Shown here in pieces: positions 1-37,585 of a stretch of DNA of 37,585 nucleotides. The stretch's first letter is position 1, and each line of letters opens with the position of its first letter. The translations under genes were made by a program, and so were the position numbers. Source of the DNA: a virus. The notes beneath the pieces were generated by a model. That model saw nothing but the letters and a program-made list of their open reading frames with translations. It ran no database searches and was not told the origin of the DNA. The stretch spans positions 1 to 37,585 of IMG/VR virus record IMGVR_UViG_3300043409_001136. The stretch is one strand, 5' to 3'.

Positions 1-436
1 AGATCGTCGCCAGCGTCTCGGAGGTCTTCGCCTCGGCGTGCAGCTTGAGCGCCTGCTCGTGCAGGGTCAGCGGGACGGCGGGGACGTGAGCGGCCTTGGC
101 GATCTCTTCGGCCATGCGGTTGAAGGCGTTGATGTACGCAATCTTGAACGCCGCCGCCTCTTTGCCAGTGAACCCCATGCTCAGGAACACAAAGCCATCC
201 TTGGTCATGCTGAAGATGGTGCGCGGTCGCATGGCGCCATTGCCGACTTCAACATGGTCGATCAACTCGCCAAAATTGGCCGCATGAAATTCAGGCTGAG
301 TCCTCCTGATTTCTCGGATCGAACGGAGCACCTTGGAGTGATCCTTGCCGAACCGTGCCGCTACCTTGAGCGAGTCGGTCATTGGCTGGCCGTCGATCTC
401 GGTCAGGTCGGCGATGATGTGGGCGATGTCGTGCAT
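1..436 (-). CDS. rha: Rha-family phage regulatory protein (3' end outside window)
   Basis: 145 codons are visible, beginning at ATG 436-434 behind an AAAGGA ribosome site; the frame stays open to the window edge, so the C-terminus is missing. The N-terminal ~90 residues match the Rha (pRha) domain: residues 22-42 carry the VAARFGKDHSKVLRSIR pattern, followed by FSMTKDGFVFLSMGFTGKEA near residues 75-94 and a helix ending in FNRMAEEI. In P22-related phages Rha proteins interfere with growth in IHF-deficient hosts and are treated as regulators; the biochemical role is not settled. The gene has a plausible promoter of its own (621-648) and a hairpin in its leader. A second Rha-type gene lies at 32957-33643. 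Confidence 0.85.
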   Translation of the reverse strand, partial: MHDIAHIIADLTEIDGQPMTDSLKVAARFGKDHSKVLRSIREIRRTQPEFHAANFGELIDHVEVGNGAMRPRTIFSMTKDGFVFLSMGFTGKEAAAFKIAYINAFNRMAEEIAKAAHVPAVPLTLHEQALKLHAEAKTSETLATI

Positions 437-528
437 GCGTGTCCTTTGTCGTCTCGGGTGGAGCGCGCCGGCTGGTGAGACTTGCCAGCGGTTCGGGCTG
501 CAGACCCTAGGCGCGCGGGAGCATTTTA

Positions 529-573
529 CCCCACAAAAGCAAACAGCCGCTTTGTTGGCGGCTGTTTGTGGGG
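529..573 (-). terminator. Stem-loop in the leader of rha / possible late-operon terminator
   Basis: CAAACAGCCGC (540-550) pairs perfectly with GCGGCTGTTTG (558-568) across a 7-base loop; CCCCAC (529-534) can also pair with GTGGGG (568-573) instead of the outermost base. Read leftwards the stem is followed by CTTTTG, a short U-tract. Late transcripts that run past the endolysin gene and transcripts from the predicted rha promoter would both meet it. The U-tract is weak, so attenuation rather than full termination is possible. Confidence 0.55.
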
Positions 574-620
574 CGTTGTCCATTAAGTGAACCTTTCGCC
601 ACCTTCTCACGGGCAACGTC

Positions 621-648
621 AGTGTATCACACACCGAACGCGGCACAA
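621..648 (-). promoter_or_regulatory. Predicted promoter for leftward rha
   Basis: On the minus strand TTGTGC (648-643) is followed after 16 bp by TACACT (626-621), preceded by TGA to give an extended -10 (TGATACACT). The predicted +1 is near 614, leaving a ~180-nt leader containing the 540-568 hairpin. The -10 region is an inverted copy of that of the HNH promoter (GTATCACAC 624-632, GTGTGATAC 705-713). Confidence 0.5.
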
Positions 649-707
649 GCGCCACGGTACAGCGCCTGACGATCAGCGAGTCCATTAGTCCCGCCGTGAG
701 TGTCGTG

Positions 708-716
708 TGATACAAT
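708..716 (+). promoter_or_regulatory. Extended -10 promoter for the HNH gene, leaderless
   Basis: TGATACAAT at 708-716 is an extended -10 element. The ATG of the HNH gene begins at 723, seven bases after the box, where +1 is expected, and there is no Shine-Dalgarno sequence. A leaderless mRNA is predicted. No clear -35 is visible. Confidence 0.5.
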
Positions 717-722
717 CATGCC

Positions 723-1301
723 ATGCCAACCTTCACAAAAGTCTGCGTTCGTTGCTCGCAGCAATACACCATTACAAGCAGCCCGGCCAATATTGCGAGG
801 CAAAAGTTCTGCTCTAGAAAATGCGCCGCAGAATCTTACAAAGAAATACCAGACCTCATGACGAGCCTTAGACAAAGGCTTGAATCTAGGGTTGAGAAAA
901 AGCTTGATGGCTGCCACATTTACACTGGACAAAACAACGGTCATTACGGGCAGATTGAGTACCGAAGAAAGACATATCTCGCGCATCGCGCATCCTACAT
1001 GGTGTTTAAGGGTGAAATACCAGAAGGAAAAGTTGTCTGTCATTCATGTGATGTAAGGCTTTGCATAAACCCAGGCCACCTATGGATAGGAACTCATGCG
1101 GATAACGTACGCGATATGCATGCAAAAGGGCGCGCTCGGTACAACCCGCGAAAGAAGCTAACAGATGAAGCCGTCAGGCTGTTGATTGAAGAGGTGCGGA
1201 ATGGGGCGACAACCACCTCTGTTGCTTTGAAATATGGTGTAAGTCAGTCAATGGTTTCGCTGTACGCAAGCGGGAAAAGAAGGCGCGAGTCAGGCGCCTA
1301 A
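723..1301 (+). CDS. HNH homing-type endonuclease with C-terminal HTH
   Basis: 192 residues. An N-terminal zinc-finger-like knuckle (C8, C11, C30, C34) is followed by an HNH nuclease core: H88 in the LAHRASYMVFKG segment, C106-H107, C109, C114-x-N-P-G-H-L at 114-120, then WIGTHADNVRDM. The last ~45 residues (VALKYGVSQSMVSLYASG) form a helix-turn-helix-like DNA-recognition segment, the usual layout of phage HNH homing enzymes. The gene is visibly richer in A/T than its surroundings, is the only rightward gene in the left 31 kb, and its 3' end overlaps the endolysin gene tail-to-tail by 12 bp. These are signs of a mobile gene that inserted late. Target site unknown; it could also assist DNA packaging, as some HNH proteins do beside terminases, but it is far from terminase here. 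Confidence 0.85.
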   Translation: MPTFTKVCVRCSQQYTITSSPANIARQKFCSRKCAAESYKEIPDLMTSLRQRLESRVEKKLDGCHIYTGQNNGHYGQIEYRRKTYLAHRASYMVFKGEIPEGKVVCHSCDVRLCINPGHLWIGTHADNVRDMHAKGRARYNPRKKLTDEAVRLLIEEVRNGATTTSVALKYGVSQSMVSLYASGKRRRESGA

Positions 1302-1829
1302 GGCATTCTTCGCCATGGCCCATAACTGGCGGCGGTCAATAATTCCATTAAGCCCGCCATTTATTTTTCGCGTGATCGCCGCAAACGCATCATCAGTCCC
1401 TTTGTCTGCTAAAGCGTTGAGCCCATGCGACGACCAGAACCAAGCGGCAGACGCTGCAGCATGCTCGGGCAGTGCCAGTAGCTCGGGCCGGGTCTCGCAG
1501 TCGATCCCGAGTGCTGCGGCTGCTTTGCGGTAGTTCGCGCGCCCCGTTACCTGGATCAAGCCACGGCCCCTAAATCTCCCGCCGTCCCCCGGCTGGGTGT
1601 TGCCGAGATCCGCGCGGCCCTCATAGCGCGCCTGGGCGGGAGTCGGCCCCCACAACTCCGACACGTAGACCAGCCGCCCGGACTCGTGCGCCACCTGCGA
1701 CACGAAACCGGCCAGGCGCGCAGGGGAGTCGATCCCGTGCAGCGCGCATGCAGCAGACAGGATCGGCGCCCACACTGTCGCGCGTGCTTGCGTGCAGTCT
1801 GCGGCGCGGCGGAGTTGGTCGGGGGTCAT
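1290..1829 (-). CDS. Endolysin, glycoside hydrolase family 19
   Basis: 179 residues. It cleaves the glycan strands of peptidoglycan at the end of infection. The GH19 signature is clear: QVAHESG (46-51, E49 the likely general acid), then RYEGRADLGNTQPGDG (69-83) and RFRGRGLIQVTGRANY (85-100). E58 or E70 may be the second acidic residue. There is no signal peptide, so release needs a holin; candidates are the membrane proteins encoded just upstream in the same leftward operon. The start ATG overlaps the preceding stop (ATGA at 1826-1829). The last codons overlap the convergent HNH gene. Confidence 0.93.
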   Translation of the reverse strand: MTPDQLRRAADCTQARATVWAPILSAACALHGIDSPARLAGFVSQVAHESGRLVYVSELWGPTPAQARYEGRADLGNTQPGDGGRFRGRGLIQVTGRANYRKAAAALGIDCETRPELLALPEHAAASAAWFWSSHGLNALADKGTDDAFAAITRKINGGLNGIIDRRQLWAMAKNALGA

Positions 1830-2131
1830 TGTTGCGGAGCTCCATCAAGCGGCATTGGCCGGGACTCGGTTTCAGGCGGAGGCCCGGACTGCCAGCGCTC
1901 CGACGTGACTGAAAGGTGCGCCAGCAGGACCAGCAGCACTGGGTACAGCAGGCCCGGGGACCAGCTGCCCGCAGCGCCGTACATGATCGCGCACGCCACA
2001 ACCGCGCCAGACGACTGCGCCGCCACGCAGCGGGTCAGGTGCGTCCACCACGTCATGCGATTGAGCCGTGTGGAGTAGACCCACACGGCCAGCGCCGCAG
2101 CGGCGAAGATGAACCAGTGATGTCCGGTCAT
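1826..2131 (-). CDS. Small membrane protein of the lysis cassette
   Basis: 101 residues starting at ATG 2131, which overlaps the stop of the preceding gene (ATGA). Hydrophobic segments lie at about residues 5-18, 38-55 and 62-75; the C-terminal ~25 residues are proline- and glutamate-rich and soluble. It sits directly before the endolysin gene, which suggests a holin, antiholin or spanin-accessory role, but no family motif is recognised. It lacks the long periplasmic coiled coil of an Rz-type i-spanin. Confidence 0.7.
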   Translation of the reverse strand: MTGHHWFIFAAAALAVWVYSTRLNRMTWWTHLTRCVAAQSSGAVVACAIMYGAAGSWSPGLLYPVLLVLLAHLSVTSERWQSGPPPETESRPMPLDGAPQQ

Positions 2132-2517
2132 GGCTGGCTCCCGTCGATGTCGATGCCTGCACGTCGCGCGCCAGCGTCTGCGATCTGGCCGAACCGCTTG
2201 CCCACCCATGACAGGCCGAGGTGAAGCAAAGCGCCCGTGGTGCAGATGGCCGCATTGGTCATCAGCCGCGACAGGGTCCAGTTCTGGCCGGCTGCCGTAC
2301 CAACCACCGCCGAGAACACTGCCGAGGCGACAAACCGCGCCGCGCCGTGGACGGGGTGAGCAGGCGGTGTGAAAGTGAGCCCAAGCACTGCGCCGGTCAG
2401 ACCGACTGCCAGCGCCTGCGCGTCAACGCCGAACGCCGCCAGCGCCATCGCCGAGGCGCCGGCACTGATCGCTGTTGGGCCAGATGCGGCAGCCGCCGCC
2501 GTGACCGGGTCAGGCAT
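2128..2517 (-). CDS. Holin-like membrane protein
   Basis: 129 residues from ATG 2517 behind AGGGGG. Very rich in Ala and Gly. Hydrophobic stretches occur near residues 20-50, 60-80 and 86-104, followed by a basic/amphipathic tail (GKRFGQIADAGARRAG). Size, three predicted membrane segments, charged tail and position two genes before the endolysin fit a holin. The assignment rests on topology and context only. Confidence 0.65.
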   Translation of the reverse strand: MPDPVTAAAAASGPTAISAGASAMALAAFGVDAQALAVGLTGAVLGLTFTPPAHPVHGAARFVASAVFSAVVGTAAGQNWTLSRLMTNAAICTTGALLHLGLSWVGKRFGQIADAGARRAGIDIDGSQP

Positions 2518-2884
2518 TGCGCCCCCTGTAATGGTCCGCCAGCGCGCACACCAGCAGCACAGCAACAGCGCAGATGAGATTGATCGGGCGCCCCGTCACA
2601 TCGTCGCAGATGGCCGCAGACGGGGCGCCCTTGATGTAAAACAGGTCGCATGTGTACTGCAGCGACCAGAGCACGGACGACAGCGCCAGCGCCGCGCACT
2701 CGACAAGCCGGGGTCCGGGGCGCGGTCTTGCGATTGCATCCAGCGCATACGCCGCCAGTGTTGCGCCGTATAGACCATTACTCTGGTACATGGCCCCGGA
2801 AGGGTCTTGGTCCAGTGCAATCGCCATGTCGGGCGCATACAGCCACACGCCGGCCAGCATCAGCAGCAGCGCGGGCTGTCGCAT
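2510..2884 (-). CDS. Small membrane protein, lysis cassette
   Basis: 124 residues if begun at ATG 2884, which follows the stop of the upstream gene by one base; in-frame TTG 2953 and ATG 2950 would add up to 23 residues but overlap the upstream gene. Three hydrophobic stretches (about 3-18, 38-52, 101-117) are separated by a loop with two cysteines (TCDLFY and ICDD). The 3' end overlaps the next gene by 8 bp. Function unknown; part of the lysis cluster by position. Confidence 0.6.
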   Translation of the reverse strand: MRQPALLLMLAGVWLYAPDMAIALDQDPSGAMYQSNGLYGATLAAYALDAIARPRPGPRLVECAALALSSVLWSLQYTCDLFYIKGAPSAAICDDVTGRPINLICAVAVLLVCALADHYRGRNA

Positions 2885-2885
2885 A

Positions 2886-3041
2886 TCAGCGCCGGCCGCT
2901 GCCGCCAGCGCCGCGCGTGCCGGCATCCGGAGTGCTGATTTCCAGCGCATCAAGCCGCATGCGACATTTCACAGCAATTGCAGATGCGCCGACCGACAGA
3001 ATCAGAGCGACGATGGACAGAAGTAGGGTGATGATGTTCAT
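2886..3041 (-). CDS. Single-span 51-residue membrane protein
   Basis: ATG 3041 lies one base past the tailspike stop; an in-frame ATG at 3050 would add three residues. Residues 1-23 form one strongly hydrophobic helix (NIITLLLSIVALILSVGASA), followed by a basic stretch (VKCRMRLDAL) and a short Gly/Arg-rich tail. The topology suits an N-terminally anchored i-spanin-like or holin-accessory protein, but it is much shorter than classical Rz and has no coiled coil. No recognised family. Confidence 0.55.
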   Translation of the reverse strand: MNIITLLLSIVALILSVGASAIAVKCRMRLDALEISTPDAGTRGAGGSGRR

Positions 3042-3042
3042 G

Positions 3043-4992
3043 TCACGCATTGTAATACGGCACCTTGATCGCGCTCCCCCCGATGTATGCCACAAGATAC
3101 CCCGTCGGCGTTGCGGGGAGTGCCGCCGCGCCGCCAGCAGTGGCAGTGCCGGATACCGTACCGCCGAGCGTCAGGGTTCCACCGGCGCCAGCAGTCGCGG
3201 CACTAGACAGGCGCATTTGCCCGGAATTCATGGACCGCCATCGCGCAGACGGCGTGCCGAAGTCAAATGCATTGTCGGTGGATGGATACGCTGCCGCTGC
3301 TGCGCCTGCACCGATGATGACTGCGCCGCCATCCAGCGATATTTCGCTGCCGGATCCGTCCATCGCGTAGATGTTGCGGGCACGGATGGCCGGAAGGCGC
3401 ATATTCTGGGCATTGGCCCCGGTATTCAGGACACCGTTCGGGTAGATCCCGGACAATTTGGATAGGTCGGTGGCAAACGTCGTGAATCCGAAACCATTGC
3501 TCCCCATCCAGACAACGGAATCATTCCGCGTGTTTGCCGTCGTCTTGAGGATCGTGGTAAATCGGTTGTGAGTCACACCCTGAATAACAATGCCGTTTGC
3601 GTGGTCGCAGTCGAGGAATGACCCGACAGTGCCAGCGTTGCGACCGTTCCATGTTCCACCAATAACTTTCAGACCAACGTCCACGGGCAAACCAGTCCCG
3701 GCATCGTAGCCAAACCGGAACATCGCCCCGCCCGCGTTGTTTGCATACGGCACGTCTTCGCAGTAACCGCCTATTACTTCGATGTCGCGGCAGTCGCGCG
3801 CCATGTGCAACCCGTAGTTTTCCAACTGCTCAAAGATGCAATTGGTAAACCGGATGCCGATGCACCCCTGCAAGTACGGGCCCTGGGGCGCGCTGAAAAA
3901 CGTGCATTGATCCCAGACATCAGTAGTCGCAACATCCGACATACTCGAATAGATCACCGGGGAAACAGTGCTGCCTTTGATGATGACGTTTTCGTATCGA
4001 TTATTGATCGACAGGTTAATGTTGAAGCCTGCGACAAAATCCATGATGCCAATATCACGGAACGTGCTGTAGATTGCAGCGGTGATCTGGAAGCAGTACC
4101 GAACGCCAGCCCCTGCACTGCAATACAGGCCACTGACGGAAATCTGTTCGGTGAACGGGTCTGTGTGACCGTATTTGGCCGTCGCGAACAGGTCAGTGCC
4201 GGAAGTCGTCGGGACGAAATGAATGTGGCTGAACTTGGGGATTTGCCCGTAGCCCTGCACAAACTGGCCAGTGGATTCACCCTCGATCTTGGTGCCGTTG
4301 TAAATCGACAGCGTGGATTTGATGAGGTAGTAAACCGATGGTGCGGTGACAACGACGGTGTATTGCGGGCCGACACAATAATCAATGCAGGCGCGGAACG
4401 CTGCAGCGTCATCCGTCACACCGTCACCCTTTGCGCCGGCCTGCTTGACCGACACCCGGCCGTCGTGCACGAGTTTCCAGCGCCCACCGTCTGCCGCGAC
4501 GATCACGGCCAGGCCGGTATCCGCGCTGGTGGTGTCCGTGGGATCGCATCGGTATTCCCCTCCGCCGCCATCGCCGGTAGCCCAATACCCGAGCGTGAAA
4601 GCGTGTTGTGCGCCAGTTTTTGACGACAAGCGGAGGGCCGCAACAGAGGCAAGCCAGCGCGTAGCCCCGCCAACACCGTCAACACCATTCACCCCCGACA
4701 GATCGCTGCGCAAAGAATCATCGGATGAAACTACACCATCCTCTGTCCATATCTGCACACCGGCCGGGTCGGTCAGCTTAAGTGAGTAAGCGCCAGTCCC
4801 TAGCCATACCCGGGCTTCACCCCGGGCATTGAGAACGACAGGGTTTGTCGCCTCGGTGCCTAGGGTCGAATCGGTGTATGCGGCCTTGTGCGTCGTGGTG
4901 CCGCTGGCGTAGGTGTACAGCAGGCCACCGACAAGCGGGAGTCCTTCATCAGTCTCGCCGCGGAAACGGCCGTCGATCAGTTGTGTTGCCAT
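3043..4992 (-). CDS. Tailspike / receptor-binding protein with pectate-lyase fold
   Basis: 649 residues from ATG 4992 behind GAGGG. Residues ~1-95 form a head- or tail-binding type N-domain with the pattern LLYTYASGTTTHKAAYTD, NPVVLNARGEARV and YSLKLTDPAGVQIW seen at the start of many phage fiber proteins. Residues ~185-200 hold KQAGAKGDGVTDDAAAF, the start of a pectate-lyase-like right-handed beta-helix, followed by ~300 residues of short beta repeats (for example VIGGTWNG, IVIQGVTH). The C-terminal ~80 residues are Gly/Ala/Thr-rich (TLTLGGTVSGTATAGG), a likely trimerisation tip. By position, last in the virion operon, it corresponds to P22 gp9. It probably binds or cleaves surface polysaccharide; no catalytic residues can be assigned. 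Confidence 0.85.
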   Translation of the reverse strand: MATQLIDGRFRGETDEGLPLVGGLLYTYASGTTTHKAAYTDSTLGTEATNPVVLNARGEARVWLGTGAYSLKLTDPAGVQIWTEDGVVSSDDSLRSDLSGVNGVDGVGGATRWLASVAALRLSSKTGAQHAFTLGYWATGDGGGGEYRCDPTDTTSADTGLAVIVAADGGRWKLVHDGRVSVKQAGAKGDGVTDDAAAFRACIDYCVGPQYTVVVTAPSVYYLIKSTLSIYNGTKIEGESTGQFVQGYGQIPKFSHIHFVPTTSGTDLFATAKYGHTDPFTEQISVSGLYCSAGAGVRYCFQITAAIYSTFRDIGIMDFVAGFNINLSINNRYENVIIKGSTVSPVIYSSMSDVATTDVWDQCTFFSAPQGPYLQGCIGIRFTNCIFEQLENYGLHMARDCRDIEVIGGYCEDVPYANNAGGAMFRFGYDAGTGLPVDVGLKVIGGTWNGRNAGTVGSFLDCDHANGIVIQGVTHNRFTTILKTTANTRNDSVVWMGSNGFGFTTFATDLSKLSGIYPNGVLNTGANAQNMRLPAIRARNIYAMDGSGSEISLDGGAVIIGAGAAAAAYPSTDNAFDFGTPSARWRSMNSGQMRLSSAATAGAGGTLTLGGTVSGTATAGGAAALPATPTGYLVAYIGGSAIKVPYYNA

Positions 4993-4999
4993 GTAACCC

Positions 5000-7489
5000 T
5001 CAGTTTCCGAATGATGCCGCCGCAGAGCCTGCACGTCCAGACAGTGCCCCCACGATCAAGGCGTTGCGTGCGCGTTGTTCTGCGACCTGTTTAGCCGTGC
5101 CGGCGAGAGAGTTGATTGCCTGCCGGCCCTGCGCGCCTTGTGTCAGCAGTATCTTGCCCATCTGATCGCGGACAGCCTCGGGGGTTTTGACGCGGTTCCA
5201 GACATCGCCGAGCGCGTTGATTGCGCCGCCAATCTGCCCGGTTGCCGCAGCGCCGCCAGCTTTTCCAATCGCGCCAAGTGCGCCCATGTCCAGATCACCT
5301 GCACCAAATTGCCGAGCCGCAGTCTGCGAGCCTTTGCCGACAGATTCCGCCAGCTTTAACCGAGCCTCGCCAGCCGCCGCCGCCGCAAACTCACGGTATG
5401 CGCGCTGCGTCGGAAACAGGGCTTTGAGCTTGTCGGCGACTGCCGGGTTTTCATAGGCACCCATGATCTCGGTGCGGCCTGCTTTGGAGTTGCCGAGCTT
5501 TTGCCGCAGCCCCTCAAACATACCGACTCTGGCCGCGTCAAGCTCGGACGCAGACAAACCCTTCAGGGATTGCTGAATGCCTGCCTCGTTGCTGCTGATG
5601 AGCTTCCGCCCCATCTCCGCCGCAGACATCATCGCGGACGGGCCTGAGTATGCGTCGCGGGCCGCTTTGTAGAGGCTCTGGCCGGTTGCTGGGTCAATGG
5701 TGGCCGTGTCAAGCTCTTGCAGCAGAGCCCGCTTAAGCTTCATCAGCGCGTTACCGGTTGGCGACACTTTGCCGGCCAGATCGGTTTCGCGGCCAATCAT
5801 GGTGTCAATGCCCTGCTTGACCCGGTCAAGATCGCGGAAGGCAATCGGCCCCGGCGCATCGCCCAGCGTAAACGGGGCGCGCTCTGCCGTGGCGATGGTG
5901 CGGGCCAGCTTCGACGCGCCAAGCTCATCGGCTGCTGCAATGATGGATTGCAGGTTGTCAGTCGGAGCGATCTGCTGGGCGTGCAGCTGCTGGTACAGGG
6001 GCGCCGCAGCGGTTGCGCGCTGGTCCGCCAGATCCTGCACGGTGCCAGCCAGGCGCCGGCCTCCTGCGCCTAGCCCCTTGTCTGCCGCGTCGATCATCAC
6101 GCCAGCGCGCGAGACTTGACGATCACGGATCATCTGCGCGGCGGCGTTCTTGGTCGCTCCGGGCAGCGTGGCCAGCGTGTCGAGTAGCTGGCGGGTGTTC
6201 TCGCCTGCAGCGTCTGCCACTGCGGCGCGCGGCCCCAGCTTGTTGATCCGTGCGCCGGCCTGCCCGATTGCAGACTCGGCCGACAGACCTGGGCGAGCAT
6301 CGCGCAGCAGCGCCTCCGCCACCTTTTCCTGTGCGCCGATCGCCGCGGACTTACCGCTGACGCGCTGGGCGACATTGCGACCGACTGCGCCGACTGCCGC
6401 GCCAAGCGGAGCCACGACGCCGCCAAGTGCCGCGCCAATTGCGCCGCCCGTCGCTGCATCTGTAGCCACGCCTTCGGCCGTCTGAGCCGTAGACCGCCCA
6501 GCCCCTCCGATCGCGCCCTGCACGCCGCCAGTGATGCCGGCCCGCAGCGCATTGGCGCCGACTCCTGCGCCCTTGACCAGCCCCGCGCCGTAGCCGAGCG
6601 CAGCAGTTGGGGCCGATGCCGCAAGCTGGGCTACGGTCGAGAAAATCGGGTTGTCCGCGCTGGCCTGATCGCTGGCGCCGCGCGCGAAGTTCCGAGCCTC
6701 GCGGTAGCCCTCAGTCGGAGACTTGCCAGACAGCGCATTGACCAGCCCACCGCCAAGCCCCACGATCTCGTCAGCAAAGCCCATCGTCGGCCCCTGCAGG
6801 ACATTGATAAGCCCGCGCCGTGCGTCAGTCTGTCGGCCGCGTTCGTATGCCTTGCGTTCTGCCGGGATAGTGACCTGCTGGCGCTCCGTCTTGCTGCCGA
6901 TCAGTCGCGGGTCTTGGTAGCCCTCGCCGCGGCCCGTCGTCGGTGCTGCCGGTGCCGCTGGCTTGGCTGCTGCCGGCTCAATCTCAGGGTCTTGCATCCA
7001 CCCGCCAGCCTGCGCCGGCTGCTGGCCTGTACGCGCGACGACTTCGCGGGCGTACTGCAGGGTGTCGGGAGCGTTCGGGTTGCGCGGATCACTCACAGCC
7101 ACGCCGAGCCGTGCCTTCTCCATGCCGCCCTCACCGCCGTAGTAGCCGGCGGCCATGAGGGCGGGGTCGCCGCCTGACTTCTGTTCGAGGTGCTTGATGT
7201 AGCGGACAGCAGCCCGGACGTTGTGCTCTGGGTCGCCAATGTCTTCGCCGGGCTTGGCAAACCGCTTGAATGTTGCCGGCGTAATCTGCATGCCACCGAC
7301 CGCGCCCGCGTTGCTGGTGGCCGTGTTCCGGCCGCCGCTGCTTTCCTGCTGGTAGATGCTGGCCGCTACAGCCTGAGCCGGTGCGCTGGCCCCCTCTTCG
7401 GCAGCAATGGCGCGGACATTGACAGGCGCAGCAGCGGCGCGCTTTGCCGGCTTTGCGGCCGGGATTTCGGGGTCGTCCATCCATCCCAT
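5000..7489 (-). CDS. Ejection (pilot) protein with N-terminal lytic transglycosylase domain
   Basis: 829 residues. Residues ~30-145 form an SLT-type lysozyme domain: E49 in QQESSGG, the GAVGGMQIT motif at 62-70, and AAGYYGGEGG near 113-122. The remainder is Ala/Gly-rich and helical, with a hydrophobic Gly-rich region (~230-370) that could insert into membranes. Length, position before the tailspike and enzymatic domain match the P22 gp16 slot: such proteins leave the virion with the DNA and open peptidoglycan for genome entry. The ATG shares bases with the stop of the preceding gene (TAATG). The motif WMDDPEI at the N-terminus recurs as WMQDPEI after the SLT domain, suggesting an internal duplication. 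Confidence 0.82.
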   Translation of the reverse strand: MGWMDDPEIPAAKPAKRAAAAPVNVRAIAAEEGASAPAQAVAASIYQQESSGGRNTATSNAGAVGGMQITPATFKRFAKPGEDIGDPEHNVRAAVRYIKHLEQKSGGDPALMAAGYYGGEGGMEKARLGVAVSDPRNPNAPDTLQYAREVVARTGQQPAQAGGWMQDPEIEPAAAKPAAPAAPTTGRGEGYQDPRLIGSKTERQQVTIPAERKAYERGRQTDARRGLINVLQGPTMGFADEIVGLGGGLVNALSGKSPTEGYREARNFARGASDQASADNPIFSTVAQLAASAPTAALGYGAGLVKGAGVGANALRAGITGGVQGAIGGAGRSTAQTAEGVATDAATGGAIGAALGGVVAPLGAAVGAVGRNVAQRVSGKSAAIGAQEKVAEALLRDARPGLSAESAIGQAGARINKLGPRAAVADAAGENTRQLLDTLATLPGATKNAAAQMIRDRQVSRAGVMIDAADKGLGAGGRRLAGTVQDLADQRATAAAPLYQQLHAQQIAPTDNLQSIIAAADELGASKLARTIATAERAPFTLGDAPGPIAFRDLDRVKQGIDTMIGRETDLAGKVSPTGNALMKLKRALLQELDTATIDPATGQSLYKAARDAYSGPSAMMSAAEMGRKLISSNEAGIQQSLKGLSASELDAARVGMFEGLRQKLGNSKAGRTEIMGAYENPAVADKLKALFPTQRAYREFAAAAAGEARLKLAESVGKGSQTAARQFGAGDLDMGALGAIGKAGGAAATGQIGGAINALGDVWNRVKTPEAVRDQMGKILLTQGAQGRQAINSLAGTAKQVAEQRARNALIVGALSGRAGSAAASFGN

Positions 7490-8802
7490 TACGGCTTCAT
7501 CCTTGTCTTGCCATCGGGGCCGGTGTAGGCCGTGCCGGACGGTAGCGCGTTGTACTCGGCTTCCGTGCGGGTCATGACTGGCGCGGATTGCGCGCGCTGC
7601 GGCTGTCGTGCGGGTTGCGGCTGGGTGCGCGCAGGAGCGGGAACTGGCCCGAGTTCGTCAATCCGCGACTTTGTCCGCTCAACCATGCGCCGCTGGATCT
7701 CTTCGGCCGTCTGCAGTGCAGCAAGGCGAGATTCCGCCGGCAGGTTCTCGTTTCCAACGTCCGCAGCCATCTCTTTGTACATCTTCAGGTCAGCGTCAGA
7801 CGTGGCGCCCGGCTGCTTGTCCACCTTCGATGTCAGTGCGCCGGCCAGAACCTTCAGCTTGGCGTTCAGCTTTGAGTTCTCGGTGGCTACGCCGGTTGCG
7901 TTCGTGGCCAGGTCAATTCCCCTTTGAGCCATGCCACCCTTGACGGACTTGAGGGTCGCCTTGGCTTGGTCAATCAAAGCCAGCCCTTCAGTCGCGGCAT
8001 CAAGCGCAGCCTTGGTTTCAAACCTGACCTTCTGGGTGTCCTTGTCCTGCTTCGCGGTTTCCTTTGCCAGCGCATCGCGCTTGATCTGCATCCCTTCGGC
8101 CTCAAGCCCAAGGCGCGCATCCTCACGCACATCCTTGCGCCCGGACCGAAGCACCTCCAGTTCGTACCGCTTGCGCTCCATGTCCGCCCGCATTACCGCA
8201 GTGCGCCGCGCCTCTTCTTCGGCCTCTGCCTTTGCCATGCCCTGCATGCCCATGACCGTTCGGCGTGACCAGTCGGCGAAGGCTTCCGGTGTCTGGCCGA
8301 TATTGGAGATTGCTTGCTCGATCGGGGCCACCTGCTGCAGCCGAGGCCCAAGCACCGGGTCAGCGTACTGTGCGCGCAACCACTGCGCCGCCGTGGCCGG
8401 ATCTCGGACCGCGCCCGTGTCAACCATCTGGCGGTACTGTGCGAGCTTGGAGTTGAATGACTCGTTCTGGTCCTGCTCCATCTTTAGCCCGAACGCCTGA
8501 GTGTCGCGCCCGCGCTGGTCTGCTGCGTCCGCCTGCTTGAATGCTTCGGGCGTTCCAAGCTTGCGCAGTTCAGGAGCGCCGCCGCCACCGGCCAGCACAT
8601 TGCGCACGCCCATGGCGTCAGACCGCGCCATGCGCTCGTCTTCGATCTTCCCTTGGCTCTGCTGCAGTGCCAGCGCGTTAATCTGCCGCGTCTGCCCGGC
8701 CTGCTCGCGGTCGCGGTCCTGCCGTTCGAAGTCCGCCTGATACTCAAAGGCCGTGCGGGACGGCTTCATCAGGGCGTTATAGATTCCGGTGTCGAGTGCC
8801 AT
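7489..8802 (-). CDS. Predicted ejection protein (P22 gp20 position)
   Basis: 437 residues, start ATG 8802 behind GGAGG. Highly charged and helical: Gln/Arg-rich residues 20-60 (FEYQADFERQDRDREQ), long coiled-coil-prone segment ~180-270 (AEAEEEARRTAVMRADMERK), then a Pro/Gln-rich C-tail (PAPARTQPQPARQPQRAQ). No enzyme motif. Its place between the 232-residue protein and the transglycosylase protein is that of P22 gp20, an internal head protein ejected with DNA. Assignment is by synteny and composition. Confidence 0.65.
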   Translation of the reverse strand: MALDTGIYNALMKPSRTAFEYQADFERQDRDREQAGQTRQINALALQQSQGKIEDERMARSDAMGVRNVLAGGGGAPELRKLGTPEAFKQADAADQRGRDTQAFGLKMEQDQNESFNSKLAQYRQMVDTGAVRDPATAAQWLRAQYADPVLGPRLQQVAPIEQAISNIGQTPEAFADWSRRTVMGMQGMAKAEAEEEARRTAVMRADMERKRYELEVLRSGRKDVREDARLGLEAEGMQIKRDALAKETAKQDKDTQKVRFETKAALDAATEGLALIDQAKATLKSVKGGMAQRGIDLATNATGVATENSKLNAKLKVLAGALTSKVDKQPGATSDADLKMYKEMAADVGNENLPAESRLAALQTAEEIQRRMVERTKSRIDELGPVPAPARTQPQPARQPQRAQSAPVMTRTEAEYNALPSGTAYTGPDGKTRMKP

Positions 8803-8805
8803 CGA

Positions 8806-9504
8806 TCAACCTCCATTCCACTGCGCTTCAAGCTGGGTATTCGACGGCCCGGCCAGCGCGTTCCGGCTCTGCTGGCTGGCGTACCACCCGGCAAGCTGGT
8901 TGCCGACATTGCCCCAAGTATTTGCCTGTGCAATGCCTGCCGCGCCTTGAGCGTTTGCCGCGCCCATCATGTTGTTGCCGGCGTTGTTGGCGAACTGCGA
9001 TCCTGCCGCGCCGACTTGATTCGATGCCGTCTGGCCCATGCCGGCCACCGATGCGAGCTGGTTGAACTCGTTGGTCCGCTCGCCCTGCAGCCGGTTCCAA
9101 GCGTCTCCGTACTTCGTCGTGCCGTAGTCGTTGCCGTACCGCTGCGCTGCCATGAGCGCCGCGCCGCTGTTGCGCATGCCCCTCGCAGTTGCGGTTCTGT
9201 CCAGCGCCTGCTGACCCTGCTGCAGCCCGAATTGATAGCCAGGCTCGGCCATGACATCGGCGCCAGTGAGCGAATTTCGCCCGCCGCCAGCACCGTCAAT
9301 GCCGAGCAACTGCTGTAGCCGCGCTAGTGACCGATTCCCGGCCTCCATGCGGGGCGCGTTGTCGGCGCGCTGCTGCTGCCACTGTTCGCGCTGTAGCGCC
9401 GTTGCCTGATCGGCTGACGCGGCCTGAGTGTCCGCCGCGTCTCCGGCTGCGTTGCTGGAAAGCACGCCGCCGAGAAGCGCAGCACCACCAATAATCCACG
9501 GCAT
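8806..9504 (-). CDS. Predicted DNA-transfer/ejection protein (P22 gp7-like position)
   Basis: 232 residues. An N-terminal hydrophobic segment (PWIIGGAALLGGVLSS) is followed by a Gln-rich helix and then the pattern AEPGYQFGLQQGQQALDR, RGMRNSGAALMAAQRYGNDYGTTKYGDAWNRLQ, common in phage tail-tip and DNA-transfer proteins. The second half is Asn/Gln/Gly/Ala-rich (ANNAGNNMMGAANAQGAA). The gene starts one base after the cupin stop and lies directly upstream of the other two ejection proteins, so the three probably act together during genome delivery. Confidence 0.7.
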   Translation of the reverse strand: MPWIIGGAALLGGVLSSNAAGDAADTQAASADQATALQREQWQQQRADNAPRMEAGNRSLARLQQLLGIDGAGGGRNSLTGADVMAEPGYQFGLQQGQQALDRTATARGMRNSGAALMAAQRYGNDYGTTKYGDAWNRLQGERTNEFNQLASVAGMGQTASNQVGAAGSQFANNAGNNMMGAANAQGAAGIAQANTWGNVGNQLAGWYASQQSRNALAGPSNTQLEAQWNGG

Positions 9505-9505
9505 A

Positions 9506-9844
9506 TCAGCCCCCCGTCAAAGTGTGGTCGATCCGCTCGGGGTCAGTCTCGTCCGAGGCATGGATGCACAGCCAGGCGCAGTCAGTCAGTGCCACAACCC
9601 GATGCGGCGTGCCTTGCTTGACCGTTAGCACCGCCGGCCCGACAACCTCGCGCACATCGTCGCCAGCAGTCAGGCGCACGACGCCGACGCATAGGACGGA
9701 CTTGTGGGTAAACGTGTGCGAATGCATCGCCAGTTCGGTTCCGGCTGGGATTAGCGTCTCTTTGATGTAAACGCCGCTGCCGTCGTCGCCGAAGTGGTGA
9801 GCGAGCTTGATGCCCACCTCTTCAAAGCCTTGGTTGAACTCCAT
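9506..9844 (-). CDS. Cupin-fold protein in the virion operon
   Basis: 112 residues; ATG 9844 overlaps the upstream stop (TGATG), and an in-frame GTG at 9847 is less likely. A single cupin barrel is suggested by ETLIPAGTELAMHSHTFTHKSVL (split as ETLIPAGTEL and HSHTFTHKSVL) followed by GVVRLTAGDD and VKQGTPHRVVAL. His residues in HSHTFTHK and TPHR could bind a metal. Cupins are mostly enzymes or sugar-binding domains; in a phage the role may be structural or glycan-related. It is embedded between structural genes with no promoter of its own, so it is made late in infection. Confidence 0.75.
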   Translation of the reverse strand: MEFNQGFEEVGIKLAHHFGDDGSGVYIKETLIPAGTELAMHSHTFTHKSVLCVGVVRLTAGDDVREVVGPAVLTVKQGTPHRVVALTDCAWLCIHASDETDPERIDHTLTGG

Positions 9845-10179
9845 CACGTCACCTCTCTACCACTGATGCGGATAGTAACAGACGATGCACTTGCAATGGT
9901 GCTCACCATATCACCCGGCCCCAGCACATGCCCGACGATCTCCGGGAACGTGTAGGTTTCGCCAGAGTTCAGTGTTTTGGTTTTGACAATCAGATTGGAT
10001 GCACCAGCAGTGCCGCCGCTTGGGACGATATTGATTGACAGTTGGGCCGAACCAGGCCCGGCATTTGTTCCGGTGATTTTGTCAAGGATGGCGCGGGTGC
10101 CTGCTTGTGCGGTGTACTGCGTGGTCTGCGACGTTTCCGCCTCTTTTGCCTGCACCAGCGGTTTTGCGATGACGGTCAT
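9844..10179 (-). CDS. Small beta-rich virion-operon protein
   Basis: 111 residues. The sequence is rich in Thr, Ser, Ile and Val with alternating patterns (SINIVPSGGTAGASNLIVKT, SSVTIRISGREVT) typical of an all-beta domain. No family recognised. Overlaps the upstream gene by ATGA and the cupin gene by TGATG, so translation is probably coupled. Likely a minor tail or decoration component; this is inference from position. Confidence 0.7.
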   Translation of the reverse strand: MTVIAKPLVQAKEAETSQTTQYTAQAGTRAILDKITGTNAGPGSAQLSINIVPSGGTAGASNLIVKTKTLNSGETYTFPEIVGHVLGPGDMVSTIASASSVTIRISGREVT

Positions 10180-10514
10180 ATCTGTACCCCTTGGGTAATG
10201 TCGTTAATCTGCTGGCGGAGCAATGCCACCTCTTCGCGGAGTTGAGAAACCTCGGCTTCAATGGACTCGCCATGCTCTGCATGCATCTCGCGCGGCTGCT
10301 GTCCCACTAAGTCAGACAGCGCATACAGCGCAGCCTCTTGCTCTTCGGTGCCTGCATCGTCAAACGCGGACGCAGCAAGATCAGCCGTGCCGTCGCCATT
10401 AGCCCCGCCGACTCGCTCATAAACTCCGGCCAGATACCGCGACCATTCGCGCGTGATCATTCCGGTCTGAGGATCGACTAGCGGGATTCTGTTCGGTTGC
10501 GCGATCAGGATCAT
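10176..10514 (-). CDS. Coiled-coil protein at the P22 tail-needle position
   Basis: 112 residues. Residues 1-30 (QPNRIPLVDPQTGMITREWSRYL) carry a motif frequent in small phage tail proteins; residues ~75-110 form a heptad-like helix (ESIEAEVSQLREEVALLRQQI). It follows the gp10-like gene, where P22 encodes the trimeric tail needle gp26, but it is less than half as long as gp26 and shows no direct similarity. A short needle or chaperone-like role is a guess. Confidence 0.65.
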   Translation of the reverse strand: MILIAQPNRIPLVDPQTGMITREWSRYLAGVYERVGGANGDGTADLAASAFDDAGTEEQEAALYALSDLVGQQPREMHAEHGESIEAEVSQLREEVALLRQQINDITQGVQI

Positions 10515-11924
10515 TTACACCTCGTCCACGATAGCCGCCACAGGCTCGCAGCGCACCGGGTCAGTGACCCGAATATGCCACACTCGGTCGCGGGCGGAGC
10601 CGAGCATGGTGGCCCGTGCGCGCGACGTGTACCTGCCGACAGCACCAAGCGACAGCGTGCGCCAGTTGCCCCACGTCATCCCTCCGTCATCGGAGTACCG
10701 CAGCAGCATGGACCCGGCAGACCCATCGGATAGGCCTAGGCCGGTGTTGCAATCAATCTGCATCGATCCAAAGCGCCGCCGAGACAGTGCCGGCATCGCG
10801 TTGTGCGGGGTGATTCGCTCACGGACAAGCGGGCCTGATCCAGATGCGCTAACACCGGGTTCAAGCGAGTAAATGACGCCATCCGATCCGCCGACAAAGT
10901 GTTTTCCGTAAGCATATGCATGGCACGTCCCGAGATCCTGAGCATGAGTTCCGTCAACCCACTCCGCACGCTCATGCCAGATGCCCGCGCGTAGTTCGTA
11001 GGCCCATGTGGTAGCCAAGCCAGGCACCTGGAGCACATAGAAGCTCAAGCCCTCCTGCCGGTAGGCGTAGGCCCTGGCGCCGCTGATTTGTGCCTCGGTG
11101 AGCGGCGTCAGCGCCTCTTCCAGCGCGTGATTGCTGATCCGCTGTGGCTGATATGCCGTCATTGCTGACACGCCGATGCCGCCCGATACATCACGGGACA
11201 GCCACACGGCCGCGCCATCGATCACAGCCAGCGATTGAGCGGCAGCGCACCCGACCTGCAGTGCGGCCCCGTCGTTCCGGGCCAAGGGGAAATCGGCCCC
11301 GCCAGAATCCGCCCAGACTTCGCCCGTGCGCTCCTTAAGCAGAATCAGCTCCCGATGCTTGACGCACAGGGCCACGATGTCGCCGATGCTTGATTCCGTC
11401 GTGGCGAATTCCAGCGCGTTGAAGGCGCTGAAGTCCTGGTTGGCGCTAATGTAAAACTGCGCCGAGTCAGGCACCGCAAACACGCCGTAGCCGTCCAAAA
11501 CGTCAATCTGAGATGATCCTCGGAAGTTGCCCGCCATCGCTGAAAATGCCAGCGTATCCAGATCAAGCACATACCCACCAGCGCCATCAACGATACCAAG
11601 CTGGGTCACGTTGTCGGACATCTGGACGGGTCCGGTATTGCTAGACAGCGATCCGCGGAATGTAGCAACACCCGATGAATCGATGCTGTAGAGCCTAGCC
11701 CCCGCTACAACATAGAGCATATCCCGAGCGGTGTAGATTCCCCGCACAGGGTTGTCAAGCGTGGAAAACGCCACCTTCCCCGGGACTTGTTTTAGATAGG
11801 ACGGCTGCCCGCCCTTGCCTACTGCGCTCTCGATCTGGACGGGAATCCAGTTCACGCACCGCTGCACGTCTGCCGATCGGTTGCGCAGCGCGTAGGATGG
11901 TCCGGCTATTGGGATTGCGGGCAT
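10515..11924 (-). CDS. P22 gp10-like tail hub / packaged-DNA stabilisation protein
   Basis: 469 residues, nearly the length of P22 gp10 (472). ATG 11924 opens MPAIPIAGPSYALRNRSADVQ followed by RCVNWIP, the typical beginning of this family; the upstream in-frame codons run through the 64-residue gene in another frame and are not coding. Repeating beta-propeller-like segments follow (GIYTARDMLYVVAGARLYSID, FHERAEW-like repeats). In P22 gp10 caps the portal after packaging and joins gp4 to the needle and tailspikes. Synteny (coat, gp4-like, then gp10-like) supports the call. Confidence 0.82.
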   Translation of the reverse strand: MPAIPIAGPSYALRNRSADVQRCVNWIPVQIESAVGKGGQPSYLKQVPGKVAFSTLDNPVRGIYTARDMLYVVAGARLYSIDSSGVATFRGSLSSNTGPVQMSDNVTQLGIVDGAGGYVLDLDTLAFSAMAGNFRGSSQIDVLDGYGVFAVPDSAQFYISANQDFSAFNALEFATTESSIGDIVALCVKHRELILLKERTGEVWADSGGADFPLARNDGAALQVGCAAAQSLAVIDGAAVWLSRDVSGGIGVSAMTAYQPQRISNHALEEALTPLTEAQISGARAYAYRQEGLSFYVLQVPGLATTWAYELRAGIWHERAEWVDGTHAQDLGTCHAYAYGKHFVGGSDGVIYSLEPGVSASGSGPLVRERITPHNAMPALSRRRFGSMQIDCNTGLGLSDGSAGSMLLRYSDDGGMTWGNWRTLSLGAVGRYTSRARATMLGSARDRVWHIRVTDPVRCEPVAAIVDEV

Positions 11925-11950
11925 TTTTGGATACTCACCGGCAGCGCGGT

Positions 11951-12145
11951 TCAGCCTTCCTTGACCACCAGGTAGCGCGTGCTGGTGATGAAGACGCCGG
12001 CATCGGTCATGGCGGTCGGGTGGTTCAGCTCGATGGTCTGCGCCAGCTTGTCGGGCTCGCCAGCCGGATAGCCCTTGTCCCACACCTCGACGATCACCTT
12101 GTAGTTGGACATGTCGGCGTTTTCGATTCGCACTCGCTTGGTCAT
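11951..12145 (-). CDS. Small conserved-type protein between fiber and gp10-like genes
   Basis: 64 residues with an AAAGGGC ribosome site. Beta-strand pattern (NYKVIVEVWDKG, FITSTRYLVVKEG); hydrophilic, no membrane segment or Cys. The 124-bp gap upstream (12146-12269) shows no gene. Function unknown; expressed with the virion genes. Confidence 0.7.
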   Translation of the reverse strand: MTKRVRIENADMSNYKVIVEVWDKGYPAGEPDKLAQTIELNHPTAMTDAGVFITSTRYLVVKEG

Positions 12146-12269
12146 GATTTGCCCTTTCTAGGCAGTTTGGAAATGGTGGGCGGGCTGGCGGTTCGGCCAC
12201 TTAGCTTCCTGGCAACTTCGCGCGACCTGGAAGACCGTCCCTTAAAAATCAATCAGCACCGGCAGGGGC

Positions 12270-13868
12270 TTAGCAAATCGCCCGGAACATATCCGGGCGA
12301 ATCCGCCCAGACCCAGCGACTCGCGCATACCCCTCGGCAATCGGGTGCACCCCATCAGTGGTCAGCGCCGGCAGCCAGATGCCAGACCTGTAGCTCGTCT
12401 CTACGGTGTCTGCGATCTGAATCACGCCTTTGATTGACGTTTTATCCCGGTACGTGCTTGTGTTTGTGTGCAAAATCCGGTTGTATTCAAGTCGAGTTGC
12501 CTCTTGCGCTTTTACGGCTTGGTTTGCCGTGGTTGCCCAAGAATCCGTTGACGTGGTTTGCGGCAACACATCCGAGATCCACGCGCGAGCATTTGGATTG
12601 ATAGCCCGCAGTTGCGTGTCAAACGTGTTGTAGTACCCCCGGACAGTTGTTGCGGTTGCGCCTCCGAGGTAGATATCGTTCGTCCCTACATGCACCACGT
12701 ACACATCGCAGTACGCGAGCAGCGTCGAAAACATGCCCGTCATGTTTCCAGCGCCAGTCCAGTGATATAGCTGGGATCCAGGTGATCCAAGGTTGATAAT
12801 AGGCATCGACCCACCGAGCGCCCGCTCATACGGCCCGATGAATCCGTCGCCAGAGCCAGTATCCTGCTGGCCTTTAGAGATCGAGTCGCCGATGATGCCA
12901 AGGGCGGCGACCCCCGATTGGGCAATGATGCAGCAGGCAATGCCAGCAACGTTTCCGTCCGGGATTGTGGAAACGTCATCCAGCATCACATCCTCCGTAA
13001 CGCCGCTTGCCGCTGTTTTCTGTCCGTCGCATTTGATAGACGATCCTGCGCCGCCCGTGCAGTACGCGATGCCGGATGCATTAACCTGCTTGACGCGCAG
13101 GGTTGCAGACGAGCCAGGTCGCACGGTGATACTGATTGGGTCGCTGTACAGGATGCTACCCACCGTCTCGACGCCAGCGTTCAGGCCGCTAAACGTGATG
13201 CGCGTTCGGTTGCCGGATCCAGTGGGATATTCGATCGATGCCTCGAACGTACTTGGCGTCGTCGGGCCGATAATCGCGGTCGCGCCCTGAATGCCGCGGC
13301 TTGTCAGACCGATGACGATATTTGATGCGGCCGCGAAAAAATCATGCCGACGCTTTGTGAACGACTGCTTGAATGTCGTCGAATACGTGTCCGCCATCAA
13401 GCAGCGATTTGCTATCTGCCGCAAGCGGAGCGGCAGATACTCTGACACCGAGGATTGAATTCGAGCCAGATCGGCAGGTGCTCCGGTTGCGGCGGCCTCC
13501 AGCACATCGGCAATTGCATCGGCATTTGCACCGAGTTTGCTGGCCTGCAGCGTCTTGCCCATCTCCGCGGACAGGGCCGAGGTCGTGCCGCCAGTCGTCA
13601 GGTCGTTGACGACGGTCACGGATGCTCCACCGACAGCACCACCGGCTTTGACTTCATACACCACGGTGCCAAGGAACAGATTCAGCGTCACCTCGCGGTC
13701 GGCGGCATAGGGACCGAAGTCGGTTGCAGCCGAAACGGTGGAAGCCACGGACTCTGCAGGGATTGCGACCGTCACATACGACGATACTCCGGGCGCGACA
13801 GAGAAAATCTTGCTGCGCTCCAGCAGGATGGTTACCGCCGCGGGGGAAGTGAGTGAAATCTGTGTCAT
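12270..13868 (-). CDS. Fiber-like virion protein with C-terminal SGNH hydrolase domain
   Basis: 532 residues. Residues ~85-112 hold the phage-fiber connector pattern VNDLTTGGTTSALSAEMGKTL. Residues ~320-530 form an SGNH/GDSL esterase: GDSI with S329, GTND at 395-398, and the D505/H508 pair in TDGVHP. SGNH esterases on virions usually deacetylate surface polysaccharide during adsorption. The stretch 150-320 is beta-rich and has no recognised match. The gene overlaps the gp4-like gene by ATGA and has no counterpart at this place in P22, so it looks like an inserted host-range gene. A virion location is inferred from operon and connector motif. Confidence 0.82.
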   Translation of the reverse strand: MTQISLTSPAAVTILLERSKIFSVAPGVSSYVTVAIPAESVASTVSAATDFGPYAADREVTLNLFLGTVVYEVKAGGAVGGASVTVVNDLTTGGTTSALSAEMGKTLQASKLGANADAIADVLEAAATGAPADLARIQSSVSEYLPLRLRQIANRCLMADTYSTTFKQSFTKRRHDFFAAASNIVIGLTSRGIQGATAIIGPTTPSTFEASIEYPTGSGNRTRITFSGLNAGVETVGSILYSDPISITVRPGSSATLRVKQVNASGIAYCTGGAGSSIKCDGQKTAASGVTEDVMLDDVSTIPDGNVAGIACCIIAQSGVAALGIIGDSISKGQQDTGSGDGFIGPYERALGGSMPIINLGSPGSQLYHWTGAGNMTGMFSTLLAYCDVYVVHVGTNDIYLGGATATTVRGYYNTFDTQLRAINPNARAWISDVLPQTTSTDSWATTANQAVKAQEATRLEYNRILHTNTSTYRDKTSIKGVIQIADTVETSYRSGIWLPALTTDGVHPIAEGYARVAGSGRIRPDMFRAIC

Positions 13869-14560
13869 ACCTGACCGCCTGCGATGAATTGGGCCTCAGT
13901 CGAGGCGGTGTTGATGATGTCCATCTGCGGGACTTCGGCGCGCGTGCGCTTATATACCCGCATGGCGTTTGATGCGTCGCGCAGTAGCTGGGGTGTCGGC
14001 TGCATACCGAAGATCGGGCACACCTCCAAGGCCAGCGACAGCACCAATGCGCGCTTGAGTCCTTGCCCGAGGTGCTGCGACGTGTGAGCCGTGCCGAACG
14101 GCTGCAATTGCTCCGCTACCGTCAGATGTGTTTCGACGGAACCAGCGGGAACAGGCCAGAATCTCACAGTACCGATTGGCATGGCGTCATCATACCAACA
14201 CACATCAGGCCATGTGGAGCCGAGCACCTTGATGTCGATCGCGTCCCACTCCTGCTTTCCAACCACCTCCACCGGGTAGTCGATGCCAGCGATCCGGCAG
14301 TATGCGCCAGCAATCACCAGTGGGCGCGGTACATCAATCTGACCAGATGGACCGATGGTGACCGCGCCAGCCGTGACGCTGGCGACATACTCGACCTGAC
14401 CGATTGCCGACAGCGGAGAGGTCTGCATGGTGTCGATCAACCCGTTCAGGGCGTCGAGACTCACGGCAGTTTGCTCCGCTGTCGGCGCCTCGATCGGGTC
14501 AAGCACGCCCACACGCAGCATGGCCCCCTTGATAACTTCCAGTGCTGATGTCAGGGCCAT
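13865..14560 (-). CDS. P22 gp4-like head-completion / tail accessory protein
   Basis: 231 residues behind AGGAG-less context but coupled to downstream genes. The N-terminus (LEVIKGAMLRVGVLDPIEAPT, then VSLDALNGLIDTMQ) is the helical signature of gp4/gp6-type connector proteins that sit under the portal. P22 gp4 is 166 residues, so this version has a longer beta-rich middle (GPSGQIDVPRPLVIAGAYCR). P22 gp4 also has a muramidase activity; no such residues are recognisable here. Position directly after coat supports the call. Confidence 0.75.
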   Translation of the reverse strand: MALTSALEVIKGAMLRVGVLDPIEAPTAEQTAVSLDALNGLIDTMQTSPLSAIGQVEYVASVTAGAVTIGPSGQIDVPRPLVIAGAYCRIAGIDYPVEVVGKQEWDAIDIKVLGSTWPDVCWYDDAMPIGTVRFWPVPAGSVETHLTVAEQLQPFGTAHTSQHLGQGLKRALVLSLALEVCPIFGMQPTPQLLRDASNAMRVYKRTRAEVPQMDIINTASTEAQFIAGGQV

Positions 14561-14573
14561 GCTCGCGCTCCTA

Positions 14574-15788
14574 TCACTGAACGATTCGAACGCCGTGATT
14601 GCCGCGGACCGCAGCGAAGCCGGCCAGCACGTCGATCCGGGTGCTTTCCGTCAGGGTCGTGCCGTTGCCGAAGGTCTGGACCGTCAGGGCCATGCCACCA
14701 GCATTGAACTGGTAGCCCTCGCAGCCGGCGATGACTTTTGGCGACTTGAACGCCGCGGTGTAGGCGCCCGGAACGAACATCAGGTTCTGCGTGTACGCGG
14801 TGCTGGCCGAGCCCACGAACACCAGCGCCGCCGAGTTGGCCGGGCTGGCGCTGGCGGTCTTGCCGGGCATGCTGATGTCGATCGTCGGGTAGATCGGCAG
14901 CGAAACCGTCGTGGTGCTGGCGGTAGTGTCGGCCGTGATGACGAACTGCTTGAGGTTGCCGTATGCCGCGCCGGTCAGCGGGTGGACATCGTAGACGCCG
15001 GCCACCGTGAAGACCTGCCCCTTGATGAACGTGTCACCCGAGGTCACGCCGCCCACCAGCAGCGAAGAGCCAACCTGCGAGCCACCCGACACCACCACGG
15101 ATGCGACTTTGTTGCCGTTGGTCAGCACGGGCAGGTTCTGACACTCGTAGAACTCCGCGCCCTGAGCCATGCCAGCGAACAGCCCGGTGCGGAACATCTT
15201 GGCAATTTCGGCGTTCGGATTGAAGAGAGCCTTGCTCGCATCGACCATCTCGACGTTCACGTCAGAGGTCATCAGGCAGTACCGCGGATCAGCCGGGGCG
15301 AGTTGGCGGTTCAGGGCCGCGCGCGCTTGGCTGAACGTTTTCATCGTGCTGGGCACCGTGCCAGGCGTGCCGACCACGTTCGAGGTGGCCCGGACAGCAC
15401 GGAGAATCATCTCCGCTTCCATCGTGGCCGCCAGCGTGCTGATCTGGGGGCGCAGGACGCGCTCCTTCCAGCTCGTCATGTCGGTGAGGATTTCCTTCGC
15501 GGTGAAGGTCACGGCCGCATGCTTGTGGATGTCGAGGGTCAGGTTCACCTCGTCTTCCACCACGTCGGCAGCAGCGCCACCGCCCGCGAACGTGGCGCCA
15601 TCGTAGACGGCCCCCGAGCGCGGGACTTTTACCTTGACGCTCTGGCCGGTCTTGTAGCCGCCCATTTCCTTTGCGATGTCATCTTCGCGACTGCGGTCAA
15701 GCAGCTTGGAAATGAAGGGGCTGGACTCTTCCAGCATGGCCGCAGCTTCGCGGGCGATGATTTGATGGATCTTGAGATCGTTTGCCAT
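14574..15788 (-). CDS. Major capsid (coat) protein, P22 gp5-like
   Basis: 404 residues. Pattern at the N-terminus (IIAREAAAMLEESSPFISKL) and central segments KVKVPRSGAVYDG, LTLDIHKHAAVTFTAKEIL, TLAATMEAEMI resemble P22-type coat proteins; the beta-rich insertion (~250-330, VFTVAGVYDVHPLTG) lies where P22 has its I-domain. It follows a scaffold gene and precedes the gp4-like gene, as in P22. Codon use is strongly GC-ending, as expected for the most abundant product. Confidence 0.85.
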   Translation of the reverse strand: MANDLKIHQIIAREAAAMLEESSPFISKLLDRSREDDIAKEMGGYKTGQSVKVKVPRSGAVYDGATFAGGGAAADVVEDEVNLTLDIHKHAAVTFTAKEILTDMTSWKERVLRPQISTLAATMEAEMILRAVRATSNVVGTPGTVPSTMKTFSQARAALNRQLAPADPRYCLMTSDVNVEMVDASKALFNPNAEIAKMFRTGLFAGMAQGAEFYECQNLPVLTNGNKVASVVVSGGSQVGSSLLVGGVTSGDTFIKGQVFTVAGVYDVHPLTGAAYGNLKQFVITADTTASTTTVSLPIYPTIDISMPGKTASASPANSAALVFVGSASTAYTQNLMFVPGAYTAAFKSPKVIAGCEGYQFNAGGMALTVQTFGNGTTLTESTRIDVLAGFAAVRGNHGVRIVQ

Positions 15789-15815
15789 GATTGGGCTTTC
15801 TGAATGTGATTGTGA

Positions 15816-16574
15816 TTACTTGCGACCGCGACGGGTGGCGTACCACTCTGCGTCGGTCATCTGTGCGGCTGATCGCCCGGCAGTGACGCCGGACGGGGTG
15901 ACGGGCTTGAGCGGCTTCGGCGGTGGCGCGGCCTTGGTCTGCATCTGCGCCTCGATCTTGGCAACAGCGCGGTGCAGTCGGCCACCGGTCATACCCTGCA
16001 GCGTCTCGGCTACGTCGGGATTGCGCCCGAGGTAGACCAGCAGCTCGCCAGGCTTGTCGGAGTCGGCGATAGCCTCGCCCAGCGGCGTCCATTGCCCCGT
16101 GCGAGCGTCAGCCAGCGGGCCGGCCTCCTCCACGACGGCTGCAAACGCCTGGGCGAACTTGTCCTCTCCGCCTGCCGCCTTGATTGCCGCGCTGCGGATG
16201 TCGCCGGACTGTCGCGCGATCGTCTCTTCGCGGCGCATCTGCTGCGCACGCTCGGTGGCGAGTCGGTCGATGTCGTCGGGCGTCACTGCATCTGGCTGCT
16301 CTTCCGTGCGCGCCGGTTGCCGGTACCGCTGCAATTCGGCTTCGAGTTGCTGGGCTCGGGCCTCCGCTTGGTATCGCGCCGCCGTCACGCGGTCAACACG
16401 ACGTTGCAGGCGTTGCAGGGACTTGTCCGCATGGTCGCCATTTTCAGGCGTCGCGTCAGTCTGCTGCGCCGTCTCGGTCGCGCTGGTTTCCGGGCTCGCT
16501 ACTTCCGGGTTTTGCGATTCAGGCGCCAGGTTTTCAGCCGCTGCGCCAGCATCGGCCATCACTTCATCAGTCAT
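15816..16574 (-). CDS. Scaffolding protein
   Basis: 252 residues, acidic N-terminus rich in Glu, Ala, Thr and Pro, helical middle (LQRLQRRVDRVTAARYQAEARAQ begins near residue 54, coiled coil) and a basic C-terminal tip (EWYATRRGRK). The basic C-terminal coat-binding end is typical of phage scaffolds, which line the procapsid and leave before or during packaging. It lies between portal and coat, as P22 gp8 does. Start ATG overlaps the portal stop. Confidence 0.8.
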   Translation of the reverse strand: MTDEVMADAGAAAENLAPESQNPEVASPETSATETAQQTDATPENGDHADKSLQRLQRRVDRVTAARYQAEARAQQLEAELQRYRQPARTEEQPDAVTPDDIDRLATERAQQMRREETIARQSGDIRSAAIKAAGGEDKFAQAFAAVVEEAGPLADARTGQWTPLGEAIADSDKPGELLVYLGRNPDVAETLQGMTGGRLHRAVAKIEAQMQTKAAPPPKPLKPVTPSGVTAGRSAAQMTDAEWYATRRGRK

Positions 16575-18748
16575 TCGGGTTGCCCCTCAATCATGGCGTC
16601 TGCCTGCGCCAAGTCAGGGCCGGCCATGGGTTGCCCCATCTCCGGTTGCATCTCTTCGGGTTCTGGTGCCTCGCCCATTTCAGGCGCTTCGGGCTGCTCA
16701 GGCTGGCCGGGCATCTCTTCTGCCTCAGGCGCTTCCATCTCGACATTCTTGCGTCCGAGATCCGCCAGCAGTTGCATCACGATGGACTGCACCTGCTCGG
16801 GGCTCATGCCGGCACCCATGACCTGCAGCCGCTTCGTCTCGGCTTCGTACTCGCGGATCTCGATTTCCGCAGCCTTTGCGACGTACTCAAGCTGTTTGTC
16901 CTTGGCGTCCTTCTGCAGCTCCTCGATCTTCGCCGCGGCCTGGTCCATCATCTGCTGCATCTGCTGCGACTGCTGTTCAGCGGCCTGCAGCTTGGCCTGC
17001 ACTTGTGGCGGGATCTGCGCCGATTCGTCGCCGTCCTCAAGTTGTTGCACCTGAGGCGGGGCCATCGCCAGCAGCAAGCGCGCGATCTTGTCGGCCTCCG
17101 GCATGTCCTTGAGCTTGGCCCACATCGGACCCAGCACCGGGGCAAGGGCCGGCTGCGCCTGGATCATGTCGGAGAGTTGCTGCGCCGTCTCTTCGCGCTG
17201 CGTGGTGTAGCTCGGGCCAGTCCGCACGCGCACGTCATACCGGCCGATGGTCGGATTGATCGCGGTCACTTTGCCTGCGCGGTCCATCTGCACAGCAGGG
17301 CCTGCCGGGTTAACGCGCATGCTGTCGTGCTTGCCGTCGGCGCCGACGATACGCGCGATGCGGTCAGACGTGTAGATCAGCGGGATCATGCCGATGATGA
17401 CGCGCGCCAGTTGCTCGATCGAGCGCGAAAGGTTGTCGATGAAATGAAAGGTCGCGGTGTCGCCCTCCATCTGGCGCGCGCGGATCGCCTTGCCGCTCGT
17501 CTCGTTGCTCTGCTGGCCGAGACTGGACTTGTACATGCCGACGCTGGCTTCCATCTCCGACACGGCAAACTCTGCCATCTGGGCATAGGCGCCGGGCATC
17601 GGGGGCGGCATCATCCGCTGCGGCGCGGGGATGGCGTTGCCGTTGTCGTCAACCGCGTTGTACGGCAGCCAGGCGGGATTCCCGCGGTGCAGCTTCTTCC
17701 AGTGCTCTTCGTGGCCGTCGATCGCTTCGAGCGGGACCATGAAAGGTGCCTTGGGCTGGCTCGCCAGAAACTCGGCAACCGCAGACATCTGGAAATTGTG
17801 CAGGCGCTGACCATCCATGAGCCGGCGCGTCAAGCCGCACAGGTGGCGCTCGCCCTCGACCCACAGCTCATAGCCCAGCACCGGGACCAGCGGCAGAAGC
17901 TCGCCCGGAAACGTGGTTTCTTCCAGCACTTCGGCACCGGTCATCTTGACCCACCGGACGCGCTTTTTCGAGGACATCACTGTTTCGATCGGCTGCAGTT
18001 CTGCGCCACCGTCACGAGCCAACCAGAATTCCTCTTCGGTGTACGCCGACTGAATCCCATCGGCGTCAAGCGCCAGAATCGTGTTCTGCGGCTTCGATTC
18101 GATCTCGAAATACTCGCAGACGGTGATTTTGTTGCCTGCGCGCCAGCCGCCATCGGAAGCGGTAATCGGCTTTGCCTTGGGATATGTCGCCTTGAATGCC
18201 CGGTCAGACATCGCGGTTTCGATGTAGCCCCATTCCGCGTCGCTACCGTCCGCCTCGGTGGAATTCGGATCCAATCCAGCCGCGCAAGGGTCAATCACGC
18301 GCCCAATGCGGATGTCTTGCTCTCCCGTCGCGCTGTCGATCTCGACCGGGTAGCAGCGCAGCCAGCCGAGACCGGTGCGGGATGACATGTCAATCGCGGT
18401 GTCATACGCCTGACCGGCGCGCGATGCATATTCGATGTGACGGAACATTCCGCCAAGCACTTCGGCCGCCTTCGGATCGCCTTTGGAATCCACGGGGATG
18501 ACATTCACGCCGGGATTCGACTGCCGCGCGTCGTTGACAACCTGCTGGATAAACTGGTTCGTCCGGTCCAGCGTCAGGGATGCGCGACCCGCGCGGTTCA
18601 GCAGGTCATCGCGCCCCCATTGCTCAGGCGCTGCAGGGTTGCTGAAGCGGAGATCCTCCTTGATGCGCTCATGCTGCGACCGAAGCGCCTCTTTGGCCTC
18701 CTCGATCCGCTCCTTTGCACGCTCAAACAACCCGTCTTTCTTCGCCAT
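16571..18748 (-). CDS. Portal protein, P22 gp1-like
   Basis: 725 residues, the same size as P22 gp1 (725). ATG 18748 overlaps the terminase stop (TGATG); codons further upstream lie inside the terminase gene. The N-domain includes QVVNDARQSNPGVNVIPVD and TGLGWLRCYPVEID, then a charged wing region; residues ~560-640 are a long Gln/Lys/Glu helix (LQAAEQQSQQMQQMMDQ), matching the barrel helix. The last ~50 residues are a Pro/Glu/Met-rich acidic tail. It forms the dodecameric DNA channel at one capsid vertex. Confidence 0.88.
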   Translation of the reverse strand: MAKKDGLFERAKERIEEAKEALRSQHERIKEDLRFSNPAAPEQWGRDDLLNRAGRASLTLDRTNQFIQQVVNDARQSNPGVNVIPVDSKGDPKAAEVLGGMFRHIEYASRAGQAYDTAIDMSSRTGLGWLRCYPVEIDSATGEQDIRIGRVIDPCAAGLDPNSTEADGSDAEWGYIETAMSDRAFKATYPKAKPITASDGGWRAGNKITVCEYFEIESKPQNTILALDADGIQSAYTEEEFWLARDGGAELQPIETVMSSKKRVRWVKMTGAEVLEETTFPGELLPLVPVLGYELWVEGERHLCGLTRRLMDGQRLHNFQMSAVAEFLASQPKAPFMVPLEAIDGHEEHWKKLHRGNPAWLPYNAVDDNGNAIPAPQRMMPPPMPGAYAQMAEFAVSEMEASVGMYKSSLGQQSNETSGKAIRARQMEGDTATFHFIDNLSRSIEQLARVIIGMIPLIYTSDRIARIVGADGKHDSMRVNPAGPAVQMDRAGKVTAINPTIGRYDVRVRTGPSYTTQREETAQQLSDMIQAQPALAPVLGPMWAKLKDMPEADKIARLLLAMAPPQVQQLEDGDESAQIPPQVQAKLQAAEQQSQQMQQMMDQAAAKIEELQKDAKDKQLEYVAKAAEIEIREYEAETKRLQVMGAGMSPEQVQSIVMQLLADLGRKNVEMEAPEAEEMPGQPEQPEAPEMGEAPEPEEMQPEMGQPMAGPDLAQADAMIEGQPE

Positions 18749-20118
18749 CAGGAACCCATCCATGAACCGGTTGGTTCGTCTGCTGAAATTGTACGCTTTT
18801 TTGTTTTGGCGTTAGTTAGCTGATCTGCATCAAGACAAAGGTAGCGGAACGCATCTGCACCGTGGCTGAACTCGTCGTGCAATGGCGATCCGGCCTCGCC
18901 AGTCTTCTGGCCGACGTTTCTCCGGTATCGCTTCAGGCACTCAACCAGCCTGGAGGCTTTTTCTTTGTCGAACCAAACCCGCTCGAACACTTCACGGGCC
19001 GCCTTGATGCCGCCTTCAATGTCCATGCTTGGAGTGCGCGACACCTCCCACCCCATCGCCCTCATCATCTCTTCGGCGCTCTTGCCGGTCTTGTAGTCCT
19101 TGCTGAACCCGTCATGAGGTAGCCAGGCATTCCCCCAATTTGAGTACGCCCTCCGGTGCGAGTGCTTTTCCGCCTCTTCGCGCGTAACTCCGGCCTGAAC
19201 AAGCCCCTCAACATCGCCACGCAGCATCAACGAGTAATCACTTAGCTTCTTGTGGCTGTCCTCGATGTAGTCAATTACTCGCAGTTCTGACGCCGACCGC
19301 TGGGCAATGATGATGGACATGGAATCATTCCAGCCCAGATCAAATATCGGGTGAATCCTCAGCATCTTGTCGTGCGCAACGCGAGTGATTCGCCCTTCTT
19401 GTGTGGCCCGGTCGATCTCGTTCGAGTAGATGGCGCCAATGACAGCAGGCAAGAATTTCCCTTCCCAAATCCATTCGTACTCATGCCTCGGCTTCGATGC
19501 TTGGTCACGCAACCGCTGACGCTCTAGGCGATCAGGGAACCGTGGGTTGTCCCTGTAACTGCAATCGGCGATCTTCACAAGCGGGTCGTCAGCCGTCGTA
19601 AACTGCTCGATTGGGTCCGTGTCCAGTTCAGGGTTCCACGTCACCCACAGTTCAGCGTTCCAGTTTCCGCCCTCTTCGCGAAGGGTTGGCTGAACGATGT
19701 CTAGGGCGCGCTGGCTGATGTTGCGAGCCTCGTCGATCCACATCACAAGGATTCTGCCCTTGGACTTCACCGACTCGACGTTTCGGTCTAGGCCACAGAA
19801 CGTGAACCACACCACCCCGTCTCGGCTCTTGATGTAGTTCTCGCCTATTTCGTAGTAGTCGCGAAGGAACGGCTCTGACTCAATCGCCCGCTTGCACTCC
19901 TCAAGCGAAGAATCCGCCAGCGAGTTCATGAACTGCCGGCCACAAACCAATTGCCCGGCAATGCCTGACTTACCGTAGATGTAACCCTTGACGGCCACCA
20001 TCTTTGCAAAGCTCTGCGTCTTCCCAGAACCCCGCCCACCTCTTGCGCCACGAACGTCGGCCTGACCCTGGAACACAGGAATCAGACAAGGGACGATCTC
20101 GACCTGAATGGCGGTCAT
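18748..20118 (-). CDS. terL: Terminase large subunit
   Basis: 456 residues. ATPase: Walker A GGRGSGKT at 27-34, Walker B ILVMWIDEA with D129/E130, coupling motif region VTWNPE near 160. Nuclease: D-L-G-W-N-D near 260 and HDEFSHGADAFRY near 425, providing the acidic metal ligands. This motor-nuclease cuts concatemeric DNA and pumps it through the portal. It overlaps the small subunit gene by ATGA. The locus is slightly richer in A/T than the neighbouring structural genes. Confidence 0.94.
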   Translation of the reverse strand: MTAIQVEIVPCLIPVFQGQADVRGARGGRGSGKTQSFAKMVAVKGYIYGKSGIAGQLVCGRQFMNSLADSSLEECKRAIESEPFLRDYYEIGENYIKSRDGVVWFTFCGLDRNVESVKSKGRILVMWIDEARNISQRALDIVQPTLREEGGNWNAELWVTWNPELDTDPIEQFTTADDPLVKIADCSYRDNPRFPDRLERQRLRDQASKPRHEYEWIWEGKFLPAVIGAIYSNEIDRATQEGRITRVAHDKMLRIHPIFDLGWNDSMSIIIAQRSASELRVIDYIEDSHKKLSDYSLMLRGDVEGLVQAGVTREEAEKHSHRRAYSNWGNAWLPHDGFSKDYKTGKSAEEMMRAMGWEVSRTPSMDIEGGIKAAREVFERVWFDKEKASRLVECLKRYRRNVGQKTGEAGSPLHDEFSHGADAFRYLCLDADQLTNAKTKKRTISADEPTGSWMGS

Positions 20119-20510
20119 TTCGGCGTCAGCGCCACAAGCTCGATCTTGGTGACCGACTGAACTGCGCCGCCATCCTTGCCGGTCAGTTCAACGCCCTTGT
20201 TCTCGCGCCAGTCACGAGGGAACCGCGCCGCCATGCTTCGGGACCAGACAGACGCCTGAAACGTGCCAGCCTCCTTGTTCATGATGAGGTTCACGCGGCC
20301 CATGGATTCCCACCAAGACTGACTGCATTCCCTTGCAATTTCCAAGGCTTCCAGAAATTCCGGGTGCGCTGCAGTCCAAGAGGTTTCCAGTGTGTTGCGG
20401 CTGACCCCAATATCAGAGGCCATCTCGACCACGCTCATGCCAATCCGGCCGAGTTCAATGACCCGCTCGCAGTATTCGGGCCGGTAGTCGCTTGGTCTCC
20501 CTGCGGCCAT
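20115..20510 (-). CDS. terS: Terminase small subunit
   Basis: 131 residues (ATG 20510 overlapping the upstream stop; an in-frame GTG at 20513 is possible). The N-terminus GRPSDYRPEYCERVIELG followed by MASDIGVSRNTLETSW is the helix-turn-helix DNA-recognition region typical of small terminases, then an oligomerisation helix (WWESMGRVNLIMNKEAG). It recognises the packaging site, often inside or near this gene. The immediate neighbour is terL. Confidence 0.88.
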   Translation of the reverse strand: MAAGRPSDYRPEYCERVIELGRIGMSVVEMASDIGVSRNTLETSWTAAHPEFLEALEIARECSQSWWESMGRVNLIMNKEAGTFQASVWSRSMAARFPRDWRENKGVELTGKDGGAVQSVTKIELVALTPK

Positions 20511-20707
20511 CACGCAGCCTCTTCGCTCGGCTTTTCGCCAATAGCCCGAAGCTTCTTTGCCAGCGCCTCAAAAGCGGAGGCAACGCCATCTTCATCGTCA
20601 TCGACCATGCAATGGTGCTCAACACCATTCACAACAACGCCAATTCGCACAACTCCCCCAGCATGCGCCGCAGAGAATTCGCGCTGAAATTTGATGTCAC
20701 TGATCAT
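20510..20707 (-). CDS. Small protein upstream of terS
   Basis: 65 residues from ATG 20707 (an in-frame ATG at 20731 would add eight). Sequence features: FQREFSAAHAGGVVRIGVVVNGVEHH, split by a beta turn, and a C-terminal helix with acidic DDDEDG. No family recognised. Translation is coupled to terS by TGATG. Confidence 0.6.
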   Translation of the reverse strand: MISDIKFQREFSAAHAGGVVRIGVVVNGVEHHCMVDDDEDGVASAFEALAKKLRAIGEKPSEEAA

Positions 20708-20763
20708 CTCTAGTCCCCAATCGGACCTCATGCGGGAAGCGCCGCAAGTCGCATGCAGCCATT

Positions 20764-21099
20764 TTACACCAGCACCACAGAAACGCCTTGCAGCGCCAGC
20801 AGATGCACTTTCATGCGGAACACATCCGTCTGTTTCCCCTTCGAGTCTTCCACCACCACACGCCCTGCTGAATCACGGTAACGGAAATCAGCGAAGTACC
20901 GAAGCGCTGGCCGCTTTCGCCTCTCCCCCGGCACCAGCACGCCAGGCGCCAGCACGAACACCGGCTGCAGCTCAAGCCCCGAGATTGCCCCGGCTTTCTG
21001 CATCATCATCAGGTCGCGGTACCGGCTACCCTCCCGCTGACTGGCAAACCGGATGCCGTCGATCGTCACCGGCTTGGCCTTGTACTTCGGCGCCTTCAC
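20764..21099 (-). CDS. DUF1064 family nuclease-like protein
   Basis: 111 residues from GTG 21099, which overlaps the upstream stop (GTGA); GTG 21111 is the other option. The family signature is clear: KAKPVTIDGIRFASQREGSRY, LELQPVFVLAP, RYFADFRYRD, VVVEDSKGKQTDVFRMK. The E-x(n)-D-x(n)-E-D-x-K-G arrangement is that of PD-(D/E)XK-type nucleases, consistent with a Holliday-junction or flap-type role, though activity is inferred. It lies between unknown small genes and the packaging genes, a usual place for resolvase-type enzymes. Confidence 0.82.
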   Translation of the reverse strand: MKAPKYKAKPVTIDGIRFASQREGSRYRDLMMMQKAGAISGLELQPVFVLAPGVLVPGERRKRPALRYFADFRYRDSAGRVVVEDSKGKQTDVFRMKVHLLALQGVSVVLV

Positions 21100-21311
21100 G
21101 TTGCCACCCACCCCGCCGGCTTACGGCTGTACTTGATTTTCCCGGCCTTCTTCAGGCGCTGCAGCGAGACTTGGAGCGAAAGCCCGTAGCCGCATGCCCG
21201 CCGAACAAGGACCATAGCCCACAAGTCGCCAAGCATTGCCGGCCGATCCGGCGTGTAGCTCTTGATTGCGCACAGCACCATCGCGTCCAGTTTTTCCGTG
21301 TTCGATGCCAT
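21096..21311 (-). CDS. Small protein, possible winged-helix
   Basis: 71 residues from ATG 21311 (TGATG with the upstream gene). Helical N-terminus, then VRRACGYGLSLQVSLQRLKKAGKIKYSRKPAGW, which has the helix-helix-hairpin look of a winged-helix DNA-binding domain. Function unknown. Confidence 0.6.
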   Translation of the reverse strand: MASNTEKLDAMVLCAIKSYTPDRPAMLGDLWAMVLVRRACGYGLSLQVSLQRLKKAGKIKYSRKPAGWVAT

Positions 21312-21607
21312 CACGACACCGCCTCGAATCGTGCCGACAGATGCGGATCGTCGGCGCCACCGTTTGCCTTGTCGAGATCCGCAGCAAGCTCACCGGCCAG
21401 CGTACTTAGCCCGTGCGCCGCGTCTTTCAGCGACTGGATCTCTGTGCACAGAGCATCGATCAGATATGCCGCGTCCGTCAGGTCGCCCAATCTGACCTGA
21501 TCCATCGTCACGGCATATCGCGGCACCTGCCCATGTGGCGCCCAATGCGCGACTGCATTCCGCCGCATGGCTCGCAGCGACTCAGCCAGTTTTGTTGCGT
21601 CGGTCAT
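21311..21607 (-). CDS. Hypothetical helical protein
   Basis: 98 residues. Mainly helical; residues 40-75 (LTDAAYLIDALCTEIQSLKDAAHGL) could be a coiled coil. No Cys cluster, no membrane segment, no recognised family. It overlaps both neighbours by four-base ATGA or TGATG junctions. Confidence 0.65.
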   Translation of the reverse strand: MTDATKLAESLRAMRRNAVAHWAPHGQVPRYAVTMDQVRLGDLTDAAYLIDALCTEIQSLKDAAHGLSTLAGELAADLDKANGGADDPHLSARFEAVS

Positions 21608-21849
21608 TTCGGAGCCTCCATGTATCGGCGGATTTTACTTGTCACAAAATCAAGGCGGCTCCTGATTAAGCCGCAGTGCGCCTCCACCATCTCAATCGGT
21701 GTAAATGCCTCGCGGTGGCTGAATCGTTGATCGCCAATACGCCAACTTACCGACACCTCAAACAACACTCCGTGTGTGCCTATCTTTACATCCCCGCCGG
21801 TCAGTTTCTCGATCTCAGCGACCCACTTGTGAAGTTCTTGCAATGTCAT
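21604..21849 (-). CDS. Hypothetical protein
   Basis: 81 residues from ATG 21849, which overlaps the preceding stop; longer in-frame readings upstream run through the neighbouring gene in another frame. Beta-rich middle (VKIGTHGVLFEVSVSWRIGDQRF) flanked by helices. No recognised family. Confidence 0.65.
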   Translation of the reverse strand: MTLQELHKWVAEIEKLTGGDVKIGTHGVLFEVSVSWRIGDQRFSHREAFTPIEMVEAHCGLIRSRLDFVTSKIRRYMEAPK

Positions 21850-22058
21850 TTCGCCACCTCCACGCGATACCGGCACTGATTCGACCCAACCCGCGCCAGA
21901 AACATCGGCTGCGGACTCGGGTCCGTCATCTGGCGCACATGCAGCGCGCAGGTTGCCGCCTCGCTGCACACGCCGTCACGCGATGCGCCGATGCAGTGCG
22001 CGCGGCTCTGGATGTCGGTGTTCCGCGGCACTGGCACAAGGATGGTTTTGGATTTCAT
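21846..22058 (-). CDS. Hypothetical Cys-containing protein
   Basis: 70 residues, ATG 22058 overlapping the preceding stop (ATGA). Four cysteines are spread through the sequence (in AHCIG, GVCSE, TCALH and NQCRY), which may bind zinc but do not form a standard finger. Function unknown. Confidence 0.6.
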   Translation of the reverse strand: MKSKTILVPVPRNTDIQSRAHCIGASRDGVCSEAATCALHVRQMTDPSPQPMFLARVGSNQCRYRVEVAK

Positions 22059-22282
22059 GCGGCACCGCCTTCGGCCTTTTGCCAGTCGTTGCACACGCCC
22101 ATTTTCTTGACCGCAAAGCCGTGCCTTGCGCAGCGCTTTTCTGATTCGTCGATGTACGTCCCGCCAAAAACACCCGCTCGCTCTTCTTTTGTGCTGACAA
22201 AGTGCGCGCAGTTCCCGCACGTGCTCGGGATGACTTTCGGCGTGTAGCTGCAAGCGGCTTTCTTTTCGTTGACTGTTGCCAT
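22055..22282 (-). CDS. Small putative zinc-binding protein
   Basis: 75 residues with C22-x2-C25, C51 and C64, in the pattern STCGNCAHF, EKRCARHG, MGVCNDW. This four-Cys layout recurs in small phage proteins of unknown function. The ribosome site is AAGGAATCG. It is the first gene after the predicted promoter at 22365-22393 and so heads the transcript leading into the packaging genes. Confidence 0.72.
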   Translation of the reverse strand: MATVNEKKAACSYTPKVIPSTCGNCAHFVSTKEERAGVFGGTYIDESEKRCARHGFAVKKMGVCNDWQKAEGGAA

Positions 22283-22364
22283 TTCGATTCCTTGTCATGG
22301 TTCGTCTGAGGGCGTGGCGTGCTGGGTGACGAGTCCAGCCGGGTGCCCCCGTTGCCACGCTTGT

Positions 22365-22393
22365 ATTATGCGCTCAGTGAGTTCGGAGCGCAA
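22365..22393 (-). promoter_or_regulatory. Operator-promoter element, site 1
   Basis: On the minus strand -35 TTGCGC (22393-22388), 17-bp spacer, -10 CATAAT (22370-22365). The 17-mer CTCACTGAGCGCATAAT (22381-22365) is one of six copies in the window. The element overlaps the 3' end of the primase gene, with a predicted +1 near 22358 and a ~76-nt leader before the gene at 22282. It should feed the DUF1064, terminase and perhaps virion genes. Confidence 0.7.
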
Positions 22394-23331
22394 TCACATT
22401 TCGCGGAAAAATCATCGGCGAAATCCGACCCTTCGCCGATCGGCAGATGCACCCGCACCTCGATCTCTGGGCGCTCCTGTACCAGCCGCTTGGCGAGCTT
22501 GTACGCGCTGGCTTGCCCGGTATAGCTGCGGTCGTTGTCGCCTGCGATCGTCAGCAGCGTGACGCCCTCAGGCGGGTTGAACGATTCCAGCAGCCCGGCC
22601 GACACGGTAGACCAGCACGGGACACCCCACAGCGTCGAGTACGCCAGGGCAGTCTCCACCCCCTCAGCCACAGCCAGCCAGCTGTCCGACACAGGGGCCA
22701 GCCGGATAGCGACGTTGTGCAGCCGGTCAGACGGCGGCATCAACTTCCGCGCTGTCTTCACTGCTGCTTTCTCGCCCGCGCTGGTTAGGTAGGTCCGATG
22801 CACCGACAGACACCGGCCCGTCGAGTCCATGACGCTCGCCAACATCGCAGGGTGTGTCGTCTTGCTGCCGTCCTCGTGCCAGTAGTCAAGCTCCGGGTGG
22901 TAGCGGATGCCGGATGGAGGCGTGACGATGCCGCATCGGCGTGTCAGATACAGCCACACGGGGTCGCCCTCGGTAACCGCCACGCCACCTCCCCACACGC
23001 GGCGCAGGTCCGCCTTGAGGTCTTCGGTCGATTTCTTCTGTGCTGGTTCCACAACTCGCCTCACTCTTCCAACTTGCCCAAGTACCCAATCACACGCGGA
23101 TTTGAAGTCCATCCCCTGCAGGTCCATGACAAGGCTTATCCCGTCGCGGCTGCCGCAGTGCGAACAAAAGCTGTTGCCTCGCCCAAATTTATCATCTAGG
23201 CGCCAGCGGTCGCGCCCTTGGCAGGTTGGACACGGCCCGTGCAATCCGCGCACCGTCCTTTCGGTGAGCCACTGCCCTAGGATGCCCTGCCACCGGCCCC
23301 GCGCCGCCTCGAAAACATCGTCTGCCGTCAT
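22366..23331 (-). CDS. Phage primase with zinc finger and Toprim domain
   Basis: 321 residues from ATG 23331, coupled to the antirepressor stop by ATGA. Residues 34-59 form a P4-alpha/DnaG-type zinc ribbon (C34, C37, C56, C59). Residues ~216-300 form a Toprim domain: E223 in LAVAEGVETALA and D265/D267 in IAGDND. There is no C-terminal helicase domain, so it resembles the primase half of P4-like proteins; unwinding would come from another protein, perhaps the SF2 helicase at 24202. It makes RNA primers for phage DNA replication. The last codons contain a promoter for the next transcript. Confidence 0.87.
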   Translation of the reverse strand: MTADDVFEAARGRWQGILGQWLTERTVRGLHGPCPTCQGRDRWRLDDKFGRGNSFCSHCGSRDGISLVMDLQGMDFKSACDWVLGQVGRVRRVVEPAQKKSTEDLKADLRRVWGGGVAVTEGDPVWLYLTRRCGIVTPPSGIRYHPELDYWHEDGSKTTHPAMLASVMDSTGRCLSVHRTYLTSAGEKAAVKTARKLMPPSDRLHNVAIRLAPVSDSWLAVAEGVETALAYSTLWGVPCWSTVSAGLLESFNPPEGVTLLTIAGDNDRSYTGQASAYKLAKRLVQERPEIEVRVHLPIGEGSDFADDFSAKCDCAPNSLSA

Positions 23332-24116
23332 GCGAACAGGTCCGTATCTCGCACTTGGCGCTTTGCCCACTCACCAGCCACCCATTCGACACCCTTCGGC
23401 GTGAACAGGCAGCGGCTGAAGGCATGGCCGTTCGCCTCACCCGTCTTGCACTCGAACCGGCCCGCATCGATGTGGTTCTGATATGCGACCAGCTCACCAG
23501 AAAGTCGATACATGATCTTCTCTTCGGCCAGAAACTCACGGAAGCGCGCCTCGTTCGCCTTCAGCAGCTTGCAGACTTGGCGGAAGCCCTTTGCGCCAGT
23601 GTCGGCGGTCACGTAGCGGTCAACGAACTCGACCTTGGGCGCGGCCAGCGCCAGCGCGGTCTCTGCCTTGAGCTTCGATTCGGTTGCGTCAGCCCATGCG
23701 CGGGCAGCGGCAACAGGATCGGCGAAGTTCGGCAATGCAACAGTGGTGTTGCGTGCATAGCCTCCAGTCTTGCGGATCTCCGGCAACACCTCAGACGTGA
23801 CCCACCGCTTGAACGGCTTCGCTTCTGGCTTGCGACTGCCAAGAATCAGGCTGTAGAGGCCGGACTCATTGACTGCGTTGGTTTCGCCTTGTGGGGCTAT
23901 GTTCAGCATAGCCCGGTCTTCATCGTCAAGGCGTGCGACGGCCTGGGTTGCATTCTGAATGTAGAGCGCGGCGCACACATCGGCGGCCACGAACCACGGC
24001 TCTCCATCGCGCAACAGGGTGCGCACCGTGAAGCTGGCGGACTCGGACATGTGAAATGTGAAGCTCTTCGGCGCGTCAGTGCGCGCGGCAACAAGCTGGG
24101 AGTAGGTTGGGATCAT
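23328..24116 (-). CDS. ant: Antirepressor with BRO-N and KilAC domains
   Basis: 262 residues. Residues ~24-125 are a BRO-N domain (VRTLLRDGEPWFVAADVCAAL, then NESGLYSLILGSRKPEAKPF, TSEVLPEIRKTGGY). Residues ~155-255 are a KilAC/ANT domain (GFRQVCKLLKANEARFREFL, YQNHIDAGRFE). P22 Ant binds and inactivates repressors. It is inserted between the helicase and primase genes, an uncommon place, and is preceded by an 11-bp stem-loop (24133-24164) just before its GAAGGAA ribosome site. Confidence 0.88.
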   Translation of the reverse strand: MIPTYSQLVAARTDAPKSFTFHMSESASFTVRTLLRDGEPWFVAADVCAALYIQNATQAVARLDDEDRAMLNIAPQGETNAVNESGLYSLILGSRKPEAKPFKRWVTSEVLPEIRKTGGYARNTTVALPNFADPVAAARAWADATESKLKAETALALAAPKVEFVDRYVTADTGAKGFRQVCKLLKANEARFREFLAEEKIMYRLSGELVAYQNHIDAGRFECKTGEANGHAFSRCLFTPKGVEWVAGEWAKRQVRDTDLFA

Positions 24117-24132
24117 GTCGTTCCTTCGGGTT

Positions 24133-24164
24133 GCTGGGCATCCAGTTTGCAGCGGATGCCCAGC
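24133..24164 (-). promoter_or_regulatory. Stem-loop before the antirepressor ribosome site
   Basis: GCTGGGCATCC (24133-24143) and GGATGCCCAGC (24154-24164) form a perfect 11-bp stem with a 10-base loop. On the leftward transcript it ends nine bases before GAAGGAA of ant. There is no U-tract, so it is not a terminator; it could control ant translation or mRNA stability. Confidence 0.6.
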
Positions 24165-24201
24165 GGATCAAACTACAGTTTTGCTATGAACTTTGGCCGT
24201 C

Positions 24202-25752
24202 TTATGCCCTGAGTTCTGCGGCTTTCTTGGCGTTAGCCCACCGTATCGTGTCCGCCTTGATCCAACTGCGAAGCTCAGGCGACGGCGGGCACGCGATGTC
24301 TGCGACGGATCTTGGCCACACGCCGGTAACGCTACGGTACTTGTGCGATGCCCAGTGGCGCGAGTAGTCGCGCTCTTCTGCAAACCCCAGCAGCATGGAC
24401 CAAAGGTGCTGCTTCGGGCCGAACCTCAGCGCCGGGTCTTCGGCCTTGTGCTTCTTGGACTTCTGGACCAGCACCAGCTCGCCCTCTTCCATCACGATGT
24501 CGGACGGCCTGCGCGGAACGTGACCGCACGCGGGGCACTCATGCACGCCTGCCGGCTTGAGAAACTGGCACTCTGGGCACGGCTTCGGCAACTTCTCCGC
24601 ATCCTTTTTTTCCTTCTCTTTTTTCTCGCTGGCGCTCTTCGGCCTGCCATCATCAAGCGGGCGATCTGATCGGTCATCAGTCGGGAACCCAAGGCGCAGC
24701 GCGGTCCCGCTATGGTCCAAGATGATGCCGTGCGTTTTGCCTGGTGACGTGCGCAGGACGCGGCCGGCGATCTGCACCCACGAGATCAGCGACCGGGTGG
24801 GCCGGGCCATGATCAGCACCTCTACTGACGGGCAGTCCCACCCCTCACGCAACAGCAGCGGGTTGCACAGGATCTGGAATTCCCCCGCCTCGAAAGCGCG
24901 CAGAAGCTCGGCCTTCTCTTCCTCTGGCTTCCGGTAGTCGATGTGGCGTGCATCAATGCCGACCTTCTGAAACGCCTGTTCGATTGCCTGCGAGTGGGCG
25001 ATGTTGCAGGCGAACGAAACGGCCTTCTTCCCGCCGCCGTGCTGCAGGTACGTCGTCACAATGTCGCCGACCAGCTTCGGCGAGTTCATGCGCTCTGCGG
25101 CCTGGTCTTCGTCCCACTCGCCAGCAGTCACCTTCACGCCTGTCATGTCGGGCGATTCAGGGGCGTAAATCGTGCAGTCGCACAGGTACCCCTGTTTGAT
25201 CAGTTCTTCGGCTGTGATCGGGCACACCTTGGACTGGAATAGCGGTCCTTCCAGCGCCTCATAGTGCTTCGCCATCCCTGCGGCCCACGGTGTCGCTGTG
25301 AGCCCGATTACGGCCGCTCTAGGGGCCTTGGCGTGGACGTGGTGAATAAGCTTGTGCAGCCGGCTATCTCCGCCTGCCGCATGTGCCTCGTCGATCACAA
25401 GCAAAGCCAGATCGTCGGGCATCTCCTTGGGTCGCAGATGCAGCGTTGCAATCGATGCCACCAACACCCGCTTGTGCGTCCCGGCCGTGTTCTTCCCTTG
25501 GATGATCCCGGCATCGATGCCCTGCGATGCAAATCGCTCGACGGTCTGGTTCAAGAGCTGGGTCCGGTTGACCACAAACAGGCACCGGCCACCCTTCGCA
25601 ACTGCCGCCTGGATCATGGCGACAGCGCAAGCCGTTTTTCCACCAGCTGTCACTAGCTCAAGGATGATCCGGCGCTCCTTCATCTTCATGCGCTCTCGGA
25701 TCAGTTCCAGCGCCTTGACTTGATGGGGGCGTAGTTGCATCGGGGTGCTCAT
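24202..25752 (-). CDS. SF2 DEAD/DEAH-box helicase
   Basis: 516 residues. Motif I TAGGKT (35-40), motif II DEAH (121-124), motif III TAT (152-154) and motif VI QIAGRVLR (327-334) define a complete two-domain SF2 helicase of the RecG/UvsW/RAD25-like phage type. A zinc knuckle follows (C392, C395, C406, C409), and the C-terminal ~100 residues are unclassified. It probably unwinds or remodels DNA in replication or recombination. The start overlaps the initiator stop (ATGA), tying it to replication initiation. A lysine-rich linker (SEKKEKEKKDAEK) separates helicase and zinc knuckle. Confidence 0.92.
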   Translation of the reverse strand: MSTPMQLRPHQVKALELIRERMKMKERRIILELVTAGGKTACAVAMIQAAVAKGGRCLFVVNRTQLLNQTVERFASQGIDAGIIQGKNTAGTHKRVLVASIATLHLRPKEMPDDLALLVIDEAHAAGGDSRLHKLIHHVHAKAPRAAVIGLTATPWAAGMAKHYEALEGPLFQSKVCPITAEELIKQGYLCDCTIYAPESPDMTGVKVTAGEWDEDQAAERMNSPKLVGDIVTTYLQHGGGKKAVSFACNIAHSQAIEQAFQKVGIDARHIDYRKPEEEKAELLRAFEAGEFQILCNPLLLREGWDCPSVEVLIMARPTRSLISWVQIAGRVLRTSPGKTHGIILDHSGTALRLGFPTDDRSDRPLDDGRPKSASEKKEKEKKDAEKLPKPCPECQFLKPAGVHECPACGHVPRRPSDIVMEEGELVLVQKSKKHKAEDPALRFGPKQHLWSMLLGFAEERDYSRHWASHKYRSVTGVWPRSVADIACPPSPELRSWIKADTIRWANAKKAAELRA

Positions 25753-26513
25753 GCCACGCCCCTTGCAGCCATGGAGAATGCAGGCTCATCGCATGCGGCC
25801 CGTAGCTCTGCGTTGACATCGTCGAAGCTGGCAGCCGGAAGTGATGCTTTCCCTTGGCTGCCAAATGCTTGTCCATCAAGATGACGCTGCGGGAACTGGA
25901 TGACCTTCCCGGAGAACCGGCTCATCGCCGACAGGTCAACACCCATCGGCAGACGCTCCGTTGCCACTGCGCTAACACCTGAATTCAGGTATCTAATGAA
26001 TACGGTGTCACTTTGCTTGATGTGACACCCCTCAAGTGACGCCCCAAGTGACGCCCCTTGTGACATGGCAAGTGACACCCCTTTGTCGCGTTTGTTGTGC
26101 TGCGCTGCCGTACCGGCGATGCGCTCAAGGTTGATGTATGTCAGCGCCGAAAGGTCGATTTCATAGACGCAAGGCATGACGCCGTGACGCTCTTTTTGTA
26201 TCAACCGAAGGAGCGCCAGCCCATCGTCTGAGCTGTCGTCGATCATGCGGAGAACTCGCTGGATAGTCCGACGTGACAGGGTAGAAGGTGTCCCATCCTT
26301 CGCCTTGCATGGAAGCCGGGACGCAATGCTGTCAATGCCAAGCGACATGATGGGCTCGCCAAAGCCGACAAGCCACTTCAGGATCCGCTTGGCAGATGCG
26401 TGCAGGCTCGATTCATTGATGGTTGCCAAATAGCCAGCGCGGGCCTCGCGGGTCATGTAACAGCCTGGGCGCGATGTGGTCGAATAGCTCTTGATTTCGC
26501 GCGGCTTTTTCAT
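25749..26513 (-). CDS. Replication initiator-like protein carrying iterons
   Basis: 254 residues from ATG 26513, which overlaps the stop of the 47-residue gene. Residues ~30-125 look like a winged-helix/HTH domain (ASAKRILKWLVGFG, then LSRRTIQRVLRMIDDSSDDGL), as in DnaD-like and lambda-O-like phage replication proteins. The middle (residues ~145-167) is a GASL/GVSL tetrapeptide repeat created by the DNA iterons at 26022-26081. The C-terminal third has no recognised match. Position before helicase and primase genes supports a role in origin binding. Family assignment is by pattern and context. Confidence 0.68.
   Translation of the reverse strand: MKKPREIKSYSTTSRPGCYMTREARAGYLATINESSLHASAKRILKWLVGFGEPIMSLGIDSIASRLPCKAKDGTPSTLSRRTIQRVLRMIDDSSDDGLALLRLIQKERHGVMPCVYEIDLSALTYINLERIAGTAAQHNKRDKGVSLAMSQGASLGASLEGCHIKQSDTVFIRYLNSGVSAVATERLPMGVDLSAMSRFSGKVIQFPQRHLDGQAFGSQGKASLPAASFDDVNAELRAACDEPAFSMAARGVA
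25977..26081. other. Predicted replication origin: palindrome, A/T-rich stretch and five iterons
   Basis: GTGAC starts at 26022, 26036, 26048, 26060 and 26072, spaced 14, 12, 12 and 12 bp; four copies read GTGACrCCCC and the fourth GTGACATGGC. GGTGTCAC (26004-26011) is an inverted copy. To the left an A/T-rich run (about 25981-26020) begins with the perfect palindrome ACCTGAATTCAGGT (25977-25990). Iterons inside an initiator gene with an adjacent A/T-rich segment is the lambda ori layout. Confidence 0.7.
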
Positions 26514-26653
26514 GCTGCCACCCACCATGCAGCGCGGATCTTGATGAACTCTTCAAGACTCACAAACAGTTCGTAAGGGGCGTATGCGGCTTCTTGCTGC
26601 TCTGGCGTGAGCTGTGCCCATGGGATCGGGCGCCGGAATTTCGTTTGCATCAT
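26510..26653 (-). CDS. 47-residue protein ahead of the initiator gene
   Basis: ATG 26653 lies behind GAGGAG and the gene ends by overlapping the initiator ATG (ATGA). The product begins MMQTKFRRPIPWAQL, continues with a TPEQQEAAYAPYELF segment and ends in a tryptophan-rich tip (RAAWWVAA). Strong ribosome site and translational coupling make it a real gene; function unknown. Confidence 0.7.
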   Translation of the reverse strand: MMQTKFRRPIPWAQLTPEQQEAAYAPYELFVSLEEFIKIRAAWWVAA

Positions 26654-26763
26654 GGCTCCTCAGCCATCCTCCTGATGAGCGTTAGGCCAGGTCGGGGAGG
26701 AAGTCCGACTCTTCGGGTGCTACCCTAGGCCACGCTTGCCGGCATTGCGCCGACGGTTGTATT

Positions 26764-26973
26764 TTACACCGGATCCGACTCAATGCGGGCCATCAAATCA
26801 GCCCATCCGCCACGCCGCTCAAGGTCAAAGCGGACAAGCTCGTACATCCGCACCAGCGCAATCGTGTCGATCAGCAGTGTTGCACCATCGCGGTCGTCGA
26901 ATGCGCAGACAGTCGGGGCAATGCTCGCGCTAACGTAGCTGTCAAAGTGGACGCCGGTTGAAGTGATTTTCAT
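26764..26973 (-). CDS. Hypothetical protein
   Basis: 69 residues from ATG 26973 behind GGAAGGAACTG. N-terminal half is beta-like (MKITSTGVHFDSYV, TVCAFDDRDGATLLID), C-terminal half helical (VRMYELVRFDLERRGG). No recognised family. The ~110 bp downstream (26654-26763) hold no gene and no convincing promoter. Confidence 0.65.
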   Translation of the reverse strand: MKITSTGVHFDSYVSASIAPTVCAFDDRDGATLLIDTIALVRMYELVRFDLERRGGWADLMARIESDPV

Positions 26974-26974
26974 C

Positions 26975-27226
26975 TCAGTTCCTTCCATTGTTTTCGATCC
27001 GCATGGCACACGGCCACACGGGAGGGTACGGGGCAGCCATCCATGGAACACGCATCGCCGGCTTGCCACCGTCAACACGGGGCCGCCCGTCTGCGATCCA
27101 CTGCGCAGTCTCTGCACGGCCCGCGATGAGCCGCTGGCAGCCCTCGCACTGCGGGTCCGTACTGGGGCGGCTGTTGACCAGCAAAGCGCGGCCTGGGCAG
27201 CGTGCAGCGTCGGTGGGTAGTGTCAT
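26975..27226 (-). CDS. Hypothetical protein with Cys motif
   Basis: 83 residues, ATG 27226 overlapping the methyltransferase stop (ATGA). Pro- and Arg-rich; C10 and the pair C27-x2-C30 in DPQCEGCQRL could bind zinc. Function unknown. Confidence 0.6.
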   Translation of the reverse strand: MTLPTDAARCPGRALLVNSRPSTDPQCEGCQRLIAGRAETAQWIADGRPRVDGGKPAMRVPWMAAPYPPVWPCAMRIENNGRN

Positions 27227-28059
27227 AGTGCTATTGCCTTCAGGAAAATTGCAGCTAGCTCGGGGTCGATCGCATTGCCGTAGCCCTTGAGCCTCATTTC
27301 TCTGGCTTCTGCTGTTCGGCTGACATCGATCTGTGCGCCATGATTGCCGCCAGACACCATTGGGGGGGGTAGTGCATCAACCATCGGGGGTGTGCCGGAT
27401 TCGACAGGGCGAAGCTTTTCGTCTGCGCATTTGATCCAATCAGCCGCCCCAGATCCGACATGAATGCAATTCGCGGGATCGTGTCGTGCCTCGATCGGCC
27501 ATCCTGCCGCGTCATCGATCCGGCCAAGTTCCCGCAGTCCTTCCAGTCTCTGGTTGATGGTGTCGGCCACCCAGTACAGCCGCTGCCGGATGTGCGCCGC
27601 GCCAGCCCCCGCAGAGCACAGATCCGCCGCCCATCCGGTGTAACCCGCTCCGTCCAAGTCAGTGCATACAGCGTCCCACCAGACGAGGGCATCAGGGCTT
27701 GCAACCTGCTCGCCCACAACTCGTGCCGGGCGGAGGTGGCTGATGATGCGGAAGAAGTGGGGCCAGAGGTGTCGGGCATCGTTGAGTCCTTCGCCTTTTC
27801 CGGCGCTTGAAAATGGTTGACAGGGGCAGGAGCCGGTGACGATCCGCACGTCGTCGCCGATGCCAGCAAGGCGGAGCGCACGGGACCAGCCGCCAATGCC
27901 TGCGAAGAAGTGGAGCTGGGTGTATCCCAGAAGCTCAGTTGGGTTGACATCGGTGATGCTCCGTTCGTCCACGTCGCCGGGGGCTATCTCGCCGGCCTTG
28001 ATGAGTTCGCGCAGCCAGGCAGCAGCATAAATATCATGTTCGTTGTAATACGCAGTCAT
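27223..28059 (-). CDS. C5-cytosine DNA methyltransferase, orphan
   Basis: 278 residues from ATG 28059 (ATGA with the HTH gene). Motif I FAGIGG at 52-57 binds S-adenosylmethionine; motif IV SCPCQPFS holds the catalytic C80; motif VI is GEQV (117-119) instead of the usual ENV; motif VIII IRQRLYW at 157-163; motif X GYGNAIDPELA near the end. The target-recognition region between VIII and X is short. No restriction enzyme gene is adjacent, so it probably protects phage DNA from host restriction or alters regulation. It is the second gene of a leftward transcript beginning near 28250. Confidence 0.92.
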   Translation of the reverse strand: MTAYYNEHDIYAAAWLRELIKAGEIAPGDVDERSITDVNPTELLGYTQLHFFAGIGGWSRALRLAGIGDDVRIVTGSCPCQPFSSAGKGEGLNDARHLWPHFFRIISHLRPARVVGEQVASPDALVWWDAVCTDLDGAGYTGWAADLCSAGAGAAHIRQRLYWVADTINQRLEGLRELGRIDDAAGWPIEARHDPANCIHVGSGAADWIKCADEKLRPVESGTPPMVDALPPPMVSGGNHGAQIDVSRTAEAREMRLKGYGNAIDPELAAIFLKAIAL

Positions 28060-28220
28060 TTCAGCGCCTCCTTGCGCTGCCGAACAATCGCCTTCCACAG
28101 CCCGCCATGCGAGCACCCTGCGATCTGAGCTGCCTTGCGGATGGACTCGCCGGACGCAACTAGCGCCAGCGCGAGAATGATGTGTGGGCTCAGTTGGCCC
28201 TTGAGGTGGCTTGTTGCCAT
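28056..28220 (-). CDS. Small HTH DNA-binding protein
   Basis: 54 residues from ATG 28220 behind AAGGAG; a longer frame up to 28268 would begin inside the promoter. GESIRKAAQIAGCSHGGLWKAIVRQ (split into GESIRKAAQIAGCS and HGGLWKAIVRQ) is a helix-turn-helix. It is the first gene after a promoter enclosed by inverted repeats (28250-28295), so autoregulation of this transcript is likely. Confidence 0.72.
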   Translation of the reverse strand: MATSHLKGQLSPHIILALALVASGESIRKAAQIAGCSHGGLWKAIVRQRKEALK

Positions 28221-28249
28221 ATGGCTCCTTGGTGTGTGGCTGATTCGAT

Positions 28250-28295
28250 GTCTGTAGTGTATCCCCACATGGAGACATACGCAAGAGCTACAGAC
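28250..28295 (-). promoter_or_regulatory. Promoter enclosed by nested inverted repeats (replication transcript)
   Basis: Minus strand -35 TTGCGT (28284-28279), 17-bp spacer, -10 TACACT (28261-28256). Outer arms GTCTGTAG (28250-28257) and CTACAGAC (28288-28295) are perfect inverted copies; GTAT/ATAC and an imperfect CCATGTGG palindrome lie inside the spacer. This differs from the CTCAnTGAG element and suggests a second regulator, perhaps the 54-residue HTH protein. Confidence 0.65.
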
Positions 28296-28297
28296 GC

Positions 28298-28322
28298 AAA
28301 AAAGCCCGGTAGTTCCGGGCTT
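28298..28322 (-). terminator. Intrinsic terminator ending the small-gene operon
   Basis: AAGCCCGG (28302-28309) and CCGGGCTT (28315-28322) form a GC-rich stem with loop TAGTT; on the minus strand it is followed by a run of U from A298-A303. It ends the leftward transcript of 28339-30268 just before the next promoter. Confidence 0.85.
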
Positions 28323-28338
28323 CGTGGGGTTGGGTACG

Positions 28339-28536
28339 TCAGGCTGTTACGTCGCCATCAAGCCGCATCTCAAGCAGCGCACCGAGGATCTGCTCTGACA
28401 GCTCAGGCCAGCCTGCAGCGTTGATGACTGACTTGATTTCGACCTGCGCGCATGCGCCATCGTCCATCGTGACGATTGCCAGCTCGCCGGTTTCGTCCTC
28501 GATCACAATCATTGCGGGGTAACGGGTAATGGTCAT
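28339..28536 (-). CDS. Hypothetical acidic protein
   Basis: 65 residues from ATG 28536. Beta-like N-terminus (YPAMIVIEDETGELAIVTMDD) and helical C-terminus (WPELSEQILGALLEMRLD). Net acidic. No recognised family; last gene before the terminator at 28298-28322. Could bind a positively charged partner, but nothing more can be said. Confidence 0.68.
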   Translation of the reverse strand: MTITRYPAMIVIEDETGELAIVTMDDGACAQVEIKSVINAAGWPELSEQILGALLEMRLDGDVTA

Positions 28537-28754
28537 GATTGCACCTTGATCGCCGGGCCGCAGCCGAAGCCCGGTTTGCATCGCTTCTGAAACGGAACCC
28601 GCTTCTCTGGCTGCAACTGTGCCGACGGCATGTGCGTCCCGCACCGGAAACAGGACATTCGCAGCGGGGCGCCATGCGTGGCACCGAACGGGGATCCAGG
28701 CGCTTCGGGGTGGCGCTTGTCGTGAATGCTCCAGTTTTCTCGTGCGCGGCTCAT
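28533..28754 (-). CDS. Hypothetical Cys-containing protein
   Basis: 73 residues, ATG 28754 and stop both coupled to neighbours by ATGA. SCFRCGTHMPS holds a C-x2-C pair and KRCKPGFGCGP a second pair, so a small zinc ribbon is likely. N-terminus SRARENWSIHDKRHPEAPG is basic. Function unknown. Confidence 0.65.
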   Translation of the reverse strand: MSRARENWSIHDKRHPEAPGSPFGATHGAPLRMSCFRCGTHMPSAQLQPEKRVPFQKRCKPGFGCGPAIKVQS

Positions 28755-29089
28755 GCGTACACCTCGGCGTGATGGCGGCCGGTGGTGACACGGCGGCCGG
28801 TGCCGAGGTCAAACACGAACGACACCGCGGATCGCTTGAGCTGATCAGCACTGGCCCGCGTCAGGAAGTGGTCGCCATGCCGAGCAATCAACCCGGTCAA
28901 CGATGCCAGCCTCAGCATCTCTGCATGCACCTCAGGCGGCCTGCACCAGCCACGGCGTACAGCATAGCCCCGGAGCGTGGCAATCGTGACCCCGGTTGAT
29001 TCCGCTATCACTCGATACGTGATAGCTGGGTCAGACTCCCACCGACTGCGCCATGCGTCGATCTTTGGGCGTTGAATTGCGGTGGTCAT
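28751..29089 (-). CDS. HTH-like protein, paralogue of the upstream gene
   Basis: 112 residues from ATG 29089. Residues ~8-55 (WRSRWESDPAITYRVIAEST, then GVTIATLRGYAVRRGWCRPPEV) match the upstream protein in the pattern W-E-x2-P-x-T ... T-x-R-x2-A-x-R-x-GW-x-R-P-x-V, a helix-turn-helix in which the GW-R-P part follows the recognition helix. C-terminal half has a beta hairpin (FVFDLGTGRRVTTG). Regulatory role inferred. Confidence 0.65.
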   Translation of the reverse strand: MTTAIQRPKIDAWRSRWESDPAITYRVIAESTGVTIATLRGYAVRRGWCRPPEVHAEMLRLASLTGLIARHGDHFLTRASADQLKRSAVSFVFDLGTGRRVTTGRHHAEVYA

Positions 29090-29448
29090 GCTGCACACCA
29101 TGCCGCGTAGTCAAACACGCTGCTATACCGCCGAGCGCGCGGTTCATTGATCGGCTTCGGCCACTCGCGCTTATGCGTCGGTTTTGCGCCTGGTCGTTTC
29201 GAGGGCTGCACGTATGTTCTTGCCGCGACTTGAGCCAAAATGGTAGCCCGAACACGCTGGGCATGGATCTTTTTTGCCTCAACGACAACGTCCGGCCGGC
29301 GCTTCCAGCCGTTGCGGATCGCATGCTGTCTCATCGTGCTAGTGCCAGAGCCGAGACGGATCTCAAGCTCGTTAAACGTCACTGGGGTAGTTTCCCACTC
29401 AACGCGGACAGACTCGCGGACAGAATCTGGAAGTGTTTTGCGTCTCAT
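29086..29448 (-). CDS. HTH-like protein
   Basis: 120 residues, coupled to both neighbours by ATGA. RVEWETTPVTFNELEIRLGS and STMRQHAIRNGWKRRPDVVVEA form a helix-turn-helix shared with the downstream gene; the C-terminal part is basic and Pro-rich (QPSKRPGAKPTHKREWPKP). Likely a DNA-binding protein. Function unknown. Confidence 0.65.
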   Translation of the reverse strand: MRRKTLPDSVRESVRVEWETTPVTFNELEIRLGSGTSTMRQHAIRNGWKRRPDVVVEAKKIHAQRVRATILAQVAARTYVQPSKRPGAKPTHKREWPKPINEPRARRYSSVFDYAAWCAA

Positions 29449-29585
29449 TTGTAGCTCCTGAGCTTGTCGCAGAGTGCGCTGATGTGCAGCAGCACGGCGC
29501 CGGAATCGGGGTGAACGATGCCCATTTCATTCAGCGCGTGCTGGTAGTACGCGATGCGGATGCGGGTGATTGCGTAGCCGATCAT
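29445..29585 (-). CDS. 46-residue hypothetical protein
   Basis: ATG 29585 overlaps the preceding stop. Product is helical (YAITRIRIAYYQHALNEM, then AVLLHISALCDKLRSYK). The frame upstream of 29585 is a GC-rich shadow and lacks a ribosome site. No family recognised. Confidence 0.6.
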   Translation of the reverse strand: MIGYAITRIRIAYYQHALNEMGIVHPDSGAVLLHISALCDKLRSYK

Positions 29586-29728
29586 GCGTGGCTCCCGGTG
29601 CGCTCGACCTCGGCCAGCGCGGTGGCGAATGCAGCGAATGCGCGGGCCAGGCGCTGCAGCAGCGTGACGCGGTGGGCTCGGCGGATGCGGATGGACATGC
29701 AACCGCTTGGATTGTGGACGGTGTTCAT
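29582..29728 (-). CDS. 48-residue basic protein
   Basis: ATG 29728 follows GAGGTG, and the stop overlaps the next ATG. Product is Arg/Ala-rich and helical (MSIRIRRAHRVTLLQRLARAF, given here in part, then AAFATALAEVERTG). Amphipathic, possibly membrane- or nucleic-acid-binding. Function unknown. Confidence 0.6.
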   Translation of the reverse strand: MNTVHNPSGCMSIRIRRAHRVTLLQRLARAFAAFATALAEVERTGSHA

Positions 29729-29910
29729 GCAGTCACCTCGTGAGCGATGGTGTCACCGCGGCGCGGCAGGTACTCGCGGCCCGTGACGGTCGCAAACATG
29801 GCGCGCAGATCGCGCAGGGCGTGGGCATGGCTCGGGTTGGCGTTGGTCGTGATGACAAGCGGGCGTCCGATCAGGTGGCGACGGGTCAGAGTGACGCGGT
29901 GGGCGGTCAT
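29725..29910 (-). CDS. 61-residue hypothetical protein
   Basis: ATG 29910 overlaps the preceding stop. Basic N-terminus (MTAHRVTLTRRHLIGRPLVI), a His-containing middle (ANPSHAHALRDLRAMF) and a beta-like end. No recognised family. Confidence 0.6.
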   Translation of the reverse strand: MTAHRVTLTRRHLIGRPLVITTNANPSHAHALRDLRAMFATVTGREYLPRRGDTIAHEVTA

Positions 29911-30083
29911 TTTGCGCCCCCGATACGCTTGGCGTAGGCGTCGACACAGGCTGCCACGCGGTCGCGCTGCTGCTGGAGGCGATCGACGAGGATGCGGCGG
30001 GATGCCTCGACTTGACGGGCCTTCCATGCGTCGATCCGCGCGTCGTTCTCGCGGTCTGCTTGTGTTACGATTGCGTCGTTCAT
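29907..30083 (-). CDS. 58-residue coiled-coil protein
   Basis: ATG 30083 stands six bases after AAGGA; ATG 30089 is in frame but too close to it. Almost entirely one charged helix (DARIDAWKARQVEASRRILV, then DRLQQQRDRVAACVDAYAKR). Likely an oligomerising adaptor. Function unknown. Confidence 0.62.
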   Translation of the reverse strand: MNDAIVTQADRENDARIDAWKARQVEASRRILVDRLQQQRDRVAACVDAYAKRIGGAK

Positions 30084-30085
30084 CT

Positions 30086-30268
30086 TCATTCCTTCGATTT
30101 GAGCCCGGCGGCACATGCATCCGGGCTCTTTTTTTGCACCATCGGGCGCGGGGTGTAGTGAGAATAATCTCGCGGCGCCAGGCCACGGGATTCGGCGAGT
30201 TGCTGGCGGATCAGCTCCGACAGCTCAACGTCTGCGGCGTTGTGGATTGGGCTAGTGATGTCAGTCAT
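30086..30268 (-). CDS. 60-residue protein, first gene of the small-gene operon
   Basis: ATG 30268 lies 8 bases after the -10 box of the predicted promoter and no Shine-Dalgarno sequence precedes it, so the mRNA is probably leaderless. Helical N-half (AADVELSELIRQQLAESRGL), then a Tyr/Pro-rich middle and a Lys-rich end. The 3' part of the gene contains an inverted repeat that is a rightward terminator (30101-30135). No recognised family. Confidence 0.65.
   Translation of the reverse strand: MTDITSPIHNAADVELSELIRQQLAESRGLAPRDYSHYTPRPMVQKKSPDACAAGLKSKE
30101..30135 (+). terminator. Rightward intrinsic terminator inside a leftward gene
   Basis: GAGCCCGG (30101-30108) and CCGGGCTC (30121-30128) pair around a 12-base loop and are followed on the plus strand by seven T (30129-30135). 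All genes here run leftward, so it would stop antisense transcription. On the minus strand the stem precedes the ribosome site of the gene at 30083. Confidence 0.7.
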
Positions 30269-30276
30269 TGATAGCG

Positions 30277-30305
30277 ATCATGCGCGCATTGAGCGTATGA
30301 GTCAA
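30277..30305 (-). promoter_or_regulatory. Operator-promoter element, site 2
   Basis: Minus strand -35 TTGACT (30305-30300), 17-bp spacer, -10 CATGAT (30282-30277), containing CTCAATGCGCGCATGAT. The -35 overlaps the stop codon of the lipoprotein gene. It drives the small-gene operon 30268 to 28339; predicted +1 is within 2-3 bases of ATG 30268. Confidence 0.75.
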
Positions 30306-31114
30306 GCGCCGGTTTTGCAGCGAGCGGCAGCCACCAGCGGCAACAACACGGGGGCCAGCGCGTTGCGGGTCACGGCGGAATAGCCGTCTGCCGTCGCGTG
30401 CACGCCGTCCGGGGCGTACTGCCACCAGTCCGGCAGGCTCTGGACATATGCGCGAGCGTCAGCGATCGGGATGCCTCGATGGGCTGCGACATCACGCATG
30501 ATTTGGGCGTAATCGGTCTTTGCGGTCGAGACGGGCAGTGGGGTCTGGAAGACAATCTGCACGGGAGTGGCTGCAAACTGCTCTAGGTGGTCGCGGTAAA
30601 CATCGGGGGTGACGCCCCATGCAACGTCATTGATGCCGTGGTTAACGACTGCGATGTCGGCGTCTACCGACTGCGGCCACGGCTTGTTCGCGCCATCGGT
30701 TCCGGCCAGCAGATGCCCGCTCGTCGTGCCGGACACGGCCCGTGTGCTGACGACGACGGCCCCGTATCCGAAACGCTGGTCCATCTCCTGCTGCAGCGCC
30801 AGCTCGGGGTAGACCGATGCGCGGGCGCCGTTGCCGCCAGCCAGGTAGCCCCACATTGTCGAGTCGCCGAAGAGCTGGATCTTGACGACGTGATCGCAGA
30901 CCGGGGCTGCGGCAGTCTCCAGCACCGGGGCCGAGCTTTCACCGCCGCCACCACAGCCGGTCAGGGCGCCAGCTAGGCCGATGCAGGCGATGATGACCAG
31001 CCCCTTGATCCAGTGAGGGACGCGGGGCTTCTGCGGCGCATTGGCAGCCTCATAGTGCTGGCGACGGGTGGCGCGGACTTGGTTGTGCAGGTGGTAGGCG
31101 TTGCGGTCTTGCAT
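30302..31114 (-). CDS. Lipoprotein SGNH/GDSL hydrolase (moron-like)
   Basis: 270 residues. A positively charged 36-residue n-region precedes a hydrophobic signal segment (GLVIIACIGLAGALTGC) with lipobox LTGC, C54 being the lipidated residue, then a Gly/Ser linker. SGNH blocks: GDST with S85, GIND at 160-163, and D236/H239 in PDGVH. It would be anchored in an outer or inner membrane and face the periplasm or surface, where it could remove acetyl groups from glycans and alter phage adsorption or envelope properties. The long n-region is unusual and a later start is possible, though none has a better ribosome site than GAGGA before ATG 31114. Lies beside the divergent promoters, apart from the lytic genes. 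Confidence 0.83.
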   Translation of the reverse strand: MQDRNAYHLHNQVRATRRQHYEAANAPQKPRVPHWIKGLVIIACIGLAGALTGCGGGGESSAPVLETAAAPVCDHVVKIQLFGDSTMWGYLAGGNGARASVYPELALQQEMDQRFGYGAVVVSTRAVSGTTSGHLLAGTDGANKPWPQSVDADIAVVNHGINDVAWGVTPDVYRDHLEQFAATPVQIVFQTPLPVSTAKTDYAQIMRDVAAHRGIPIADARAYVQSLPDWWQYAPDGVHATADGYSAVTRNALAPVLLPLVAAARCKTGA

Positions 31115-31181
31115 GGTGTGTCCTCGGGTAGTAGTCGGTTGGTTGATTGCTGCGCCCGGTAGGCGCAGGGGTCAGGCAACT

Positions 31182-31382
31182 TTATGCGGCCAGCGTCACG
31201 TCATACCAGTCTGAATTCTTCTTCTCCATCTTCTTCGCCGCTGCTTGAGCATTTGTCATTTTTGAGTAGCTGCCGCTGAACTGCTTGCCGCCGCGGTCCG
31301 TGGTGAAGTACACCTCAAACGGACGGAGCTTGCCGGTTTGCGGGTTGTGCTCTACATGGATGGTTGCGGCTGGCTTTGTCAT
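31182..31382 (-). CDS. Small protein behind the divergent promoter
   Basis: 66 residues with ribosome site AAGGAAACG. Beta-rich first half (LRPFEVYFTTDRGGKQFSG) and Lys/Ala-rich helix (NAQAAAKKMEKKNSDWYD). Fold resembles small double-psi or DUF-type proteins but no family is recognised. First gene of the leftward transcript from 31430; the lipoprotein gene follows after a 67-bp gap containing a 7-bp stem-loop (31150-31168). Confidence 0.7.
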   Translation of the reverse strand: MTKPAATIHVEHNPQTGKLRPFEVYFTTDRGGKQFSGSYSKMTNAQAAAKKMEKKNSDWYDVTLAA

Positions 31383-31429
31383 GATCGTTTCCTTGTCTGC
31401 GGACCTGCGTTTGCTGATCCAGTGACGCT

Positions 31430-31458
31430 AGTATGCGCTCAATGAGCGCGGCGTGCAA
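31430..31458 (-). promoter_or_regulatory. Operator-promoter element, site 3 (leftward arm of divergent pair)
   Basis: Minus strand -35 TTGCAC (31458-31453), 17-bp spacer, -10 CATACT (31435-31430), containing CTCATTGAGCGCATACT. It serves the genes at 31382 and 31114. Site 4 lies 35 bp away and points the other way. Confidence 0.75.
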
Positions 31459-31492
31459 CTCTTTTTGCGCTGGATTTGCATGGCATCTCTTG

Positions 31493-31521
31493 TTGACCGC
31501 TTCGCTCAATGAGCGCATGAT
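31493..31521 (+). promoter_or_regulatory. Operator-promoter element, site 4 (rightward arm of divergent pair)
   Basis: -35 TTGACC (31493-31498), 17-bp spacer, -10 CATGAT (31516-31521), containing CTCAATGAGCGCATGAT (31505-31521). Predicted +1 near 31528, ~25-nt leader to ATG 31553. Strongest match to consensus in the window. Confidence 0.8.
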
Positions 31522-31552
31522 TGAGGCACTGAACAGCAACCGAGACGACGCC

Positions 31553-31828
31553 ATGACCCAGTTCCAGATCAACGCAGCCATGCAGCAGAAGTTCGCCCAA
31601 GCCGGCATCCCGCACGAGTCCATCAAGGTTTTCGGCGTCATCCGTCAACACGTCTACGTGACATGCATCAGCCGCAACACCGCCGACAGGTGGGCTCTGC
31701 TGCTGAACGGCGTGTTCCCAGGCTCGAAGATCGCATGTGTCCGCCATCAGTGGAACGCGGTCGAGAACAAGGGGACCAGCATGCGGCCGACAAAGCGCAG
31801 CGGGTGGCTTGTGGCTGTGGCCGGCTGA
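31553..31828 (+). CDS. Small protein, first rightward gene
   Basis: 91 residues; the frame extends upstream through the promoter, so ATG 31553 is chosen. It starts MTQFQINAAMQQKFAQAGIP and continues VFGVIRQHVYVTCISRNTADRW, an alpha-beta mix ending in a basic tail. No recognised family. First product of the rightward transcript. Confidence 0.65.
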   Translation: MTQFQINAAMQQKFAQAGIPHESIKVFGVIRQHVYVTCISRNTADRWALLLNGVFPGSKIACVRHQWNAVENKGTSMRPTKRSGWLVAVAG

Positions 31829-31866
31829 CCCGTCAAATTACCAACCAACCAACCGAAGGAACCGAA

Positions 31867-32355
31867 ATGAACATCAAGACCATGGGCCAAATCGAAATCA
31901 CGCATTGGGACGGACGAGTGCTGTACACGTACCAACCTGCGGATGCGTCAGGGCTCACAATGCGTCACGCACTGGAGTCCGCAAGCAGTAGCGGCGCTGA
32001 CCTGAGCGGCGCTGTCCTGATCGGCGCTGACCTGCGCGGCGCTGTCCTGATCGGCGCTGACCTGAGCGGCTCTGTCCTGATCGGCTCTGTCCTGCGCGGC
32101 GCTGACCTGCGCGGCGCAACGGTCTATGGCGTCAAGATCACCCGCGCCCCGGTTGTCGTTGACGGCCTGCACTGGCCCGTGCAAATCATCGACGGGCACA
32201 TCAAGATTGGGTGCCAGCTCCACGCGATCAGCGCATGGGCATCGTTTGATGACGCCGCAATCGCCGCAATGGACGGACGGGACGCGCTGCGATTCTGGCG
32301 CGAGCACAAGGCCGCGATCATGGCGCTGGCGGCACCGTTTCCCGTGACGGCCTGA
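31867..32355 (+). CDS. Pentapeptide-repeat protein
   Basis: 162 residues from ATG 31867 behind GAAGGAACCG. Residues ~43-85 are A(D/V)LxG pentapeptides (GADLSGAVLIGADLRG and following), which form a right-handed quadrilateral beta-helix; some such proteins mimic DNA and inhibit gyrase or other DNA enzymes. The repeat run is short (~9 units), and the following domain (VVVDGLHWPVQIIDGHIKIG to RFWREHKAAI) is common in phage pentapeptide proteins of unknown role. Encoded by near-identical 30-bp DNA repeats. Confidence 0.83.
   Translation: MNIKTMGQIEITHWDGRVLYTYQPADASGLTMRHALESASSSGADLSGAVLIGADLRGAVLIGADLSGSVLIGSVLRGADLRGATVYGVKITRAPVVVDGLHWPVQIIDGHIKIGCQLHAISAWASFDDAAIAAMDGRDALRFWREHKAAIMALAAPFPVTA
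31993..32119 (+). repeat. 30-bp tandem repeats encoding pentapeptides
   Basis: Units start at 31993, 32023 and 32053 with GGCGCTGACCTG, differing at one to three bases, followed by a partly degenerate 15-bp-phase copy to about 32119. Each 30-bp unit encodes two pentapeptides. Such arrays can lengthen or shorten by slippage without changing the frame. Confidence 0.85.
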
Positions 32356-32387
32356 CAACGCGCCACAGGCCTGGGCATGTTCTGGGC

Positions 32388-32416
32388 TTGTGGCTGTGGC
32401 TGGGTGATGATATGAT
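32388..32416 (+). promoter_or_regulatory. Promoter of the predicted small RNA
   Basis: -35 TTGTGG (32388-32393), 17-bp spacer, -10 TATGAT (32411-32416); predicted +1 near 32423. It does not contain the CTCAnTGAG element, so control should differ from the coding transcripts. Confidence 0.7.
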
Positions 32417-32422
32417 TTCACC

Positions 32423-32530
32423 TGTCTGATCTGAGTGGTGCCGGAGATGACGACAACATGAGCCCCGTGGCTCGCGTTCTCTGCCCGAAAGGGTCCGGCA
32501 CCACCGGAGAGCGCGAACCACGGGGTTTTT
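32423..32530 (+). ncRNA. Predicted ~108-nt RNA with interleaved helices and terminator
   Basis: Between the promoter and a T5 run (32526-32530) the RNA has helix A, GTGGTGCCGGA (32435-32445) with TCCGGCACCAC (32494-32504), 11 bp perfect; helix B, CCCCGTGGCTCGCGTTCTC (32463-32481) with GAGAGCGCGAACCACGGGG (32507-32525), 19 positions with one mismatch and one G-U; and a CCC-GAAA-GGG hairpin (32484-32493). The order is A-B-A'-B', a pseudoknot or switch topology. Helix B plus T5 is an intrinsic terminator. Short ORFs inside lack convincing ribosome sites. No known RNA family is recognised. It may be a free sRNA or an attenuator for the rha gene downstream. Confidence 0.65.
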
Positions 32531-32956
32531 GCGCTTCTGGACGGCAAGCGGAGTCTGTCGGTCGAGGGTTTGCGGCCGGTGTCAGGAAGCCCACAGCACA
32601 GCGGCAATGGTCGCGAACTGAGGCGGCGGGGCGGTCTGTAGTGCAGGGATACCAGCACCAGACGCAACGGCGGGGTGTAGAGGCATCGGGGCGAGTCTTA
32701 ACGCTCTGGCCGCTTGTCTATGCGCACAGAGGGTGCAAGCGCAGTGGAGGACTTGCCGGAACTGTCCCTGTCGTCAAGATTGGGAGTGCGGAACCGGTTC
32801 AGCAGGCCATGCAGGCGGCGGGCAACCGTTGTAAAGCTGCTGATAATCGTAGCGACCGGATAGCCGGCTCCGTGGATGATGAAGCCAAAGCTCACTGAGG
32901 TGGGCTAGGGGTTTCTTTGTCTTCACTTCCCTTCAGCCTCACCATGGATGATGAAC
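32531..32956. other. 426-bp stretch without a recognised gene
   Basis: It follows the RNA terminator and precedes the second rha gene. A rightward frame (32458-32898) and a leftward one (32698-32895) stay open, but neither has a ribosome site or recognisable protein features. A core copy of the operator, CTCACTGAG (32891-32899), lies ~50 bp before rha without the attached -10 hexamer. Confidence 0.5.
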
Positions 32957-33643
32957 ATGAGCAACATCACCAACATCCAGAAGACCATGAGCACCCGCGA
33001 GATCGCGGATCTGGTCGAGGCTCGCCACAACGACGTGACCGCCACGGTTGAGCGCCTGTTCGGCAAGGGGCTTTTACGATCAAGTCGTGAAACCCGCCGC
33101 GAGTTCACCGGAGGCCGCCCCGTCGATGTCTATGACCTGATCGAGCGCGACACGCATCTAGTCGTGTCCGGCTACAGCGACGAGCACCGCGCCAAGGTTA
33201 TCGACCGCTGGCAGGCACTGGAAGAGACCGCGGCGCAGGCATTGCCGCCGCGCGCCACGCTCACGCCAGTCTCATTCAAGGCCGAAGCGGATGCACTCAA
33301 GGCGATCATGGGCGACGACGAACTGAAGCGGCTGGCCCCGCTGCTGTGGCAAGAGATCACCGATGCGGCCCAGAACGCCATGCGCAATGTCATGGGGTCA
33401 ACGCTGGCCCTGCCCACACCAGACGCGCCGAAGCTGCTGGATGTCGTCGAGATCGCCAAGGCACACGGGATCGAGCTGCCTCAGAACCTGCGCGGCGCGG
33501 CCGGCAAGTACGTGAAGGCTCGCGTCACCGCCGTCGAGACGGAGCGTCTCATCAACGGCGCGATCCGCAAGTCATCCGCCTATGCCGACCATGCAGCCGT
33601 CGCCGCCGCGCTGCACGATTACATCGCCGGGCGCAAAGCCTGA
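32957..33643 (+). CDS. Second Rha-like regulatory protein
   Basis: 228 residues from ATG 32957, with weak GGA eight bases upstream; ATG 32948 and 32951 are in frame. Residues ~12-85 form the Rha pattern (MSTREIADLVEARHNDVTAT, then VERLFGKGL, YDLIERDTHLVVSGYSDEHR, IDRWQALE). The C-terminal half (LLDVVEIAKAHGIELPQNLR, then GAAGKYVKARV) is unlike the partial Rha at 1-436. Probable DNA-binding regulator. Confidence 0.8.
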   Translation: MSNITNIQKTMSTREIADLVEARHNDVTATVERLFGKGLLRSSRETRREFTGGRPVDVYDLIERDTHLVVSGYSDEHRAKVIDRWQALEETAAQALPPRATLTPVSFKAEADALKAIMGDDELKRLAPLLWQEITDAAQNAMRNVMGSTLALPTPDAPKLLDVVEIAKAHGIELPQNLRGAAGKYVKARVTAVETERLINGAIRKSSAYADHAAVAAALHDYIAGRKA

Positions 33644-33682
33644 CACTCACCACGGATGGCGACATCCAGACAAGGAATCGAA

Positions 33683-34087
33683 ATGACGAACGAACAGACG
33701 ATTGACGAGATCATGAAAGCCGCTGCCGATTCGGTGCTGGCCGAGATCGCGCACCACAACATGCCCAGCTCACTACGGGCCGGCGTGTGCGAGCGCAAGG
33801 AGACCGCGCTGCGCCACGCGATCACCGCCGCACTGGCCGCCAAGGATGCCGAGATCGAGCGGCCGAAGACGCAACTGGCCAAGCCTGCCGAGCCTGAGCT
33901 GGGGGAGTGGATCGAGTGGGCGGGCGGGCAGTGCCCGATTGCGGATGGCGTACTGTTTTCCGCAAAATTCCGCGATGGGGCCATCACAAACAAATACCGC
34001 CATGCGACAGAGTACAGATGGAGCCATGGCGGCGGCGATTTAGGGGTTATAGAGGCCGACATCGTGGCCTACCGGGTGCTGGCATGA
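33683..34087 (+). CDS. Hypothetical protein
   Basis: 134 residues from ATG 33683 behind AAGGAATCG. Helical N-half (TIDEIMKAAADSVLAEI and a coiled-coil-like AALAAKDAEIERPKTQL), then a beta-rich C-terminal domain (ADGVLFSAKFRDGAITNKY, HATEYRWSHGGGD) that recurs as a small phage module. Function unknown. Its stop overlaps the next start. Confidence 0.72.
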   Translation: MTNEQTIDEIMKAAADSVLAEIAHHNMPSSLRAGVCERKETALRHAITAALAAKDAEIERPKTQLAKPAEPELGEWIEWAGGQCPIADGVLFSAKFRDGAITNKYRHATEYRWSHGGGDLGVIEADIVAYRVLA

Positions 34088-34305
34088 CCGCCAAGCCACA
34101 CACCGCGCCAGTCTGCGAGCTGCTGGACCCGATGATCTACCCGCCACCGCGCGGGGTGCAACTGCTAGTTGTGACGCGTGGCGGAGTGCTGATTAAGGCG
34201 CCATGGGCACCGGACATGATCGCCTGGGGGCCGTTGCCGCAGATCCCAGAGACAGTCAAACTGCGCCAGCGCGAGATAGCCGAGCGGCTGCTCATCAAAG
34301 ATTGA
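34084..34305 (+). CDS. Hypothetical protein
   Basis: 73 residues, ATG 34084 overlapping the upstream stop (ATGA). PPPRGVQLLVVTRGGVLIKAP, WAPDMIAWGPLPQIP is the typical short phage domain beginning after LLDPMIYP; C-terminus helical. The stop codon overlaps the -35 box of promoter site 5. Confidence 0.72.
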   Translation: MTAKPHTAPVCELLDPMIYPPPRGVQLLVVTRGGVLIKAPWAPDMIAWGPLPQIPETVKLRQREIAERLLIKD

Positions 34306-34330
34306 TTGCCGCACTCACTGAGCGTATGAT
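34302..34330 (+). promoter_or_regulatory. Operator-promoter element, site 5
   Basis: -35 TTGATT (34302-34307), 17-bp spacer, -10 TATGAT (34325-34330), containing CTCACTGAGCGTATGAT (34314-34330). The ATG of the HTH gene begins at 34337, exactly the expected +1, so a leaderless mRNA is predicted. Confidence 0.8.
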
Positions 34331-34336
34331 GTCGCC

Positions 34337-34558
34337 ATGAACAAACCAACACCACAAGAGATCCTGTCGGCTCGCCTCGCTGCCAGCCAAAACCAGACCG
34401 ACGCAGCAGCAGAGATTGGAATGTCCCTGCGAGCGTGGCAGCAGTGGGAGTCCGGCGATCGCGGGATGAGCCCGCAGCTCTGGTCCATGTATCTGCTGCG
34501 GACCCACCAGCACCCAACCGAAAAAATCTCAAAAAAGCGAACGCGGCACGCTCAATGA
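34337..34558 (+). CDS. HTH (XRE-type) regulator
   Basis: 73 residues. EILSARLAASQNQTDAAAEI followed by GMSLRAWQQWESGDRGMSPQ is an XRE-type helix-turn-helix, with a basic C-terminus (EKISKKRTRH). There is no Shine-Dalgarno sequence; the start codon coincides with the predicted +1 of its promoter, as in lambda cI from PRM. Operator elements flank the gene on both sides (34314, 34551), making it the best candidate for the protein that binds them. It is too short to be a full CI. Confidence 0.75.
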   Translation: MNKPTPQEILSARLAASQNQTDAAAEIGMSLRAWQQWESGDRGMSPQLWSMYLLRTHQHPTEKISKKRTRHAQ

Positions 34559-34582
34559 GTGCATGATATCTACATGCGCTGA
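34551..34582 (+). promoter_or_regulatory. Operator-promoter element, site 6, with two-codon leader ORF
   Basis: CTCAATGAGTGCATGAT (34551-34567) supplies -10 CATGAT (34562-34567) but the -35 position (GAACGC) is poor, so activation may be needed. The predicted +1 is ATG 34574, which opens the ORF ATG-CGC-TGA (34574-34582). The real gene starts at 34611 behind GGAG. Confidence 0.6.
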
Positions 34583-34610
34583 ACGGTTCGGCGCAGAGAA
34601 GGAGAAGAGA

Positions 34611-34943
34611 ATGGACACTGAACAAATCAACCAGGCGACCCGCGCTTACGGTCGCGCACTGGCAGCCGGCCAATCCGGTGAAGCTGCGATGCGCGCGGCA
34701 TTCAGCTCGGTCTACGGCCTGGGCGGCCCGAGCATCAAGCGCGTCACGCTCAACGGCGTGGACCTCGTCGTCAGCTTTGACGGCGAGCCGGAAGATGGCT
34801 GGTCAATCATGGTGCAGCACGGAACGGACATCTCCGCGCTGCTGTCCGACGATCAAGTCGCCGTGATTGATCGTATCCTGCCCAAAGCGCCGGACGTGCT
34901 GATCGATAGCATGGGGTTCTCTGGCTCGGTGGGGGTGCGGTGA
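34611..34943 (+). CDS. Hypothetical protein
   Basis: 110 residues from ATG 34611 with AAGGAG upstream; the frame also opens at ATG 34563, but that lies in the -10 box. Helical N-half (EQINQATRAYGRALAAGQSG), beta-rich C-half (RVTLNGVDLVVSFDG, SIMVQHGTDISALL). Possible new regulator or inhibitor, no recognised family. Confidence 0.68.
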   Translation: MDTEQINQATRAYGRALAAGQSGEAAMRAAFSSVYGLGGPSIKRVTLNGVDLVVSFDGEPEDGWSIMVQHGTDISALLSDDQVAVIDRILPKAPDVLIDSMGFSGSVGVR

Positions 34944-35242
34944 TGACTCGCAAAATCGACATCGGAGGCCGCCAAGGTCGCGGCAATCCAAGGCTTGGCT
35001 TAGGCGAAGACGGCACGCTGATCGACCTGGACATTACCAAGCCTGCCGAGCACACGCATTCCGTGTGGGGTGATCTGGCAACGGGCGCCGGCCTGCTGGC
35101 GCCGGACAGCTACAGCGAGCCGGAAACAACGGATCTGCAGCTCGGGCCGATGACGCGGGGCGAACACCTAGCCAAGTGGCTGATGGTGTCGCTGGTGGTC
35201 TGCAGCTCCATCGCTGGCGCGGTAATCCTTGCAACGAACTGA
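34943..35242 (+). CDS. Small tail-anchored membrane protein
   Basis: 99 residues, ATG 34943 overlapping the upstream stop (TGATG). Hydrophilic N-terminal 70 residues and one C-terminal membrane helix (KWLMVSLVVCSSIAGAVILA), a tail-anchor layout that leaves the N-domain in the cytoplasm. Function unknown; candidate for superinfection control. Confidence 0.66.
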   Translation: MTRKIDIGGRQGRGNPRLGLGEDGTLIDLDITKPAEHTHSVWGDLATGAGLLAPDSYSEPETTDLQLGPMTRGEHLAKWLMVSLVVCSSIAGAVILATN

Positions 35243-35257
35243 AAACTGGAGAACGAG

Positions 35258-35350
35258 ATGAACGAACACGATTACTCGCTTCCCTCGCAAGAGGACACCG
35301 ACGCCTACCCGGTTGACGCCGCCGGCACGTACACGGGGGTGATGCTGTGA
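35258..35350 (+). CDS. 30-residue acidic peptide
   Basis: Clear ribosome site (GGAGAACGAG) before ATG 35258; the stop overlaps the GTG start of erf (GTGA). Product NEHDYSLPSQEDTDAYPVDA plus a short tail is strongly acidic. Coupling suggests it may regulate Erf translation or be a small protein in its own right. Confidence 0.55.
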   Translation: MNEHDYSLPSQEDTDAYPVDAAGTYTGVML

Positions 35351-35940
35351 GCAACATCAAAGCATGCGCGGCATTCGTCAAGGCTCAGGCGGCTTTCGGG
35401 CCAGCACTGAAAACCAGCGTCAACCCAGCGTTCAAATCGCGCTACTCTGACCTTGCGTCGTGCATCGATGCCGTCATGGAGGCGCTGAACGCCAACGGTC
35501 TGGCTCTCATGCAGATTCCAGCCGACTGCGAAAGCGGCGTGTGCGTCGAGACTCTGTTTGTGCATGAGTCCGGCGAGATCCTGCACGGCGGGAAGTTTCG
35601 CGCGCCAGTCACAAAGCAGGACGCGCAGGGCTACGGGTCAGCGACGACATACGCGCGACGCTATGGCCTCATGGCCGCATGCGGGATAGCTCCAGAGGAT
35701 GACGATGGCAACGCGGCAACAAAGGCAGCTCCACAGCGCGCAGCAGCGCCGACGCCGAAGCCAGCCTCAGCGCAAAGCATTGAGGCCATCGTTGCGCAGA
35801 TCGTCGCCGACACCAAGCGCGACCCGGCCTCAGCAGCCGCAAAGCTGGCGGAAAGCCCAGACGACCGCCGTGACGCGATCTGGGCAAAGCTGCCAGCAGA
35901 CACACAAACTGCGCTCACTGACAACTGGCCCGGAGCCTAA
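35347..35940 (+). CDS. erf: Erf-family single-strand annealing recombinase
   Basis: 197 residues from GTG 35347. The ERF signature is clear: TSVNPAFKSRYSDLASCIDA, LNANGLALMQ and GYGSATTYARRYGLMAACGI, followed by an Ala-rich linker and a short C-terminal helical domain. Erf anneals complementary strands and circularises or recombines phage DNA, consistent with P22-type headful packaging. Erf and Gp157 are neighbours as in many phages. Confidence 0.93.
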   Translation: MSNIKACAAFVKAQAAFGPALKTSVNPAFKSRYSDLASCIDAVMEALNANGLALMQIPADCESGVCVETLFVHESGEILHGGKFRAPVTKQDAQGYGSATTYARRYGLMAACGIAPEDDDGNAATKAAPQRAAAPTPKPASAQSIEAIVAQIVADTKRDPASAAAKLAESPDDRRDAIWAKLPADTQTALTDNWPGA

Positions 35941-35943
35941 GCC

Positions 35944-36447
35944 ATGACCACGCCATCCCTCTACACCATCGCCCAAGAGTACCGCCAGGCCTGTGACGTG
36001 CTGGCAGATATGGACATTGACGAGCAAACGCTGTCCGACACGCTCGAAAGCCTGTCCGGCAATCTGGAGGCAAAAGCGCTGAACGTCGCTGCGTTTCTGC
36101 GCGGACTGGAGGCCACAGCCGCCAGCATCAAGGAGGCCGAGGCAGCAATGAAGAAGCGCCGCGAGGCAATGGAGCGCCGCGCCGACAGCCTGAGGGGATA
36201 CCTGCTGTCCACCATGCTGCACACGGGCATCCGCAAGATTTCCGGCCCGTACCTGGAGCTTGCAGTACGACTCAAACCGGCCAGCGTCGAGATCGAGGAC
36301 GCTACGCAGATACCGGCTGACCTGCTGCGCATCCCCGAGCCGCCCGCGCCTGCGCCGGACAAGAAGGCGATTGCCGCAGCGATCAAGGCGGGGCGCGAAG
36401 TGCCTGGCGCGCGTCTGGCAGTGGGCGAGCGCCTGCACATCGGCTGA
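35944..36447 (+). CDS. Gp157-family protein
   Basis: 167 residues. A long coiled coil (KALNVAAFLRGLEATAASIK, then EAEAAMKKRREAMERRADSL), then RGYLLSTMLHTGIRKISGPYLE and the beta segment LAVRLKPASVEI define the siphovirus Gp157 family (linked in Streptococcus phages to phage resistance). It lies directly behind erf and may assist recombination. The basic C-terminus contains KKAIAAAIKAGREVPGARL. Confidence 0.88.
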   Translation: MTTPSLYTIAQEYRQACDVLADMDIDEQTLSDTLESLSGNLEAKALNVAAFLRGLEATAASIKEAEAAMKKRREAMERRADSLRGYLLSTMLHTGIRKISGPYLELAVRLKPASVEIEDATQIPADLLRIPEPPAPAPDKKAIAAAIKAGREVPGARLAVGERLHIG

Positions 36448-36495
36448 CGATCAACAACCACGGGCCGCACTGCGCGGCCCTGACGAGGAATGAGC

Positions 36496-37269
36496 ATGAC
36501 CAAGACCACCCCCACGCCCCGAGTGCGCGCCCTGAACCTCTACACCGTCGAGAGCAACGGCCAGCCAGTCGCGCAGGCCATGGCGATCAGCCAGGCCGAA
36601 GCCGTGCGCCAGTACGTCGAGAGCCAGCAGCAGCCAGTGCTGTCGGCGCGGCTGTCGTCGCCGCTCGAAGCGCGGTCGCTGGCCGGGCTGCCGCTGCTGC
36701 AGCGTGATCCGTCCGCGGTCGACACCAAGACGGCGGATCTGTTCGAGGCGACGCCGGCCGCTGACCATGTGGAGGGCATCCTCGCAATGGTCGAGCCGCT
36801 GGCGGCGGGCGGATTCTCCCCGTGTGGACGCTCGCTGGGCGACTGCGGCAAAGCGACGCAGACATGCGGCCGGGACGGGTGCGGCGTGGAGGTGGTCGAG
36901 ATGCCGCCGCAGCCGGCCATGCACCTGCACCGGTTCTTGGCGCTCGGAGACGAGGAGCCCGCCGCCGAGCAGCCGGGGGAGCTTGCCGAGCCGGTGGCGC
37001 TGGCTGCATCCGCCCCGGCTGGTGTCGCGCTGGGCTCTTCGGAGAGCGGCGCGGCAGATGCGCCCGCTGACAGCGAGCTGAAGCAGCAGGCCGAAGCAGC
37101 CGCAGCGCGCCGAGCGATGGGCGGGAAGCCGGTGGCGCTGTACCTGGACCCCGCGACCGGACAGACCTGGAGCGGGCGAGGACTGAAACCGAAGTGGCTG
37201 CTGGCCGCGATCGAAGCCGGCCGCACGCAAGACGAATTCCTGATTGATCCGAATGGAGCGCAAGAATGA
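36496..37269 (+). CDS. H-NS C-terminal domain protein with Cys cluster
   Basis: 257 residues from ATG 36496, six bases after GAGGA (ATG 36490 sits too close). Residues ~208-250 (LYLDPATGQTWSGRGLKPKW, then LLAAIEAGRTQDEFLI) match the H-NS-family DNA-binding domain with the T-W-S-G-R-G-x2-P-x-W signature. The N-terminal half has no H-NS dimerisation domain but a Cys cluster (SPCGRSLGDCGKATQTCGRD, then GCGVEV) and an Ala/Pro/Glu-rich linker. Possibly a xenogeneic silencer, an antagonist of host H-NS, or a Gp157-linked recombination protein. Confidence 0.72.
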   Translation: MTKTTPTPRVRALNLYTVESNGQPVAQAMAISQAEAVRQYVESQQQPVLSARLSSPLEARSLAGLPLLQRDPSAVDTKTADLFEATPAADHVEGILAMVEPLAAGGFSPCGRSLGDCGKATQTCGRDGCGVEVVEMPPQPAMHLHRFLALGDEEPAAEQPGELAEPVALAASAPAGVALGSSESGAADAPADSELKQQAEAAAARRAMGGKPVALYLDPATGQTWSGRGLKPKWLLAAIEAGRTQDEFLIDPNGAQE

Positions 37270-37585
37270 GCACCGAACAACTGACCGGCCCGCAACTGGC
37301 CATTGCCCTACTCGCCCAGATCGGCGACGACGACAGCGACGCGGCGATTGCGGCTGTGCACGATCTCGCTGACGATCACGCCCAGCGACTGACGCTCCAA
37401 CATCACGCATGCGACCAAGCGCAGCGCATCGCCGACCTGGAAACCAAGTGCGTCACGCTCAAGCGGCTGCACGACGAGCTGGTGGATGAGCGCGACAAGG
37501 CGCACGGTGAGCTGATCATCCAGGCCAGCGATCTGCGGGCAGCGCTTGCCGAGCGCGACGAGCTGGCGCACGGGCATCGATCACA
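37266..37585 (+). CDS. Coiled-coil protein, 3' end outside window
   Basis: 106 codons from ATG 37266, overlapping the upstream stop (ATGA), and open to the edge. Charged helical sequence (AQRIADLETKCVTLKRLHDE, then LVDERDKAHGELI, DLRAALAERDELAHG) predicts a long coiled coil. Function unknown. Confidence 0.72.
   Translation, partial: MSTEQLTGPQLAIALLAQIGDDDSDAAIAAVHDLADDHAQRLTLQHHACDQAQRIADLETKCVTLKRLHDELVDERDKAHGELIIQASDLRAALAERDELAHGHRS

Follow-up and report, generated by a model that had tools for sequence, protein, structure and literature searches.

Probable operators and their promoters

The window analysed here, meaning the whole stretch of DNA under study, comprises positions 1 to 37,585 of the IMG/VR virus record IMGVR_UViG_3300043409_001136 on one strand, and all coordinates refer to it. 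Based on its portal, head, DNA-ejection, and Erf-like genes, the phage looks like a P22-like podovirus. Six operator copies, five good and one weak (operator 1), are spread over 12 kb and both strands. A preliminary description had reported them as copies of a 17-mer, CTCAnTGAGCGyATrAT, and all six are present beyond chance. Three are exact (22381-22365 on the minus strand, 31505-31521, and 34314-34330) and three carry one mismatch (30293-30277 and 31446-31430 on the minus strand, and 34551-34567). With up to three mismatches allowed, the 17-mer occurs at eight places in the window, against 1.05 on average and at most 4 in shuffled sequences.

In the 17-mer, the right-hand two thirds of a 19-bp palindrome, ATACGCTCAnTGAGCGTAT, are joined to a -10 hexamer. 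Operators 2 to 6 match this palindrome at 16, 14, 15, 14, and 14 of 18 positions. The earlier reading of every copy as a near-palindrome needs one correction: the copy at 22365 is only a weak palindrome (12/18). Five sites in the window match the published 19-bp palindrome at 14 or more of 18 positions, compared with a mean of 0.09 for permuted half-sites of the same composition. Each of these five lies at a promoter position or a gene boundary. A core-only copy had also been proposed at 32891. It consists of a bare CTCACTGAG with no other features, is best taken as a chance occurrence, and was rejected as an operator.

Operator 1 (22365-22386, minus strand) has TTGCGC at 22393, a 17-bp spacer, and CATAAT, and the TAA stop codon of the primase gene falls within its -10. 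Operator 2 (30280-30298, minus strand) reads ATACGCTCAATGCGCGCAT, which is the best palindrome in the window, with TTGACT at 30305, a 17-bp spacer, and CATGAT ending at 30277. Operators 3 and 4 stand back to back and separate divergent units. The former (31433-31451, minus strand) has TTGCAC at 31458, 17 bp, and CATACT; the latter (31500-31518, plus strand) reads CTTCGCTCAATGAGCGCAT, with TTGACC at 31493, 17 bp, and CATGAT ending at 31521. Operator 5 (34309-34327, plus strand; CCGCACTCACTGAGCGTAT) lies in a promoter formed by TTGATT at 34302-34307 and TATGAT at 34325-34330, again 17 bp apart. Operator 6 (34546-34567, plus strand; GCACGCTCAATGAGTGCAT) spans the 3' end and stop codon of the gene that follows operator 5. 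It has a -10-like CATGAT, and GAACGC at the -35 position.

A TTG at -35 with a 17-bp spacer therefore occurs in exactly five copies, as had been counted before, and the overlaps of the -35 with a stop codon at 30302 and 34302 were also correctly described. The sixth copy, at 34551, is an operator without a clear promoter. A strict sigma-70 scan of positions 20000-37585 returned three promoters, a number not above the shuffle count, and all three are operator copies.

The left half of the window operators is relaxed, so that the sites are less symmetrical than the published one (12 to 16 of 18), and some of them might bind weakly. The TGAGCGYAT half, most of which lies outside the sigma-70 consensus, is kept in all copies except two, with one change each. 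The copies are not recent duplications, because their flanks differ.

Genes downstream of the operators

The first gene after operator 5 (34337-34558, plus strand) encodes a 73-aa helix–turn–helix (HTH) protein and is predicted to be driven by the operator 5 promoter. Its mRNA is probably leaderless, as the ATG starts 7 bases past the -10. Operator 6 lies ahead of the rightward recombination genes. The next gene, with its ATG at 34611, encodes 110 aa (34611-34943, plus strand); beyond it come genes for an Erf-like annealing protein (35347-35940) and a Gam-like protein (35944-36447).

Leftward, operator 2 heads an early region of small ORFs with genes for a methyltransferase, a helicase, an antirepressor, and a primase. 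Operator 3 is predicted to drive a 66-aa ORF (31382-31182, minus strand), and probably also a GDSL-lipase gene (31114-30302). Operator 4 would drive a 91-aa ORF (31553-31828, plus strand), and probably a pentapeptide-repeat gene (31867-32355) as well. The promoter of operator 1 is predicted to drive a gene for a Cys-containing 75-aa protein (22055-22282, minus strand). The extents given for these transcripts are predictions.

No homologue was found for the 66-aa or the 91-aa protein, and both are candidate anti-defence proteins. The single-sequence model of the 66-aa protein has a beta3-alpha-beta fold (pLDDT 84); as a query, the protein returned no relatives among viral contigs, and neither its model nor that of the 91-aa protein had a significant match in the PDB. 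PDB matches that likened the 75-aa protein to designed repeat proteins were rejected as artefacts. More generally, the small genes adjoining the operators had no match to solved or curated protein families, and no small window proteins were found in other aca10 loci.

A probable Aca10-type regulator

By sequence, the 34337 protein is a homologue of Aca10, a member of an anti-CRISPR-associated (Aca) family. Alone, it matches PDB entry 7xi5 at E=9e-16 (phmmer), and a profile of operator-linked HTH proteins does so at E=1e-30. 7XI5 is the Aca10 of Pseudomonas citronellolis, the repressor of the acrIC7-acrIC6-aca10 operon (PMC9410881). Identity to this protein is 58% over 53 aa, about 82% of its 65 residues, which falls within the published cut-off for Aca10 homology of 50-100% identity and 80-100% coverage (PMC9410906). 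Residues Q22, Q37, and R44 of Aca10 have been tested and are involved in DNA readout (PMC9410881). They are kept in the window protein as Q20, Q35, and R42, and are invariant in the family alignment.

The P. citronellolis Aca10 dimer binds a minimal site, 5'-ATACGCTCATTGAGCGTAT-3', within the promoter of its operon (PMC9410881). This palindrome is found in the promoter of the 34337 gene itself (14/18), and matches up to 16/18 elsewhere in the window. The family identity and the full palindrome are additions to the preliminary description, which had put forward the 34337 HTH protein as the likeliest single regulator contacting the promoter spacer. That proposal is now supported by three mutually independent lines of sequence evidence: a search from operator to gene, a search from gene to operator, and homology to a protein with the same published site.

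The search from operator to gene was blind to the protein. Viral contigs scanned with the 17-mer gave 46 matches in 45 stretches, and by rough estimate these 45 loci are about at chance level. The scan becomes informative once the -35 spacing is required: a TTG stands at the exact distance in 11 of the 46 matches, several of which are near-identical copies of one locus, where about 0.7 were expected. A second scan, for TTGAC, 4-6 bases, and CGCTCANTGAGCGNAT, returned 19 stretches, about ten of them distinct, and nearly all of these loci carry, downstream in the operon, a small gene for the same type of HTH protein. Every window ORF of at least 50 aa was compared with the ORFs of 11 loci found through the operator-promoter. 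The 34337 gene was the only real window gene matched, in six of the 11; an antisense ORF overlapping it was also matched, once. Most of the remaining loci have a more distant HTH gene just downstream. In four phage loci, the same operator-promoter goes with an operon that encodes a far more divergent HTH protein (IPLRTVQGW type), so operator conservation seems to reach beyond clear similarity between the regulators. Two near-identical promoters, TTGCAAACTATCTCAATGAGCGTATAATG, lie 7 kb apart in a 348-kb viral record.

The reverse search used a protein alignment and was blind to the operator. It recovered 23 bacterial loci, and 19 of these carry an operator scoring at least 15/18, whereas permuted half-sites give 0.05 loci on average. 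The corresponding viral search gave 80 loci. A single-protein search with the 34337 protein found no relatives among viral contigs; the alignment search alone succeeded. Where at least 1.5 kb of upstream DNA was available (n=89, bacterial and viral loci together), the operator occurs within 2 kb upstream in 72 cases. Column frequencies across loci show it flanked by a -35 resembling TTGACA and a -10 resembling TATAAT.

The operator has two forms, GCTCAnTGAGC and GCGCAnTGCGC. In raw counts that ignore kinship, its sixth base varies together with residue 31, which immediately precedes the conserved arginine of the recognition helix. Proteins with TCA-TGA sites have Leu at residue 31 without exception (28 of 28), and the 18 proteins with GCA-TGC sites mostly have Cys, Arg, or Thr there, kinship again being ignored. 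The window protein has Leu31, and the window sites are mostly of the TCA-TGA form that this residue predicts; operator 2 is a hybrid of both forms. This large collection of operator and protein pairs, in which two site forms track one residue beside the recognition helix, makes a recognition code for the family testable.

The HTH protein also has relatives on some 1700 plasmid records, mostly conjugative. The operator is absent from those of these distant plasmid relatives that were examined, on IncX1 and other plasmids, and in two that were aligned, one of them IncX1, the recognition helix differs from that of the window-type protein. On both grounds, the plasmid relatives were ruled out as a wider regulon.

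In five other loci, aca10 genes ending in ..LIER.. encode these residues as CTC ATT GAG CGY, which is the operator core. Operator 6 of the window, within which the stop codon of the 34337 gene falls, occupies the same place at the 3' end of the gene in another reading frame. An operator inside the end of its regulator gene may be under selection at the DNA level.

Site number among Aca10 loci

With respect to site number, the window phage is an outlier among Aca10 loci. One site of at least 15/18 is present in 73 of the 89 loci, two sites in two, and more in none. At a looser cut of at least 14, the maximum is three sites, some of them by chance, against five in the window. Most host genomes with aca10 contain a single strong site, located at the aca10 operon. 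The promoter-operator pattern was found in 4 of 399 Burkholderiales genomes, once in each. An operator that lies 20 kb from the aca10 gene in another genome, adjoining an integrase-like gene, may be a second instance of a distant target.

No relative of the window phage with the same operator set was found, the relatives recovered through the portal gene being partial records with no such sites; thus, the multi-site layout is known from one genome. One record related through the portal does carry an Aca10-like gene, yet no operator of this sequence could be recognised in it. A search with the primase yielded no relatives.

Comparison with known systems

In published descriptions, bacterial Aca proteins each repress the one acr-aca operon that encodes them. 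A phage with many dispersed Aca sites would show that this class of protein can run a regulon, as has been proposed for archaeal viruses. The window does not have the layout of a single acr-aca operon, with one or two inverted repeats at one promoter, as its sites extend over 12 kb and both strands.

The closest comparison is the P. citronellolis operon, which shares with the window the protein family, the recognition residues, the 19-bp palindrome, the position of the operator inside a sigma-70 promoter, and autoregulation, which is predicted for the window phage (PMC9410881). However, that system has one operator and one operon, whereas the window has six dispersed sites on both strands. There, aca10 is the last gene in the operon, while the aca10-like gene of the window is the first in its unit. 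In addition, the P. citronellolis operon carries acrIC7-acrIC6, whereas no known acr gene was recognised in the window by comparison with solved and curated protein families.

In archaeal rudiviruses, a single regulatory sequence precedes 11 of the 13 early genes of SIRV2, and the Aca protein of this Aca8 system has been proposed to control other anti-defence genes (PMC11065993). The likeness to the window lies in a regulatory sequence common to dispersed early genes and the aca gene, with a proposed shut-off by the Aca protein. By analogy, the window phage looks like a bacterial counterpart of this shared early-gene operator, although the Aca8 system works with an archaeal promoter, comprising a TATA box and BRE, and its Aca is predicted to be a wHTH protein from a different family (PMC11065993). 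Conjugative plasmids of the pLS20 family similarly have several operons of variable anti-defence genes with one regulatory sequence in common, but these establishment regulons belong to Bacillus plasmids and involve other sequences and other mechanisms (PMC8708921). A bacterial Aca with a dispersed regulon was not found in the open-access literature searched, where the Aca8 system is the nearest precedent.

Single repressors with many operators dispersed over the genome occur in phages P1 (C1) and L5 (stoperators). Those repressors maintain lysogeny, and their sites differ in sequence from the window operators.

A predicted early-gene switch and its alternatives

Taken together, the repeats are very probably the operators of the phage's own Aca10-type repressor, encoded at 34337-34558, which would silence its own gene as well as several early units on either strand. 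The sequences themselves show where the sites lie, how the promoters are laid out, to which family the protein belongs, and that operator and protein occur together in many genomes. Dimer formation, binding to the palindrome, and repression are carried over from the published homologue. We infer that the window protein binds all six sites, when it does so, and that its targets are early or anti-defence genes. At least five promoters of the phage, distributed over both strands, contain the published Aca10 site, so that a switch otherwise known from single anti-CRISPR operons alone probably turns down a whole group of early genes here.

Early in infection, host RNA polymerase would use the five promoters whose spacer holds an operator overlapping the -10. 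The Aca10-like protein, made from one of them and probably on a leaderless mRNA, might then accumulate as a dimer, bind the palindromes, cover spacer and -10, and so exclude RNA polymerase. Its own gene and several early units would be shut off, and sites of graded quality could give a graded shut-off.

A more limited role is unlikely, yet is the strongest of the alternatives: the Aca10-like protein might act at its own promoter and possibly at one or two more, with the remaining copies being strong early promoters that owe their likeness to shared elements or relics and are subject to little repression. Nearly all other Aca10 loci do have one strong operator (73 of 89), and the degenerate left half and the 12/18 score of the 22365 copy fit this reading. 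However, the TGAGCGYAT half has persisted within differing flanks, and the best palindrome in the window belongs to operator 2, 4 kb away from the aca10-like gene.

It is far less probable that the sites serve another regulator, which could be a host protein, one of the Rha/KilAC-type proteins of the window, or a CI-like repressor encoded beyond the record. The contig may be incomplete, and a separate master repressor or other repressors could fall outside it: the record ends within the early gene set, and neither a CI-like repressor nor an integrase was found among the window proteins scanned. Nevertheless, the 34337 gene is the only one common to the window and operator-bearing loci elsewhere, the site equals the published Aca10 site (PMC9410881), and the rarity of the operator in the Burkholderiales genomes, none of which has more than one, speaks against a host protein. 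Least credible of all is the view that the element is only a strong type of early promoter, recurring through chance or convergence with no regulator involved. All copies are indeed promoter-like, but the palindrome occurs far more often than expected and goes with a single gene family in many phages and bacteria that are not related to one another.

A broader reading of the predicted Aca10-type repressor is more tentative, and we hold it to be somewhat short of an even chance. The protein would be a general early-gene switch, Cro-like in effect, whose six operators control replication, methylation, recombination, and other early genes, and the first genes of the units (31182, 31553, 22055, and 34611) would encode unrecognised anti-defence proteins. 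If so, the operator could serve as bait for anti-defence genes in bacterial phages, as has been done in archaeal viruses, and candidates could be named by their promoter rather than by their neighbourhood.

Other features of the window

Two different antirepressor-type genes, of the Rha and Ant types, are present in this one phage on opposite strands (32948-33643 and 23328-24116). The pentapeptide-repeat gene downstream of operator 4 contains a 15-bp tandem repeat (31990-32117). Finally, positions 26668-26735 on the minus strand match the int-alpA RNA of Rfam, with a score barely over the gathering threshold.
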